Both the position numbers and the translations under genes were made by a program. From a virus, in the IMG/VR virus record IMGVR_UViG_3300043466_003540, positions 1-64,000 of that record: a stretch of DNA of 64,000 nt; one strand, given 5' to 3'. Numbering within the stretch: position 1 is the stretch's first letter; every line of letters starts with the position of its first letter. This document shows, piece by piece, positions 1 through 64,000 of this stretch. The notes beneath the pieces are model-generated. The model was not told the origin of the DNA and searched no databases. It was given only the letters and a program-made list of their open reading frames with translations.

Positions 1-2
1 TT

Positions 3-125
3 GAGAACGTTGCCCTTGTTGGCGTCGAGTCTCTACAGGTAACATCAACCATCAATGTAAACGGAGTAGCAGCTGCTCTTCGCGATACACTTGGTGGATT
101 GACTGCAGCAACAATCGAGTACTAA
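3..125 (+). CDS. C-terminal fragment of an upstream protein, possibly the major capsid protein
   Basis: An open frame enters from the left edge and stops with TAA at 123-125, giving the last 40 residues of a protein (ending ATIEY). It reads straight into a hairpin and then the capsid-related gene at 225. Its place just before the structural genes suggests a major capsid or scaffold protein, but 40 residues do not let me recognise a family. The start lies outside the window. Confidence 0.6.
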   Translation, partial: ENVALVGVESLQVTSTINVNGVAAALRDTLGGLTAATIEY

Positions 126-147
126 GCTAAGAAGTAAATCTTGTAGA

Positions 148-173
148 GGGAGCGCTCAGAAATGGGCGCTCCC
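148..173 (+). terminator. GC-rich hairpin between two structural genes
   Basis: An 8-bp perfect stem (GGGAGCGC at 148-155, GCGCTCCC at 166-173) closes a 10-base loop. It is followed by an A-rich stretch, not a U tract, so it could be a weak terminator or an RNA-processing/stability hairpin that separates expression of the upstream gene from the one at 225. Confidence 0.5.
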
Positions 174-224
174 AATACAAAATAAGTAAGTAAATAAACT
201 TTTAAGTTAGGAAGTAGAGTAAAG

Positions 225-1103
225 ATGGCCTTTAGAGGAGTTTTTGAAGCACCTATGGTTATGGGCGCTAACTTTGGTCTACTCGGCTGCGTTAAGCCTG
301 AAACTAATTTAGACGAAGATCAATGGGTACGCGGTTTTTCTCAGTATTGGGACAGCGGAGTATATTCTGCTAAAAACTGGGATGATACAGACACAACATC
401 ATATACAATTGCAAGTAATGCAACACCTGCTCGTTATCTAGAAGTTAAACCATTTTTTGTTGAAGTTGAAGATTATCGCTCAACACTAGGTCTACTTGGT
501 ACAGACCATATTGAAAGAATTAGACGTCAGTTAGAGTGTATTACACAAAAGGCTCTTGAAACAGAGTTGTGGGACGGTGCAATTCGCATTGGTGAAGAGC
601 ATTCAAATAGGGCACTAGTAGACCCTGCCGCTACCATACTTAATTCAGGTACAGCGCTGTCCGCTCGTCGCGCTCTCGCGCTTCTTGAGCAGTCAATTGG
701 GGATGCCTCAGCTTGCGGAATCCAAGGAGTTATTCACATGACTCGCGACGTTGCATCACTTGTTGCAAGCTCAAACTTAATTTATCCTTCAACTGATAGT
801 GGTGACACATTCCTTAGAACTGTTGGTGGAACTCCAGTAGTAATTGGTTCTGGGTACTCGGGAGCAGGTCCAACAGATGCAGCTGGGGATACAGAAACAC
901 CTACTGCTACAAATAAATGGATGTACGCCACTGGTGACGTTAGAGTCATTCTTGGCGATATTGACGTTGTTAATGATAATTTAGCACAAGGCTACGATGT
1001 ATCAGGCAACGCGAACAACATGCTTCTTAAAGCAATTCGTCCTGCTGCAGTGTACTTTGATTCATCTGTACATTTAGCAATCAGAGTTGATTTAACAGCG
1101 TAA
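225..1103 (+). CDS. Capsid-related structural protein (major or minor capsid type)
   Basis: This 292-residue protein has the look of actinophage capsid-type structural proteins: an N-terminal MAFRGVFEAP segment, a central block with RIRRQLE and TELWDGAI, and a C-terminal beta-rich part with GYDVSGNANN and AIRPAAVYFD, as in the last strands of capsid folds. It starts with ATG after a hairpin and lies just before the tail-tube gene. Family assignment is from pattern memory. It could be the main capsid protein, or a second capsid/decoration protein if the truncated gene upstream is the main one. Confidence 0.55.
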   Translation: MAFRGVFEAPMVMGANFGLLGCVKPETNLDEDQWVRGFSQYWDSGVYSAKNWDDTDTTSYTIASNATPARYLEVKPFFVEVEDYRSTLGLLGTDHIERIRRQLECITQKALETELWDGAIRIGEEHSNRALVDPAATILNSGTALSARRALALLEQSIGDASACGIQGVIHMTRDVASLVASSNLIYPSTDSGDTFLRTVGGTPVVIGSGYSGAGPTDAAGDTETPTATNKWMYATGDVRVILGDIDVVNDNLAQGYDVSGNANNMLLKAIRPAAVYFDSSVHLAIRVDLTA

Positions 1104-1141
1104 AATAAGAACAAGTAAGACCGACTAAAGGAGAAATCAGT

Positions 1142-2191
1142 ATGGCCACTCAGGACTACGCGGCAAGCGTCCAAGGTGTGGCGATCCGAGTCACTAGACT
1201 GGACGCCTCAGGTAACCTACTCACCGAACCAGGTGATAGCTACACAACCTCGGCGTTTCTTCGCGCATCATTTACACCAGAGTACGAAGAAGGCGATGAA
1301 ATCGTAGAAAAGTCAGCAAACGGTACAGTTTGCGTTTCCTACAAAGCCCCAGACACTCTTAAAAGAATTACTATGGAACTGGCAATTTGTGAGCCAGACA
1401 CAGAACTCACTGCTCTGTTAGCAGGAGGTTTGCTACTTCGTAAGAATCTAGGAACCTTTGCTGCACCAGATCGCACATCAATTGGTTGGGCCGCGCCAGC
1501 CGTTGGAGATGACCCTGCTGGAAACGGCGTTGCTCTTGAAGTTTGGTCATTTGCTGTGAAAGATGGAAAGCGTGCAACAACTCGTCCATACTTCCACTGG
1601 GTTTTTCCATATGTTAAGCTACGTCAATCAGGTGACCGTGTAATTGAAAACGGATTACTTGCAAACACTTTCGAAGGCTACGGTCTTGGAAATGAGTTCT
1701 TTGATGCAGGTCCAGACGGCCGCTGGGAGTTCCCAGTTGCAGCAGAGCGTCCATATTCATACGCTCGCGATACATGGGCACCAACTGGTCTAAAGGGCTT
1801 CTACGAGTGGCATCCTGAAATTACTAAGACTATTAGTAACTCAGCTCGCGCTGGAACTACTGCAACTATTACAACATCTACCGCTCACGGAATGCGTGTA
1901 GGAGATAGAGTAACTATTTCTGGTACCAACGGAAATGCTCCACTACATGGTACTTACACAATTACTACAACTCCAACAACAACAACATTTACATACACCA
2001 CTACAACTAGCGGAACTATTACCTCTGCTGCTGACACTGGAACTGCATTTGTTGATTATGGATACTGGGAAGTTACAGACTTCACTTCTGAAGGATCTAC
2101 TACTGAGTACAACGTACCTGGTAGCAGTTCATATAATGCTGACAACGATGTTGACTTCATTATTGCTTCATCAGAGGACCCAACCTCTTAA
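1142..2191 (+). CDS. Major tail tube protein with a C-terminal FCCH-like beta module
   Basis: A 349-residue protein preceded by AAGGAG (about 1128-1133). Residues 1 to about 225 resemble actinophage tail-tube subunits: an early beta region, the PDTLKRITMELAICEPD segment and a GRWEFPVAAE-type strand. Residues about 228-303 form an extra module with the pattern THGM.VGD.VTISG....L.GTYTIT..PT.TTFTY, also found in the Dit-like and hub-like tail proteins. Such an inserted module would be displayed on the outside of the tail tube. The gene is closed by a strong terminator, which fits a highly expressed subunit. Its place before the head-tail connector genes is not the commonest order. Confidence 0.72.
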   Translation: MATQDYAASVQGVAIRVTRLDASGNLLTEPGDSYTTSAFLRASFTPEYEEGDEIVEKSANGTVCVSYKAPDTLKRITMELAICEPDTELTALLAGGLLLRKNLGTFAAPDRTSIGWAAPAVGDDPAGNGVALEVWSFAVKDGKRATTRPYFHWVFPYVKLRQSGDRVIENGLLANTFEGYGLGNEFFDAGPDGRWEFPVAAERPYSYARDTWAPTGLKGFYEWHPEITKTISNSARAGTTATITTSTAHGMRVGDRVTISGTNGNAPLHGTYTITTTPTTTTFTYTTTTSGTITSAADTGTAFVDYGYWEVTDFTSEGSTTEYNVPGSSSYNADNDVDFIIASSEDPTS

Positions 2192-2204
2192 TATAAGTAA
2201 GAAG

Positions 2205-2268
2205 AAGGGCGGACGACGTATTGGTCGTATCATTGATACAACTAATCGTTGTTCGCCCTTACTTTTTA
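2205..2268 (+). terminator. Long intrinsic terminator after the tail tube gene
   Basis: A 14-bp stem with two G-U pairs (2205-2218 with 2247-2260) encloses a second stem (ATTGG/CTAAT) and a GTATC/GATAC tip at 2227-2239. A T run follows at 2263-2267. The structure ends 16 bases before the next start codon. Confidence 0.85.
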
Positions 2269-2283
2269 GGATTGGTATAGATA

Positions 2284-3426
2284 ATGAGTAATCTTTGGGT
2301 AGATGTTAGCGAACTTGGACCTACTTATGCAGAGTCCCAGTACGCATATGATGCTGTAAAAACAGCCTCGTACCTGCTCTGGGGTATGTCTGGAAGAAAG
2401 TACTCTGGTGTAACAACTGTCACTGAGCGATACGTATCTTCTTATGACCCTAATATCCGCATAGGTGCATCTATCCTTACATATTCTCCTACTTTAATTA
2501 GAGGAAATGTTGAAAATATTAGATTAAACGGCTCAGGACCTTATCAACAAGATGACTTTACAGGCGATGGAACATCAGCAAGTACTCGTGTGCGTCTTCG
2601 TGGTCGTAAAGTAATAAGAGTTCATACTCTAAGAGATAGAAATGGCGTTGTAATAGATCCAAGAGATTATTACTTAGTAGAGCACTCCACAATTCTTGCT
2701 ACCCCTGGGGCAGGATGGACATCTTCTAATATTGAAGTTACTTATTCATATGGAACACCGCCACCAATAGCAGGAAAAGCTGCTGCTCGACTACTTGCCA
2801 TTGAACTTGTTAAGTTGTATGAAAATGATGACACCTGCGCTCTCCCTCAGCGTGTAACTTCTGTTGCTCGTCAAGGTGTTTCATACACAATCCTTGATAA
2901 TCAAGATTTTATTGATGAACTTAGAACTGGTTTATATGCTGTAGACCTATTTCTAAAAACAACTAATCCAGACAGAGCAAGAGCAAAAGCAAAAGTATTT
3001 AGCCCTGATACTCCTAGAGCACGCCGTCCTGTTCCTAAGCCATATCAATTAACAGAGACCCCTTATGATTTGAAAGTTCTTACATCTGGTAGTTCACTAG
3101 TTCTTTATTTAAATGAAATAAATGGAGAATTCTTAGAAGATGACCCATCTTGGGAAGTTTCTTTGACGGTATCTGACCACTCTTATACAAAGTCAGAGGA
3201 TTTAGAAAACTCTATCAGTCTTAGCCGTGTTAATGGAACAATAACTATTTCTCCAACTTATAGTCAAATATTAGATATTATTGGTCCAAGAGAGCCTGGT
3301 GTTTATGACATCTACTGCACTCGACCTAGTTTGGAAAATCCTGCTATTGATGAAGTAATTAACCTACTTACAGCAAACGTATCATTTGAACTTTACACAA
3401 GAGTAGAGCCAATTTATACACTGTAG
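2284..3426 (+). CDS. Head-to-tail adaptor (connector) protein
   Basis: A 380-residue protein. The N-terminal half has the actinophage adaptor pattern: WVDVSELG, then ASYLLWGMSGRKYSGVTTV, then a beta-rich centre and a helix AARLLAIELVKLY. This is the HK97 gp6-like connector class that sits between portal and tail. The C-terminal 130 residues or so (from about 250) are an extra beta-rich extension unlike the short connectors of many phages and have no function I recognise. It starts with ATG directly after a terminator, so it may have its own promoter or depend on read-through. Confidence 0.62.
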   Translation: MSNLWVDVSELGPTYAESQYAYDAVKTASYLLWGMSGRKYSGVTTVTERYVSSYDPNIRIGASILTYSPTLIRGNVENIRLNGSGPYQQDDFTGDGTSASTRVRLRGRKVIRVHTLRDRNGVVIDPRDYYLVEHSTILATPGAGWTSSNIEVTYSYGTPPPIAGKAAARLLAIELVKLYENDDTCALPQRVTSVARQGVSYTILDNQDFIDELRTGLYAVDLFLKTTNPDRARAKAKVFSPDTPRARRPVPKPYQLTETPYDLKVLTSGSSLVLYLNEINGEFLEDDPSWEVSLTVSDHSYTKSEDLENSISLSRVNGTITISPTYSQILDIIGPREPGVYDIYCTRPSLENPAIDEVINLLTANVSFELYTRVEPIYTL

Positions 3427-3453
3427 TATGTGTACAACAAGTAGGAGAGACAA

Positions 3454-3960
3454 ATGTCGACACCAATAAATAAAGCAACTGTTAGTAGCAGTGCCAAAAA
3501 TCTTGCTGTATTTTTAGACGCAGTTCTTACTCAAGTTGTCACTTCTTATGCTTCTTACACTATGCCACTTCCTCTGCGTAGATATTACACATTAGGACAG
3601 CCTGTAGTTGACTGCGAACAAGTAGTTGTCTCTTTTGTGCAGATGTATGTTGGCGCTCCAGGGGATGAGGCAACTCAGCCTCGCAGATGTAGTGACCCAA
3701 GAAGTGCGACAATTAATGTTTCTGTATCAAGAGCAGTGCCTGTAGTTGGTCAAAATGGTAGACCACCTTCTGCTGAAACAATAGAGAGTGCTTCAGAAAT
3801 TGCTGCGTACGACGCATGGATTTTACTAGACAGCGCTGCTCAATTAGATACTTGGGAGTCGTCTGGTTTTGGTCTTGGGGTTATCGCAACTGTTGAGGTT
3901 CAGGCTCCTGAAGGTGGATTTCAAACTGTAACTTTGACCCTTACTGCAGCGGTTCCGTAA
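3454..3960 (+). CDS. Probable tail terminator or head-closure protein
   Basis: A 168-residue protein between the adaptor and the HK97 gp10-like gene. It contains CEQVVVSFVQMYVG and PRSATINVSVSRAVPV, a pattern I associate with actinophage neck proteins. The stop codon is followed one base later by the next start, so translation is probably coupled. Assignment rests on position and pattern, so it could be either the head-closure or the tail-terminator protein. Confidence 0.55.
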   Translation: MSTPINKATVSSSAKNLAVFLDAVLTQVVTSYASYTMPLPLRRYYTLGQPVVDCEQVVVSFVQMYVGAPGDEATQPRRCSDPRSATINVSVSRAVPVVGQNGRPPSAETIESASEIAAYDAWILLDSAAQLDTWESSGFGLGVIATVEVQAPEGGFQTVTLTLTAAVP

Positions 3961-3961
3961 A

Positions 3962-4345
3962 ATGGCAACAGTAGTTTTTCGCAAGGCAGAGTTAGATTTT
4001 ATGCTTAACTCTCCTGAAGGCGATGTAGGAAAGTACTTAGCAAAAAAGGGTCGTTTAATAATGGCAGCTGCTAAAGCTCAGGTTGGTGTAAGAACAGGAG
4101 CACTTCGTTCATCTATTCACATGAGACATTTACGAGACTCTCGAGGTCAGTATGTGAAAATTGGCTCTAATTTGGACTACGCTTTGCTACACCATCAAGG
4201 CAGTAAGCCTCATGTTATTCGACCAGATAGGGCAAAAGTGTTGAGATTTGTTAGAGGATCAAGGGTGATATTTGCAACTTCTGTTATGCATCCTGGAACT
4301 AAAGCAAATCGCTATCTATCAGATAACTTAAAGTTGGTAAAATAG
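3962..4345 (+). CDS. HK97 gp10-like neck/tail completion protein
   Basis: A 127-residue protein with the family's typical features: a helix, then VRTGALRSSI, then a YALLHHQGSKPHVI segment and a C-terminal VMHPGTKANRYL. These are the marks of HK97 gp10-like proteins, which complete the head-tail joint. It lies in the expected place between connector genes and the tail chaperones, and its start follows the previous stop by one base. Confidence 0.75.
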   Translation: MATVVFRKAELDFMLNSPEGDVGKYLAKKGRLIMAAAKAQVGVRTGALRSSIHMRHLRDSRGQYVKIGSNLDYALLHHQGSKPHVIRPDRAKVLRFVRGSRVIFATSVMHPGTKANRYLSDNLKLVK

Positions 4346-4406
4346 GAACAACATTTACTATAAAAATGGTAAATAAAAAGACAAATGAGAAAAGAGGAAT
4401 ATCAAT

Positions 4407-4760
4407 ATGACAACAGATAGGTTTAAAGATTTTGGTAGCGGGAGTGATGTAAATACGCAACCCTTATTTTTTAAACTTTATGGAGAAGATTTCCATTGCA
4501 AAACGGCTCTTCAAGGTAAAGTTCTTTTGGATATGGTTGCAGACTCGAGTTCTGAATCAAACGGAATGGCAACCGCACTTATTGAAAAGTTTTTTGCAAA
4601 GGTTTTGCTACCAGAAAGTTTAGAGCGTTTTCTAAAATTGGTAGAGGATCCTAGCAAAATTGTAACTGTAGATAAATTAGGCGAAATTACTTCTTGGTTG
4701 GTCGAGCAGTACTCAAGCCGTCCTACGTCGGGGCTAGAGGACTCGCAGAGTGGGCAGTAG
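4407..4760 (+). CDS. Tail assembly chaperone, short form (gpG-like)
   Basis: A 117-residue protein just upstream of the tape measure gene, the canonical place for the gpG-like tail chaperone. Its C-terminus is hydrophilic (SSRPTSGLEDSQSGQ), which is typical of the short product. The next open frame overlaps it in the -1 frame, as expected for a frameshifted long form. The protein is thought to coat the tape measure during tail assembly. Confidence 0.72.
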   Translation: MTTDRFKDFGSGSDVNTQPLFFKLYGEDFHCKTALQGKVLLDMVADSSSESNGMATALIEKFFAKVLLPESLERFLKLVEDPSKIVTVDKLGEITSWLVEQYSSRPTSGLEDSQSGQ

Positions 4761-5140
4761 ATCTCTGGCCTTATGTTAACGGGAAAGCACTAATGAGCGG
4801 CCTACAACTATCTTCTATGGAACTAGCAGACATGCTAGATGTTATCCATGTAATTTTTGAAGATGACATTACCTCCGTCGCTAGTGCAGAACAAGTTGAC
4901 GTCAAAGAAAAAGTAAGAGAAATTATTTATAGGGATTTTTATGAAACTACTTATAAATACAAGACAACTAAAAAAAGTCAAAACGCAGGTTTTGACAACT
5001 CTGTTGGAGATTTTGATTACAGCGACATCACACCGTTTGACCCAAGCAGTCAACCAGTGAAGCCGTTTGTTCCAGCAACAGATTTTAACCCAGACATGCA
5101 AAAGCCGTTTGGGTCTGTACTAGATGCCCCTTTGGGCTAA
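4407..5140 (+). CDS. Tail assembly chaperone, long form by -1 frameshift (gpGT-like)
   Basis: The frame open from about 4694 to 5140 lies one base back from the short chaperone frame and overlaps its end. A run of four G at 4730-4733 spans the codon GGG (4731-4733), so the P-site tRNA can slip back one base and still pair with GGG. The shifted product would read ...RPTSG then ARGLAEWAVDLW. This is the expected gpG/gpGT arrangement, but the G run is not a textbook XXXYYYZ heptamer, so the exact slip site is inferred. The ATG at 4694 lacks a clear ribosome-binding site, so I do not treat the second frame as a separate gene. Confidence 0.6.
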
Positions 5141-5161
5141 GAGATTAGGAGGTGATGGCGC

Positions 5162-8035
5162 ATGGCAATTGTTGGTGATGCATATGTAGTAGTTCGCGCC
5201 ATCACTTCTAGTGTTGAAAGAGACATTCAAAAAGCTTTTAATGGTGTTGATAGAGTTGGTGAAAGAGCTGGAAAAGATTTATCTGATGGAGTAAATAGAG
5301 GTTTTAGTAAATCTGGTAATAATTTTAATTTTATTACACCCCAATTTTTAGCAGAAGCAGATAGAGCTAGAGAAAGATTTTCTAGTTTAACAAGAGCTGG
5401 TTTTTTCTTAGGTCCAATACTTACTTCATTAGGTGGGATTATTGGTCTTCTTGGTACAGGACTTATCTCTCTTACCTCGATAATTGGGGCTGCTGCCACT
5501 CCAGCGTTAATTACTTTAGCTGGAGCATTCACAGCCGCGGGTCAAGCAGCAATAACATTAAGATTAGCATTTTCTGGAATTGCTAAAGCAGTACAAGCAG
5601 GAAATAAGGCTTCTAAAAAAACGGTCTCTTCTATAAAATCAGAAGAATCTGCTCAAAGAAACTTACTAGCAGCGTATGAAAGATTAGCAGAAGCAAGAGA
5701 AACTGCAATTGAACAAATACAGCAACTAGGTTTTGATTCTGAGAACGCTGCAATATCAGAAAAAAGAGCTGCTTTAGAGTTAGAAAAAGCTCGTGAAACT
5801 CTTGCTCGTGTTTCTGATTTACCACCTAACTCTCGTGCTCGTAAAGAAGCAGAACTTGCCTTTGCTGAAGCAGATTTAAATTATCGTAGAGCAATTGATC
5901 GTAATAATGACCTTAAAAAATCAGAAGCAGCAAATGCTAAATTAGGTCCAGATGTAAAGTCTCAGGTAGATGGAAGTAAGATAGTACTTGAGGCTACAAG
6001 AAATGTAATAGAAGCAACTGAAGCACGAGACGCTGCCTTACAAGGTTCTGGAACAGATGCCTACCAAGATGCTTTATCTGGTTTATCAAAAGAAGCTCAG
6101 AATTTTGTTAAATACTTGGTTTCTATACAATCAGAGTTTAAAAAACTAAGTTCTGCTGCTGGACAAAGACTTTTTCCTCAACTAGAAATAGCAATAGATA
6201 ACTTAGTAAAGAATCTATTTCCTGCTTTAAGACCTCTTCTTACCGCAACTGGAGATGTTTTAGGTAAAGTAGCAATAAGAATTTCTGAGGTCGTGACAAG
6301 CTCAGAGAACATAAGAAGACTAGAGTCCATATGGAAAACAAACAATAAATTTATCGACAATCTTGGTAGTGCAGTAGGCAATCTCTATGAAGGATTTTTA
6401 ATTCTTCTAAAAGCTGCTAAACCATTAATTGATGCTTTTGGTGAGTTTTTAAAAAATACAACAGAATCTTGGAAAGAAACTCGAAAACTTGACGAGGCAA
6501 CTGGGAAACTTACAGAACGTTTTAAGATTGCTCAGGGCATATTAAAAGATTTAGGTACCATTCTTGGAAACGTTTTTGGTGGATTTCAAAATCTTGTACA
6601 AGCAAACGTGGGTCCTGGAAGCGCTGGAGAGATTTTCTTAGAGTACTTTAAGGACATATCTTTAGCCTTTAAAAATCTAGAAACTATTGATGGTAGACCT
6701 ATAAGAGAGTTTTTTGCTGATGCAGCAGAAAATGGAACAAAACTTTTAAGTCTTCTTGGAAATATTCTAGGAGGATTTATAACTCTTGCTGATAACCCAG
6801 AACTAGGAGTTTTCTTAGGTCAACTAAATGAAGTTACAGATATCTTCCAAGAAATAGGTGAAGATATAAGCAATGCTTTGCCTTCTTTTGGTGAATTTTT
6901 AATAACATTTGCCGAATTTGTAAAACTAGTTACCGAATCTGGCTCTATAAAAATATTTTTTAATACTTTAACCAGTGTTTTAGAGACTTTAAACAAAATT
7001 TTAGAAAGTCCTGTAGGGCAATTCTTTTTAAAACTTTCAGCTGCTATACTTCCAGTGCTAGGTGCTCTTGGTCTAATAGGTAAAATAAGTGGATTTGCTT
7101 TTAAAGTAGCTGTAAGTGGAATACTTGTACTAACTAGAACATTAGGAGTTTTAACTGGTTCAGCCAAATTAGCTGCTTTAACTACAAGTACTTTACAAGC
7201 AAAAATATTATCTCTTGCAGCTTCAGCTGTCAAAGTTGCTAGAACAGCAATGGTTCAGTTGGTAAAAGCAATAGGTACATCTCTTGTAGCTGCTTTTAGA
7301 GGTTTAGGGGCTGCCATTGCGGCAAACCCTCTTGGACTTTTTCTAACCGTAGTCGGTCTTGTACTTGCAGCTATCGGGATACTTTATACAAAAAGTGAGA
7401 CGTTTAGAAATCTTGTTAATGGTATAGGTACAGCAATAAAAAATGCTTTTTCAGGAACAATTGATTTCTTAAAGAACAACTGGCCTATGATACTTTCTAT
7501 TCTTACAGGTCCTATTGGTGCTGCAGTTATTGCAATAGCACGAAATTGGGACAGCATTATCTCTACTATTAGAGCTCTTCCTGGTCGCATAAGGGCTGCG
7601 GCAAGTGGTCTCTGGGATGGGATAAAAGACTCATTTAAACTTGCTATAAATTACATTATTGGAAGATGGAATGCTCTTCAATTTAATTTAAGATTTCCAG
7701 ATAAAATTTTTGGGATTCCATTAGGACCTCTTGCTGGAAGAGGCTTTACGTTAGATACTCCAGATATTAAACCTCTTGCAAAAGGCGGAATTGTTATGCC
7801 TTCTGCTGGTGGAACTCTTGCCACAATTGGTGAAGCAGGACGCCCTGAGCGTGTAGAACCACTTGACCCAGATGGTTTATCAAAGCGTGATAAAGCAATG
7901 ATTGAAATGCTATCTGGTGGAAGAGGTTCTGGAATTAACATAACAATTAATCCTTCTGCTGGTATGGATGAAAGAGAGCTTGCATCCATTGTTTCTCGTC
8001 AGATTGCCTTCCAACTTCGTAAGGGAGCAGCTTAA
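5162..8035 (+). CDS. Tape measure protein
   Basis: At 957 residues this is the longest gene of the tail module, placed right after the chaperone pair. It has an N-terminal helical region, hydrophobic segments near residues 80-130, 630-690 and 715-760, and a coiled-coil rich part near 155-260. The C-terminal pattern LAKGGIVMPSAGGTLATIGEAG is common in tape measure proteins. At about 0.15 nm per residue the tail would be roughly 140 nm long. The ATG is preceded by AGGAGG, and the stop overlaps the next ATG by one base. Confidence 0.92.
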   Translation: MAIVGDAYVVVRAITSSVERDIQKAFNGVDRVGERAGKDLSDGVNRGFSKSGNNFNFITPQFLAEADRARERFSSLTRAGFFLGPILTSLGGIIGLLGTGLISLTSIIGAAATPALITLAGAFTAAGQAAITLRLAFSGIAKAVQAGNKASKKTVSSIKSEESAQRNLLAAYERLAEARETAIEQIQQLGFDSENAAISEKRAALELEKARETLARVSDLPPNSRARKEAELAFAEADLNYRRAIDRNNDLKKSEAANAKLGPDVKSQVDGSKIVLEATRNVIEATEARDAALQGSGTDAYQDALSGLSKEAQNFVKYLVSIQSEFKKLSSAAGQRLFPQLEIAIDNLVKNLFPALRPLLTATGDVLGKVAIRISEVVTSSENIRRLESIWKTNNKFIDNLGSAVGNLYEGFLILLKAAKPLIDAFGEFLKNTTESWKETRKLDEATGKLTERFKIAQGILKDLGTILGNVFGGFQNLVQANVGPGSAGEIFLEYFKDISLAFKNLETIDGRPIREFFADAAENGTKLLSLLGNILGGFITLADNPELGVFLGQLNEVTDIFQEIGEDISNALPSFGEFLITFAEFVKLVTESGSIKIFFNTLTSVLETLNKILESPVGQFFLKLSAAILPVLGALGLIGKISGFAFKVAVSGILVLTRTLGVLTGSAKLAALTTSTLQAKILSLAASAVKVARTAMVQLVKAIGTSLVAAFRGLGAAIAANPLGLFLTVVGLVLAAIGILYTKSETFRNLVNGIGTAIKNAFSGTIDFLKNNWPMILSILTGPIGAAVIAIARNWDSIISTIRALPGRIRAAASGLWDGIKDSFKLAINYIIGRWNALQFNLRFPDKIFGIPLGPLAGRGFTLDTPDIKPLAKGGIVMPSAGGTLATIGEAGRPERVEPLDPDGLSKRDKAMIEMLSGGRGSGINITINPSAGMDERELASIVSRQIAFQLRKGAA

Positions 8036-10176
8036 TGAGTCGCTCAAATCTGTTTACAAACCCTACCTACCAAACTAACACTACTGGCTGGTCTGCTGCT
8101 CAGAATCTAAACAAAAGAATTATTAACTCTCAGAGAAGTTCTACTACTGCAACAATAACTACCAGCACTGATCATGGATTTTTAGTTGGTGACACTGTAA
8201 CCATTTCTGGGACAAATGGAAACTCCGCCCTTCACGGTACTTACACAATTACAGCAGTGCCAACTTCAGTAACATTTAGATACACAACTTCCACAAGTGG
8301 AACAATTACATCGGCACCAGATACAGGAACTGCCACTGTTTTTGGGTTAGCACCTTCTACAAATACAAAAAATATTAGTAATTCTGAAAGAACTAGTACA
8401 ACAGCACTTATAACTACTTCAGCAGCCCACGGCTTCGTAGTAGGAGATGTTGTAACTATTGCTGGAACTAATGGCAATACCCCATTGCACGGAACTTACA
8501 CAATTACAGGGGTTCCTAGCGATACTACTTTTACTTACACAACTTCAACTTCTGGCAGTATTACTTCCGCGGCCGACACTGGTACAGCAGTAGTTGCAAC
8601 AACCTCTATTTCAGTAACTTCCTCTGACTATTTTGTCGGTTCCTCGTCTTTAGAAATAACCAAGTCTGCTCAAGCAAACTCTGGAGTAATTACTACAAAT
8701 AGAATTGCTACTACAGCGCTATCTAGTTATTCCATTTCTGGGTATATAAAAGTCCCAAGCGGTCAAGAAAGTGGCTCTTTTAGTATTAAAGCAATTTGGT
8801 ACAACGCTTCTACTTCTGGTTCTATAGTTTCTATAAGTAATAACACTGCTACATCTTCAACTAATTCTTCTGGGTGGAAGCGAGTTACAGCAGTATTTAC
8901 TGCTCCTGCAACATCTACTCACGCTAACTTTGCTTTTATTCAAACTACTGCTGGAACTACAGCAAAAACTTTTTTACTTGATGCTGTTTTATTAGAAAAA
9001 TCTGCTTCAGTAGGAGAGTTTTTTACTAACTCTAATCAATCTAATGAAACTTCAAAGGTAAACCTTGCTTTAACTCCACTTCCACAGCCTCATCTAACTG
9101 GAATGAAGTTACAGGCAGATATATCGCTCAATGACTTTACATTTAATACAATTGATGAATACGGGGTTGTTTGGGTAGTTACTGACCTTGGTGGTTGGTG
9201 GCAACCTCCTTCAGCTGAAGTTCCTGATATTGCTAGAGGCTGGGGAGACGGCTCTTATGATGTTAAAGGTAGATACAACGCAAGAGATATAACTTTTGAA
9301 GGCGTTATTTTAACTCCAGACCCTTCTTTGCTTGCTGCTGCTAGAGATAGATTAGTTGCTGCTACAAACTTAGTTTATTCTGGAGCATGGCTTAAAACAA
9401 ATGAAGGTTCTTCTGTCAGAGCATCCTATGTAAGACTAAGTGGTGATGTTGAAATTCAAACAGTAAATGCTCGTGGTCGAACTGAGTTTTCTATCGGTCT
9501 TAGGGCAGCGGACCCAATAAAGTACAAGTGGAATACTGCAGACCCAACATACGGGTATAACAACACATTAATTACCTGCAGAGGCAGCTCTACTTCTGAA
9601 GATGGAACAGAGATTATTGAAAATGAAGGAAACTTTCCAGTTAGCGTATATCTAACAATCACTGGTCCACTTACTGGTCCAGCAATTATTTCTAATGACA
9701 CTACCGAAGAATTTATTACTATAACAGATACACTAAGAGCAGAAACCACTAAAACAATTAATAACAGAGGATTAACTGATAATTTAGTTACAATCTCTAC
9801 AACTACTACTCATGGAATGATTGCTGGTGACGTTGTCACCATCTCTGGTCTTGGTTCGCCATATGATGGAGTTGTCACTGTTCTAAGTACCCCTACAACT
9901 AGCACATTTACATATGAAACAGTTGGTTCTAATGTTGCCTACGGAGCTGCAAGTGGAAGCGTTGTATATGGTCCCGATGTTTTAGAAATTGATACATATG
10001 ATAGGTCTGTATTTTTAAATGGCGCATATTCTGGAGCAAGGTCTAAGTTAGAAGTGTATAACAACTGGATTAATCTATATCCAGGTAATAATACAATTAG
10101 TTTTTTTGACGAAGGCAATACTGTTAACCCCACAGCGACGCTATCTGTAGACTATAGGTCTGGGTGGCTTTCTTAA
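8035..10176 (+). CDS. Distal tail (Dit-like) protein with three FCCH-like modules
   Basis: A 713-residue protein directly after the tape measure gene. Two FCCH-like modules of about 75 residues lie near the N-terminus (about 8110-8345 and 8365-8600). A jelly-roll-like region follows (residues about 190-330), then a Dit-like core with GVVWVVTDLGGWW, DITFEGVILTPDP and FSIGLRAADPIKYKW, and a third module at about 9748-9972. Dit proteins form the ring at the tail tip to which fibres attach. The added modules may decorate this ring or bind the host surface. Confidence 0.7.
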   Translation: MSRSNLFTNPTYQTNTTGWSAAQNLNKRIINSQRSSTTATITTSTDHGFLVGDTVTISGTNGNSALHGTYTITAVPTSVTFRYTTSTSGTITSAPDTGTATVFGLAPSTNTKNISNSERTSTTALITTSAAHGFVVGDVVTIAGTNGNTPLHGTYTITGVPSDTTFTYTTSTSGSITSAADTGTAVVATTSISVTSSDYFVGSSSLEITKSAQANSGVITTNRIATTALSSYSISGYIKVPSGQESGSFSIKAIWYNASTSGSIVSISNNTATSSTNSSGWKRVTAVFTAPATSTHANFAFIQTTAGTTAKTFLLDAVLLEKSASVGEFFTNSNQSNETSKVNLALTPLPQPHLTGMKLQADISLNDFTFNTIDEYGVVWVVTDLGGWWQPPSAEVPDIARGWGDGSYDVKGRYNARDITFEGVILTPDPSLLAAARDRLVAATNLVYSGAWLKTNEGSSVRASYVRLSGDVEIQTVNARGRTEFSIGLRAADPIKYKWNTADPTYGYNNTLITCRGSSTSEDGTEIIENEGNFPVSVYLTITGPLTGPAIISNDTTEEFITITDTLRAETTKTINNRGLTDNLVTISTTTTHGMIAGDVVTISGLGSPYDGVVTVLSTPTTSTFTYETVGSNVAYGAASGSVVYGPDVLEIDTYDRSVFLNGAYSGARSKLEVYNNWINLYPGNNTISFFDEGNTVNPTATLSVDYRSGWLS

Positions 10177-10200
10177 GCCCTAAACTTAAGGAACATAAAA

Positions 10201-12831
10201 ATGACAATTCATGAAATTACACCAGCAGAGTATAGATATTATGCTGTTGACATTATTACAAATAATATATTAGGTGAAATCCCTTTTACAGATGTTACAT
10301 ACCAAAGAGCCTTAAGTAAGGCTGGGTCATTTTCTGGCTCTGTACCTGTAATAGAGGCAACTGCAGATTTTAATTTATATGAAAATACAATGCCAGGAAA
10401 AACAGCGATATACATTCTTAGAAATGGTGTTTGCGTCTGGGGTGGGATTATATGGAGTAGAAGTTATTCTCCTCAAAATAAAACTTTAACTGTAGATGGC
10501 GCTGAGTTTATAAGTTATTTGTACCACAGAGCAGTGTGGCAAACTCTTTATTATGGCAGCGAGCCTTATTACTGCACCGAGTATGAAGCATCGGCTGGAA
10601 CTGCAACAATTTATACAAATACAGCCCATGAATTTGCAGTGGGAGACACTGTAGAAGTTTACGCACTAAATTCTGCATTAAACGGTGTTCATACCATCAC
10701 TGCAGTTCCATCTTTGGCAAGTTTTTCATTTGCAAGTAGTGCTACTTTATCTCTTAGTAGGTCAGACATAGGTCAGGCTCGTTCTGTAGTTGACTCTTAC
10801 GATGTTGCTAGAGATATTTTAGGATGGTTAAATGATGATTTTAGTGCAAATGAGTTTATCAACGACGAGGTAACCCCTGCAACAGATTTAGAGTACACAG
10901 TAACTAATAAAGTGTGCGTTTCTGACACTGCTACATTAACTACGTCTGAAGTTCACGATTTAATTGAAGGTCAACTAGTAGAAATAGTTGCAGTTGACGG
11001 TGTTTTAGATGGATTTAGGACAATAACTGCTATTCCAACTACTACTAGCTTTAGTTTTGTTGTTACAGGCGCTGGAAATATATCTTCTGCTGCTGTAACA
11101 CCCTATACGTCCTATGATGTTACTTCCAAAACAATATCTACTATTACTTTATCTATCTCTAACAAACAAGTTACAGACAATATTGCTACATTAACAACTT
11201 CTACTGAGCATGGGCTTGCAGTAGGAGATTATGTAAGCGTTTCTAAGTTAGATAATATAGTTTCTTATAACAAAACTGCCACTGCTTCTTCAGGCTCTAC
11301 AAGTATGACAGTTACAGATGCCTCGAACATAAGCCCAGGCATGTTGGTCTCGATTACTGGAAAGTTAAGTGCAAATACTATTGTTCAAAAAGTAGTTGGC
11401 ACAACAGTGACTCTAAACAAACCTACTTTGGCAGCAATCTCATCTGAATCAGTTACTTTTACAGTTCAAGCAGTGCTAAACGGTACTCATATAGTAGTTG
11501 ATGTTCCAACTAACTCTTCTTTTAGTTATCCAGTAGACAACCCTGACACAGCAATCACCGCGGTGGTAGTAGGGGAGGCTTCTTACAAAACAGTGACATT
11601 AACTACTAGTTCTGTTCACAATTTAACTGCTGGAAAAAGCATTGTTGTTGAAAATGTTGGGTCTGATTATGATGGAGTAAGCATAGTTACAGTAGTTCCA
11701 GATACACGAACACTTAGATATAATAAATATTCCGTTTTAAATTATGCGACTTCAGCAGTATACGGTGGAACTGTTTCTTGGGGAGCAAGAGCAGTTGCTG
11801 GAACCTACGGGTCATACTCCTCAAACTCTGATATTGCTATTACTTCTACAGCGGACTTGAGTGGTAAGTATTTAGGCTCTACTCAAAGTGTTTTTAGAGG
11901 GTCTGACTTAAGAATGTTTGGAGAAATCTTAGAAGATTTTGCTAAAGAATTAGATGGTTTCGAGTACAGAATAGATTGTGATTTTCAGAATAATCAATTT
12001 ACAAGAAGTTTTGCTTTTGTTCCCTTTAAGACTCCTCCAGAAAAAATAGCAGTAACTAATAAACAATTAACATCTAATATTGCTACAGTAACTACAGAGA
12101 CTATCCATAATCTATCTGTCGGGGATGAAGTAGTTCTTACGGATGTAGGACTATCTTTCGATGGGACTGTTGTAGTGGTCAGTGTGCCCACAACTACTAC
12201 TTTTACTTTCTATTCATACAATAATAATGTACCTTCCACCGCTTGCGAAGGATATATTGGCATAGTTCTACCGCTAAGTGCTCTCGGTGCTGACCAAAAC
12301 GTTTTTGAGTATCCAGGTAATGTATTTGAATTTACTTTAAATGAAAATGCAGAAAACTCCGCTACCCGCATGTGGGTAGGAGGAAATGCAGATAGTTTAG
12401 ATGGAACAGCAAGTCAACCATATGCAGCAGCTACTGATACATCCTTGCTAAAACAAGGGTGGCCTATTTTAGACCAAATAGAAGAAAAAAATGATGTCAA
12501 TACTGTTGCTGCTGGTAAAGAAGCTTTGTATTCATATGCTCAGGACTTTCTTGGGGAATCTAGACCGCCAGAGGCTATCTTTACTATTTCTGTAAATGGT
12601 TCTATAGATCCTGTAGTTGGAAGTTATCTGCCAGGAGACTGGTGTTCAATAATAATTGATGACGAGTTTGTTAGAATGCGTTTAGCAAATGATTTAGAGC
12701 CTAGAGGCGATGTTATTGTTAGAAAAATTATTAGTTACAGCGTCAGCGTCCCAGAGACACCAGCATTTCCAGAGACAGTAACATTAGAACTTATAGACGA
12801 ATGGAAGGAGGACAGAAAAAATGACAAGTAG
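10201..12831 (+). CDS. Tail hub-like minor tail protein with five FCCH-like modules
   Basis: An 876-residue protein. Its N-terminus (LGEIPFTDVTYQRALSKAG, then YILRNGVCVWGGIIW) matches the actinophage minor tail protein/baseplate hub type (Gp37-like). The core is interrupted by at least five FCCH-like modules, at about 10580-10785, 10900-11110, 11155-11580, 11580-11790 and 12050-12265. The third is itself split by a ~60-residue beta insert (about 11275-11470). The C-terminal part (GDWCSIIIDDEFVRMRL) returns to the hub-like fold. The gene overlaps the next by 11 bases. Confidence 0.65.
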   Translation: MTIHEITPAEYRYYAVDIITNNILGEIPFTDVTYQRALSKAGSFSGSVPVIEATADFNLYENTMPGKTAIYILRNGVCVWGGIIWSRSYSPQNKTLTVDGAEFISYLYHRAVWQTLYYGSEPYYCTEYEASAGTATIYTNTAHEFAVGDTVEVYALNSALNGVHTITAVPSLASFSFASSATLSLSRSDIGQARSVVDSYDVARDILGWLNDDFSANEFINDEVTPATDLEYTVTNKVCVSDTATLTTSEVHDLIEGQLVEIVAVDGVLDGFRTITAIPTTTSFSFVVTGAGNISSAAVTPYTSYDVTSKTISTITLSISNKQVTDNIATLTTSTEHGLAVGDYVSVSKLDNIVSYNKTATASSGSTSMTVTDASNISPGMLVSITGKLSANTIVQKVVGTTVTLNKPTLAAISSESVTFTVQAVLNGTHIVVDVPTNSSFSYPVDNPDTAITAVVVGEASYKTVTLTTSSVHNLTAGKSIVVENVGSDYDGVSIVTVVPDTRTLRYNKYSVLNYATSAVYGGTVSWGARAVAGTYGSYSSNSDIAITSTADLSGKYLGSTQSVFRGSDLRMFGEILEDFAKELDGFEYRIDCDFQNNQFTRSFAFVPFKTPPEKIAVTNKQLTSNIATVTTETIHNLSVGDEVVLTDVGLSFDGTVVVVSVPTTTTFTFYSYNNNVPSTACEGYIGIVLPLSALGADQNVFEYPGNVFEFTLNENAENSATRMWVGGNADSLDGTASQPYAAATDTSLLKQGWPILDQIEEKNDVNTVAAGKEALYSYAQDFLGESRPPEAIFTISVNGSIDPVVGSYLPGDWCSIIIDDEFVRMRLANDLEPRGDVIVRKIISYSVSVPETPAFPETVTLELIDEWKEDRKNDK

Positions 12832-14056
12832 AAGAAGAAACAGTAATAAAAATTTAGGTAATAGTATCTCTGATGTTAGACGTAGACTTAAGTACTTAGA
12901 ACGCAAGCCTATTAGAACAAAACTGCAAAAAAGAGTTATTAATGCTGCTGCTATAGCCCCTAGTAGTATTACCGCAGATGAAGTTGATTTTGGTACTACT
13001 GTAATAACTACAGAAAATCCTGCAGATGTAATTGATAATCCAAAAGACGGATTATTAGTTGTAGACCCTGATACAGGCGGAGGTCAACTGTATAGTGAAG
13101 AAGAGGGAGATTATGTAGAGATAACAGATGCCACTGCTCGGGCAACAGCAGATGGAAAAAACACCATCTACTCGCAAACAACTGCACCTTCTTCTGGTTC
13201 TTTAAAGATAAACGATATCTGGTATGACACAGATGATGGAAACAAACTTTATGTATGGAATGGCACTGCTTGGGTAAATATTCAGGATACAGCAATTGCT
13301 GCCGCCGCCGCCGCTGCAAGCGCTGCACAAACCACGGCAGATGGAAAAAATAAGGTATATCGTCAAAATTCAACCCCAACGGGGACATTTGCAACAGGTG
13401 ATTTGTGGTTTGATACTGCAAACGGAGATCGTATCTCTAGGTGGTCAGGAAGTGCTTGGGTTCAGTACGGTCTTGGTTATCAAGCAATATCTAGCATTGA
13501 TGCTGGAACAATTTCGGTTGGCACTCTTAATGCCGCACGTATTGCAGCAAATAGTCTTGATGTAAGTGTTTTACAGGCTGGAACACTTAGAGCAGGAACA
13601 ATTTATACAGGAGATATTGTTGCATCACAGATAACATCAGGGACTATAAGTGGAAACTTTATTAGTGGCGGAACAATTTCAGGCTCTACTATTCAACTTG
13701 CTGCTGGAAGTGCAGGCGGTCAGTTTACACTTACAAATACCTTGCTATACAACAGCCCTAGCCTAACTTGGGGTCCAACAGCCTCCCCATATTTTGAGAT
13801 TTATCAGTTCGGTGGAGGCACTGCAACAGTAATTAACGCCGATGGCCAGTCAGGCGATGGATATTTGTTTATTAACGCAGGAGTGCGAATCGAGCTTCAA
13901 GCTTCTGAAGTGCATTCTCTTTATACAATTAAGATGCCATCTGCCTCATCGTCTGCTTCATACGGAACAGCAGGTCTTAGAAATATATACCCAACTGCAA
14001 CTGCAGGAACTCCTTCAGGTGGATCTGACGGAGATATAGTAGTGGTGTACACATAA
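12821..14056 (+). CDS. Minor tail / fibre protein
   Basis: A 411-residue protein whose ribosome-binding site (GGAGGA) lies inside the end of the previous gene. It has a basic N-terminus and two copies of a module with NDIWYDTDDGNKLYVWNGTAW and GDLWFDTANGDRISRWSG, then a repetitive beta-helix-like part (IDAGTISVGTLNAARI, SGTISGNFISGGTISGSTI). The first module also occurs in the collagen-like fibres on the other strand. Features fit a tail fibre or tip-attached protein. Host-binding function is inferred. Confidence 0.62.
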   Translation: MTSRRRNSNKNLGNSISDVRRRLKYLERKPIRTKLQKRVINAAAIAPSSITADEVDFGTTVITTENPADVIDNPKDGLLVVDPDTGGGQLYSEEEGDYVEITDATARATADGKNTIYSQTTAPSSGSLKINDIWYDTDDGNKLYVWNGTAWVNIQDTAIAAAAAAASAAQTTADGKNKVYRQNSTPTGTFATGDLWFDTANGDRISRWSGSAWVQYGLGYQAISSIDAGTISVGTLNAARIAANSLDVSVLQAGTLRAGTIYTGDIVASQITSGTISGNFISGGTISGSTIQLAAGSAGGQFTLTNTLLYNSPSLTWGPTASPYFEIYQFGGGTATVINADGQSGDGYLFINAGVRIELQASEVHSLYTIKMPSASSSASYGTAGLRNIYPTATAGTPSGGSDGDIVVVYT

Positions 14057-14060
14057 TCCC

Positions 14061-16067
14061 ATGCCTGCATATATAAAAACAAGTTCTACCTGGAGGTCCG
14101 CGTCTCAGATCTGGATAAAAGTTTCATCTACTTGGAGAAGCGTTTCGCAAGGATGGATAAACGTATCTGGGACTTGGCGCCAATTTTTTTCAACTTCACG
14201 TACTTATACTTTTTCTTTCGGAAACACAGTGCACATCGGAACAAACGGCTACATTTCTTTTGACGGAGGACAGTCTGCTATAAACATATCCAGTACCGTC
14301 GATAGAGTGTTAGGCATACTTCCAGCAGACCTCGAAATGAGCTCGGTACGTTGGGCCGCAGACAGTTCTAAATTTTATATTTTTTGGCGTGGAAAAAGAT
14401 TTGGTGGAACTAATTTTGAAATAGAGTATGAGGTGCACTTTACTAACGGTCAGGACTACGCACTTATTAAACTTGTTGCATTCCCTACATCCACTTATTC
14501 CAACACTGCGTACTACGTTGATGGGTCACGCACAGGTTATAGTGCCATTACTTCTGGTAGAACCGTAGGAGGAGAGTACAGAGTTTACTTCGGAACAACT
14601 TCAGCCTTTGCCACTTCATTTACAGAGTTTGGCTCTTCAACACACCCTGTATGGCTTGCTTCGTCCTCTGTAACCTCTGGGTCAAATGATGATGGGTATT
14701 TCACCATAGTTGCAAATCAAGGTTCATCTTCACAGGCGCCAACTTCAGTAACGGAGTCTAACGTTAGAAAAACCTCTGCCACTATATCTTGGACAGCCCC
14801 ACTTAGAGAAAGTAAAGGCATGTCAGACATTCAAAGTTATGATTACTCTTTAAATGGCGGAGGAAGTTGGACATCGACGTCAACAAACACGTCGGTAAAT
14901 CTTACCGGGCTTACAGCAAGTACTTCATATACGGTTTTAGTTAGAGCAAACAACTACTACTTTACTGGAACAAACTACGGAAGTGTTACATTTACTACTA
15001 CAGCAGGTCCAGTAAACACAGTGGTACCAACTTTATCAACAGACACTAATAATTTTAGCAGTGGTTCAGTTATTACGGTCTCTGAAGGAACTTGGACAGG
15101 GGCAAGTTCGTATAAATATGAAATTCTTTACTCATCCAATCCAGCAGTGCCTACAGATAGTCCAGCATATACTGCAAACGCAAGCAAACAGTACACAATT
15201 ACGCTTAGTGATGCTACAGCTCCATCCTACTATTTTAGAGCTAAAGTAACTGGATATGACGGAGCAAGTCAGACAGGGGATAGTGCTATAGCATACGGCG
15301 TTGTTTCTAGTAGGGCATACATAGTTCCTACTACCTCCATATCAGTTGGAACAGCTACTTCAACAGGTTTTACTATCTCGGGCACTGCTGGACCCGTTAC
15401 ATCAGGAGCACGCTATGTAGTAATAAGCGAAATCTACATATACAACTCTTCTCAAACTTTAATCTCTACTATAAGTACTGGTCTACCAACTCCCGCTCTT
15501 ACCACTGGTGACTGGTCTTATGTTTGGACTGGAGGAGCTGCAAGTACGACGTACTATGCAAAGGTTAAGGTTTCGTCAACAAGTTCTGATGTGCAGGAAT
15601 TTACGACTGCGTTTTCAAGTTCTATCGCTACCACTGCGGCACCACTTAACCCTGTCGTCTGGGGAACAATGACAGCTCCAGCATTTAACAGATTAAATTC
15701 ATCTTCTAGATTAAGATGGGGTTGGAACAATCAGCTTCCAACATCTGGAGATTACACTGCCTCAAATATTACTTGGGAGTGGCAGTACTCTACAGCAAAC
15801 ACAGCCACTGGTCAAGGAAGTAACCCGGCTGGACTTATTACATCGGGAACAAGACCGAGAAGAACTGGTGGAGGCTTAGTTGTTGGAAATTCTTCATTTG
15901 ATAACAGAGTTAGTACCTTATCTGGTGACTATAGTAGCCCTGGTAACATAGCTAGCGCAACTGAGCCAGTTACATTTAATACCAATCCTAGATACCTAAG
16001 ATATAGAGCTGTTGTTGTTGGAACAGACGGAACAACTTATAGAAGTGACTTTTCAGTATGGGTTTAA
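14061..16067 (+). CDS. Fibre-like protein with fibronectin type III domain
   Basis: A 668-residue protein. The N-terminus carries three short repeats of the type IKVSSTWRSVSQGWI, often seen at the start of phage fibre proteins. A beta-sandwich region follows (residues about 50-225), then a fibronectin type III domain (about 232-323, with SATISWTAP and LTGLTASTSYTVLVRA) and further Ig/FN3-like repeats to about 530. The C-terminal 130 residues are of unknown fold. It is the last large gene of the + strand tail module and is probably on the virion surface. Confidence 0.6.
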   Translation: MPAYIKTSSTWRSASQIWIKVSSTWRSVSQGWINVSGTWRQFFSTSRTYTFSFGNTVHIGTNGYISFDGGQSAINISSTVDRVLGILPADLEMSSVRWAADSSKFYIFWRGKRFGGTNFEIEYEVHFTNGQDYALIKLVAFPTSTYSNTAYYVDGSRTGYSAITSGRTVGGEYRVYFGTTSAFATSFTEFGSSTHPVWLASSSVTSGSNDDGYFTIVANQGSSSQAPTSVTESNVRKTSATISWTAPLRESKGMSDIQSYDYSLNGGGSWTSTSTNTSVNLTGLTASTSYTVLVRANNYYFTGTNYGSVTFTTTAGPVNTVVPTLSTDTNNFSSGSVITVSEGTWTGASSYKYEILYSSNPAVPTDSPAYTANASKQYTITLSDATAPSYYFRAKVTGYDGASQTGDSAIAYGVVSSRAYIVPTTSISVGTATSTGFTISGTAGPVTSGARYVVISEIYIYNSSQTLISTISTGLPTPALTTGDWSYVWTGGAASTTYYAKVKVSSTSSDVQEFTTAFSSSIATTAAPLNPVVWGTMTAPAFNRLNSSSRLRWGWNNQLPTSGDYTASNITWEWQYSTANTATGQGSNPAGLITSGTRPRRTGGGLVVGNSSFDNRVSTLSGDYSSPGNIASATEPVTFNTNPRYLRYRAVVVGTDGTTYRSDFSVWV

Positions 16068-16068
16068 T

Positions 16069-16272
16069 ATGGACATAAACGATAAAATGCTAATACTTAA
16101 CTCTAGAATAGACCTTCATAATATTAACCTAGAAGAGCATAATAGAATATTAAATGAAGAACTTCACCTTCTTCAGCCTGGAGATGAGGAAGTTTTGGTA
16201 TCTGCAATTAACAATATAGAAAATATTTTAAGAGCTTTAAATAATGTTAAAGTACAATTAAATATTGAATAA
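16069..16272 (+). CDS. Small helical protein, function unknown
   Basis: A 67-residue acidic, mostly helical protein. I chose the ATG at 16069 (MDINDKML), two bases after the stop of the fibre gene, over an upstream start at 16012 that would run inside that gene. Its place right after the fibre genes could suggest a tail or lysis accessory role, but I see no motif. Confidence 0.6.
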   Translation: MDINDKMLILNSRIDLHNINLEEHNRILNEELHLLQPGDEEVLVSAINNIENILRALNNVKVQLNIE

Positions 16273-16321
16273 AGATTTCTTGGAAAACCAAGAATAAAAA
16301 GATAAAAGAAAAGGAAAAATA

Positions 16322-16546
16322 ATGTCAAGTACAGATATCACAAAGGAAGAGAAGCTAAACCTCATTGCCTCTCGCATACGCGGTGTAAAAATTAACAAGT
16401 ACAGCGCCGAACTCAACATCATTGAGCAAAACGCGACTGACGCTCCAGAGGCAAGTATTATTGCTTCATCAAACAAGATGATCGACACAGCCGAAGCACA
16501 AATCGCCGCACTTCAGGCTCAGTACGATGCTGTAAATGTAGAGTAA
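16322..16546 (+). CDS. Small hypothetical protein
   Basis: A 74-residue protein with a good ATG start after AAAGGAAAAAT. It looks helical and could form a short coiled coil at its C-terminus (AEAQIAALQAQYDAV). It belongs to the run of small genes between the tail and replication modules. I do not recognise the family. Confidence 0.65.
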   Translation: MSSTDITKEEKLNLIASRIRGVKINKYSAELNIIEQNATDAPEASIIASSNKMIDTAEAQIAALQAQYDAVNVE

Positions 16547-16555
16547 TATAAACCT

Positions 16556-16714
16556 ATGGAGACACCAAAGACAAAAAACGAACTAATGATTATTGCTCTA
16601 CAGCAACGTATTGGCGAAATTACTGCAAATTATGAAGGTCAGATAGCCTCTCTTCGTGCCGATCTAACCCAATTAATGGATGTAACAAAAATTGTTGAAG
16701 ATCAAGATAAGTAG
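16556..16714 (+). CDS. Short coiled-coil protein (52 aa)
   Basis: ATG at 16556 opens a 52-codon frame that stops with TAG at 16712-16714, nine bases after the previous gene and five before the next. The heptad-like pattern (LMIIALQQRIGEITANYE, QIASLRADLTQLMD) suggests a small coiled coil. Tight packing with its neighbours and the absence of another frame on either strand support a real gene. The ribosome-binding site is weak. Function is unknown. Confidence 0.6.
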   Translation: METPKTKNELMIIALQQRIGEITANYEGQIASLRADLTQLMDVTKIVEDQDK

Positions 16715-16719
16715 AGATT

Positions 16720-17190
16720 ATGTTTGAAGTAAAAGATAGTTCTAGAACCCTACAGTTTAACGGGAAACTATTGAGTAAATCTTCTTCTTGGCGTAAAGGC
16801 TCTGTGCGCTGGATTGAGTTTGCTCTTTATAAAACTGAAAATGGTTCTTACGTGCTTTCTCGCATCGGGGTATCTTTAATTTATCACGGAGCAACCTGTG
16901 AAAAAGTAGAGAGATATAACCTAATCGACGAGTTTACTGACAAACTTGAAAAAGACGCTATTCCTTGTGAAGAGTGCTACCCTAATAGGTCATTGCCTAT
17001 TGTTTTCCCAGAAAGATATCGCTACTGGGCTCAGGTGAGCGATAATCCTCAGCCTGTACTAGATGCACTTTACAAATATAACGAAAGTGGGGCAAGATAC
17101 CTTACCTACGTTGCTAGAGAACTTTTAGAGGTTGCTGCCAAGAATGATGAAAATATAGATACTATCTATAGGATAGAGACAATTCCTTAA
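16720..17190 (+). CDS. Conserved actinophage-type protein with a CxxC pair, function unknown
   Basis: A 156-residue protein. It contains FNGKLLSKSSSW and RWIEFALYKTENGSYVL in a beta-rich N-terminal half, a cysteine near residue 65 and a CEEC pair near residue 88 that could hold a metal, then a helical C-terminus. The pattern is familiar from hypothetical proteins that sit near the polymerase gene of actinophages, but no function is established. It lies 37 bases before the DNA polymerase gene. Confidence 0.62.
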   Translation: MFEVKDSSRTLQFNGKLLSKSSSWRKGSVRWIEFALYKTENGSYVLSRIGVSLIYHGATCEKVERYNLIDEFTDKLEKDAIPCEECYPNRSLPIVFPERYRYWAQVSDNPQPVLDALYKYNESGARYLTYVARELLEVAAKNDENIDTIYRIETIP

Positions 17191-17227
17191 AAAAGAACTA
17201 AACTAGAACAAAACGACAGAAGGATAA

Positions 17228-19048
17228 ATGACAAACGGACTAGATGGAATTCAAGTAAGCCTTGTTGACTCTGTAGAAAAAGCAAATGAATTTATCTCTT
17301 GGCTGGGGCAACGACGTCCTCACGATGCAATCGCTGTAGATATCGAAACTGGAGAAAAACTAGGTTCTCCTAGAGACCATGCTCTATCTCCTTGGCATGG
17401 AGATATTCGTTTAGTTCAAGTTGGTGACGGTATGCATGGCTGGGCTATCCCTTGGGCAGAGTGGTCTGGTGTTTTTTATGAAGCAATGAGTAAATTTGAT
17501 GGACCTATTGTTTGTCACAATATTGCATTTGAAGCAAGATGGTTTGCAGTTAAATCTAATTGGGAAATACCTTGGCATCGTGCACATGACACAATGATTA
17601 TGGCTCACCTTATCGACCCACTAGGTCCTGGTGGACTAAAACCTTTATCAGCAAGACTTGTAGATGGTCATGCTGCGCACCTTCAAGATAAGTTAGATAT
17701 TGATTTATCAAAAAATGGATGGACATGGGGGACTGTCCCGACAAACTTTGAACCTTATTGGTCTTATGGCGCACTCGATACTATTTTAACGATGCGTTTA
17801 TGGGAAAAGTTTTACGAAAAATGCGGTCCTAACAAGCCTTACCACAAAGCCTATGAAATCGAGATGGCTGCTAGAAAAATAGTTACTCGTATGGAGATAA
17901 ATGGTGCAAGAGTTGATTTAGAGTACTCGAAACGTAAGTATGAAGAACTTATTAATTACACCGAGTCTGTAAAAGAGTGGGCTGAAAAAACCTATGCTGG
18001 AACTAGTATCACCAGCAATATTCAACTAGTGAGATTATTTGAAAAACTTGGTGCAGAGATAACTGAAACTACCCCTTCTGGTCAAAAATCTGCAAGTAAA
18101 GACCAACTTCACCTGCTGACTATCCAAGGCAATGATGAGGTTAAAAATCTTGCCGAGACAATTTTAAAACAACGTAAAGCAGATAAACTGGCAAATACCT
18201 ACTTCCTAAACTTTTTAAACAAGTCAATTGACGGAATTGTTCACCCTTCCGTAAAAACACTAGGTGCTCGTACTTCTCGTATGTCTATTACTGACCCAGC
18301 GCTACAAACCCTTCCAAAGGGAGATGACACTGTTCGTAGAGCTTTTATACCTAAAGACAAAGACCACGTAATTATTACCTCCGACTTAGACCAAGTTGAG
18401 TTCCGTATGTTTGCATCTTTATCTAAAGATCCTAATTTAATTAATCTTTTTAATCGCGCTGACGCAACTGGCTCAGACCCCTTTACTGAAATTGGTCGAG
18501 AGGTGTATCAAGAACCAGATATGACTCGTTCAGATAAAAGACGTACTTTGATTAAGGGAATGGTTTATGGTCGTCTCTATGGTGCTGGAGTTGCTAAACA
18601 AGCAATTACTGCTGGAGTTCTAGAGTCTCAGATGAAATCTGTGTCGGATGCTTTTGATAAGCGTTACCCAGGAATGATTAAGTTTCAAAAAGATATTGAA
18701 AATCTTGGTGTTCGTAGGGAGAGGGATGAAGGTCAAGGTTACATTTACACTTGGACTGGTCGTAAGATTCCTTGCGACGAAGGACGTGTTTACACGCTGA
18801 TTAACTACTTAATTCAAGGCGGAGCTGCTGAAATATTTAAAAGTAATCTAATAAAACTTGACCAAGCAGATTTGACCGAATATCTTATTGTCCCTGTTCA
18901 CGATGAAATTGTTTTACAGGCACCAAGAGAGCAAGCAGAAGAGTTTAAGAAAATAGTTCAAGAATGTATGACAACTACTGAAGGCTGGGATGTTCCACTA
19001 ACTGCTGGAATAGATGGTCCACTTGAAAACTGGGGAGAGAAGTATTAA
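17228..19048 (+). CDS. polA: DNA polymerase I, family A, with 3'-5' exonuclease
   Basis: A 606-residue replicative polymerase. The exonuclease domain has D38-I-E40 (Exo I), a CHNIAFEARWF segment (Exo II) and SYGALDT (Exo III), so proofreading looks intact. In the polymerase domain, motif A is DLDQVEFR (catalytic D386), motif B runs from R439 through K443 and Y447 to Y451, and motif C is VHDE (D559). No 5'-3' exonuclease domain is present. The residue matching E. coli Phe762 is Tyr447. The gene leads the replication module, and its stop abuts the start of the RuvC-like gene. Confidence 0.95.
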   Translation: MTNGLDGIQVSLVDSVEKANEFISWLGQRRPHDAIAVDIETGEKLGSPRDHALSPWHGDIRLVQVGDGMHGWAIPWAEWSGVFYEAMSKFDGPIVCHNIAFEARWFAVKSNWEIPWHRAHDTMIMAHLIDPLGPGGLKPLSARLVDGHAAHLQDKLDIDLSKNGWTWGTVPTNFEPYWSYGALDTILTMRLWEKFYEKCGPNKPYHKAYEIEMAARKIVTRMEINGARVDLEYSKRKYEELINYTESVKEWAEKTYAGTSITSNIQLVRLFEKLGAEITETTPSGQKSASKDQLHLLTIQGNDEVKNLAETILKQRKADKLANTYFLNFLNKSIDGIVHPSVKTLGARTSRMSITDPALQTLPKGDDTVRRAFIPKDKDHVIITSDLDQVEFRMFASLSKDPNLINLFNRADATGSDPFTEIGREVYQEPDMTRSDKRRTLIKGMVYGRLYGAGVAKQAITAGVLESQMKSVSDAFDKRYPGMIKFQKDIENLGVRRERDEGQGYIYTWTGRKIPCDEGRVYTLINYLIQGGAAEIFKSNLIKLDQADLTEYLIVPVHDEIVLQAPREQAEEFKKIVQECMTTTEGWDVPLTAGIDGPLENWGEKY

Positions 19049-19528
19049 ATGAAGTACATAGTGTCTGTAGACCCTGGTAAAGCAACAGGGGTGTGTTTAG
19101 TTGAGTGGTCTGGTGTGCCAGAAGAGACTCCAGTAGTTAAAATGTCAGCAGAGGTTGACCCAGAGACATTTGCTTCTTGGATGGACACGGCTATGTCTAT
19201 TGCTTCTTCTTCCACTCAGTCCTACGATAATGTTTTGGTGGTTTGTGAGCGATTTGTTATTACTGCTCAGACGGTGAGAAATTCACAGGCACCATTTAGC
19301 CTTGAGCAGATAGGGGTTCTAAAGCATATGTGTCGAGTGAAGGAATATGACCCTGAAAAAATCGTTTTTCAATCTCCTGTTGATGCTAAGACTATGTTCC
19401 CTAACGAGGCTTTAAAAAAGTTGGGTACGTGGCATAAAGGCGGGGAAGGGCATGCAAACGATGCCATACGACACGCCCTTTTAAAGTTGGTTAAAAGCGG
19501 TTGGAAGCCAGTAGTTCTGCTAAAATAG
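19049..19528 (+). CDS. RuvC-like Holliday junction resolvase
   Basis: A 159-residue protein with the RNase H-like fold marks of RuvC: VSVDPGKATGVCLVEW with D8, a glutamate in VVCERFVI, and an acidic residue in HANDAIRHAL near the C-terminus. It would cut branched DNA during recombination or clear branches before packaging. It starts directly after the polymerase stop, in the same operon. It may be a more general phage branch nuclease than cellular RuvC. Confidence 0.82.
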   Translation: MKYIVSVDPGKATGVCLVEWSGVPEETPVVKMSAEVDPETFASWMDTAMSIASSSTQSYDNVLVVCERFVITAQTVRNSQAPFSLEQIGVLKHMCRVKEYDPEKIVFQSPVDAKTMFPNEALKKLGTWHKGGEGHANDAIRHALLKLVKSGWKPVVLLK

Positions 19529-19572
19529 ATATGGACAGAAAAAAATAAACTAAAAAATATTTCAGTCCATAT
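19529..19572 (+). terminator. Imperfect hairpin before the helicase gene
   Basis: ATATGGAC at 19529-19536 pairs with GTCCATAT at 19565-19572, and GAAA/TTTC extends the stem after one mismatch. The loop is A-rich and there is no U tract. It could be an attenuator or processing site between the resolvase and helicase genes. Confidence 0.4.
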
Positions 19573-19589
19573 ATAGGTAAGGAGTCAGG

Positions 19590-21389
19590 GTGGCAGTATC
19601 TGTAGATATAGATGCTCAAGGGGAGCATATCCTTATAAGTGCTGATTGGCGCTATAAAGAACTCTGTAAAAGCCTCCCAGGAGCCTCCTGGAGCGCTTCT
19701 GAGCAGGTTTGGAGGGTTCCCCTAAGTTGGACAACCTGTCTAGCCTTACGCTCAACATTCCGCAATGATTTAGAGATAAAGCCTACTTTAGGCGCTTGGG
19801 CAGCCAATCAATTAGCAACAAGAATCACCCCAGCCAATAATTTAAGAGAGTTAGAGACCTACGAAGGCGATGAAGTCCTATTTCCTCATCAAAGAGCAGG
19901 GGTTGCCTTCCTAGCAACTGCCAAAAGAGCTCTTCTAGCCGACGAGCCTGGCTTAGGTAAGACTGCTCAGGCAATTAGAGCCTTAAAAGAGTTACACGAT
20001 AGAGGAGAAGATGTTTTCCCTATTTTAATTGTCTGCCCTAATACTTTAAAAAATAACTGGGCAAGAGAGTTTGTTACATGGTGGCCAGATGTAAGTACGC
20101 AGGTTATTAAAGGCTCTGCTCTTCAACGCAAAAAACAATTTGACCAACCAGCGCAAGTATTTATTATTAACTGGGAGTCCTTACGCTCTCACTCAAGACT
20201 CTCTCCTTACGGCTCTATCTCTTTAACAAGGTGCAAGGCTTGCGGAGGTCAAGATGAAAAGATTAGCGAGAACCGTTGCGAAGTCCACTTAAGAGAACTA
20301 AACAATTTTAAATTTAAAGCAGTGATTGCAGATGAGATTCACAGAAGTAAAGATCCTAAATCAAAACAATCCCGTGCTCTCTGGTCTGCCTCTGGTACCG
20401 CTGAGATTCGCTTTGCACTAACTGGAACACCTATTGCTAACAATGTTGTAGACCTTTGGTCAATACTTCACTGGATTTCCCCAAAAGATTGGCCTAGCAA
20501 AACAAAGTGGATTGACCGAATGGTTGATGTGATGCTTAACGCTTTTGGTGGAATGATGGTTCTAGGGGTCAAACCTCAGATGCAAGAGGAGTTTTACAGC
20601 AGCGTAAACCCTTACATGAGACGCATGCTTAAAAAAGTTGTACTACCTAACCTGCCTCCAGTTCTAAAAGAGCGTAGAGATGTAGAGATGTCTACTAAGC
20701 AGAAAAAGGCTTACGAACAGATGAGAGATTTGATGATATCTGAACTCGAATCTGGGGACACCCTTGCAGCACCTAGCGTTCTGACTCAGACGATACGACT
20801 TCTTCAGTTTGCTAGTTCTTACGCAACTATTGTTGTCAATGAAGAGACTGGTGAGCCTAAAGCAGTATTAGACTCTCCTTCTTGCAAAATTGATGCTCTG
20901 ATGGATGACATTGGCAACGGGGACTTTGGGGATGACTCTGTAGCAGTAAGCGCTGTCTCTAAACAACTTATTAATCTTCTCAGCGCAGAGTTGACAAAGA
21001 AAAAAATTGCTCACGGTCTAATCACAGGCGACCAAGATGAAGATGAGCGTCAGAAGGCTATTGACGATTTCCAATCTGGAGCAATAAAATGGATTCTCTT
21101 TACAGCCCAAGCGGGAGGAGTTGGAATTACACTCACTGCTGCTCGTCGCTTGATAATGCTTCAAAGACCTTGGTCTTTAGTTGATTACAAGCAGGTTCTA
21201 GACCGCGTACATAGAATCGGAAGCGAAATACACGACTCTATAGTAATTACCGACTATGTTACAGAGGGAACTATAGAAGAAAGAGTTATTCAAGTTTTAG
21301 AAACTAAAGCCGATAACTTTGAACAAATTGTTAAAGATAAAGACCAGCTTCTCAAACTACTACAAGATGATAAGACAGGAAACCTATGA
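19590..21389 (+). CDS. SNF2-type DNA helicase/translocase
   Basis: A 599-residue superfamily 2 protein with GTG start and AAGGAG in front. The N-terminal segment (residues 10-50, ending WSASEQVWRVPLSW) resembles a HARP-like DNA-binding motif. Motif I is DEPGLGKT near residue 120, motif II is DEIH, motif III TGTPIANN, motif V AGGVGITLTAA and motif VI DRVHRIGS. A CxxC...C cluster near residues 211-230 could bind zinc. SNF2-like proteins of this size in phages are thought to remodel forks or anneal DNA. The stop overlaps the next start by four bases. Confidence 0.88.
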   Translation: MAVSVDIDAQGEHILISADWRYKELCKSLPGASWSASEQVWRVPLSWTTCLALRSTFRNDLEIKPTLGAWAANQLATRITPANNLRELETYEGDEVLFPHQRAGVAFLATAKRALLADEPGLGKTAQAIRALKELHDRGEDVFPILIVCPNTLKNNWAREFVTWWPDVSTQVIKGSALQRKKQFDQPAQVFIINWESLRSHSRLSPYGSISLTRCKACGGQDEKISENRCEVHLRELNNFKFKAVIADEIHRSKDPKSKQSRALWSASGTAEIRFALTGTPIANNVVDLWSILHWISPKDWPSKTKWIDRMVDVMLNAFGGMMVLGVKPQMQEEFYSSVNPYMRRMLKKVVLPNLPPVLKERRDVEMSTKQKKAYEQMRDLMISELESGDTLAAPSVLTQTIRLLQFASSYATIVVNEETGEPKAVLDSPSCKIDALMDDIGNGDFGDDSVAVSAVSKQLINLLSAELTKKKIAHGLITGDQDEDERQKAIDDFQSGAIKWILFTAQAGGVGITLTAARRLIMLQRPWSLVDYKQVLDRVHRIGSEIHDSIVITDYVTEGTIEERVIQVLETKADNFEQIVKDKDQLLKLLQDDKTGNL

Positions 21390-22312
21390 GTGGAGTTGTT
21401 AGATTATCTAACTCAGAAATACAGACATTTAAAGATTGTCGCCGTAGATGGTGGCTAACTTATTACCGTGGATTAAAACCTAAACACCAAGACATGACTG
21501 GTCCATTGGCTATGGGAAGTAGAATTCACGCCGCTTTAGATGCTCACTATACGCAAGGCGTTCCTTTGCTTACTGCACACGCAGAATTAATTGAACAAGA
21601 CAAACAACTTTTACTCCAAGATTTTAGAGATGTATCTAACCTTGAAACAGAAGGTGAGTTAGGTCGCATTATGCTTGAGGGGTACGAGCAATGGGTAGAA
21701 GAAAACGGTATTGACGCCGAGTTAGAGATGATATCTACCGAAGAAACAATTATTGCACCCTTGTTTAATGGTGAAGTAGAACTTCAAGGAAAACTTGATA
21801 TGCGTGTTCGTCGTAAAGGCGATGGCGTAAGAATGTTTAGAGACTTTAAAACTGTAGGAGGTTCTTTATCTGAGTTTGCAAATATGGCTCATATGAATGA
21901 ACAGGTTATGACATACATGCTTTTAGAGTCTACAAAAAGAGATGAATCGGAAAGAAGTGAAGGCGGAATATTTACTCTTCTTAAAAAAGTTCGCAGAACT
22001 GCGGCCGCTAAACCTCCTTTCTACGACCAAATAGAAATTCGTCATAACATCTTTACTATGCGTTCTTTCTGGAATAGAATTCACGGAACAATCACAGACT
22101 TGATGAGAGTAAGACATGCTTTAGATTCTGGTGAAAGCCACGCATTTAATGCTTATCCAAAAGCAAGTCGTGACTGCAAATGGAAATGCCAATTTTTTAC
22201 TATCTGCCCAATGTTTGACGACGGAAGCGCCGCTGAACAAGCACTTAGTGAAATGTATGAGGAGACTAATCCTTATGCATACTATGAAACAGAGAAAAAA
22301 GGAGGCGAGTGA
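21386..22312 (+). CDS. Cas4/RecB-like PD-(D/E)XK nuclease with Fe-S cluster cysteines
   Basis: A 308-residue protein. It starts with SNSEIQTFKDCRRRWW (Cys18), has the nuclease core GKLDMRV and RMFRDFKT, and ends with a CKWKCQFFTIC cluster. One N-terminal and three C-terminal cysteines are the mark of the iron-sulfur Cas4/AddB-type nucleases. It would process DNA ends together with the downstream Sak4-like ATPase and SSB-like protein. There are no CRISPR genes nearby, so the Cas4 likeness reflects the family only. Confidence 0.85.
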   Translation: MSGVVRLSNSEIQTFKDCRRRWWLTYYRGLKPKHQDMTGPLAMGSRIHAALDAHYTQGVPLLTAHAELIEQDKQLLLQDFRDVSNLETEGELGRIMLEGYEQWVEENGIDAELEMISTEETIIAPLFNGEVELQGKLDMRVRRKGDGVRMFRDFKTVGGSLSEFANMAHMNEQVMTYMLLESTKRDESERSEGGIFTLLKKVRRTAAAKPPFYDQIEIRHNIFTMRSFWNRIHGTITDLMRVRHALDSGESHAFNAYPKASRDCKWKCQFFTICPMFDDGSAAEQALSEMYEETNPYAYYETEKKGGE

Positions 22313-22315
22313 CGT

Positions 22316-23095
22316 ATGAGTGAGATTCAACGCTCTCTTACGGTTATGGTGTACGGAGAAAGCAAGGTAGGTAAATCTACTTTTGCTGTAACTGCTCCAT
22401 ACCCACGACTCATGCTTGACGTCGAGGGTGGGCACCGATTCCTACCTATCGTTGTTAAGTATTGGGATCCTCTTCGCGAGGAACCACCAATTGCTGATGG
22501 AACTTGGGACACTGTTGTAGTTACTGTTCGTGACTATGACACTGTTATTAAGGTGTATCAGTGGTTACAACTTGGAAAGCACCACTTTAAGAGTTTGATT
22601 ATCGATTCAATCTCTGAACTACAAGTGAAGTGTATGGATAGTATCGCTGGCACAGAACAAATGAAGATGCAGCAATGGGGAGAACTACTTCGTCACATGG
22701 GCGGTCTTCTTCGTGACCTTCGCGATTTAACTATGCATGCTACAAATCCTCTTGAAGCAGTTGTACTAACTGCTATGTCAAGAACAAGTCAGGATGGAAG
22801 ACACCGTCCATATCTACAAGGTCAACTAGCAATTCAAGCACCATATTTTTACGACATTCTTGGTGCGTTGACAGTGGAGCAAATGGCAAACCCAGATCCG
22901 CTGCAGCCTCCCTACAAAGTAAGGCGTATGTATGTGGAAAGAACAAATGATTATGAGGCTGGCGAGCGAGTACAAGGTCGCCTAGGTTCTATAGTCGAAC
23001 AAGATAAGTTATCAATCGAAGTAATGCTTAATACTATTTTTGGAGTTAAGCAAACTGCTCAAGAAAAAACCACTAAAGAAAAGAAAGAGGTATAA
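22316..23095 (+). CDS. Sak4-like RecA-fold ATPase (single-strand annealing)
   Basis: A 259-residue P-loop protein with Walker A GESKVGKST at residues 14-22, and a Walker B-like LIIDSISEL near residue 100. The size and the lack of a RecA C-terminal domain fit the Sak4 family of phage recombinases (often annotated AAA or RecA-like). Its place between a RecB-like nuclease and an SSB-like gene, with gaps of only three bases, is the usual phage recombination cassette. Confidence 0.85.
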   Translation: MSEIQRSLTVMVYGESKVGKSTFAVTAPYPRLMLDVEGGHRFLPIVVKYWDPLREEPPIADGTWDTVVVTVRDYDTVIKVYQWLQLGKHHFKSLIIDSISELQVKCMDSIAGTEQMKMQQWGELLRHMGGLLRDLRDLTMHATNPLEAVVLTAMSRTSQDGRHRPYLQGQLAIQAPYFYDILGALTVEQMANPDPLQPPYKVRRMYVERTNDYEAGERVQGRLGSIVEQDKLSIEVMLNTIFGVKQTAQEKTTKEKKEV

Positions 23096-23098
23096 CAA

Positions 23099-23611
23099 AT
23101 GAGTACTCTAAACTGGGGTGACCTCATCAAAGAAGCAGGCGAATCAGGAAACTATGATCCGCTTCCAGATGGCGATTATGATGTTGTAGTTGTAGAAGCT
23201 ACACACAAAATGACACAGAGTGGCAAAACAATGTTCTCTGTAAAAGCGCAGGTTGAGGGTGGCGCTCATAACAAGCGTCTTGTCTGGGACAACTTAGTTG
23301 TTTCTCCAGATAGCCCTGCTGCTCTTGGTATCTTTTTCAAAAAGATGCATGCTCTTGGTGTTCCTCGTGATTACTTCCTACAGCAACCAGCGCCAACCAA
23401 TGCTCAAATCGAGCAAATAATTAATGGTAAGCGTTTCCGTGCTCAGGTTGGCACACGTACTTGGAATGGTTCTAAGAAGAATGAAATCAAGAACTACTAC
23501 CCAATCGCCGCACAAACTTCTGCAGCACCTACAACTGCAGCAGCACCAGCACCTGCACCAGCACCTGCTCCAGCGCCAGCACCTGCTGCCGCTCCTGCTG
23601 CCCCGTTCTAA
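23099..23611 (+). CDS. SSB-like protein (DUF669 type) with Ala-Pro tail
   Basis: A 170-residue protein whose first 140 residues (LPDGDYDVVVVEATHKM, KTMFSVKAQVEGG, LVWDNLVVSPDSP) match the DUF669 family of phage single-strand DNA-binding proteins. The last 35 residues are a tail of alternating Ala and Pro that ends in PF. Many SSBs end in an acidic tip with a final Phe. Here the linker is Ala-Pro and not acidic, although the terminal Phe is kept. It closes the recombination operon, just before a strong hairpin. Confidence 0.82.
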   Translation: MSTLNWGDLIKEAGESGNYDPLPDGDYDVVVVEATHKMTQSGKTMFSVKAQVEGGAHNKRLVWDNLVVSPDSPAALGIFFKKMHALGVPRDYFLQQPAPTNAQIEQIINGKRFRAQVGTRTWNGSKKNEIKNYYPIAAQTSAAPTTAAAPAPAPAPAPAPAPAAAPAAPF

Positions 23612-23625
23612 ATAAAAAATAGAGT

Positions 23626-23674
23626 TTACTAGATGTTGTTGTTGTTCAGGGGAATTACCAACAACATCTAGTAA
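23626..23674 (+). terminator. Perfect 16-bp inverted repeat after the SSB gene
   Basis: The arms at 23626-23641 and 23659-23674 are exact reverse complements (16 bp) around a 17-base loop. There is no U tract after it. It may act as a terminator, as a 3' stabiliser or RNase III site for the recombination operon, or as a protein-binding site. Confidence 0.65.
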
Positions 23675-23698
23675 CCATCTTAGATATAAGAGGTTTAT

Positions 23699-24709
23699 AT
23701 GAAGGTATTAATTACAGGATGCACAGCCTCTCATGCATCCAGAAATACAAACGATAAAAATCCTTCATTTGCTGGAATTATTAATATTGCTTTAACTGAA
23801 TTAGGTTTTGATGTTACTTGGGAAGATCCTTCAGTAACTATGAGTAAAGATTATTTATCTCAATATGATTCTGTCTTGGTAGGTATCTCTAAACCAACAG
23901 GTATTGCATCTCATAGGGCATACGGGGCGCTGTCTGTAATTAATCACGCTAGTGATTTAGGGACTCTATCCCTATTTATGGACACCATTGACCCCCACAA
24001 ACTTTACTTTAGTTTAGGAGATATATACAGAAAACCTGAATCCTTCTTTGGAAGTTTTTACTCTAAAAAGCGAGAGTATAAGTTGGCTCAGGAGCCTAAA
24101 AACTATGAAAATGTTATAGAGGGCGCTAAGAAACTTTATGGAAATGCTTGGCCTAAAACAATTATTCCATCATATCCTTGGTCGAAAGAAGAAGTAGTTA
24201 CTAAATACATACCTAATGTAGATAGAACAAAATTATTTTTAGTGTCCCCAGACGCCGCTCTTTTAGAAATTAATAACCCGATTCAAAACTATGCCGATGG
24301 AAATTATTGGTGTATCGATAACCCTAAGACTGATTGGTATCGTAAAGTGTCTGTATCCCTGTCTAATCCTCAGGTCAACTACAGAGCGACTAAGTGGGAA
24401 GGCAATAAAGACATACTCACTAGATTAACTAACTCTATGGGTGCACTAGTTTCAGTCTATAAGTCTGGAAACCCTTGGTGGTTCCCCACTCTGTCTCAGG
24501 CACTATATGTTGGGGTACCAGCAATTACCGACTGGAGACTGACCACAAGTATGGGTCCAGAGTGGTCGATGCTTCCAAACTCTATAGAGGAGATGAGCCC
24601 TATAGAAAGAGTTGAACTATCTAAAAAGCAAAAAGAGTCTTATATTCAAAATATACCCTCGTGGGAGAGTGTAAAAGAGAATATCGGAAACATACTGTTA
24701 CAAAAGTAA
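23699..24709 (+). CDS. Putative GT-B type glycosyltransferase
   Basis: A 336-residue protein with a Rossmann-like N-terminus (MKVLITGCTASHASRN) and a C-terminal region with WWFPTLSQALYVGVPAITDW, which resembles the donor-binding half of GT-B glycosyltransferases. The rest matches nothing I know. It lies alone between the recombination genes and the small-gene run, far from the large sugar cluster, so it could act on DNA or nucleotides and not on the virion. ATG start after AAGAGG. The enzymatic call is tentative. Confidence 0.42.
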   Translation: MKVLITGCTASHASRNTNDKNPSFAGIINIALTELGFDVTWEDPSVTMSKDYLSQYDSVLVGISKPTGIASHRAYGALSVINHASDLGTLSLFMDTIDPHKLYFSLGDIYRKPESFFGSFYSKKREYKLAQEPKNYENVIEGAKKLYGNAWPKTIIPSYPWSKEEVVTKYIPNVDRTKLFLVSPDAALLEINNPIQNYADGNYWCIDNPKTDWYRKVSVSLSNPQVNYRATKWEGNKDILTRLTNSMGALVSVYKSGNPWWFPTLSQALYVGVPAITDWRLTTSMGPEWSMLPNSIEEMSPIERVELSKKQKESYIQNIPSWESVKENIGNILLQK

Positions 24710-24739
24710 TAAACAAACTAACTAAGAAAGGAACAAAAA

Positions 24740-25171
24740 ATGGCTGATGTAGATATCGCTTGGGTGAAAGAGCAACTGACAAAAAATAAGACCAGAAGAA
24801 TTGTTGGTGACTCTGTTTTAACTCTTCTCAAGTCATGGGAAGATGTAAAAGAAAAAAATAAAGAAGAAAAAGTTGACTACTCTAAAGATATTATTGCTAT
24901 CTTTGCTAAGTTGTCATTAGGTCACGCTCTTGTAAAAGAAGAAAAGGGCGAAACTTGGGTTCAAGTAACTCCTGGCTCAATTGTCTTGGCAGATTACGTT
25001 CGAATAAAGTTTGATGCTTTTGATAATAAGAGCGGTAAAGACTTTAATGGAAGAAGAGGTCGCGTTGTAGGCATTCGCTATGGAGATATTATTGTTAAAA
25101 GTGATGACAATAAAACTCCTCTTCTAGACGGAGTCCATTTGAGAGCAGAACAATTAGAAAAGCGCTTGTAA
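24740..25171 (+). CDS. Hypothetical protein with an SH3/KOW-like C-terminal half
   Basis: A 143-residue protein. The first half is helical and charged. The second half (VLADYVRIKFDAFDNKSG, NGRRGRVVGIRYGDIIVK) has the beta pattern of small SH3-like or KOW domains that bind nucleic acid or ribosomal/transcription factors. ATG follows AAAGGAA. It is followed two bases later by another small gene. Function unknown. Confidence 0.6.
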   Translation: MADVDIAWVKEQLTKNKTRRIVGDSVLTLLKSWEDVKEKNKEEKVDYSKDIIAIFAKLSLGHALVKEEKGETWVQVTPGSIVLADYVRIKFDAFDNKSGKDFNGRRGRVVGIRYGDIIVKSDDNKTPLLDGVHLRAEQLEKRL

Positions 25172-25172
25172 C

Positions 25173-25391
25173 TTGAAAACAGTTACATATAAGTTTTGCG
25201 TACCTGGGGATAACCACCAAGAAATTATTGACAACATTAAAGAAGAGATATCTTCTTACCTTGCAATAAACTCTGATGACCCACTAAAATACGTTAATTA
25301 TGAAGTAAGTGTTGAAAGCACCGCTGATAAAAATCTTCCCAAAAAATACAATGCTCTAGTTATAGCGAGGATAAAAGATGACATCAGGTAA
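25173..25391 (+). CDS. Small hypothetical protein, TTG start
   Basis: A 72-residue beta-alpha protein (KTVTYKFCVPGDNHQEI...). It starts with TTG two bases after the previous stop and overlaps the next gene by 14 bases, so it is probably translated by coupling. No family recognised. Confidence 0.55.
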   Translation: MKTVTYKFCVPGDNHQEIIDNIKEEISSYLAINSDDPLKYVNYEVSVESTADKNLPKKYNALVIARIKDDIR

Positions 25392-25707
25392 TGAAGAAGA
25401 AACAACGACAACTAGTGAAACTACTACCTTACGTGTTGAAGCGTTGCGAGAGGCTGCCAGAATTATTTCGGGGGAAAGAAACAAACAGTACGGAGACCCT
25501 GAAGATAATTTTGAACGAACAGCAAAAATTTGGTCTGTAACTCTAGGTATTAATATTACCAATGAAGATGTTGCAATGATGATGGTTGGGCTTAAAGTGG
25601 CTAGGTACGCTTCTAAGTCTGGATTCCAACCTGACACTTGGGTTGATATTGCTGGTTATGCTGCATGTGGTTATGAAGTAGGAAGTTTGGAGAGCAAGAA
25701 AAATTAG
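25378..25707 (+). CDS. DUF6378-type conserved phage protein
   Basis: A 109-residue protein with the pattern EALREAARIISGERNKQYGDP and DTWVDIAGYAACG, found in many actinophages and other phages (DUF6378). The helical composition and conserved acidic residues recall all-alpha nucleotide pyrophosphatases, but the role is not established. It lies within the small-gene run just upstream of the first WhiB gene. Confidence 0.72.
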   Translation: MTSGNEEETTTTSETTTLRVEALREAARIISGERNKQYGDPEDNFERTAKIWSVTLGINITNEDVAMMMVGLKVARYASKSGFQPDTWVDIAGYAACGYEVGSLESKKN

Positions 25708-25753
25708 TTAGTAAGTTAATAACCATATAACCAAACTTTAAAAGGAGAGCCAA

Positions 25754-26026
25754 GTGTCTCGTGGACCATGGGAATTTGAAGAACCGTTATGCGCAGAAGT
25801 GGGTGTAGAGATATTTTACACTGAAGATAAAGATGAAAAGAAAGTGGACTCAATGAGTACATATGTTATGGCAAACTCCATATGTAAAAGATGTACTCAT
25901 AAAGCCGAGTGCGCTGACTGGGCCATTAAAAATGAATTATTTGGTTTTTGGGGAGGGCTAAGCCCCAAGGACAGAACTAATATAAGGAAGCATCAAAAAA
26001 TTTCTGTAAATATAGATTTAAAATAA
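25754..26026 (+). CDS. WhiB-type Fe-S transcriptional regulator 1
   Basis: A 90-residue protein with GTG start behind AAAGGAG. One cysteine near residue 13, then CKRCTHKAEC, supplies the four ligands of the WhiB [4Fe-4S] cluster. The FGFWGGLSP turn follows, then a short basic C-terminus. WhiB proteins occur in Actinobacteria and their phages. Phage copies (for example in phage TM4) can repress host WhiB genes and alter septation or superinfection. The spacing between the first and second cysteines is long because of an insert (residues 20-40). Confidence 0.88.
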   Translation: MSRGPWEFEEPLCAEVGVEIFYTEDKDEKKVDSMSTYVMANSICKRCTHKAECADWAIKNELFGFWGGLSPKDRTNIRKHQKISVNIDLK

Positions 26027-26033
26027 ATCTAGA

Positions 26034-26381
26034 ATGGGAAATACAACTAGAATTGTCCTACTAGATATGCCTAGAGAGAGGCTATATATGGAAGACGGTT
26101 CAATGCTTAGCCCTATGGCTCTTTGCGAACTGTGCTGGATGGAAGAGCACTCCAAATGGGAGCCTCAGAGTGTGAATGAGGATGGCAACATCCTTGTAAA
26201 ACTTGTTGGTGTAGATATCCCAGAGATAATAAACACTGGCTCTGTAGATGTCTGCTGTATGTGTGGGTCGGTAACTATCGCTGGGATATACGAGTTAAAA
26301 AAGCAAGAAGAGGTGTATTTTACTAACGATGAGTTTTCCAAAGACTTTGAGTTTAATTTCTACTCTACAGAAGAGGAATAG
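26034..26381 (+). CDS. Small protein with two Cys pairs (possible zinc ribbon)
   Basis: A 115-residue protein. CELC near residue 31 and CCMC near residue 79 could form a zinc ribbon. The region between (VKLVGVDIPEIINTGSV) is beta-rich, and the C-terminus is acidic. It lies eight bases after the first WhiB gene and may be cotranscribed with it. The pattern looks like that of a conserved actinophage protein of unknown role. Confidence 0.6.
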   Translation: MGNTTRIVLLDMPRERLYMEDGSMLSPMALCELCWMEEHSKWEPQSVNEDGNILVKLVGVDIPEIINTGSVDVCCMCGSVTIAGIYELKKQEEVYFTNDEFSKDFEFNFYSTEEE

Positions 26382-26396
26382 AGCCTAGAAAAACTA

Positions 26397-26735
26397 ATGA
26401 AAAAAGACACAAGACCTGGGGAAGAGCTTTGGTGTGAGTGGAATGGTTCTGGCTATGATAAAAAAAACTCAGAAGCCACCGTTTACTACACACTAGATCA
26501 CGTAGATATGGATAACGATCTTGTTTCTAGAGCACTAGCATCTGCTATTCAAAGAGATGGAGTTGCTGATTCTTTAGGAGATAGTTTTAAGTTAATTGAA
26601 AATTGTCAAATTACTAGGGGCTGGTGTGGCATTCTAGAGGAAGAGTTTGAGTACGTTGTCTGCGACGAAAATTCTGAGACTGAGTATGGTGATATAGTCG
26701 AAAATATTGAATTAACTACTTGGATAGAAATATAG
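26397..26735 (+). CDS. Acidic hypothetical protein
   Basis: A 112-residue, strongly acidic protein between the Cys-pair protein and the second WhiB gene. I see no motif. Very acidic small phage proteins can mimic DNA or inhibit host factors, but nothing here proves this. Confidence 0.55.
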   Translation: MKKDTRPGEELWCEWNGSGYDKKNSEATVYYTLDHVDMDNDLVSRALASAIQRDGVADSLGDSFKLIENCQITRGWCGILEEEFEYVVCDENSETEYGDIVENIELTTWIEI

Positions 26736-26790
26736 TAAATATAGTGTTTTAGTCAGTAGATTTATAGTACTTTAGTTTAAAATAGAGTAT

Positions 26791-27315
26791 ATGTGGAAAC
26801 CAGCAGAAAGCCTTAAATGGCAAAGCGAGTCTTTATGCGCTAAACCAGCCAATAAAAAATATTTAGATTGGTTCTTCTCTAAAGATTTCTCTGAAAAATA
26901 TGACGCTAAAAATTTATGTTTTTCTTGTCCTGTAAGAAAAGATTGTTTACAGTGGGCTTTAGAACACAGACAAATCTGGGGAATATGGGGAGGCAAAGAT
27001 GAAATTGAAATTCGCAGAACTCTTTCCGTCTCATATCTTGGGGAAGAGACTCGACGTCGTAGATACCCTAATTGTCCATTTTGTACTGCAAGACCTAGCA
27101 AACTAGAAACATCTGTAGAAAAACTATCAACAACTGGAAGATGGACTACAGCAAAAATTGTTACCTGTACCGAGTGTGGCTTTGCTTGGAGAAGTAGAAC
27201 TAGCGCCAACGCGGTAGAGGCGTACAAGGCTGAAAAAATCGATAAAGCAGCCAAATTAGAGAAGAAAAAAGAGAAACTAAAGAAGAAAAACAAGCGTAAA
27301 AAAGCAGTTTCATAG
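26791..27315 (+). CDS. WhiB-type regulator 2 with a C-terminal zinc-ribbon extension
   Basis: A 174-residue protein. Residues 1 to about 75 are a WhiB domain: one cysteine near residue 16, then CFSCPVRKDC and IWGIWGG. Residues about 98-140 carry CPFC and CTEC pairs, a zinc-ribbon pattern, and the end is Lys-rich (KKKEKLKKKNKRKK). The usual phage WhiB lacks the zinc ribbon. The fusion and the basic tail suggest extra DNA or RNA polymerase contact. A long frame on the opposite strand here is only a shadow. Confidence 0.84.
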   Translation: MWKPAESLKWQSESLCAKPANKKYLDWFFSKDFSEKYDAKNLCFSCPVRKDCLQWALEHRQIWGIWGGKDEIEIRRTLSVSYLGEETRRRRYPNCPFCTARPSKLETSVEKLSTTGRWTTAKIVTCTECGFAWRSRTSANAVEAYKAEKIDKAAKLEKKKEKLKKKNKRKKAVS

Positions 27316-27320
27316 CCCAC

Positions 27321-27349
27321 TTGCTATTTTTTGACACACCTACTAGTAT
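27321..27349 (+). promoter_or_regulatory. Possible promoter of the secreted-protein gene
   Basis: TTGCTA (27321-27326) and TAGTAT (27344-27349) are separated by 17 bases, each matching four of six sigma-70-type consensus positions. It lies 35 bases before a GTG start with AGGAG. The gene has a terminator behind it, which makes an own promoter plausible. Confidence 0.35.
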
Positions 27350-27383
27350 TGCCTCTCAAGAGACAAAATGACTAGGAGATAGT

Positions 27384-28526
27384 GTGTTAAAGAATAAAGT
27401 ACGTATATTAGGTTTAGCGGTAGCGCTAACACTTATTGGTAGTCCAGCATTTGCTGGCTGGGTAGCAGATACAGATGCGCAAAGCACAGTATCTCGAATG
27501 AACTCAGAAGATTTGCTTCAGACAAGAGCAGATGGTTACTTTGCAATTACTTTAGATGCAATCACATCAACACCGCAGATGTCTGGTCTTACAGATGGTC
27601 CAACTCCTAAGGCAAAGTATGCAGTTATTGTCGATGGCGTTGTTGACCGCATTGTGACATGGGATGGCTACTCACCAAATAGAGTTATCGACTCATACGG
27701 AATTATTGTAAAACTTCCTGCTAGTGCTGGCGTTAAGTATGTTGATTCAAATGGTGTGACCAGACTTAAGCCAATTACTCAGGGGTCGATTGTTTCTGTT
27801 TATGTTGCACCTGATGTAAAGGTTACCCCTACATATGGAATTACCCAACTATCTCCTGTAACACTGCCTACGGAGCCAACTGGTCCTGCTGTAGCGCAAG
27901 CAAACTCACCTGTAGTTACAACTCAGGTACTTAATGCGGACAACTCGGTCTCAATGACTGTTGATGTTGCTGGTATCCAAGACTTGCCATCTACATCAGT
28001 TGTTTCTGTTTACACAGTTACAGATGGTCGCTCAACTACCTCTGTTGGTCTAATGCAGGGGCAAAACACCGTAACTATTAATGACCTGCCTCAAGACCAA
28101 AATGTCACAGTAAAAACTGTAATCCGAGATACTTTGACAAATACTGAAACTGTAATATCAAACCCTGTAGTTGCAACTGTTGCTTCAACTGCTCCAGCAC
28201 CAACTCCAGCCAGAAGTGACACCACAGATAGAGCAACCATTACTGCTCCATCTATCTCTTCTCGAGTTGTAGATTCTTCAGGTGCTTTATCTGTGGCTAT
28301 TGCAATGCCTGCAGTTCCAAACTTTGATGCAAGTAAATCTTGGGCAACTCTTATTGTTCGTGATAATAAATCTGGCTCAACTACTGCAATTGGAACAGAT
28401 GGCTCTGCTCAGACTCTAAATGTTGGATCTCTTGGAGAAGGTCGTGATTACACCGTTTCGCTTGTAGTCCGTGATCTTGCTACAGGACAAGAAACAGTCA
28501 TTAAGGGTGAGGGCATATCTAAGTAA
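27384..28526 (+). CDS. Secreted protein with Sec signal peptide, function unknown
   Basis: A 380-residue protein with GTG start and AGGAG five bases upstream. The signal peptide is clear (KNKVR, then a hydrophobic stretch, then SPAFAGW), probably cut after residue 24 or so. The remainder is beta-rich, with two similar domains near residues 170-260 and 285-378 that share the ends of FN3/Ig-like repeats and a Pro-Thr-Ala linker between them. It would act in the envelope or outside the cell. The gene has its own promoter-like sequence and terminator, as expected of a moron. No enzyme motif is seen. Confidence 0.7.
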   Translation: MLKNKVRILGLAVALTLIGSPAFAGWVADTDAQSTVSRMNSEDLLQTRADGYFAITLDAITSTPQMSGLTDGPTPKAKYAVIVDGVVDRIVTWDGYSPNRVIDSYGIIVKLPASAGVKYVDSNGVTRLKPITQGSIVSVYVAPDVKVTPTYGITQLSPVTLPTEPTGPAVAQANSPVVTTQVLNADNSVSMTVDVAGIQDLPSTSVVSVYTVTDGRSTTSVGLMQGQNTVTINDLPQDQNVTVKTVIRDTLTNTETVISNPVVATVASTAPAPTPARSDTTDRATITAPSISSRVVDSSGALSVAIAMPAVPNFDASKSWATLIVRDNKSGSTTAIGTDGSAQTLNVGSLGEGRDYTVSLVVRDLATGQETVIKGEGISK

Positions 28527-28538
28527 TTTACTCTAAAG

Positions 28539-28573
28539 ATAGGGACTACTTATAGAGAGTAGTCCCTATTTTT
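28539..28573 (+). terminator. Intrinsic terminator after the secreted-protein gene
   Basis: A perfect 12-bp stem (28539-28550 with 28558-28569) with a 7-base loop is followed by a T run at 69-73. This is the clearest intrinsic terminator in the window. Confidence 0.92.
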
Positions 28574-28598
28574 ATGTATTCCGTGTTAAAATTTATAC

Positions 28599-29279
28599 AT
28601 GACTCGCTCGGTGATACTAGTTCCATCTAGAACTCGCCCTAAAAGGTTTGTTAGAGCAGTGGAGTCTTTAAGACAGCACTCAACGGTCTCGGACATAATT
28701 GCTTGTTTAGATGAAGACGATCATGCTTTATACCCAAGAATGAGTGGTGTTCAGTACGAGATAGGACCTAAACCAGAGCAATTAGGTGTAAACGAAAAAC
28801 TAAATCGTATGGCAAATAAATATATGAATGATTATGACTACATTCTCTGGGCAGCCGATGACACAACTGTGATGACACCTAAGTGGGATGAAAACCTTAT
28901 TAATGCAATAAAAGATGTGCCTATGGGTATTTCGTACCCAGATGATTTGGCTCAGAGTGCTCGTTTGCCTAGCAATGGAACTTGTTTTGATTCAAATATT
29001 GTAAAAACTCTTGGATATTTAGCCCCTCCCGAGTTACTACACTTATATATAGATAATTTTTGGAAACTATTAGGTGATTTTATGGGAACATTAAGGTATT
29101 GCCCTGAAGTTATTTTAGAGCATCACCACTACGCTGTTCGTAAAGCACCTGTTGATGATTTATATGATGCAATAAACTCTCCTTGGATGTATGAGCGAGA
29201 TAGAAACGCTTTGGCTAGATATAAAATGACAAATTTTCAAAGTGATATTACAAAATTAAAAGAGGCGATTAATAAATGA
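28599..29279 (+). CDS. GT-A fold glycosyltransferase-like protein
   Basis: A 226-residue protein with the GT-A N-terminus (RSVILVPSRTRPKRFVRAVESL), a nucleotide-sugar-like ACLDEDD segment and an ILWAADDT segment at the DxD position. The C-terminal half is helical and ends with a HHHYAVRKAP region that could hold the metal or acceptor. It starts a three-gene + strand sugar operon and overlaps the epimerase gene by ATGA. The substrate is unknown. Confidence 0.7.
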   Translation: MTRSVILVPSRTRPKRFVRAVESLRQHSTVSDIIACLDEDDHALYPRMSGVQYEIGPKPEQLGVNEKLNRMANKYMNDYDYILWAADDTTVMTPKWDENLINAIKDVPMGISYPDDLAQSARLPSNGTCFDSNIVKTLGYLAPPELLHLYIDNFWKLLGDFMGTLRYCPEVILEHHHYAVRKAPVDDLYDAINSPWMYERDRNALARYKMTNFQSDITKLKEAINK

Positions 29280-30280
29280 AGGTTCTAATAACTGGTGTAG
29301 CAGGATTTATGGGAAGTCACTTAGCAGATTCTTTTCTTGCTAAAGGCTACGAGGTTGTAGGAATAGATAATTTATTAGGTGGCTATAAAGAAAACGTTCC
29401 ATCAGGTGTTGACTTTAATAATTTAGATTTAGATAATTTAGAACTGATTCAGCCACTTTTTAAAGATGTAGATTTGGTAGTGCACAGTGCGTGTACTGCC
29501 TATGAAGGACTTTCCGTATTTTCCCCCTCTCTAGTTGTCAGAAACACTATGCAGATAACTACAAACATAATGAGTGCTTGTGTAAAGGCAAATGTTAAAA
29601 AAATTGTTCACCTATCTTCTATGGCAAGATATGGGACTCAAGATGTAGTTCCATTCGTTGAGTCAATGACTCCTAAGCCTCAGGATCCGTATGGGATTGC
29701 AAAATATGCGGCTGAACTTATGATAAAAAATATTGCAGATACTCACGGGCTTAATTACGTAATACTGGTTCCACACAACATTATTGGCCCTAGGCAAAAA
29801 TTTGATGACCCTTACAGAAACGTAGCCTCGATTATGATAAATAGAATGCTTCAAGGCAAGCAACCTATTATCTATGGAAATGGCGAGCAAAAAAGATGCT
29901 TTTCATTTATGCAAGATGTCATTGACCCTCTAATGATTGCATGTGAGACCGATGTTGCTCATGGGAGAACTATTAATATAGGTCCAGATGAAGAGTTTAT
30001 TACTATAAATGAGTTGGCCTATAAACTATCAATAATTCTTGATTTTAAGTTAGAGTCAATTTATATGCCAGGAAGGCCTCAAGAAGTCTTTCACGCTAAT
30101 TGTTCAGCCAATCTTGCAAGAGAGCTTTTAAATTACAAAACTACTACTTCGTTAGACTCTGGGTTAGTAGAATTAGTAAATTGGATTAAGTCTAAAGGCG
30201 CTAGGGAGTTTAATTATCACCTGCCTCTAGAGTTTGTTACCGACAAAACCCCGAAAACATGGACAGATAGGCTTATGTAA
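29276..30280 (+). CDS. NAD-dependent nucleotide-sugar epimerase/dehydratase (SDR)
   Basis: A 334-residue extended short-chain dehydrogenase. The NAD motif is GVAGFMGS at residues 7-14, followed by an acidic residue after the second strand (VGIDNLLGG). The catalytic pair is in the YGIAK segment (Tyr and Lys), with a Ser in HLSSMARYG upstream. Enzymes of this type interconvert UDP- or GDP-sugars. It would make an activated sugar for the neighbouring transferases. Coupled to the gene before it by ATGA. Confidence 0.85.
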   Translation: MKVLITGVAGFMGSHLADSFLAKGYEVVGIDNLLGGYKENVPSGVDFNNLDLDNLELIQPLFKDVDLVVHSACTAYEGLSVFSPSLVVRNTMQITTNIMSACVKANVKKIVHLSSMARYGTQDVVPFVESMTPKPQDPYGIAKYAAELMIKNIADTHGLNYVILVPHNIIGPRQKFDDPYRNVASIMINRMLQGKQPIIYGNGEQKRCFSFMQDVIDPLMIACETDVAHGRTINIGPDEEFITINELAYKLSIILDFKLESIYMPGRPQEVFHANCSANLARELLNYKTTTSLDSGLVELVNWIKSKGAREFNYHLPLEFVTDKTPKTWTDRLM

Positions 30281-30281
30281 A

Positions 30282-30860
30282 ATGAATAACAAAGAGGTAT
30301 TTTCTAAAATTTACAAAGAAGACCTCTGGCATGGGGGCTCTGGAGCTGGCTCTAAGATAGAAAATGTAAAAGAGTATGTAGATGTTTTACAAAAATATAT
30401 TAATAAACCTGAAATAAAAACTGTGCTTGACCTTGGATGTGGGGACTGGCAGTTCTCTAAGTTTCTTGATTTATCATCTGTTTCATACCTAGGTGTAGAT
30501 GTTGTAGAGTCTGTCATAGAGTCTAACAATAATTCTTACTCTGCTTCTAACGTAGAGTTTATTAGTCATGACATAACTACTTATGAAATACCAAAAGTAG
30601 ATTTAATAATATGCAAAGATGTTCTGCAGCATTTATGTAATAAAGATGTGATTGACATACTTGTAAAAATTATTAAGTCTTCAAAATTTTCTTTAGTAAC
30701 TAATGATTTTGCCTCGGCAGATTTAGTTAATAGAGATATTAATAATGGTGACTATAGATGCCTAGATTTGTCGCTGAGCCCATTTAATTTAGATGTAACT
30801 ACTCTTTTAGAGTTTGAAAGGGTTGGTTGGAAACCAAAACGTACTGTAACTCTTAACTAA
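30282..30860 (+). CDS. Class I SAM-dependent methyltransferase
   Basis: A 192-residue protein. I chose the ATG at 30282, one base after the epimerase stop, over an upstream in-frame start at 30234 inside that gene. The SAM motif is TVLDLGCGDWQ, then an acidic strand end (YLGVDVVES), and a DLIICKDVLQHL post-I/II region. It may methylate a sugar. The gene converges on the - strand block and its last eight bases overlap the 3' end of the opposing gene. Confidence 0.8.
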   Translation: MNNKEVFSKIYKEDLWHGGSGAGSKIENVKEYVDVLQKYINKPEIKTVLDLGCGDWQFSKFLDLSSVSYLGVDVVESVIESNNNSYSASNVEFISHDITTYEIPKVDLIICKDVLQHLCNKDVIDILVKIIKSSKFSLVTNDFASADLVNRDINNGDYRCLDLSLSPFNLDVTTLLEFERVGWKPKRTVTLN

Positions 30861-31719
30861 AATTAATAATAGATTTATATTTTTCTGTTCTATTTTTTTC
30901 ATCTTTTAGATAGTTAAACCACCATCTAGAGGCCCCAAGATTTTCACTTAATGTGAGTACGCCATATATAGTTCTATTGTCTATGTACTGAGGTATCCCT
31001 TTGTCTCTGGCAGAGTTAGAAAAAACCATGTACTCCCAGCGGTCTGACTCCTCTAGGTAAGTAAGTTCAGAGAGATGCTCTCTTTTAATTAGGTAGGTGC
31101 AGTGAACGCACATGCACTCAATTAGTCCTTTTACCTCTTGATTTAAAATTTTGTAGTAAACATCTTCTGCAATAATTGAACCAAAGTCATCTACCTTGTC
31201 ATGATAGTTTGAGTAATACATACTCATGTGACCTTCTCGCTTAGCAGCCTCTACAGGAGTATCAGCATTTTCACCGAAAGCAACCGCGTATCTTAAAAAT
31301 GGGGCAACTATAGGTAGGTCTAGTTTGACTAATTCTTTGAGTGTTTCTGGGAACAAAAAGTTATCTATATCTACTACAAAGTAGTATTCACAATCTGTGA
31401 GTAAGGCTTGGTTCATACTCTCTTGACGAATTTTTCCTAAGACTCTAAACCTTTCACCATTCCAGAAATGAACATCGTACTGCTCTACTTTTTGTGGAAC
31501 ATCTTCGCTGTTGTAGATTAGCCCTTTATATTTATCACCGTACTCTTCTATCCACTCTTCTAAAAGCCCTTTTGTGTTATCTGTGTTGTTATTAGTTCTG
31601 ATGTAGATAAATATGTTTTCTTTAGGGTAGTCCCAGTTGTTGAGACTTTCTAGAAATAATGGAAGAACGGCTTCTTTTTGTTTTACAAGAAGGGCTAAAA
31701 ATACATTTGGCTGAGTCAT
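30853..31719 (-). CDS. Glycosyltransferase, GT-A type
   Basis: A 288-residue protein with FLALLVKQKEAVLPLFLESL at the N-terminus, a nucleotide-binding region (IYIRTNNNTDNT) and a DxD-type motif in YFVVDIDNFLFPE. It resembles the Anp1/procollagen galactosyltransferase-like part of the GT-A world more than classical GT2, but I cannot fix the family. It ends the 5.6 kb - strand glycosyltransferase block and overlaps the next gene upstream by one base (TAATG-type coupling). Confidence 0.72.
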   Translation of the reverse strand: MTQPNVFLALLVKQKEAVLPLFLESLNNWDYPKENIFIYIRTNNNTDNTKGLLEEWIEEYGDKYKGLIYNSEDVPQKVEQYDVHFWNGERFRVLGKIRQESMNQALLTDCEYYFVVDIDNFLFPETLKELVKLDLPIVAPFLRYAVAFGENADTPVEAAKREGHMSMYYSNYHDKVDDFGSIIAEDVYYKILNQEVKGLIECMCVHCTYLIKREHLSELTYLEESDRWEYMVFSNSARDKGIPQYIDNRTIYGVLTLSENLGASRWWFNYLKDEKNRTEKYKSIINFS

Positions 31720-32759
31720 TAGATACCTTGCTTATAAAAAACCATATTATTTATTAATCTGGCATCCGTTGGATTTCCTATAAGTGCTTTTTCTCCATAC
31801 TCTACTGCCTTTGCTTTATCACCTAGGTAATGAGCAGATAGCGCTCTCATATCATCTAGCATCCAATTCCATAGAGCTTCAGATGATAGGTAGTGATTAG
31901 TTGGTTGGCATGTAGCAACTAGTTTGCAAGTTTCCCACACCCCACCCCAATCACTTTGTTCATAGTAGCAACGTACTTTTTCATAATACGCCTCACCGCA
32001 TGGGTCGATAGAAATTGCTTTATCTGCCCACGTGTGTGCTTCTTCAAGTCTTCCTAAATTTCTGCATGCTTCAGATGCAAATCTACATACTGCTGCACGT
32101 TCCACGAACCAGTCTTTACTAAAATCACTAACTTTTTGAGCGCTACTAATTACTAAATCCCACATCTTGTAATAGTAATATTCACGACACAGATATACCC
32201 AAATTCGATGGTCTTCACCAAACTCTTTACTTGCAGCAATTAACATTGTCATATATTGCCCGCGAGATTTTGTATTATCTGGTTTGTGGTACATCTTGGT
32301 AGGAATAGTGCAACTCATCAAAGGTGTATCAAGGGAAGGAACAAATACTTCATGAATAGGATATTTCCAATACACACCATCTCTAGCGTGCAAGCGAGCA
32401 CCTAGCCAAGTATGACCAGTGTCAAAATCACACCAACCTTTGTTAGCCCCTGGCGCCCAGTGCTCTTTTACTTTTTTAAAAAAGTCTTTATCTACTGTTT
32501 CATCTAAATCTAAACTTAGACACACATCTATATCTGCTGGTAATAAACTCTGAGCAGTATTTCTTGCAACATCAAATCTCCAAGGCTTTACACTTATTTC
32601 ATAGACAATAATCCCATTGCTTCTTAATATCTCTACTGTTTTATCTGTAGAGCCTGTGTCACAGACTAATCTAAAGTCTGCATCTTTAGTGGTGTCTGCC
32701 CAACGCTGAGCGTGCTTCTCCTCGTTCAGGGCAATAGCGTATGCGGCAACTTTAATCAT
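31719..32759 (-). CDS. GT2-type glycosyltransferase with C-terminal TPR-like repeats
   Basis: A 346-residue protein. Residues 1 to about 180 are a GT2 domain (AYAIALNEEKHAQRWAD, CDTGSTDKTVEIL, LSLDLDETVD with the DxD). The remaining part has helical repeats such as EEAHTWADKAISIDPCG and KAVEYGEKALIGNP, typical of TPR. GT2-TPR proteins often glycosylate peptides or proteins, as in phage- and spore-surface systems. It is translationally linked to the gene at 30853. Confidence 0.78.
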   Translation of the reverse strand: MIKVAAYAIALNEEKHAQRWADTTKDADFRLVCDTGSTDKTVEILRSNGIIVYEISVKPWRFDVARNTAQSLLPADIDVCLSLDLDETVDKDFFKKVKEHWAPGANKGWCDFDTGHTWLGARLHARDGVYWKYPIHEVFVPSLDTPLMSCTIPTKMYHKPDNTKSRGQYMTMLIAASKEFGEDHRIWVYLCREYYYYKMWDLVISSAQKVSDFSKDWFVERAAVCRFASEACRNLGRLEEAHTWADKAISIDPCGEAYYEKVRCYYEQSDWGGVWETCKLVATCQPTNHYLSSEALWNWMLDDMRALSAHYLGDKAKAVEYGEKALIGNPTDARLINNMVFYKQGI

Positions 32760-32792
32760 AAGCCTAATTTATCATGATAAATTTATAAATGT

Positions 32793-33476
32793 CTATAATT
32801 CTGGATTGCGTATAAGATCTTTTGGGAATATCATTACTTTCTTATGATGAGCAACTTGAACTCTAGGATCTAAAAATATTTTATATCCAGCTTCTTGAGC
32901 CTTTCTGCACCAAGAAAAATCTTCAGCAAGTGGGACTAAAAACTCTTCTCCGTTACTACCATGTATTTTTGAAAAATGAGTCTCAAACCAAGGTCTTTTT
33001 ATATTTTCAAAAACACCTTGTTTTACACAAATAAACCCAAATCCAGCAGATGATATCTCACGATATTCTTGTTCTGTAATAATTTTATAAGCAGAAATTT
33101 CTTGTCCTGCAGGAGTGTCTATTGCAAACATAGGAGTACCAAATTGATCTATATATATTCCTGAAACTATATCTTTATCTGAACTATACATATTCATAAA
33201 ATCAGCTATAGTCCAAGATATATCAGAATCTATCCAAAAGAATTTATCATATGTAACTTCTCCTCTAACTGGAGATTGATTAAATGCGTCTAAAAATTTA
33301 GAACCCATTGCTGTAGCTTCTCTAGCAGTACTTACAGCAGAAGAGTACTCATTTAAAAATAAATAGCTAATTCCAACGTCTTTAAGATAAGTTATTGTTG
33401 AAATTAAACTTTTTACATACTCTGCCTCCATTGATCTTCCTGGAGTTGCAATAAGAACATTAATGTGTTTTTTCAT
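32793..33476 (-). CDS. GT-A glycosyltransferase (paralogue of the genes at 35005 and 35687)
   Basis: A 227-residue protein with NVLIATPGRSMEAEYVKSL, an FFWIDSDISWT DxD motif, and a C-terminal WCRKAQEAGYKIFLDP and VAHHKKV segment. It matches the protein at 35005 along most of its length, including the order of these motifs. The three paralogues probably arose by duplication and then diverged to different acceptors or donors. Confidence 0.76.
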   Translation of the reverse strand: MKKHINVLIATPGRSMEAEYVKSLISTITYLKDVGISYLFLNEYSSAVSTAREATAMGSKFLDAFNQSPVRGEVTYDKFFWIDSDISWTIADFMNMYSSDKDIVSGIYIDQFGTPMFAIDTPAGQEISAYKIITEQEYREISSAGFGFICVKQGVFENIKRPWFETHFSKIHGSNGEEFLVPLAEDFSWCRKAQEAGYKIFLDPRVQVAHHKKVMIFPKDLIRNPEL

Positions 33477-33511
33477 GTATTTTACCTAAACTATTAGTTA
33501 ATAACATAGAA

Positions 33512-34030
33512 CTAATTACCAGTAAACTTTGCGATAAATGCTCCTGTAAATTGAAAAAGTTTATAGTCAATAATACTATGAAACTTTTCTAAGACTAGCT
33601 CAGAGTTCCAGTCTTCTTCCACATGAATCTCATATGGATTATTATTGAAAGCCCCTTGTGGCATATGAGTTATAGGTATAGATATTATCGCGTACTTTGC
33701 TTGTTTAGAACATCTATTCCAAAGTTGAATAGCATCATTTGCTGACATGTGCTCTAAAACATCACCAAAAATTACTATATCATAATCAAAATTATCGTAT
33801 ACTCTTACGTCTTTTTGATAAACATTATCATATATTGATTTTAAATTAAAATGATCTATATATGGTTGCCAAACTTCTATTGCATCAATAACAATGTTAG
33901 AATTTATAAATGATTTTATAAATTCTCCATAAGTTCCTTCTCCAGCACCAACGTCTAAAATATTTTTAGGTTTAATCTGCTTAATTTTCTTAAGCAGCCA
34001 ACTTTTATTTTCTGGGTGTGAAGAAGGCAT
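33512..34030 (-). CDS. SAM-dependent methyltransferase
   Basis: A 172-residue protein with NILDVGAGEGTYGEFI (SAM motif I), an acidic strand end after VIDAIEVW, and YDIVIFGDVLEHM (motif II). The size is small but the core is complete. It sits between glycosyltransferase genes, overlapping the start of its upstream neighbour's stop, so a sugar methyltransferase or capping role is likely. Confidence 0.8.
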   Translation of the reverse strand: MPSSHPENKSWLLKKIKQIKPKNILDVGAGEGTYGEFIKSFINSNIVIDAIEVWQPYIDHFNLKSIYDNVYQKDVRVYDNFDYDIVIFGDVLEHMSANDAIQLWNRCSKQAKYAIISIPITHMPQGAFNNNPYEIHVEEDWNSELVLEKFHSIIDYKLFQFTGAFIAKFTGN

Positions 34031-34950
34031 TATTTAACCTGATCTGGAAGAGATTCTAATATCTTAATCCACTCATATTTTCTAGTTTCCCAGCTATAGT
34101 GTTTATTAAAAAAATCAGATTGCTCTTTAATAAATTCTTGATTTTCAAGTGACCAATAATTATTTATAGTCTCTTCTAGTGCCTTGGCGTAATTTGCAAT
34201 AAGAATTTTGGCATCTGCTTGAATTGGAACTAGCTTTGCATATATAGAACCTGTTTCTGGTAATCCTCCAATGTTTGTTGTAACTAAGTTACATCCAGCT
34301 GCGCCTGCTTCTATCATGGAAAGACAGGCTGTCTCTTCAAAAATACAAGGATAAGCAAAGATATGAGCTTTTTGAAGAGCTAAGATAACATCTTTATGTG
34401 GAGCATATCCGATATAGTTAACATTTTTCATACTGCGAGCGCGATCAAAAAGTTGCTCATATTTATTACCTTCATACTCTACATATTCTTGGCCATATAT
34501 CTGAGTAGAAGAATAAATATCTAATTCTATATCATCTCTGTTTAAAAGCTCAAAAGAGTCAAGTAAAACATCTAAACCACGATATGGCATAGAAGTATAT
34601 ATAAGTTTTATTTTTTCTTTTGGCTTTTCTACATAACTAATTGATTCTATTGCATTTCTAACTACATACGCATTTTCTAGATGAATTTGATGAATATAAC
34701 GAAATTTTTCATGCTGCCAGTGTGAGACATACACATATGCATCTATTAATCTATTAAAATATTTATCTTTAATTCCTTGAACAACACTTTGATTCGCGGG
34801 GATATGCTGCCATAAGATATTGCGCTTATCCATATCAACTAAATCTCTATAACACTTAGAATTAATGATGTTTACATTATACTTATCAAGATCAACATAT
34901 TTTGCTAGGTTTTCTAGCATAATATCTTCTCCACCTTTAGGGTCAATCAT
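34030..34950 (-). CDS. GT4-type glycosyltransferase with a short N-terminus
   Basis: A 306-residue protein with the GT-B/GT4 C-terminal half (KLIYTSMPYRGLDVLLDSF, YPCIFEETACLSMIEAGAAGC with the E-x7-E type pair). The protein begins at MIDPKGGEDIML, right at the glycine turn, so the first beta strand normally found before it is missing. The start is supported by a GAGAGGA ribosome-binding site 10 bases upstream, and an in-frame upstream start is not obvious. It may be active in a shortened form. Confidence 0.78.
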   Translation of the reverse strand: MIDPKGGEDIMLENLAKYVDLDKYNVNIINSKCYRDLVDMDKRNILWQHIPANQSVVQGIKDKYFNRLIDAYVYVSHWQHEKFRYIHQIHLENAYVVRNAIESISYVEKPKEKIKLIYTSMPYRGLDVLLDSFELLNRDDIELDIYSSTQIYGQEYVEYEGNKYEQLFDRARSMKNVNYIGYAPHKDVILALQKAHIFAYPCIFEETACLSMIEAGAAGCNLVTTNIGGLPETGSIYAKLVPIQADAKILIANYAKALEETINNYWSLENQEFIKEQSDFFNKHYSWETRKYEWIKILESLPDQVK

Positions 34951-35004
34951 CTAGTTTCCTCTCTAAACTTTAGTATTTATTATTTACTTAAAATAACTTT
35001 AGTG

Positions 35005-35682
35005 CTACTTTGGCCACTCAATTTTAACTTGCTTGTGATGATTTACTCTAACAAGTGGATCTACCCATATAGTAACTCCCATCCTGTGAACTTTTTCACA
35101 CCAGGAAAGATCTTCTCCCATTAAAGGAAATTTATACTCTACAGCACCAGTTTCTTCATTTATTACTTCTACTTCCGTTTGTGAAAACCAAGGACGCTTT
35201 ATTTTTTCAAATATACCTTGTTTTACAGCTAAAAATCCAAAACCAACTCCTCTTACAGCAAAAGGTTTTTTTCTTGACATTATTTCTTCTTTTGTCATCC
35301 CTCCACGTAAAACCTTTGGGTACACTGTCACTTCTTCATTTGCAAGCATGTAACAGCCAGAAACAACTTCAACGTCATTACTAAGTAACTTATGTACGTC
35401 CTCTGGTTCCCACTCGATGTCGGAGTCGATCCAAAGTATTCGATCGTAACTATATAATCCATGGCCTGGACGAGAGTCATTAGGATCTTGATACCCTAGT
35501 CCTCCGATAGTTTTCTCTCTTGCGTCAGCAACTAAAGATGAGTACTCAGTTAAAAAATTCCAAGTAATTTGGTTTTGATCAAAAAAGTAAATAGTTTTTG
35601 CAAGACTACGCACATAAGCTTGTTGCATTGAGTGCCCAGGTGTGGCTATAAGTACATTAAAATGAGGTATTTGTGTGTCCAT
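35005..35682 (-). CDS. GT-A glycosyltransferase (paralogue of the gene at 32793)
   Basis: A 225-residue protein. I chose the ATG at 35682 (MDTQIPHF), which follows the previous stop and has GGAGG about 12 bases upstream. A GTG at 35712 would add 10 residues and overlap the upstream gene. Motifs are NVLIATPGHSMQQAYVRSL, RILWIDSDIEWEPED (DxD) and a terminal WCEKVHRMGVTIWVDP. Order and spacing match the gene at 32793, so these are clear paralogues. Confidence 0.76.
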   Translation of the reverse strand: MDTQIPHFNVLIATPGHSMQQAYVRSLAKTIYFFDQNQITWNFLTEYSSLVADAREKTIGGLGYQDPNDSRPGHGLYSYDRILWIDSDIEWEPEDVHKLLSNDVEVVSGCYMLANEEVTVYPKVLRGGMTKEEIMSRKKPFAVRGVGFGFLAVKQGIFEKIKRPWFSQTEVEVINEETGAVEYKFPLMGEDLSWCEKVHRMGVTIWVDPLVRVNHHKQVKIEWPK

Positions 35683-35686
35683 AAAT

Positions 35687-36442
35687 TTAGTTATCCTCCG
35701 ATATATTTCCACCTTTAAAAGTGTAAGTTCCTACATGGTCTAAGACTATTGTTGGGTCAACGTATACTTTTCCACCAATATTTTGCCAACGACGACAAAA
35801 CGTGTAGTCCTCGCTGAGATACCTTCCATTATCAATCATGGTATCAAAAATAGCGTATTTTGACATTCCTTTCTGAGACTCTTCATCATAAACCTCTGGA
35901 ATATAGCGTGTTTCAGGATAACTTTTTATAAGTTTTTCTATAACTGGTCTTTTAATAAGCATAAAACCAGTAGCACCATCATATATTTCTAATAATCCAT
36001 TTTCAGTTGTGCTAGAAGTACTAGTTAACTTATTTACACCTGAAGAATAGCGAATTGCATTAGACTGTAGCGTTTTAACATCATTTGACGCAGAGCTAGC
36101 CATTTTTTGCCAATCTATCATTTTTGTAGGATACGCTCCAGTAATAACGTCTTTATTCATGCTAATCATCTTAAATACATCGTCTGGATTAAAGTTTATA
36201 TCAGCATCAATAAACATTAGGTGGGTTGCTGGAGTTTGTAGAAAAGTAAAAACAAGATCATTTCTTGCTCTTGTGATTAAACTTTCATTAGAGCGTGTAA
36301 AGTATCCTAACTTCATTCCATACTGTGCTGACTTAGAAACTAGTTGAAGTAAGGACTGTACGTATTTTTCATTTACTAGTCCACCGTAGCACGGTGTCGC
36401 GACAAACAAAGTTGTACTACGTATAGTGTCCAATTTTAGCAT
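35687..36442 (-). CDS. GT-A glycosyltransferase (third paralogue)
   Basis: A 251-residue protein with LFVATPCYGGLVNEKYVQSL, HLMFIDADINFNPDD (DxD), GATGFMLIKRPV and a terminal FCRRWQNIGGKVYVDP. It shares motif order with the proteins at 32793 and 35005 but is more distant. It is the first gene of the glycosyltransferase block on the - strand, 39 bases after the adhesin gene at 36482, so it is probably read from the same long transcript. Confidence 0.76.
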   Translation of the reverse strand: MLKLDTIRSTTLFVATPCYGGLVNEKYVQSLLQLVSKSAQYGMKLGYFTRSNESLITRARNDLVFTFLQTPATHLMFIDADINFNPDDVFKMISMNKDVITGAYPTKMIDWQKMASSASNDVKTLQSNAIRYSSGVNKLTSTSSTTENGLLEIYDGATGFMLIKRPVIEKLIKSYPETRYIPEVYDEESQKGMSKYAIFDTMIDNGRYLSEDYTFCRRWQNIGGKVYVDPTIVLDHVGTYTFKGGNISEDN

Positions 36443-36481
36443 GTAGATATAGTATCATAAACTATGCTAAATATCATAATA

Positions 36482-39298
36482 TTAGGTTTTAATCCAAGGA
36501 GTGTATCCTACTGGAGCCTCTATAGGAGTAAGTACATGGTAAGTTTTAGGGATAGATTTGCTGTTTTTAGCCATGTAAAGTGACTGGTTTGATCCTCCTG
36601 CGATAATCCAAGAGTTATTCCCATACGCTACCCTAGAAACAGGCTCAAGTGTGTCCGCGCCTGCGTACGAGTATACCTGTGTTGTCCAGTTTATTCCATC
36701 TAAAGACGTTCTTACTCCTCCATTTAAGCTTACCAAAATAAATATTCCATCTCCGTAGGCTATTGAAGAAATACCTAACGTTATAGGAATGTTAGAGTTT
36801 TGCGTGTTCCACGTCACACCGTTATCCGTTGAGGTCCTTAGCGCTCCTCCTGCACCTCCTGCGGCCCACACACCATTTCCATATGCAACCGAGCTAATCG
36901 CACTGGTTCCAAACTGTGAAGTTTGCGTATTCCAGTTAAGCGCGTCAGTTGAAGTTCTTAACGTTCCACTAGCACCCACCGCAATGAAAGTTCCATTTCC
37001 ATAAGCAACTGCACATATAGTACTTGAACCAAATTGTGACGTCTGCGTATTCCAGTTAAGCGCGTCAGTCGAGGAGTGCAGCATACCTTGTATTCCTACA
37101 GCAACCCATACTCCATTTCCATACGCGACTGACTGGACAGCTGATGTGCCAAAGTTAGGTCCATAAGATCTCCAGTTTATAGTGTCAGTTGAGGAGCGCA
37201 GTTTTCCACTCGCACCTGCCGCAACAAAAATTCCATTTCCATATGCAACCGAGTTAATCCCACTTGTTCCAAACTCTGAAGTTTGTGTATTCCAGTTTAT
37301 AGTGTCAGTTGAGGTCCGCAGCGTTCCCCCCGCGCCTCCCAAGACCCACGTTCCGTTTGCATACGCAACGGCTACGATCGAACTTGTTCCAAACTGTGAC
37401 GTTTGCGTGTTCCAGGTCACACCGCCGTTTGTTGAAGTTCTTAACGTTCCTGCGCTTCCTCCCGCAACCCACGTGCCGTTACCATACGCAACAGCACTAA
37501 TTCCACTTGAACCGCCAAACTCTGAAGTTTGCGTATTCCAGTTAAGCGTGTCAGTTGAGGTCCGCAGTGTTCCTGCAAATCCTGTCGCTACCCACACACC
37601 ACCTCCATACCCAACTGCATCGATAGTAAGAGTACTTCCAAAATTAGTACCGTATCCTATCCAAGTTATAGCATTGTTAGTTGATGTTCTTGTAGTTCCA
37701 CCACTTCCTCCAAGTAACCAAGTTCCATTTCCGTACGCAACACCAAGAATATCACTTGTACCAAAGTTAGGAGTCTGAGTATTCCATGTTACACCGTTAT
37801 CAGTTGAGGTCCGTAGTCCTCCAGAAAAAGACGCTGCAGTCCACACACCATTACCATAAGAAACGGCGTTTAAACTACTTGTAGTATTAGAAGTACGCGT
37901 GGTCCACGTAACACCATCAGGTGAAGTTCTTATCGCTCCTCCTGCTCCTGTCGCTATAAAGACACCATTACCATAAGAAACGGCGTTTAAACTACTTGTA
38001 GTATTAGAAGTACGCGTGGTCCACGTAACACCGTTATTCGTTGAAGTTCTTATCGCTCCTCCTGCTCCTCCCACTACAAAGACACCATTACCATATGCAA
38101 CAGAGCGAATATCACTGGTTCCAAACGTTGACGTCTGCGTATTCCACGTCACACCGTTATTCGTTGAATTTCTTAACGCTCCACCCGCACCCACCGCTAC
38201 CCACGTGCCGTTGCCATACGCAATTGCACTAATTATACTAGTTCCAAACTGTGAAGTTTGCGTATTCCAGTTAAGCGTGTCAGTTGAGGTCCGCAGCGTT
38301 CCCCCTGCGCCTCCTACAACCCATACTCCATTTCCATACGCGACTGCATAAATAATACTTGAACCAAATTGTGACGTCTGCGTATTCCAGTTAAGCGCGT
38401 CAGTTGAAGTTCTTAACGTTCCACTCGCACCTCCAGCTACCCAGACACCGTTGCCGTACGCAACCGCAGATATGGCAGTTGCACCAAACTGATTTCCATG
38501 AGCGTTCCAAACAGTTATGTTTGTTGAAGTTCTTAACGTTCCTGCTTGTCCTCCAGCTACCCACGTGCCGTTTCCATACGTGATAGCACGAATTCCAGTT
38601 GTTCCAAACTGTGACGTTTGCGTGTTCCAGTTTATTGCATCAGTAGACGTTCTTAATACCGCCGAGTCTCCTCCCACTACAAAAACTCCATTACCATAGG
38701 CAACTGAAGAAATTGAAGTTCCACCGAACTGTGAAGTTTGCGTATTCCACGTCACACCGTTATCCGTTGAGGTCCTTAGCGCTCCTCCTGCGCCTACCGC
38801 AACATAAATTCCATTACCATAGGCAGTTGAAAAAATAGTACTTGAACCAAAATTAACTCCGTAATTAATCCAGTTTACCGCATTATCTAGTGATGTTTTT
38901 GCATTTCCTCCGTCTCCCACCAAAAGCCAAGCTCCATTACCATATGCAGCAGAACAAATTCCATTTGCACCGAACTGTGAAGTTTGCGTATTCCACGTCA
39001 CACCGTTATCCGTTGAGGTCCTTAGCGCTCCTCCTGCACCTGCTGCTATATATGTCCCATTACCATAAGCAACAGAATTAATAATACTTAAGCCAATAGT
39101 ATGATTAACTGAAGACCAAGTAGAGTAATAAGGAATTATTTTACCAAGTCTAGAATTTGAGTTAATAGTTTGAGTAGTACTTAAATTTAACCAGCCTGGT
39201 CCTGGTGAACCTAATGAACTTTTTCTATATATAACACTACCAGTCTTGTACACTACTTCTTTTTTAGAATCTTGATTATTCATTTTATTTTCATCCAT
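36482..39298 (-). CDS. Giant repeat protein: 21 Asp-box blades, three predicted seven-bladed propellers
   Basis: A 938-residue protein. After a 70-residue N-terminal part (YKTGSVIYRKSSLG, GPGWLNL), there are 21 copies of a ~39-residue unit of the type SAVAYGNGTWVAGG-x-GTLRTSTDNGVTWNTQTSQFG, then a 30-residue tail (TPWIKT end). STDNGVTW is an Asp box (BNR), known from sialidases, Vps10 and HCF136-like propellers. Twenty-one is a multiple of seven, the usual blade number. The first start is ATG at 39298, overlapping the previous gene by 19 bases. Probably a virion or cell-surface adhesin. Confidence 0.7.
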   Translation of the reverse strand: MDENKMNNQDSKKEVVYKTGSVIYRKSSLGSPGPGWLNLSTTQTINSNSRLGKIIPYYSTWSSVNHTIGLSIINSVAYGNGTYIAAGAGGALRTSTDNGVTWNTQTSQFGANGICSAAYGNGAWLLVGDGGNAKTSLDNAVNWINYGVNFGSSTIFSTAYGNGIYVAVGAGGALRTSTDNGVTWNTQTSQFGGTSISSVAYGNGVFVVGGDSAVLRTSTDAINWNTQTSQFGTTGIRAITYGNGTWVAGGQAGTLRTSTNITVWNAHGNQFGATAISAVAYGNGVWVAGGASGTLRTSTDALNWNTQTSQFGSSIIYAVAYGNGVWVVGGAGGTLRTSTDTLNWNTQTSQFGTSIISAIAYGNGTWVAVGAGGALRNSTNNGVTWNTQTSTFGTSDIRSVAYGNGVFVVGGAGGAIRTSTNNGVTWTTRTSNTTSSLNAVSYGNGVFIATGAGGAIRTSPDGVTWTTRTSNTTSSLNAVSYGNGVWTAASFSGGLRTSTDNGVTWNTQTPNFGTSDILGVAYGNGTWLLGGSGGTTRTSTNNAITWIGYGTNFGSTLTIDAVGYGGGVWVATGFAGTLRTSTDTLNWNTQTSEFGGSSGISAVAYGNGTWVAGGSAGTLRTSTNGGVTWNTQTSQFGTSSIVAVAYANGTWVLGGAGGTLRTSTDTINWNTQTSEFGTSGINSVAYGNGIFVAAGASGKLRSSTDTINWRSYGPNFGTSAVQSVAYGNGVWVAVGIQGMLHSSTDALNWNTQTSQFGSSTICAVAYGNGTFIAVGASGTLRTSTDALNWNTQTSQFGTSAISSVAYGNGVWAAGGAGGALRTSTDNGVTWNTQNSNIPITLGISSIAYGDGIFILVSLNGGVRTSLDGINWTTQVYSYAGADTLEPVSRVAYGNNSWIIAGGSNQSLYMAKNSKSIPKTYHVLTPIEAPVGYTPWIKT
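36580..39090 (-). repeat. Near-identical 117-bp coding repeats
   Basis: The blade unit is about 117 bases. A block of about 70 bases at 37846 is repeated identically at 37963, exactly 117 bases later. Other blades share long exact runs with the genes at 39280 and 40341. Confidence 0.85.
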
Positions 39299-40353
39299 CC
39301 ATATACACCATTACCGAGATATGTATTAGGTGTTTTAAAAGTAGTTAATATTTTTGTTGTTGCAATTACGCCCAGTCCAACTACAACCCATGCATTATTA
39401 CCATAAGCTGCATCGTAAACTATCGAATTTATATTATTTAATGATATCTGCGTATTCCAGTTAAGTGCATCCGTAGAAATCATAATTCCTTGACTGTTTA
39501 TTCCTCCTAATAACCACTTATTATCTGCGTATGTTAAAGCATAACTGGCTATTTGTCCTGATGTATACGTTTTTGGGATAGACCAGTTTATAAGGTTAGT
39601 AGAAGTTTGTATAGTATCATCTGCGTTAATTGAAGCTACTGCCCAAATTCCATTTCCATACGCTATTTTAGAAATTCCTGTTACTAAATAGTTTAAAGTT
39701 GTTTGCGTGTTCCACGTCACACCGTTATCAGTTGAGGTACGTAATCCTCCACCTACACCTCCAAAAACCCACGTGCCGTTTCCGTAGGCAACAGAGCATA
39801 TAGTTGCGCTGTAATTAGATGTCTGTGTTGTCCACGTCACACCGTTATCCGTTGATGTTCTTACACTTGCTGAACTACCGACAGCAATCCACGCGCCATT
39901 ACCATACGCAACAGCACATATGGCTGTAAAAAATGTAGAAGTTCGCGTAGTCCATGTAATACCATTTTCTGATGTTCTTAAAGCTGTACCCGCGCCTACA
40001 GCAACGAAAGTTCCATTTCCATAAGCAATTGAAAAAATAGTACTTGAACCAAACTGTGAAGTTTGCGTATTCCAGTTAAGTTCATCTGTTGACGTACGCA
40101 GTACTCCTGATGCACCTCCAGCTACCCAGACACCGTTGCCGTACGCAACCGCACATATATTTAGTCCACTTCCATCATTTAAAAATTTTAAATTTGCTAA
40201 AGAAGAATTAGAAAGTTTATTAGAAAAATTACTATCAACTTTAACTACGCTTCCATCAAGTTTTACCCATGAACTTCCTGGTGAGTCAATACCAAATACT
40301 ATTTCACCTGTATCATAGTAGTTTTTTCTTATATTTTTATTCATTGTGTCCAT
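39280..40353 (-). CDS. Asp-box repeat protein: seven blades, one predicted propeller
   Basis: A 357-residue protein with an N-terminal segment (YYDTGEIVFGIDSPGSSW) similar to that of the gene at 36482, then exactly seven YGNG-type blades and a short C-terminus (YGWMKIK). The first four carry the standard Asp box; the last three are more divergent. It looks like the smallest member of the set, a single seven-bladed propeller. Its ATG (MDTMNKN, alternative MNKN three codons on) overlaps the gene before by 13 bases, so translation is coupled. Confidence 0.72.
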   Translation of the reverse strand: MDTMNKNIRKNYYDTGEIVFGIDSPGSSWVKLDGSVVKVDSNFSNKLSNSSLANLKFLNDGSGLNICAVAYGNGVWVAGGASGVLRTSTDELNWNTQTSQFGSSTIFSIAYGNGTFVAVGAGTALRTSENGITWTTRTSTFFTAICAVAYGNGAWIAVGSSASVRTSTDNGVTWTTQTSNYSATICSVAYGNGTWVFGGVGGGLRTSTDNGVTWNTQTTLNYLVTGISKIAYGNGIWAVASINADDTIQTSTNLINWSIPKTYTSGQIASYALTYADNKWLLGGINSQGIMISTDALNWNTQISLNNINSIVYDAAYGNNAWVVVGLGVIATTKILTTFKTPNTYLGNGVYGWMKIK

Positions 40354-43300
40354 CCAACAATAGATAGATTTGGGTCTATAGGTTGATTATAGCCCACTAA
40401 TAAGTCAGATCTGTACAAGTGCCCTTGAGTAAGTGCTACCCATGTATTATTTCCATAGGCAACTGCGTTAAAGCTGCTTGAGCCAGTATAATGTTGTGTA
40501 TTCCATGTCACACCGTTATCCGTTGATGTTCTTATCTTATTGACAGGCTCAGCACTACTTACAATTGTCCATAAGCCATCTCCATAGGCAACTGATTGAA
40601 CTTTACCATTTTTAAATCCTGATTCTCTAGTTGTCCAATTAACTGCATCACTTGAAATACTAATTGTACCAAATGTATCTCCTCCTGCTATCCACACGCC
40701 ATTTCCATATGCAATAGAGCGAATATCACTGGTTCCAAACGTTGACGTCTGCGTATTCCACGTCACACCGTTATTCGTTGAGGTCCGCAGTGTTCCACCT
40801 GCGCCTACCGCTGTCCACGTGCCGTTACCATATGCAACAGAGCGAATTATACTAGATCCAAACTGTGATGTTTGTTGCGTCCAGACTATTAGATCAGTTG
40901 AAGTTTTTAAAGTTCCACCATCACCAGCTGCTACGTACACTCCATTGCCGTAGGCAGAAGACTGAATAGTAGAAGATCCAAATTGAATTCCATAAGCATA
41001 CCAATTGAGTGCATCAGTAGATGTTCTTAACGCTCCACCCGCACCTGCTGCAGCAAAAATTCCATTTCCATATGCAACCGAGCTAATCGCACTGGTTCCA
41101 AACTGTGAAGTTTGCGTATTCCAGTTAAGCGCGTCAGTTGAAGTTCTTAACGTTCCACTCGCACCTCCAGCAACCCAAATTCCATTACTATAAGTAATTG
41201 ACTGGATTACAGCTCCACCAAACTGTGAAGTTTGCGTATTCCATGTTATCGCATTATCAGTTGAGGTCCGCAGCGTTCCCCCCGCGCCTCCCAAGACCCA
41301 CGTTCCGTTTGCATACGCAACAGCACTAATTCCACTTGATCCAAAGTTAGAAGTTCGTGTGGTCCAAAAAATTGAGTCAGTAGAAGAAAAAAGTTGACCA
41401 GAGCTGTTACCAGCTAAAAATATTCCATTACCATAAGATACAACGCATGTACTAGGAGAAGAAGAAAAATTTGAACCATGAGTGTACCAGTCTATAGCGT
41501 TACTTGAAATTCGCGTTGCAAAGTTAGCAGAAATTATAAATATACCATTTCCATAAGCAGATGCTGTTATGGTGCTACTACCTAATGGAGATGTTCTGGT
41601 AACCCATGTTAGTCCATCAGTAGAAGTTCTATAATTTCCACTAGACGCAGCAAGAAAAAATATTCCATTACCATAAAGTAAAGAGTTAATATTGTTAGCA
41701 CCGTAGTTAGATGCCTGCGTAGTCCACGTAACACCGTTATCCGTTGATGTTCTTATGCTGTTAGTTCCACCACTGGTAAATCCTCCTGCTACCCATGTGT
41801 TATTACCATAGGCAACTTTATCCAAACTACTTGTAGTATTAGAAGTACGCGTGGTCCACGTAACACCATCAGGTGAAGTTCTTATCGCTCCACCTATACC
41901 CACCGCAACAAAAATTCCATTTCCATATGCAACCGAGCTAATCCCACTTGAACCAAATTGTGACGTTTGCGTATTCCAGTTAAGCGCGTCAGTTGAAGTT
42001 CTTAACGTTCCACTCGCACCTCCAGCTACCCAGACACCGTTGCCGTACGCGACTGACTGGACAGCTGATGTGCCAAAGTTAGGTCCATATTGATACCACG
42101 TCACACCGTTATCCGTTGACGTTCTCATCATACCACTAGGTCCAGCAGCTACGAATAAACCGTTACCATATCCGATAGAGCTAATCACACTTGTACCAAA
42201 ACCAGTCTGTGTTGTCCACGTCACACCGTTATCCGTTGATGTTCTTATCATTCCTCCATTTCCTCCAGCTGCCCACGTGCCGTTGCCGTACGCGACTGAC
42301 TGGATTGCAGTTGTAGTATTAGAAGTACGCGTGGTCCACGTAACACCATCAGGTGAAGTTCTTATCGCTCCTCCTGCTCCTCCTGCTATAAAGACACCAT
42401 TTCCATATGCAACCGAGCTAATCGCACTGGTTCCAAACGTTGACGTCTGCGTGTTCCAGGTCACACCGCCGTTTGTTGAAGTTCTTAACGTTCCTGCTTG
42501 TCCTCCAGCTACCCAAGTGCCGTTTCCATATGCAATAGCGTTGATTCCAGTTGTTCCAAACTGTGAAGTTTGTGTATTCCAGATCACACCGTTATCCGTT
42601 GAGGTCCGCAGTGTTCCACCTGCGCCTACCGCTGTCCACGTGCCATTCCCATACGCAACCGCACATATAGTACTTGAACCAAAGTTAGAGGTCTGCAGTG
42701 TCCATGAAATTCCATCAACAGAGGTTCTTATTGAAGTTCCTGAAGTTGCCACCCAGACGCTGTTTCCAAAGGCAGAATATGTTACTCCACTTGGATTATG
42801 TCTTCTTTGCCAGTAAATTGAATCACTTGACGATATTAAGGCACTTGAAGTTCCAGCTACCCACGTGCCGCTACCGTATGCAACAGCGGATAAAGCTGCA
42901 GACGAGCCTAAGTCTATGGTTCCGTTATTTCTCCAAGTAGTACCATCATCAGTTGACGCTTGTATCACTCCACCCGTAATTGCAGCAACAAAAGTTCCAT
43001 TACCAAAACTTAATTGAATAGCTTGCTGCCCATTTAATCCAGCACTTTGCGTATCAGTCCAAGTAGCACCGTTGTCTGTTGATATAACGTATTGTCTATC
43101 ACCTGTGCCTGCATGTGAAACTAGCCAAACTCCATTTCCATATGCAATACTACATATACCTGTTCTATCTACTCCAACTAAATTCCAGTTTTGTGCACTA
43201 TCTGTTGAGGTCCGCAGAGCTCCGGCACTGTACCCTGCTATCCACACGCCATTTCCATACGCAACTGAATGAATAGTAGATGAGCCAGAACCAAGTTCTT

Positions 43301-44849
43301 TCCATTTTACAAGATTTCCAGTTGATATAGCCATAACACCTGAAGTTCCACCTACAACCCACAGTCCATTTCCATATGCAATTGATTGTAAACCACTTGA
43401 ACCTGAAAGTTTTATCGGAGGCATCGTTGAAACCCAGGTAACAGCGTTTGTAGATGTGCGCATAGATGGAGCGGAGCCTCCTAGCACAGCAAAAGTTCCA
43501 TTTCCATACGTAATAGATGTAAAAGTAGTTGTAGAAAAAGAGTTAGATGAAACCCACACTACGCCTGGGTTAGTTGATGATGAAATTGTACCTCCGTCTC
43601 CCGCCGCAACAAAAATTCCATTACCATACGCAATTGAAATGATACCGCTTGAACCAAACTGTGACGTTTGCGTGTTCCAGTTTATTGCATCAGTAGACGT
43701 TCTTAACGTTCCTGCGCTTCCTCCTGCAACCCAGACACCGTTGCCGTACGCAACGGCTGCAATAGCAGTTGCACCAAACTGTGAAGTTTGCGTGTTCCAT
43801 GTTAGTGCATCAGTAGACGTTCTTAACGTTCCTGCGCTTCCTACCGCAGCAAAAATTCCATTTCCATATGCAATGGATTGAATTAAAGTTGAACCAAACT
43901 GTGACGTTTGCGTGTTCCAGTTTATTGCATCAGTAGACGTTCTTAACGTTCCTGCGCTTCCTACCGCAGCAAAAATTCCATTTCCATATGCAACCGAGAA
44001 AATAGTAGTTGAACCAAACTGTGAAGTTTGCGTGTTCCATGTTAGTGCATCAGTAGACGTTCTTAACGTTCCACTTGCACCCACCGCGACCCACGTGCCG
44101 TTTCCGTATGCAATTGAAGTTATGGCAGTTGTGCCAAAGTTAGATCCGTATCCTCTCCACGTCACACCACTATCAGTAGATGTTCTTACTGCTCCACTAT
44201 TACCTCCTGCAACCCAGATACCATTACCGTAAAAAATAGAGTTTAAAGTACTTGTATTTGAAGTAGTTGGTTGACTCCATGTGTATAAATTATCTGAGCG
44301 TAACAGTATTCCAAGTACACCTGTCGCTACCCACACACCATTTCCATACGCGACTGCATGAATACCTGAAGAAGTATTAGTTCCAATTGCACTCCATGTA
44401 GTCTCTACAGTTGATACTCTAAAGAATCCAGAAGCACCTGCCGCTACAAAAACGCCATTTCCATATGAAAGTGTATTAATGTTATTAGCGGTAGAAGTAT
44501 AAGATGATGGAACATTCCATACTGTCCCACCGTTAGTTGATATGAATAAACTTCCTTGTCCCCCACCAGCTACCCACACTCCGTTTCCATATGTAACAGA
44601 AGATAGTACTTGAGTCTTACTTATTGTTTCTCTAGCCCAAAGCTGGCCTGTTGCTACAGAAGACTTACTTGATCTTTTACTAAAAGTATATGACTCATCA
44701 ACAGAAGACAATGAAAAATCCTCGGGTTCAAATCCTTTAAGAAAAAAGCGTAAATAACCTTGTCTTTCATTCTGTAAAGTTGTAGGGTTATACTCACCGT
44801 TAACTATTTCGGTGTTATTATTAAATCCATCTTCCCTACCATAATTCAT
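40341..44849 (-). CDS. Giant repeat protein: 35 Asp-box blades, five predicted seven-bladed propellers
   Basis: A 1502-residue protein, the largest in the window. An 80-residue N-terminal region (YLRFFLKGFEPEDFS) is followed by 35 copies of the YGNG-type blade, with the best conserved ones at about residues 240-400 and in the middle of the protein. Thirty-five is five times seven. The final blade carries YGNNTW, as do the last blades of the other two proteins (YGNN), which suggests a conserved closing or cap blade. There is no signal peptide, so export, if any, is with the virion. Confidence 0.72.
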   Translation of the reverse strand: MNYGREDGFNNNTEIVNGEYNPTTLQNERQGYLRFFLKGFEPEDFSLSSVDESYTFSKRSSKSSVATGQLWARETISKTQVLSSVTYGNGVWVAGGGQGSLFISTNGGTVWNVPSSYTSTANNINTLSYGNGVFVAAGASGFFRVSTVETTWSAIGTNTSSGIHAVAYGNGVWVATGVLGILLRSDNLYTWSQPTTSNTSTLNSIFYGNGIWVAGGNSGAVRTSTDSGVTWRGYGSNFGTTAITSIAYGNGTWVAVGASGTLRTSTDALTWNTQTSQFGSTTIFSVAYGNGIFAAVGSAGTLRTSTDAINWNTQTSQFGSTLIQSIAYGNGIFAAVGSAGTLRTSTDALTWNTQTSQFGATAIAAVAYGNGVWVAGGSAGTLRTSTDAINWNTQTSQFGSSGIISIAYGNGIFVAAGDGGTISSSTNPGVVWVSSNSFSTTTFTSITYGNGTFAVLGGSAPSMRTSTNAVTWVSTMPPIKLSGSSGLQSIAYGNGLWVVGGTSGVMAISTGNLVKWKELGSGSSTIHSVAYGNGVWIAGYSAGALRTSTDSAQNWNLVGVDRTGICSIAYGNGVWLVSHAGTGDRQYVISTDNGATWTDTQSAGLNGQQAIQLSFGNGTFVAAITGGVIQASTDDGTTWRNNGTIDLGSSAALSAVAYGSGTWVAGTSSALISSSDSIYWQRRHNPSGVTYSAFGNSVWVATSGTSIRTSVDGISWTLQTSNFGSSTICAVAYGNGTWTAVGAGGTLRTSTDNGVIWNTQTSQFGTTGINAIAYGNGTWVAGGQAGTLRTSTNGGVTWNTQTSTFGTSAISSVAYGNGVFIAGGAGGAIRTSPDGVTWTTRTSNTTTAIQSVAYGNGTWAAGGNGGMIRTSTDNGVTWTTQTGFGTSVISSIGYGNGLFVAAGPSGMMRTSTDNGVTWYQYGPNFGTSAVQSVAYGNGVWVAGGASGTLRTSTDALNWNTQTSQFGSSGISSVAYGNGIFVAVGIGGAIRTSPDGVTWTTRTSNTTSSLDKVAYGNNTWVAGGFTSGGTNSIRTSTDNGVTWTTQASNYGANNINSLLYGNGIFFLAASSGNYRTSTDGLTWVTRTSPLGSSTITASAYGNGIFIISANFATRISSNAIDWYTHGSNFSSSPSTCVVSYGNGIFLAGNSSGQLFSSTDSIFWTTRTSNFGSSGISAVAYANGTWVLGGAGGTLRTSTDNAITWNTQTSQFGGAVIQSITYSNGIWVAGGASGTLRTSTDALNWNTQTSQFGTSAISSVAYGNGIFAAAGAGGALRTSTDALNWYAYGIQFGSSTIQSSAYGNGVYVAAGDGGTLKTSTDLIVWTQQTSQFGSSIIRSVAYGNGTWTAVGAGGTLRTSTNNGVTWNTQTSTFGTSDIRSIAYGNGVWIAGGDTFGTISISSDAVNWTTRESGFKNGKVQSVAYGDGLWTIVSSAEPVNKIRTSTDNGVTWNTQHYTGSSSFNAVAYGNNTWVALTQGHLYRSDLLVGYNQPIDPNLSIVGWTQ
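40440..44610 (-). repeat. Tandem Asp-box coding repeats shared with the gene at 36482
   Basis: A run of more than 50 bases ending in the Asp-box region (for example 41831-41885, 42311-42365 and 37881-37935) is nearly the same in both genes. Exact shared blocks within the gene occur around 43660-43720 and 43898-43960. Confidence 0.8.
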
Positions 44850-44868
44850 TAAAAGACTCCTTTATAGA

Positions 44869-45249
44869 TTAAAAGTCTCCACCAAAAGCTATAACGTTAA
44901 AAGATTCTGAATTATTAGTTGTTGCTCTAAGTGAATGCCCAGAAGGTAACATAAAATTATTATAGGTAGATGTGGATGAAAACACAGCTTGAGTAGTAGA
45001 TGGAGTAACAGCAGTCACCATAACTTCTTGAAGTAAATAGTATGTTGAACCAGTGTATACCCATAGACGTACTACTCCCGCGGTTGTAGTTCCCGTCGAG
45101 ACGATGTTGATCTCGTCGATGCGTGAGCCGCTTGCTCCTGCGGTGAACACGGTACCTACGTTGGTAGGTGAGGTACGCGAAGTGTCGGCTGTTGCAATAT
45201 TAGCTGCCGAGACGCGAACAGTCGCGGCAAAATTTGGTGCTGCTGCCAT
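44869..45249 (-). CDS. Small virion-type structural protein
   Basis: A 126-residue beta-rich protein (TGTTTAGVVRLWVYTGSTYYLL, LPSGHSLRATTNNSESFNV). This type is frequent beside phage fibre genes and may be a fibre tip, trimer or decoration subunit. It is placed between the 1502-aa protein and the collagen-like fibres. No enzyme motif. Confidence 0.6.
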   Translation of the reverse strand: MAAAPNFAATVRVSAANIATADTSRTSPTNVGTVFTAGASGSRIDEINIVSTGTTTAGVVRLWVYTGSTYYLLQEVMVTAVTPSTTQAVFSSTSTYNNFMLPSGHSLRATTNNSESFNVIAFGGDF

Positions 45250-45274
45250 TTTTTATTTTTCCTTTTCTGTTAGT

Positions 45275-46567
<1,293 letters not shown>

Positions 46568-46627
46568 ATTACTCTCTTACTTCAGCAAAAGGATGGCACT
46601 ACTATACTACAAATTTGAACTTTCTAT

Positions 46628-46667
46628 ATAAAAAAACTGCCCACCTTCGTGAAAAGATGGGCAGTTT
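46628..46667 (-). terminator. Intrinsic terminator of the collagen-like gene at 46684
   Basis: On the - strand, AAACTGCCCA (58-67 read back) and TGGGCAGTTT (34-43) form a 10-bp stem with a 14-base loop. A U run follows (A run at 46628-46636 on the + strand). It lies 17 bases after the stop codon of the upstream gene. Confidence 0.88.
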
Positions 46668-46683
46668 CTACCTAATATTTAGG

Positions 46684-48831
<2,148 letters not shown>

Positions 48832-48924
48832 TCATTTCACTCGAGTGGGATGATTCCCAAAGCCAATTTTACCCTAAATAAAAAAGGTGATTAAAATAAA
48901 ATTAAACTCTAAATTCTTATTAAA

Positions 48925-51114
<2,190 letters not shown>

Positions 51115-51130
51115 TTTTTAACAGCTCCTT

Positions 51131-53431
<2,301 letters not shown>

Positions 53432-53577
53432 TAAATCTCCAAAATACTCTCACTCGAACACGTCTGAACGAGATAAAACTAAGCAGGTCTTTGCCTATTC
53501 TACAAGATTTTTAGTACTCTTACTTTTTATTTTATAAAAAAGTGTTTATAAATCTACCTTTATTATAGAGCACTTTT

Positions 53578-54780
53578 CTACCTGCTAGCTGGGATAATGC
53601 TTATATCTCTGCGAGGGTCATACCCTTCACCGATAACCATTGTTAAAACTCCAGCAGGAGATTCGAGCCCTGTTCTATCTCTAAACCAAGCAGAGCCAGG
53701 ATCTAGAGTCGGGCACTGCGCCCAGAAGCGAGGACCAATGTCCATACTTTTAAAGTGGTGGTAGTGGCCAGATAACCAAACATCGCAGTTGCCTAGCGCT
53801 GTTTGTCCCGCCGCTTGACCTGAAAGATATTTAATTGGGTCTCTAGATTGATGACCATGGAATAAGCCGAGCATAGTTCCATTTATATTTATTGCTAAAG
53901 TTTGATGGTCACTTTCTGGATATCTAAACTCAACGTGGGCTAAATTTGGATTCTCTGCGCAAGCATCTTGCACAGCGCTAGCAATTTCTGTGTTCCAACC
54001 ATCTGCTGGATTAGCCACTACTTGCCTAGTTACCTCGTCATGGTTTCCGTTAACTACTGGGACAACTACTCTGTCTGATATCTCAGCAAATGCTTTTATC
54101 TGAGACATTAATAGTCTACGGGCAACTCTTGTTTGCTCTGTGAGCCCTAAATCTGATGAAGCCTGACCTTGTAGTTTTCCATGCTGAGAAACATTTCCTT
54201 CTACATGGTCTCCTAATAATGCAATCACAGTTGTTCCTAGGCTTCTACCTATCTTGCGTAACTCTTTTAATCTATGGACTCCACCCTCAGTAGTTTGATG
54301 AATTCTTGCTACTGATTCTAAAGTCCCCCCGCCGCTACCTTTTTTACCAATTTGTTGGTCACTGGGAGCAAAGACAAAAGCAAACTCTCCCGCTACTTTT
54401 GTTTCTCTAGCGGCAGGTCTCCATTTTTTTATGTCCTCTATAAGTTTTTCTAAATCTAAATCATTTTCTTTTCTTATCATCTCGGCTGCAACTACATTTA
54501 TTCTTGCCGACTCTAACCACTCACCGTCATATCTTTGCCATCTAGATCTACGAACCGAGCGAACAATCCAGTCCTTTGGGTCTAAATTAAATTCTTTTAA
54601 AATTTCTATTGCATCTGGCAAGTTTCCTTCTGATCTAGGAATAGATACTAGGTATCCGCCAGCCTCATCTATCTCCATGCGGGGACGCCACGCTTCTGGA
54701 GTATTATTTTTTCTTATATCCGAGCCCGACTCTCCAGGAGATATAAGTGCGGCTAACCTTTCAGCCATAGACTCAGTCAT
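53578..54780 (-). CDS. Calcineurin-like metallophosphoesterase
   Basis: A 400-residue protein with the full metallophosphoesterase set: SDQQIGK (first aspartate), LLGDHVEGN, VNGNHDEVT and a terminal GHYHHFKS. A first ~110 residues of unknown role (VSIPRSEGN, SVRRSRWQRYDGEW) precede the domain. Phage members may act as nucleases, phosphatases or DNA/RNA ends processing enzymes. The gene overlaps its upstream neighbour by eight bases, so the two are coupled. Confidence 0.8.
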   Translation of the reverse strand: MTESMAERLAALISPGESGSDIRKNNTPEAWRPRMEIDEAGGYLVSIPRSEGNLPDAIEILKEFNLDPKDWIVRSVRRSRWQRYDGEWLESARINVVAAEMIRKENDLDLEKLIEDIKKWRPAARETKVAGEFAFVFAPSDQQIGKKGSGGGTLESVARIHQTTEGGVHRLKELRKIGRSLGTTVIALLGDHVEGNVSQHGKLQGQASSDLGLTEQTRVARRLLMSQIKAFAEISDRVVVPVVNGNHDEVTRQVVANPADGWNTEIASAVQDACAENPNLAHVEFRYPESDHQTLAININGTMLGLFHGHQSRDPIKYLSGQAAGQTALGNCDVWLSGHYHHFKSMDIGPRFWAQCPTLDPGSAWFRDRTGLESPAGVLTMVIGEGYDPRRDISIIPASR

Positions 54781-55078
54781 TATTTTTTTCTAACTTATCG
54801 TTTAAATGTTTTTTTAATTGATTAGTTTTCCCTATAAAACATCTACAGGCTCTTGCTCTGTGAAGTCTTACTGAAGCAAATGCAATGTTATGGCCTTCAC
54901 TAGATATAATCTCATGAATCTTTAAATTGGATACAGACCCGTTACCAGCTTTAGTAGAAAAGATTGCTTCTAAAGCCTCACGATCTTCATCACTTACTGT
55001 AAGTAATAATCTAGATACCCCACAAGGAAGGCCTGGTTCAGACCTAGTTGCTGTTTTTAGCTTCTCCGATAGGCTCAT
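54773..55078 (-). CDS. Small conserved protein coupled to the phosphoesterase
   Basis: A 101-residue protein (GLPCGVSRLLLTVSDEDREALEAIF, then RLHRARACRCF) with a pattern I associate with hypothetical actinophage proteins. The helical composition and CRC segment could bind nucleic acid. Its ribosome-binding site (AAAGGGG at 55088-55094) is half inside an 11-bp inverted repeat, which may control its translation. Function unknown. Confidence 0.58.
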   Translation of the reverse strand: MSLSEKLKTATRSEPGLPCGVSRLLLTVSDEDREALEAIFSTKAGNGSVSNLKIHEIISSEGHNIAFASVRLHRARACRCFIGKTNQLKKHLNDKLEKNND

Positions 55079-55079
55079 T

Positions 55080-55149
55080 TTAAAGTACCCCTTTCATATG
55101 TAAGTAAGTGTTCGTGTAAGTAAACACTGTTTTCATACGGGTACTTTAA
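55080..55149 (-). promoter_or_regulatory. Inverted repeat that can sequester the ribosome-binding site of the gene at 54773
   Basis: The arms at 55080-55090 and 55139-55149 are perfect 11-bp reverse complements. In the - strand RNA the downstream arm contains the GGG of the ribosome-binding site and ends one base before the AUG. Inside the 48-base loop is a second stem (AGTGTT/AACACT at 55107-55112 and 55123-55128), with direct repeats of TACTTACA. It could be a translation switch, a protein operator or a leader attenuator. Confidence 0.5.
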
Positions 55150-55205
55150 CGGTAAGTGCTACTTTTTCATAGCACCTAAGCAAACTTTTTTTCGGCGTGT
55201 CCTTT

Positions 55206-55544
55206 TTATGCTAAGTTGTTCTTTTTTGCCTCTACAGATGCTTGATGATTTGTATCTATCATCCCGAGGACAAGTTCTTTGATAATCTTAACTTCTGTCA
55301 TCATTTGATTATTGGTTTTGTCTATGGAGTTAACCCTGTCAGCCATAGACTGACCGCCATTAGGCCAAAGTTGGTATTCGACTTTATCCATTCTCTCTGA
55401 TAGAGTTCTACCTTCTCCATCTACCCCAATGGAGCCATCTATCCTTTTTGCTATTTTGTAAACTGAATACATAAAAATACAAAGGGCTGAGATTGCTCCT
55501 GTTATACCTACTATTTCATACCAAACTTGAGTACCATTGAACAT
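55206..55544 (-). CDS. Small membrane protein with coiled-coil tail
   Basis: A 112-residue protein with a hydrophobic segment near residues 10-30 (IVGITGAISALCIFMYSVY) and a helical, probably coiled-coil cytoplasmic part with DKVEYQLW and NNQMMTEVKIIKEL. It resembles the small single-span proteins of actinophages (DUF2746-like). A holin or lysis accessory role is possible but not shown. The gene reads away from the primase operon. Confidence 0.62.
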   Translation of the reverse strand: MFNGTQVWYEIVGITGAISALCIFMYSVYKIAKRIDGSIGVDGEGRTLSERMDKVEYQLWPNGGQSMADRVNSIDKTNNQMMTEVKIIKELVLGMIDTNHQASVEAKKNNLA

Positions 55545-55583
55545 GAAGTGGGAGCACCTATCTGACTATTGTTATAGTGACTT

Positions 55584-55613
55584 TTGACTAATGGTCTAAT
55601 TTTGACATATATT
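55584..55613 (+). promoter_or_regulatory. Possible promoter of the primase operon
   Basis: TTGACT (55584-55589) and TATATT (55608-55613) are separated by 18 bases, each with five of six consensus positions. A second TTGACA overlaps at 55602-55607. This lies in the 208-base divergent region before the excisionase-like gene, where a promoter is expected. The 208-base region also holds a repeated CTATAGTT (about 55671 and 55718) but no gene. Confidence 0.45.
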
Positions 55614-55752
55614 TGGGTATCTTATTTTTTTATATTGGCGAGTCTCTTCCCTTTTTGTTTTAAAAGCTCTATAGTTTTAATATTGCGTAAATGGTTCAAA
55701 TTTATCAAAACCTGGTCTATAGTTCGTCAACGATTTGTGTAAGGAAGGGGCC

Positions 55753-55983
55753 GTGGCTTTGATACAAGGACAAAAAAGACTAAGCATAAGAGCCACTGCT
55801 CTAAGATACGGAATACCATCTAGAGTTGTTGCCAGAGCGGTATGGCTCGGAGAATTAAGTGCAATTAAAACAACTACTGAAACTGGAAGAGAAAGAGTTT
55901 ATATTCTTATTCAAGATGCGGATAACTGGTTTTCTTCACTACCAATTACTCTAGAAACTGCTTATGTAAGTGGGTCAAAATGA
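55753..55983 (+). CDS. Excisionase-like winged helix DNA-binding protein
   Basis: A 76-residue protein. I chose GTG at 55753 because AAGGAAGGGG (55741-55750) sits in front of it; a TTG at 55735 is less likely. The core (SIRATALRYGIPSRVVARAVWLGELSAIK) matches the MerR/excisionase-like winged helix used by Xis and by small repressors. It overlaps the primase gene by ATGA and so probably serves replication control or excision. With a serine recombinase further along, an Xis role is possible. Confidence 0.68.
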   Translation: MALIQGQKRLSIRATALRYGIPSRVVARAVWLGELSAIKTTTETGRERVYILIQDADNWFSSLPITLETAYVSGSK

Positions 55984-58598
55984 GTACATGGGAGTACGCA
56001 AATAACAGACTTGCACCAGGGGCGCAATGGTATGCAGAACAAGGTTGGAAAATTCTTCCATGTTATGGAATAGCAAATGGAAGATGTAGTTGTAACTCTT
56101 CACACGCAGAACCAAAAGATACTGGTAAACACCCAGCAATAAATCAATGGAACACATCTGCTACATCTGATGTAAATAAAGTTTCTGAATGGTGGGCGTC
56201 TCAACCTGATTACAACATTGGTGTTTTCTGTCGTCCTAGTGGATTTTTAGTAATTGATATTGACCCACGTGCTGGTGGCCCAGAATCATTTGAAAAGTTT
56301 GAAGAGCTGATTGAAGGAGCACTTCCACCAACTGTAGAAGCGATAACTGGTGAATACACAATTGGTGGCGGAAAAGCCATGCGTGGTCGTCACTTATTTT
56401 ACAAGTGCAGTGAGTCAGAAGATTTAGTTGGAAACTTAAATAAACAAGGCTTAAAAGGCGTTGATATTAAGCACAATGGTTATGTTCTTATTGCACCTTC
56501 TAGACACTTTTCAGGTCACTGTTATGAGTGGGTAAAGGGCAAGGGCCCTCATGAAATGGAAATGGCTCAAGCGCCAGAAGAGCTACTAAGTGTTTTAAGA
56601 AAAAGAACAAAGAGGTCTAGCGGTACTGATGTTGGTACTGGAGATTGGTCTTCAATATTTGAAGATTTAGAGTACTCAGGTAAAAAAGTTGATATTGATA
56701 AAGTTCTTGAAGAAGGTATTGAAGAAGGTAACCGTGCAGTCGGTCTTTATGAACTTGCTTGTGCACTTGCAAATAAGTTTCCTGTAAATACTGAAGCAGG
56801 TCGTCTTGCTGTTGAGTCTTTGATGATTCGATTCAATGCTGAAAAAGTTAAGCCTCCTATGCCACTTGAGGGAACTAACAGCGTAATGATGCACACTCGA
56901 CGTGCAATTGATTTTGTTATAAAAAATCCTAAATCAAATAGAGTATGGCCTGGGCTTCAAGAATGGTCTGTACGTTCTCAAGAAGAATCTAGAGCGTCTT
57001 CAAAGGGAACATCTGTAGAAAAAATAACACCAGTTTTGGGAGTTGTTCATCCTCCTACTCCTAGCACTAGAAATAGTGCAATAACTAGTTCTATTGAAAG
57101 TGGCTACACAAACGACCAAGTTTTATCTGCTAAGAATTTAGACATCCCTCAAGATACGGATGCGATATCTGTTGAAGATGGTGGAGAAGAAGGTAAGCGA
57201 AGTCTTACAGATATTGGAAATGGTCGTAGATTAGTAGATACTTTTAGAGATGTAGTTAGGTATACACCTGGTTTAGGCTGGTTTCATTGGAATAATGGTT
57301 ACTGGAAACCAGATGCCGAAGGCTTAGAAGTTAAAGAGTTATCAAAAATGATTCCTACTCTTATTGCCAGCGAGATTGTTAAATATGATGACCCAGATAA
57401 ACAAGGCGAAGTTATTAAGTGGGCTCAGCAAACAAAATCAATTGGTCGTCTTCGCTCTGCAATTGAAGCAGGAAACTCTGACCCTAGAATTAATAGATAT
57501 GTAGAAGAGTGGGACAAGGATGAAAATTTATTAGGTGTAATGAATGGTGTTATTGACCTTAAAACAGGAGAGTTGTTAAAGAATCGTCCTGACCTATTTA
57601 TAACTAGAAGAGCACCAGTTGGATACATTGTTGGTCAAAGAAATGTCCGTTGGGAACAATTCTTAGACTTTGCTACTAATGGAGATAAAGAGTTCCAAGA
57701 GTGGTTACAACGTGCTGCTGGTTACTCTCTCACTGGTTCTAGAAAATATGATGTTATGTTTCTAGTTTACGGTCCTGCTGGTTCTGGTAAGAATACTTTT
57801 GTTGAAGCACTAGTTAAGTGTTTAGGTACCCAGCAATATGCTTGGCCTTTGGACTCAAGTATTCTTGCGCAAAATGATGGTAGAGCAAATAGCCAAGACC
57901 TTTACCACTGGGCTGAGTTGCGTGGACGTCGAATGGTGTGGGTAGATGAGTTACCTGAGTCTGAAAGACTAAAAGAAAACTCAGTTAAGAAATTAACTGG
58001 TTCTTCTGAAATCTCTGCTCGTTCTCCTGGTGAAAAACCTTTTACTTTTAGTTCTCGTGCAAAACTATGGGTAAGTACTAATCACAGACCAGTAATTACT
58101 GATGATGCTATGTGGAGACGTATTAGACCAGTTCCATTTTTGCATGTGCCAGAAAGTCCTGACCCAGAGTTAAAAGAATACATATTTGACCCAGATGGTG
58201 CACTCAGTGCTGTTCTTGCTTGGGCAGTAGAAGGAGCAATTAAAGTTTTAGGCTCTGGCTCTAAAGATGGTCTTGGTTGGTGTCGAGTTGTTAGCGAAGC
58301 GGCCGAGATATATAGAAAGAATGAAGACAGAATTGGTTTGTTCTTAAATGAAGAGACTAATGAAAATGCGGGCTCTACTTTATCTGTAAAAACGCTTTAC
58401 ACTGTTTACAGAGCATGGAGTGAAGAACGTGGAGAAAAGCCACTTACTCAGATTGCATTCCACAGAAAACTTATGGATAGAAACTTAACTATTGTTGGTT
58501 CTGGTTCTCAAGCAACAGTTGGTGGACGTTCTCTCATTCCGAGAGCAGTTCCTTCTGGAGAAGTAGATTGGTCTGTTGCATCTAGATTTGCTAGATAA
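55980..58598 (+). CDS. Primase-helicase (PrimPol plus D5/P4-type helicase)
   Basis: An 872-residue protein. The N-terminal prim-pol domain has YAEQGWKILPCYG and FLVIDIDPRAGG (catalytic D-I-D near residue 90-92). A cysteine pair (CSC near residue 33) and a long linker follow, then a D5_N region and a superfamily 3 helicase: Walker A GPAGSGKNT near residues 597-605, Walker B MVWVDELPE near 652-659, sensor KLWVSTNHRP near 696. It would prime and unwind DNA for the polymerase at 17228. The window places it far from that gene, in a separate operon. Confidence 0.92.
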   Translation: MSTWEYANNRLAPGAQWYAEQGWKILPCYGIANGRCSCNSSHAEPKDTGKHPAINQWNTSATSDVNKVSEWWASQPDYNIGVFCRPSGFLVIDIDPRAGGPESFEKFEELIEGALPPTVEAITGEYTIGGGKAMRGRHLFYKCSESEDLVGNLNKQGLKGVDIKHNGYVLIAPSRHFSGHCYEWVKGKGPHEMEMAQAPEELLSVLRKRTKRSSGTDVGTGDWSSIFEDLEYSGKKVDIDKVLEEGIEEGNRAVGLYELACALANKFPVNTEAGRLAVESLMIRFNAEKVKPPMPLEGTNSVMMHTRRAIDFVIKNPKSNRVWPGLQEWSVRSQEESRASSKGTSVEKITPVLGVVHPPTPSTRNSAITSSIESGYTNDQVLSAKNLDIPQDTDAISVEDGGEEGKRSLTDIGNGRRLVDTFRDVVRYTPGLGWFHWNNGYWKPDAEGLEVKELSKMIPTLIASEIVKYDDPDKQGEVIKWAQQTKSIGRLRSAIEAGNSDPRINRYVEEWDKDENLLGVMNGVIDLKTGELLKNRPDLFITRRAPVGYIVGQRNVRWEQFLDFATNGDKEFQEWLQRAAGYSLTGSRKYDVMFLVYGPAGSGKNTFVEALVKCLGTQQYAWPLDSSILAQNDGRANSQDLYHWAELRGRRMVWVDELPESERLKENSVKKLTGSSEISARSPGEKPFTFSSRAKLWVSTNHRPVITDDAMWRRIRPVPFLHVPESPDPELKEYIFDPDGALSAVLAWAVEGAIKVLGSGSKDGLGWCRVVSEAAEIYRKNEDRIGLFLNEETNENAGSTLSVKTLYTVYRAWSEERGEKPLTQIAFHRKLMDRNLTIVGSGSQATVGGRSLIPRAVPSGEVDWSVASRFAR

Positions 58599-58618
58599 CT
58601 TTTAATGCTAAATAAATT

Positions 58619-60037
58619 TTAATTAGCCTTAAAAACCCTAGACCCACCACTTCTTCCACCTGAACCGCCTCTAAAACTTGGGAGTCTTCTGGCGGCTGGA
58701 GATTTTGCGGTTAACTTTCCACCAATAAATCCTTTAGGTGGTTTAATAAGTAAAGCCGTTAAAGCATGGACTAAAGCGTCTACTCTATCTGGAGACTTTC
58801 CTTCACCAGGAATCCATGCAGTCATTTGGTCTTCTAACTCTGCAATGTATCCAATATGATGAACTCTTTCTTGTTCATATGCAAGAACTACTGGCTCTGC
58901 TCTAAGTTGTTTTCCATGCTTAGAGTGAACTTCAAATACTTTTACGTTGGGGTCAATAGCATTAATAGCATTAGTAACTAGTGCTCCACCTTGATTTACT
59001 TCTGCTACAACTGGTGCCCCCCAGCGTCTAGCCATCTCTACAACTTTATTTGCCCACACTTCTGGGGAACCGTGGATGGTTGCATCCTCTAAAACCCAAG
59101 CGTGACGTTTATATAAATCTCTATCAGCAGTAGATGCAACTACAACAATTCCACAGGAGTCCCGAGGATTTTCTGCAACGGAGGGGTCAACGCCAATAAC
59201 TCTTAAAGGAGTGTGAGGTGGTAAAACATTTTGTCTAGCCTTACTTATCATCTCTATTGTCCACAATGCACCTTCAATGGAGTCAAGCATTTCTCCATAG
59301 AGTTCCTGCTTTGCTAGCCGTGTGCCTTCGTAAACTCCCATAATTGTGTCTAGATATGCAGAGCTCAAGTTTCCAGAGTTATCCATAGTAGAGCCTCTAG
59401 TAACAACAACTTTCTTACCTTTCTTTTCTTCTTCTAACAAAGAGTAAAGAAGCGGTACACGCTTAGGAGTTGTTGTAATCATAATTTGTGGGTTAGCACC
59501 TAAACGAGTTCCCACACGTAAGTTATCAAAAGCAGTCATACCAGCAGCATCTGGAGTCTGTCTCCATGCGGCTACTTCGTCCCCCCAAGCATGTGTAAAT
59601 TGGGGTCCACGAAGTGAGTCTGGTTCATCAGCAGTAAAACAGGTTGCAGTATTTCCGTTAGGCCAAGTCAATCGACGTTTAGATGGTTCATACAATGGAC
59701 GCTCACTTGGTGGAGTCACATTCATAATTCCTGATTCACCTTCAACAAGAACGTCACGCACATCTGCTGCAGTACGAGCAACAAGTGCAAAACGTCTTTG
59801 ACCAGTGTTTGTGTACTTTGCTGTCTCTCTTACCCACTCAGCTGCTGCTCTTGTTTTTCCAGCACCACGACCAGCAAGATAAATCCAAATATTCCAATCA
59901 CCTTCAGGGGATTGTTGTTCTGGACGTGCCCAAGAGTGCCAATCCCAGAGAAGAACTTCTGGGTCTAAGTCAGCAAGTATTGCAGCTTTTTCTTCTGGAG
60001 AAAGAAGAGATATCTTCTCCATAAAACTTTGTCCCAT
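58619..60037 (-). CDS. terL: Terminase large subunit
   Basis: A 472-residue packaging motor. Walker A is GRGAGKT at residues 56-62, Walker B THAWGDE at 148-154 (D153, E154). The nuclease domain starts with VIGVDPSVAENP near residue 277 and ends with the DALVHALTAL segment near the C-terminus. It is encoded opposite to the head genes at the left of the window, which is unusual. The gene converges with the primase gene; only 20 bases lie between the two stop codons. Confidence 0.93.
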   Translation of the reverse strand: MGQSFMEKISLLSPEEKAAILADLDPEVLLWDWHSWARPEQQSPEGDWNIWIYLAGRGAGKTRAAAEWVRETAKYTNTGQRRFALVARTAADVRDVLVEGESGIMNVTPPSERPLYEPSKRRLTWPNGNTATCFTADEPDSLRGPQFTHAWGDEVAAWRQTPDAAGMTAFDNLRVGTRLGANPQIMITTTPKRVPLLYSLLEEEKKGKKVVVTRGSTMDNSGNLSSAYLDTIMGVYEGTRLAKQELYGEMLDSIEGALWTIEMISKARQNVLPPHTPLRVIGVDPSVAENPRDSCGIVVVASTADRDLYKRHAWVLEDATIHGSPEVWANKVVEMARRWGAPVVAEVNQGGALVTNAINAIDPNVKVFEVHSKHGKQLRAEPVVLAYEQERVHHIGYIAELEDQMTAWIPGEGKSPDRVDALVHALTALLIKPPKGFIGGKLTAKSPAARRLPSFRGGSGGRSGGSRVFKAN

Positions 60038-60039
60038 AC

Positions 60040-60507
60040 TTAAACTCTACTCGCTCTACTAAGACTTCTTTGTACTCCATAATATAAAGGAGCCGCGGAA
60101 TTGAGCCCTAATCCCTTTGCTAAATCTTGTAAAGAAAATCCATTTATATATTCTTTTGTAAGTTGATTATGATAAAAAACAGATCCACCATCTTCTTTTG
60201 CTTTTTTTATTCTCTCTATTGCATTAGGCAATTCTGATATATCTGCTTTTCTCTCTTGTTTAATGCTTGAGATAGAGACTTTTTCCATGATAATTCTTCG
60301 TCTAATTCCAGGGTATGCAACTTTGAGTGCTTTTGCTAGTTCAGGAAGATTCCCGTCTAAAGAAGAAAACTCAACTAAAAGTCTTGTGTACTCTCTACTT
60401 GCTCTATGAGCAGGAGTGTCTTGTTTTCTTGAGCCGTAAGCCTTTTTTGCCAGTGGAAAAAGTGCTTCAATTTTAACCTTATATTCGGCTACTAGCTCTG
60501 AACTCAT
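60040..60507 (-). CDS. Probable terminase small subunit
   Basis: A 155-residue helical protein, directly upstream of the large subunit (two-base gap). Residues about 45-75 and 120-150 are helix-turn-helix like (LPELAKALKVAYPGIRRRI, and GFSLQDLAKGLGLNSAAPLYYGVQ). The position and DNA-binding look fit the small terminase subunit, but I cannot match it to a known family. It could also be a HTH regulator of packaging. Confidence 0.55.
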   Translation of the reverse strand: MSSELVAEYKVKIEALFPLAKKAYGSRKQDTPAHRASREYTRLLVEFSSLDGNLPELAKALKVAYPGIRRRIIMEKVSISSIKQERKADISELPNAIERIKKAKEDGGSVFYHNQLTKEYINGFSLQDLAKGLGLNSAAPLYYGVQRSLSRASRV

Positions 60508-60604
60508 TATTCTCCATTATGCTTATTGTATCTATAGCATACTAGAGATTTTAGGCTACGGGTTTTACGACTCGCTAGGCAATATATTTTTAGTATAAAA
60601 GCTA

Positions 60605-60790
60605 TTATTCTTCTTTTTCAGCTTTTTCTCTAATTCCTATAGTGGCAAACCACAGGGCGACTGAGGCTATTGTTACATACCCTACAACTGTTTTTGCACT
60701 GCCCTCTAGTACAACCCAGGCGACAAAAAAACCAAGAAATGTAAAGTTTTCATTTAGAGCTGCAAAGCCCCATTTCTTTAGCGATTTCAT
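60605..60790 (-). CDS. Small membrane protein with two spans (holin-like?)
   Basis: A 61-residue protein with two hydrophobic spans (FTFLGFFVAWVVL and VGYVTIASVALWFATIGI) and a charged C-terminus (REKAEKEE), which is a holin-like layout. I chose the ATG at 60790 (MKSLKKWG, with AGGA close in front) over one at 60826, which would overlap the surface protein gene. Similar small membrane proteins are found in many actinophages. No endolysin is next to it, so holin is only a suggestion. Confidence 0.55.
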   Translation of the reverse strand: MKSLKKWGFAALNENFTFLGFFVAWVVLEGSAKTVVGYVTIASVALWFATIGIREKAEKEE

Positions 60791-60797
60791 ATTCCTA

Positions 60798-63437
60798 TTA
60801 TACCTTTCTTCTATATGCTGTACCAAGAATTATCTGGCCAGCAATTACGGTTACAACTACGATGTCTTCTGCTTTTTCACGTTCTGGTATAGACATGTCA
60901 GCACCCATGTTAAGTAGTGCCTTGCCTAATTCACATTTTTCTTCTTCTGTTAATCCTTCAATTGCTTCATCTGGATTAAAACAAGCAGCAATTGCACCTG
61001 CTAGTGCTGCTGGACTTTCTAATACAAGCAGTGCAGATGCCACCTCTGCTTGAATAACTACTGGATTACCATTTGCATCTTCTCTTACCTCTACTGGAAT
61101 TGTTGGAGGAAGGTCGCGATACTCAAGCCCTGCTGCTTCTATGTTGGCAGCAGTTACTGGTTCCCCCTCTGCTGATGAGATTAATACATCTGCAACTAAA
61201 TCTTTTTCTACTAAAGTAAATTTACCGTCTTCGTTTAATGCTTCTGATAGATTAACAACTTCAGAAGTTGTTATTTCTCCATCTGCAGAAAGCATTTCTG
61301 TAATAAATTCTGCTTCCGCTTCTGTTATTCCGCCCTCTGATAATGTAGATGAGACCTCAGCGGCAATCTCTGCAGACACTTCTCCACCTTCAGCAATTGC
61401 TTCTAGTACTGCAGAAACTTCAGACGCGTCTAAACCACTATCACTAATTAAATCAGTAATAATTTCTTGAACATCTTCTACAGAAAGGTTTGCATTACTT
61501 TCTGATATTTCTTCAATAGATACTTCGCTTTCTTCAAATACAGCCTCTACTTCTTCTGCAGGAGTATCTACTGGTTCTGTGTCTACTGGTTCTGTGTCTA
61601 CTGGTTCTGTGTCTACTGGTTCTGTATCAACTGGTTCTGTGTCTACTGGTTCTGTGTCTACTGGTTCTGTATCAACTGGTTCTGTGTCTACTGGTTCTGT
61701 GTCTACTGGTTCTGTATCTACAGGGGTTGTGTCAACAGGAGTTGTATCTATTGGAGTTGTATCTATTGGGGAACTATTTCCACCAGTAGTTAAATTGGAG
61801 CCTTGTGGTGCGGGTACAGAAATAACAGTCTCAGTATATTGACTTACAGGTCCAGACCAATTAGCAACTCTAACTGTATAGGTAGCGCCTTCTGTCAAAC
61901 CAGTTAATTGAATAGATGCTGGTGCACCATCTGTATTATATGTTCCACCTTCGTATGGATTTTCTGCATCTGGATCATCTGTTACTACTTGATAAAACCA
62001 AGTGTTTGCTGTGTATCCTTCAGGTAAAGACGGTGTAATAGTTGCAGTAGTTCCTGCAACAATTGGAGTTAAAATTATTGGGGCAGGGGTTGGAATGTTG
62101 TTATTAATTGCAGTAACTAATTGACTTGATTTAGTGTTTAATGATGACTCAAGAGATGTCTTTGTTGATACCGCTGAGTTTACGGTATTAGTTAAAGATG
62201 TTGTGTTAATAGCATTTATTGCTGACGTGTTTGTAGTGTTCTGGGCAACGACTGGGGTAAGGCTTGAGTTTAATTGTGCAATCGTTACATTTGCTGCGTC
62301 AACCGCTGCCTGAACTGTTTCTGTGTTTGGATCCACATACGGAGTAAATGCTGCACCTTGACTTATTTGTCCAGCAAAGCCTGCTCCAGCATTAGTATCT
62401 GTAATTGGAATGAGTGCACCGTTGGTTGTTTCTCTAACATTAAATCTCGCTTGATTTGGTATTGGTCCATTAGCAGTTACATTTGCTATCCATGCACCAT
62501 CATTTGGATTCACATCAGCATTAAATCTTATTTGAACCATCTGCGTAGAAGCATCTTGTTGAGGAAAAGGTCTAAGGTCCCAGGCAATATCTAAACTTGT
62601 ACCAGTTGTTGCATAAGTAATTCCAGTTCCTGTGCTCCAAGTAGTCCAGTCCCATCCAGCAATAGATACTGACGGTGCGCCTGGAGTTGTATGGTAAACC
62701 CATCCTTCATTTGTTCCAAATGTTATTGTTGCATTTGATCCAACGAATACATTGTTGTAAACAGTTCCACCCATTTGCATTCCGAACGGAAGATTCATTT
62801 GAACACCAGCATCATCTACTCCAGCCAAAACATTTGTGCTAGTTCCAATAGTGGCTTGTAAATTATTGACTGCTGTTTGAGCAGCATCAATAGCAAGGTT
62901 TGCCTGAGTTAATTCGGTTTGAGCAGTTGCTTGAGCTGTAGACGCTTCTGTTTTTGCTGCAACAGCTTCAGATATTGCTGTCTGAGCCTCTGTTATTTGT
63001 GTTGTTACATTACTTATAGCTGTAGTTGCAACAGTTATTGTAGCCTTTGCATCTTGAACTACTTGAGAACTTTGATTTATCGGAGTAACAGATAAGTCAA
63101 CATTATTAATAGTATTAATTGCAGTTTGAACATTATTTATTTCTGCATTAGCCAAAGATATTTTTGATGCTAATTCTGAGGTGATAGATTGTGCTTGAGA
63201 GTATTCTGTTTGTGCTTGTGCCACTTCTACTGCCGCGCTATCTGTGGCTGTGATAGCCTGCTGAACCTCTATAGTGGCAGTTGAAAGGGCAGAGTTAACT
63301 GCTTGTTGAGCAGGGCTTACAATAACTTGCTCTTGGTTATCTGTAGCCTTGGCATTATCTGGCGACATTATTGAAAAAACTGTAATACATAGACTTATAC
63401 CAATAAACAAGAAAACTTTGCGTTTAAAGTTAGTCAA
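60798..63437 (-). CDS. Large exported surface protein with a VDTEP repeat stalk
   Basis: An 879-residue protein with TTG start and a GGGGGA ribosome-binding site. The signal peptide is clear (KRKVFLFIGISLCITVFSI, then AKA). Residues about 35-190 are an Ala/Thr/Gln-rich coiled coil; 200-375 a beta-rich domain (GWVYHTTPG, SLDIAWDLRPFP); 460-545 an FN3-like domain; 565-640 a stalk of about 14 [VI]DT[ET]P units; then an acidic helical region with EF-hand-like weak repeats. The end (VVVTVIAGQIILGTAYRRKV) is a membrane anchor with positive tail, without LPxTG. It is probably shown on the host surface. Confidence 0.75.
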   Translation of the reverse strand: MTNFKRKVFLFIGISLCITVFSIMSPDNAKATDNQEQVIVSPAQQAVNSALSTATIEVQQAITATDSAAVEVAQAQTEYSQAQSITSELASKISLANAEINNVQTAINTINNVDLSVTPINQSSQVVQDAKATITVATTAISNVTTQITEAQTAISEAVAAKTEASTAQATAQTELTQANLAIDAAQTAVNNLQATIGTSTNVLAGVDDAGVQMNLPFGMQMGGTVYNNVFVGSNATITFGTNEGWVYHTTPGAPSVSIAGWDWTTWSTGTGITYATTGTSLDIAWDLRPFPQQDASTQMVQIRFNADVNPNDGAWIANVTANGPIPNQARFNVRETTNGALIPITDTNAGAGFAGQISQGAAFTPYVDPNTETVQAAVDAANVTIAQLNSSLTPVVAQNTTNTSAINAINTTSLTNTVNSAVSTKTSLESSLNTKSSQLVTAINNNIPTPAPIILTPIVAGTTATITPSLPEGYTANTWFYQVVTDDPDAENPYEGGTYNTDGAPASIQLTGLTEGATYTVRVANWSGPVSQYTETVISVPAPQGSNLTTGGNSSPIDTTPIDTTPVDTTPVDTEPVDTEPVDTEPVDTEPVDTEPVDTEPVDTEPVDTEPVDTEPVDTEPVDTPAEEVEAVFEESEVSIEEISESNANLSVEDVQEIITDLISDSGLDASEVSAVLEAIAEGGEVSAEIAAEVSSTLSEGGITEAEAEFITEMLSADGEITTSEVVNLSEALNEDGKFTLVEKDLVADVLISSAEGEPVTAANIEAAGLEYRDLPPTIPVEVREDANGNPVVIQAEVASALLVLESPAALAGAIAACFNPDEAIEGLTEEEKCELGKALLNMGADMSIPEREKAEDIVVVTVIAGQIILGTAYRRKV
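61567..61770 (-). repeat. 15-bp tandem repeat (VDTEP stalk)
   Basis: About 14 copies of a 15-base unit (TCTACTGGTTCTGTG on the + strand), with most central copies identical and a few with a single change. It codes for the Pro-Thr-Glu-rich stalk of the surface protein. Such short perfect repeats are prone to copy number change by slippage. Confidence 0.9.
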
Positions 63438-63472
63438 TCAGAGTCCCCCAGGGGTAGGGTTTTATGTCTTAT

Positions 63473-63495
63473 TAATTTAGTTTTTTACTAAATTA
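63473..63495 (-). terminator. AT-rich hairpin downstream of the serine recombinase
   Basis: A 9-bp perfect stem (63473-63481 with 63487-63495) with a 5-base loop lies between the recombinase stop and the surface protein start. There is no clear U tract, so termination is uncertain. Confidence 0.35.
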
Positions 63496-63519
63496 CTCCC
63501 TAATTATACTTTACGTTAT

Positions 63520-64000
63520 TTATTTCCTTAAATAAATATGTCGTACAGTTGATGCATACCACTTAACTCCACCTAAAACTGTCTTTACCCCATCGCTATT
63601 AAGTTTTTCTGCAATTGATTTATAAGAAAGACCTAAATCTCTATCAGAAGATATTCTATCTGAAATTGATTTATCTACTAAAGGTAGTGGTCCTAAATCA
63701 ACACCCCATACTTTTTTATTATCACGTCTATCTTGATGAACATCTTTTTGCCGAAGTGAAATCATTCCACGTTCCATCTCTGCCATTGCAGACATAATGG
63801 TTACAACAAAACGACCTTGGTACGTAGCAGTATCTAAACCAAGATCAAGAAGTGCTAGACGCCAGCCGTACTTATGTGAACGATCGACAATGCTAAGAAA
63901 GTCTCTAGTAGAACGAGCAAGTCTGTCGAGACGTGTAACAAACAAAGCCTCTGCTTCACCTTTATCAAGACTCTCTAATGCAGCAGTTAATACAGGTCGC
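63520..64000 (-). CDS. Serine recombinase (resolvase/invertase family), cut by the window end
   Basis: The frame is open to the right edge, with sequence like ALESLDKGEAEALFVTRLDRLARS upstream of the first internal start. These are resolvase family marks: LDRLARS, GRFVVTIMSAMAEMER and a C-terminal helix-turn-helix (LSYKSIAEKLNSDGVKTV, ending in WYASTVRHIYLRK). The catalytic serine would lie N-terminal, beyond the window. The C-terminal domain is short, so it is of small resolvase/invertase size, not a large serine integrase. Together with the excisionase-like gene it may support integration or DNA inversion. Confidence 0.85.
   Translation of the reverse strand, partial: RPVLTAALESLDKGEAEALFVTRLDRLARSTRDFLSIVDRSHKYGWRLALLDLGLDTATYQGRFVVTIMSAMAEMERGMISLRQKDVHQDRRDNKKVWGVDLGPLPLVDKSISDRISSDRDLGLSYKSIAEKLNSDGVKTVLGGVKWYASTVRHIYLRK

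Follow-up and report, generated by a model that had tools for sequence, protein, structure and literature searches.

Why should the tail tube protein, the tail tip proteins and a collagen-like fibre of one phage all carry the same small beta domain? The purpose of optional small domains on phage tails and heads is an old open question, raised by Ig-like domains, and the locus studied here raises it again. It lies in a window of 64,000 nucleotides, bases 1-64000 of the 85,269-base IMG/VR record of an uncultured phage. Our main reading, to which we give a probability of roughly 0.7, is that one family of beta domains with the FCCH fold serves as optional in-frame surface cassettes on virion proteins.

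The window and its virion genes

The relevant genes are listed below (other loci are cited by phage name or L number).

225-1103, plus strand: second HK97-fold capsid protein, as predicted from alignment and from the model and fold search of the L163 orthologue; without module in the window
1142-2191, plus strand: major tail (tube) protein (MTP), 349 aa, with tube core at residues 1-223, module at 231-305 and conserved C-arm-like tail at 311-349
2284-3426, plus strand: head-tail adaptor (phrog_783); without module in the window
5162-8035: tape measure
8035-10176: Dit, with an SPP1_Dit C-terminal domain
10201-12831: hub
48925-51114, minus strand: collagen-like fibre with collagen repeats, holding one secure module
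51131-53431, minus strand: second collagen-like fibre, with a weak, probable module

The MTP matches phrog_792 (major tail protein, E 4e-21), its orthologues are annotated as major tail protein and its model is weakly similar in fold to tube proteins, lambda gpV among them. The gene at 225-1103 is taken to encode a capsid protein because the predicted structure of its L163 orthologue (2863-3951; module-bearing and well modelled, pLDDT 85, pTM 0.85) matches HK97-fold coat proteins, with P22 gp5 first. By MTP the closest isolates are Microbacterium phages (Zooman, A3Wally, Pumpernickel and others) at about 63% identity. DSL-LC01, a lake phage known from assembly, has a more similar MTP (77% over shared parts). 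Since DSL-LC01 is predicted to infect Actinomycetia (PMC10611076), the host of the window phage is likely actinobacterial as well.

Ten homologous copies of one module

Modules were detected by iterative profile search over all six-frame ORFs and then over the whole 85-kb record. The whole-record search returned 12 matches, corresponding to ten secure copies of one ~70-residue homologous domain (MTP 1, Dit 3, hub 5, minus-strand collagen-like fibre 1; one of the ten as two half-matches) and one weak copy. In the remaining 21 kb of the record beyond the window the profile search gave no additional copies.

1832-2056, plus strand: MTP copy, missing from the DSL-LC01 MTP
8119-8343, plus strand: Dit copy A (N-terminal), profile search, clusters with MTP modules
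8374-8598, plus strand: Dit copy B (N-terminal), profile search, clusters with MTP modules
9757-9972, plus strand: Dit copy C, inserted ahead of the SPP1_Dit C-terminal domain, cleanly missing in L152 and L063
10582-10788, plus strand: hub copy A, profile search
10900-11112, plus strand: hub copy B, profile search
11155-11544, plus strand: hub copy C, split into halves (11155-11298 and 11461-11544) by a foreign beta-type insert at about 11260-11460
11563-11784, plus strand: hub copy D, profile search, missing in L033
12052-12258, plus strand: hub copy E, profile search, missing as a unit in L033
50257-50475, minus strand: collagen-like fibre copy
51479-51637, minus strand: second collagen-like fibre, weak, probable copy

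To avoid circularity the model was rebuilt four times, each time without every copy from one protein. The copies left out were recovered with i-E-values of 7e-25 (MTP), 3e-21 to 6e-17 (Dit), 8e-16 to 2e-9 (hub) and 3e-22 (fibre), and no reversed or shuffled ORF scored below 0.05 against the left-out models. The second half of hub copy C alone is weak (left-out i-E 0.016) but is considered secure because the orthologues in L013 and L040 carry copy C uninterrupted. The copy in the second fibre (13-20 bits, E about 1e-3 to 3e-5, high compositional bias) is probably real. Across nine aligned copies four positions are invariant: the H of HG, the G of VGD, the G ahead of the central strand and the P of PT.

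The initial annotation, made from the sequence pattern, had proposed at least nine copies of a ~70-residue module, including the opposite strand, and had suggested an HMM search as the check, with absence of profile similarity as the contrary outcome; the copies do detect each other and number ten. Its counts of three in Dit, five in the hub and one in the tube protein were all recovered. Some details had to be adjusted: the MTP copy, given as 1824-2050, starts near 1832; the third of the five hub copies is interrupted by an insert of about 67 residues; and of the two fibre copies the one at 50257-50475 is secure, whereas the other has only a low score and biased composition.

Domain class and predicted fold

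The Pfam family E1_FCCH (PF16190, cut-off 29.5) matches Dit (30.3 bits) and the hub (31.8 bits) just above its threshold. The MTP and the fibres give no E1_FCCH match by themselves and are linked to the family through homology to the other copies; against Pfam the MTP matched no Ig-like, FN3 or any other family even at E 1. The AlphaFold2 model of the MTP is confident over the module (residues about 225-305, pLDDT mostly above 90) and poor in the core, for which the alignment was too shallow. Searched against the PDB, this model is most similar to the ubiquitin E1 enzymes UBA1 and UBA6 (E 3.5e-4, probability 1.00); next come a phage endosialidase and the tail tube proteins of lambda and others. 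Judging from where the model is confident, we infer that the UBA1/UBA6 match concerns the FCCH part itself. PDB chains searched by sequence with the module gave no match at a meaningful E-value.

The term FCCH-like, used in the initial annotation, is thus correct as a statement on domain and predicted fold, and no ubiquitin chemistry follows from it. The carriers (tail and fibre proteins) match no E1 family in Pfam or PHROG, indicating an FCCH-like domain and not an E1. Whereas profile match and predicted fold are shared with the E1 FCCH domain, the virion modules occur outside any E1 enzyme context and are used alone, in tandem and nested. Phage proteins that match this misleadingly named ubiquitin E1 domain thereby gain a clear meaning.

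The major tail protein with and without the module

Core and C-terminal peptide recur in the DSL-LC01 MTP, joined there by a short linker of roughly nine residues instead of a module. The naked MTPs of GodonK (217 aa) and Racecar (218 aa) stop where the module would start, and those of L163, L164 and L165 also have none. The module is hence a domain appended outside a complete tube domain and, since phages without it in the MTP exist, it is dispensable there. Of the distinct MTPs compared (138 in all), most carry a single module (122). Two to four are present in seven, and in nine none was detected; L171, L172 and L176 from this last group have a diverged domain instead, perhaps a remote copy of the module. 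By eye, the MTPs of L210, L223 and L225 have modules inside modules. Mean identity to the window copy is 57% for the module, 86% for the MTP core and 75% for the C-terminal peptide, the module being by far the most variable part. The MTP of L024/L025 appeared 480 nt longer, and an insertion in the MTP was rejected: the extra upstream sequence belongs to the capsid gene before it, where it encodes a module.

Gain and loss in other virion proteins

Whole-module presence and absence is also seen in Dit and in the head-tail adaptor, where relatives such as L015 and L031 have the module, and in the hub, where L033 lacks the last two copies. In the second capsid protein the module is present or absent between the motifs GSGY.G.GP and KW.YATG (present in L163, L024 and other relatives), and in the major capsid protein it is present in L239/L240 and absent in GodonK and DSL-LC01. 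Hub copy C, whole in L013 and L040, is split by the foreign beta-type domain in L088 and L044 as in the window. Placed on the MTP-core tree, these patterns require at least 4 presence changes each for MTP and adaptor, 5 for Dit and 12 for the second capsid protein, counts that are approximate because of weak capsid copies, diverged MTP domains and between-gene recombination. As judged from the alignments, the module is an in-frame cassette, gained and lost as a whole unit in otherwise alignable proteins.

A further 107 module-bearing ORFs lie outside the core models; those examined include major capsid proteins with an internal module (L239/L240, 1244-3199, phrog_777; L255, 1752-2927, phrog_1357), tail fibre and tail proteins and many phrog_11667 members. 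One bacterial genome with the module is a MAG of an uncultured actinobacterium (L321), in which a 2565-residue subtilase-family protein (524-8218) combines fn3 and glycine-rich domains with seven modules; this protein looks secreted, and the module thus has a use in a bacterial protein as well.

Relationships among the copies

Residue identity among the modules of MTP, Dit A and Dit B is 74-77%, against 65-68% at the nucleotide level and 38-44% at third codon positions. Recent duplication, for which the initial annotation had suggested comparing the copies, is rejected, because third positions are nearly saturated at about 40% identity. For the hub copies, Dit C and the fibre copy, similarity is highest to the module at the corresponding position in other phages. 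Dit A and B are closest to their own orthologues, and MTP modules come next. Moreover, Dit A and B belong to a supported clade whose modules come from MTP (14), Dit (6), the adaptor (1) and other proteins (2). The module tree, poorly resolved with its 68 columns, requires 51 changes of carrier protein compared to 149 in shuffles, which argues for mostly vertical inheritance with repeated transfers between proteins. In particular, types of module have passed from one protein to another, as between MTP and the Dit N-terminus, in one direction or the other.

The earlier idea of a mobile decoration domain is therefore upheld by gain and loss of whole units and by movement between virion proteins among relatives. 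That it had been copied into every exposed virion protein does not hold, as the head-tail adaptor, the second capsid protein and other tail genes of the window have no module.

Placement and possible function

In SPP1 and 80alpha the C-arm folds onto the outer sheet of the subunit next to it; the tube proteins of lambda, T5 and YSD1 have an extra C-terminal domain that projects outward (PMC8718954). By analogy the MTP module very likely lies outside the tube, because it is flanked by the tube core on one side and by a conserved C-arm-like tail on the other, an arrangement in which it would be tethered at both ends. Every tube subunit would then display one module outside the wall, and a hexameric ring would put six on show. 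We further suggest that the modules would make many weak contacts with host surface polymers, ahead of binding by tip and fibres, and would also lend some stabilisation to the tail surface. Host-polymer contacts are favoured because the module is found on every particle layer and in a bacterial protein that looks secreted. The adhesive role remains tentative, at slightly less than even odds, and the Pfam hits of these proteins include no carbohydrate-binding family.

An alternative is that the module mainly clamps neighbouring subunits, like domain 2 of YSD1 or the SPP1 C-arm, and is not an adhesin. Its position ahead of the C-arm-like tail would suit such reinforcement, as would the added contacts made by the beta domains of the YSD1 and lambda tube proteins (PMC8718954), but close relatives have MTPs without the module, it diverges faster than the MTP core and it also occurs in fibres and in the putatively secreted protease, so that we consider a clamp unlikely. 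Slightly less likely again is near-neutral spreading, in which a small domain that folds by itself is accepted at exposed sites and copied by illegitimate recombination, without a general function. Repeated gain or loss, the nested insertions in MTPs and the foreign domain within hub copy C are what this would predict; however, the high residue identity of MTP, Dit A and Dit B despite their nearly saturated third positions points to constraint at the protein level, and exactly one copy is kept in the great majority of MTPs (122 of 138).

Chance or convergent likeness of Thr-rich beta sequences has next to no probability. The modules are rich in Thr, and the MTP copy as tblastn query returned no matches, probably due to the low-complexity filter (the fibre copy served as query for further module loci), but the leave-one-protein-out values, the clean decoys and the confident fold prediction refute chance for the ten copies; only the second-fibre copy stays at probable. 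We therefore favour optional surface cassettes. A wider proposal, which we regard as doubtful, is that the FCCH-fold family is a virion-wide adhesin cassette of actinobacterial phages, coating the particle with one weak host-polymer binder and perhaps traded with surface proteins of the host, for example the seven-copy subtilase. If true, capsid, neck, tube, tip and fibres of different phages would all be plugged with one type of adhesin cassette.

Comparison with other decorated virions

The principle of decoration is already established by Ig-like domains and by the carbohydrate-binding modules (CBMs) of 936 phages. The Ig-like domains (Big_1, Big_2, FN3) of lambda gpV, T5 pb6, YSD1 and SPP1 gp17.1* are likewise optional beta domains after the tube core, one per subunit (in SPP1 on a fraction of the subunits) and pointing outward in the solved cases (PMC8718954). 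In contrast, the window module is of FCCH type and is followed by a conserved C-arm-like tail, and its family is also present in capsid, adaptor, Dit, hub and fibres. The 936 lactococcal phages carry CBMs on the neck passage structure, the MTP TpeX and evolved Dit, and here too related modules sit on several virion proteins and vary in presence among close relatives (PMC6669499). The two differ in that the BppA-like CBMs have binding assays, whereas the FCCH module is known here from sequence, and in that the FCCH module is placed more widely, including major capsid proteins.

The P22 coat protein carries an insertion (I-) domain. The module-bearing capsid protein of L163, with P22 gp5 as its top PDB match, is likewise predicted to be an HK97-fold coat protein with an additional beta domain; the likeness is one of fold and extra domain. 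Full-text literature searches returned no paper on FCCH or PF16190 as a phage decoration. What is new is the class of domain, its spread over capsid, neck, tube, tip and fibres within one phage group, the nested insertion and a large natural presence/absence series. In this series related phages differ in whether their orthologous capsid, neck, tube and tip proteins have the module, in up to eight copies, or lack it. Because of this series, and because culturable Microbacterium phages carry the module, a decoration function is directly testable.

Additional observations

PHROG family phrog_779, of unknown function there, is by structure prediction a second HK97-fold capsid protein; its gene adjoins the major capsid gene in relatives, and it may be a vertex (pentamer) protein. 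The phrog_11667 proteins (about 740 aa; L253, L266 and many other loci) have the module at about 180-240 or 459-518, and L264 has modules at both kinds of position. The Dit of Pumpernickel (gp95; L084, 22519-26211) has a tandem of about five half-modules of ~36 residues, consisting of the N-terminal half only. On the minus strand of the window, 46684-53431 is a row of three collagen-like fibre genes with G-x-T-rich repeats, only one of which has a secure module, and 36482-44849 encodes very long proteins of YGNG.WVA.G..GTLRTSTD repeats, by eye beta-propeller or Asp-box-like.

What the first reader, a model, noticed from the sequence alone, without database searches (positions are those of the whole stretch)
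36482..44849. Three phage proteins with 7, 21 and 35 Asp-box blades: one, three and five seven-bladed propellers
Counting the YGNG-type blade signature by eye gives 7 (gene at 39280), 21 (36482) and 35 (40341). All three are multiples of seven, the classic propeller blade number, in the ratio 1:3:5. Each protein has a distinct N-terminus and ends with a YGNN-type last blade, which looks like a conserved closing blade. The genes overlap each other and sit next to fibre genes. Asp-box propellers are known in sialidases and other surface proteins, but a coupled set of one, three and five propellers in a phage is not something I know of. They may form modular receptor-binding arms of different length.
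Basis: partly seen in the sequence, partly recalled or inferred. Interest (0 to 1): 0.92.

Follow-up and report, generated by a model that had tools for sequence, protein, structure and literature searches.

The report
Phage arms of seven-bladed propellers
Three neighbouring genes of an uncultured tailed phage encode proteins with exactly 35, 7 and 21 copies of a propeller blade, most likely five, one and three seven-bladed rings at the virion surface, and relatives show that such blade arrays tend to change in whole rings of seven.

Summary
The counts are right: 21 (A, 36482-39298), 7 (B, 39280-40353) and 35 (C, 40341-44849) Asp-box blades, found again with a profile built only from other phages and bacteria. 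Among 174 other complete blade proteins the commonest totals are 7 (82) and 14 (26). Of the 48 with 8 or more blades, 30 are multiples of seven (p about 2e-14).

AlphaFold2 gives B a confident fold (pLDDT 84, pTM 0.82) that matches seven-bladed propellers such as Ycf48. It could not resolve A (pLDDT 61), and C was too long to run. For A and C the rings are therefore inferred.

The best support is comparative. Two syntenic phages carry A with matching end caps but only 7 blades, 14 fewer. Linkered relatives come in groups of exactly seven; one protein has 63 blades, 9 x 7. Similarity within A and C shows no period of seven, and near-identical blades are shared between A and C at arbitrary offsets, so blades move singly while totals stay at 7n.

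Cautions: an orthologue of C has a nine-blade internal period, and A and C carry no mark at ring boundaries. The end caps are related to phage tail-collar domains, which favours a receptor-binding appendage. New variant of a known kind.

The parts
40341..44849 (-). Gene C: 1502 aa; N-cap (about 1-77), 35 consecutive Asp-box blades of 36-45 aa without linkers, C-cap ...VGWTQ; first gene of the overlapping trio
   Evidence: An AAGGAG-like site precedes its ATG. 35 blades by an independent profile.
39280..40353 (-). Gene B: 357 aa; collar-like N-cap (1-55), seven blades, C-cap ...GWMKIK; single seven-bladed propeller
   Evidence: AF2 pLDDT 84, pTM 0.82. PDB matches to Ycf48 and WD40 seven-bladed propellers. 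DSSP gives one strand at 56-58 before blade 1 and three strands in blade 7, i.e. 1+3 closure.
36482..39298 (-). Gene A: 938 aa; N-cap (1-60), 21 consecutive blades, C-cap ...GYTPWIKT
   Evidence: AF2 shows up to four strands per blade but no reliable global arrangement. Orthologues have 7 blades.
44869..45249 (-). Conserved 126-aa protein just upstream of C (77% identical in the syntenic relative L405)
   Evidence: no PHROG match.
45275..53431 (-). Four collagen-repeat tail-fibre-like genes upstream of the trio on the same strand
   Evidence: Pfam Collagen and PHROG tail fibre matches.
30853..36442 (-). Downstream gene block with glycosyltransferases and phrog_1574 paralogues, syntenic with the trio in L093 and L405 (60-88% aa identity)

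Best explanation
The three proteins are tandem seven-bladed Asp-box beta-propellers carried inside a small tail-collar-like cap: one ring in B, three in A, five in C. The chain starts with a lone outer (D) strand, runs through full ABCD blades and ends with an ABC half-blade, so first and last blade close on each other by the usual 1+3 'Velcro', and the number of blades must be a multiple of the ring size. Near-identical blades recombine within and between the neighbouring genes, but only arrays with complete rings persist, so arms grow or shrink mainly by whole propellers. The proteins most likely sit on the virion next to the collagen-like fibres and bind host-surface glycans or proteins; ring number sets reach and avidity. 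Shown: counts, the predicted B fold, family ring size of seven, blade exchange, A orthologues differing by 14, relationship of the caps of A and B to the collar domain of relatives. Inferred: the rings in A and C, virion location, receptor binding, the selective filter.
For: Independent profile counts 21/7/35. Family totals 7:82, 14:26, 21:4; among totals of 8 or more, 30/48 are multiples of 7, p about 2e-14. Linkered relatives fall into groups of exactly 7, including 9 x 7 = 63 blades in one 4446-aa protein, and several lose the Asp-box exactly at each 7th blade. Syntenic A orthologues L093/L321 and L405 have matching caps and 7 blades against 21. B folds confidently and matches seven-bladed propellers; profile match to Ycf48, E 2e-6. 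Blade stretches of 99% DNA identity between A and C at offsets 11 and 16, others at 9, 10, 24, with no period of 7. With the propeller left out, the joined caps of relatives match Pfam Collar across the join: L063 4.9e-7 to 1.2e-9, L065 1.9e-4 to 3e-7. Window caps match those caps by hhalign, score 48 against at most 15 in shuffles and 24 reversed.
Against: The AF2 model of A has pLDDT 61 and pTM 0.39 and does not show three rings; Foldseek finds multi-propeller proteins but with global TM of only about 0.2. C was not modelled. A and C keep Asp-boxes at the expected ring boundaries, whereas marked relatives lose them. The orthologue of C in L405 (27 blades by profile, 28 by eye) has a nine-blade internal period, which suggests nine-bladed rings or seven-bladed rings plus two-blade spacers. 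Totals such as 6, 8, 9 and 13 also occur; inspection shows that many, but not all, are detection misses. No experiment links these proteins to the virion, and the collar relationship of the window's own caps rests on a profile comparison with cap sequences that I joined.
Confidence: 0.68

Rival explanations
1. The arrays in A and C are propellers, but with mixed or other ring sizes (for example nine-bladed rings, or seven-bladed rings joined by two-blade spacers), and 21 and 35 are multiples of seven partly by chance.
For: The C orthologue in L405 has a clear nine-blade period in blade length and sequence and loses the Asp-box at blades 1, 10 and 19 and in its last blade (read by eye); relative L183 has one nine-blade array; A and C show no boundary marks.
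Against: Seven dominates the family, and unbroken arrays of 14 and 21 are far commoner than their neighbours. A differs from its orthologues by exactly 14. Chance for A and C both being multiples of seven is about 1/49 even before the family evidence.
Confidence: 0.2
2. A and C form one closed super-ring or an open superhelical solenoid of 21 and 35 blades.
For: Asp-boxes are intact up to the last blade, as in a single ring with n-1 boxes; AF2 does not separate rings.
Against: A super-ring or solenoid gives no reason for multiples of seven. The largest Asp-box ring described in the review read here has ten blades (PMC2716378). GH74 shows that an uninterrupted Asp-box stretch can form two seven-bladed rings (PMC2716378).
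Confidence: 0.05
3. The proteins are propellers with a role other than binding the host, such as an enzyme or an intracellular factor (they would be annotated 'photosystem II assembly factor').
For: The nearest solved relatives are Ycf48 assembly factors; a relative in phage DSL-LC01 carries that annotation.
Against: Caps related to a tail-collar domain; position between collagen-type fibre genes and surface-sugar genes; viral fold matches include baseplate and tail-fibre proteins; no sialidase RIP motif.
Confidence: 0.12

Closest known systems
Highly repetitive beta-propellers amplified from single blades (Pereira and Lupas 2022, PMC9218822; solved example 2ymu)
   Same: Near-identical consecutive blades, amplification by single blades, blade numbers peaking at 7 and 14 for WD40; 2ymu is among the best fold matches of A.
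   Different: Those are mostly cellular proteins and the word phage does not occur in the paper's text; here the arrays are Asp-box blades in a phage gene cluster with blade exchange between neighbouring genes.
GH74 xyloglucanases (tandem seven-bladed Asp-box propellers)
   Same: An uninterrupted stretch of Asp-boxes folding into two seven-bladed rings (PMC2716378); fold matches of A.
   Different: Only two rings and enzymes; here up to five presumed rings, very similar blades, collar-type caps.
Ycf48 / photosystem II assembly factor propellers
   Same: Single seven-bladed Asp-box propeller; best sequence-profile and among the best fold matches of B.
   Different: Cellular assembly factor; no collar caps and no tandem arrays.
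Phage K1F endosialidase (GH58)
   Same: Phage protein with an Asp-box propeller (PMC2716378).
   Different: Six-bladed enzyme; A, B and C have no RIP motif.
Actinomycetia phage DSL-LC01 protein WJZ48562
   Same: Asp-box propeller gene among collagen-like fibre genes of a freshwater phage whose primase is 67% identical over the 289 residues compared.
   Different: One propeller only: six blades detected and a gap that fits a seventh.

Membership tests
Asp-box beta-propeller | Repeated S-x-D-x-G-x-x-W type boxes between strands 3 and 4 of blades | tested here: met
   20, 6 and 32 strict boxes in A, B and C; BNR and DUF6242 profile matches, BNR below its curated cut-off.
Asp-box beta-propeller | Closed toroidal fold of four-stranded blades with 1+3 closure | tested here: met
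   B only: AF2 pLDDT 84, pTM 0.82, seven blades, single N-terminal strand and three-stranded last blade. For A inconclusive; C not modelled.
Tandem seven-bladed propeller protein | More than one seven-bladed ring in one chain | tested here: inconclusive
   Totals 21 and 35, family statistics and A orthologues agree; no resolved structure of A or C.
Highly repetitive propeller (Pereira and Lupas) | Median blade identity above 60% | tested here: not met
   Mean protein identity between blades over A, B and C is 46%; single pairs reach 90% at DNA level. The mechanism looks alike, the threshold is missed.
Phage tail-collar domain protein (PF07484) | Collar profile matched at the curated cut-off | tested here: not met
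   Window caps give no Pfam match. Relatives L063 and L065 exceed the cut-off when their caps are joined; the window caps are related to such caps by hhalign.
Sialidase (GH33/GH58) | Catalytic arginines including the RIP motif | tested here: not met
   No RIP motif in A, B or C.
Phage receptor-binding protein | Present in the virion and binds the host surface | not testable with these tools
   Needs proteomics and binding tests.

The most novel reading that the evidence does not exclude
A ring-quantised recombination system for receptor-binding arms: neighbouring phage genes exchange single near-identical blades at any phase, but closure of seven-bladed rings inside a collar domain lets only whole-ring changes survive, giving arms of one, three and five propellers from one cluster.
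Probability: 0.4. Interest if true: 0.72.

Novelty: new variant of a known kind. Interest (0 to 1): 0.56.

Why it matters
If A and C are chains of seven-bladed rings, phages have a way to lengthen receptor-binding arms in fixed steps using one 40-residue building block, and relatives already show 1, 2, 3 and 9 rings. It offers a natural test of how propeller ring size is set and kept while blades are shuffled, and a route to multivalent binders of defined length. It also suggests that many phage proteins annotated as hypothetical, DUF6242 or 'photosystem II assembly factor' are surface propellers.

Tried and rejected
(1) Sequence period of seven inside A and C as proof of ring duplication: absent, so cassette duplication by sevens is rejected as the recent mode. 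(2) The C orthologue's 28 blades as proof of 4 x 7: set aside, because its internal period is nine. (3) AF2 of the 21-blade protein with a 10-sequence alignment: low confidence, not used for ring claims. (4) Sialidase reading: no RIP motif. (5) Assembly artefact: the same arrays in three other contigs. (6) Off-multiple totals in relatives: inspected one by one; many are detection misses or false last blades, but L183 (9), L052 (8) and L295 (13) look real. (7) Solved relatives of C by sequence alone: none. (8) Paper searches for Asp-box propellers in phage tail fibres or collar domains: no paper held all the terms.

Full report
WHAT IS THERE. The window is the first 64 kb of an 85,269-base virus record. 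It carries siphovirus-type tail genes on the plus strand (tape measure at 5162-8035), DNA polymerase and helicase, and on the minus strand a block of four collagen-repeat fibre genes (45275-53431), a 126-aa gene, then the trio C (40341-44849), B (39280-40353) and A (36482-39298), followed by glycosyltransferase-type genes (30853-36442). The trio overlaps by 13 and 19 bp.

COUNTS. Motif and spacing analysis gives 35 blades in C, 7 in B and 21 in A, with spacings of 36-45 residues and no linkers. A profile built only from other loci gives the same numbers. The arrays are 99.99-100% identical in three other metagenome contigs.

FOLD. B has an AF2 model with pLDDT 84 and pTM 0.82. Its strands show one N-terminal strand (56-58), six blades with the usual strand order and a last blade with three strands, i.e. 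the 1+3 closure that a review describes for nearly all Asp-box propellers (PMC2716378). Foldseek matches Ycf48 and WD40 seven-bladed propellers over about 300 residues (TM by target up to 0.74), and the family profile matches Ycf48 sequences. For A the model (pLDDT 61, pTM 0.39) shows repeated antiparallel strands, up to four per blade, but no reliable global shape. Its Foldseek list is headed by multi-propeller proteins (LRP2, the highly repetitive 2ymu, GH74, DDB1) with global TM near 0.2, which supports blades, not their grouping.

IS SEVEN REAL? Three pattern scans of public collections and one protein scan gave 174 complete, non-redundant blade proteins from 146 other loci. Totals: 7 (82), 14 (26), 21 (4), 6 (30), with few others. 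Among totals of 8 or more, 30 of 48 are multiples of seven (p about 2e-14); among unbroken arrays of 8 or more, 19 of 31 (p about 2e-9). These tests treat proteins as independent, which related ones are not fully. Many off-multiples have a missed divergent blade or a false end blade. Where linkers exist they mostly fall after every seventh blade; one 4446-aa protein carries nine such groups, 63 blades, and many arrays lose the Asp-box exactly at each seventh blade, as expected if strand 4 of that blade comes from the start of the ring.

ORTHOLOGUES. L093 and L321 (two assemblies, 99.9% identical) and L405 are syntenic relatives: the neighbouring genes are 60-88% identical in protein. In both lineages A has matching caps (43-62% identity in the N-cap) but 7 blades against 21, and B has 7. 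C in L405 has 27 blades by profile and one more by eye, 28 in all, against 35. That protein, however, has a clear nine-blade period, with blades 1, 10 and 19 and the last one lacking the Asp-box and blades 8, 17 and 26 carrying an insertion. I read this as three nine-bladed rings or three seven-bladed rings with two-blade spacers, and I do not count it as support for 4 x 7. Another phage (L404) has a trio with 28, 21 and 21 blades (19 found by profile plus two by eye in one of them), the 28 with a period of 14.

HOW IT EVOLVES. Within A, B and C no lag of seven is favoured (same position mod 7: 60.5% DNA identity; others: 60.1%). Stretches of about 95-275 bp at 80-99% identity link A and C at offsets such as 2, 4, 10, 11, 13 and 16 blades. 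Blades therefore move one or a few at a time and at any phase, yet totals settle on 7n. Selection for closed rings is the simplest reason; this step is inferred.

CAPS. Relatives such as L063 match the Pfam tail-collar domain in their N-terminal cap. When N- and C-caps are joined with the propeller left out, the match becomes stronger and runs across the join (L063 4.9e-7 to 1.2e-9; L065 1.9e-4 to 3e-7). So the propeller appears to sit inside a collar domain there. The window's own caps have no Pfam match, but the profile of the B and A caps matches those caps (hhalign score 48; shuffles at most 15; reversed 24). An insertion needs both ends of the array to meet, which the D-first, ABC-last layout provides.

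FUNCTION. The most likely role is a set of surface-binding arms of different length on the virion, beside collagen-type fibres. Viral fold matches of B include baseplate, short tail fibre and outer capsid proteins. No sialidase motif was found. Virion location and ligand are not shown.

COMPARISON. Asp-box propellers, tandem seven-bladed rings (GH74) and highly repetitive propellers with peaks at 7 and 14 are known (PMC2716378, PMC9218822), and Asp-box propellers occur in phages. What I did not find described is a phage cluster with one, three and five presumed rings, blade exchange between the neighbouring genes and collar-type caps. Clusters of two to four propeller genes with 7, 14, 21 or 28 blades are recurrent in the loci fetched here.

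Noticed in passing
L403 (minus strand; contig IMGVR_UViG_3300048576_000363): A single 4446-aa phage ORF with 63 Asp-box blades in nine groups of exactly seven separated by linkers; a group of four rings and a group of five rings are separated by about 1,330 residues of other sequence.
   Followed up: partly
L405:603-4319: Orthologue of C with a nine-blade internal period; blades 8, 17 and 26 carry an insertion and blades 1, 10 and 19 lack the Asp-box, as does the last blade by eye.
   Followed up: partly
window 32793-36442: Two genes of the phrog_1574 family (35687-36442, 32793-33476) and a further paralogue by BLAST (35005-35712), with a glycosyltransferase among them, conserved in order with the propeller genes in L093 and L405.
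   Followed up: no
window 45275-53431: Four successive collagen-repeat fibre genes upstream of the propeller genes; phage DSL-LC01 also combines collagen-like genes with one Asp-box propeller.
   Followed up: no
L212 and L252 (bacterial genomes): Lipoprotein-like bacterial proteins with 20 detected blades and a last lone A strand, which suggests a different closure of a 21-blade array.
   Followed up: no
L404 (contig IMGVR_UViG_3300034356_002390): Three adjacent propeller genes with 28, 21 and 21 blades; the 28-blade array has a period of 14.
   Followed up: partly
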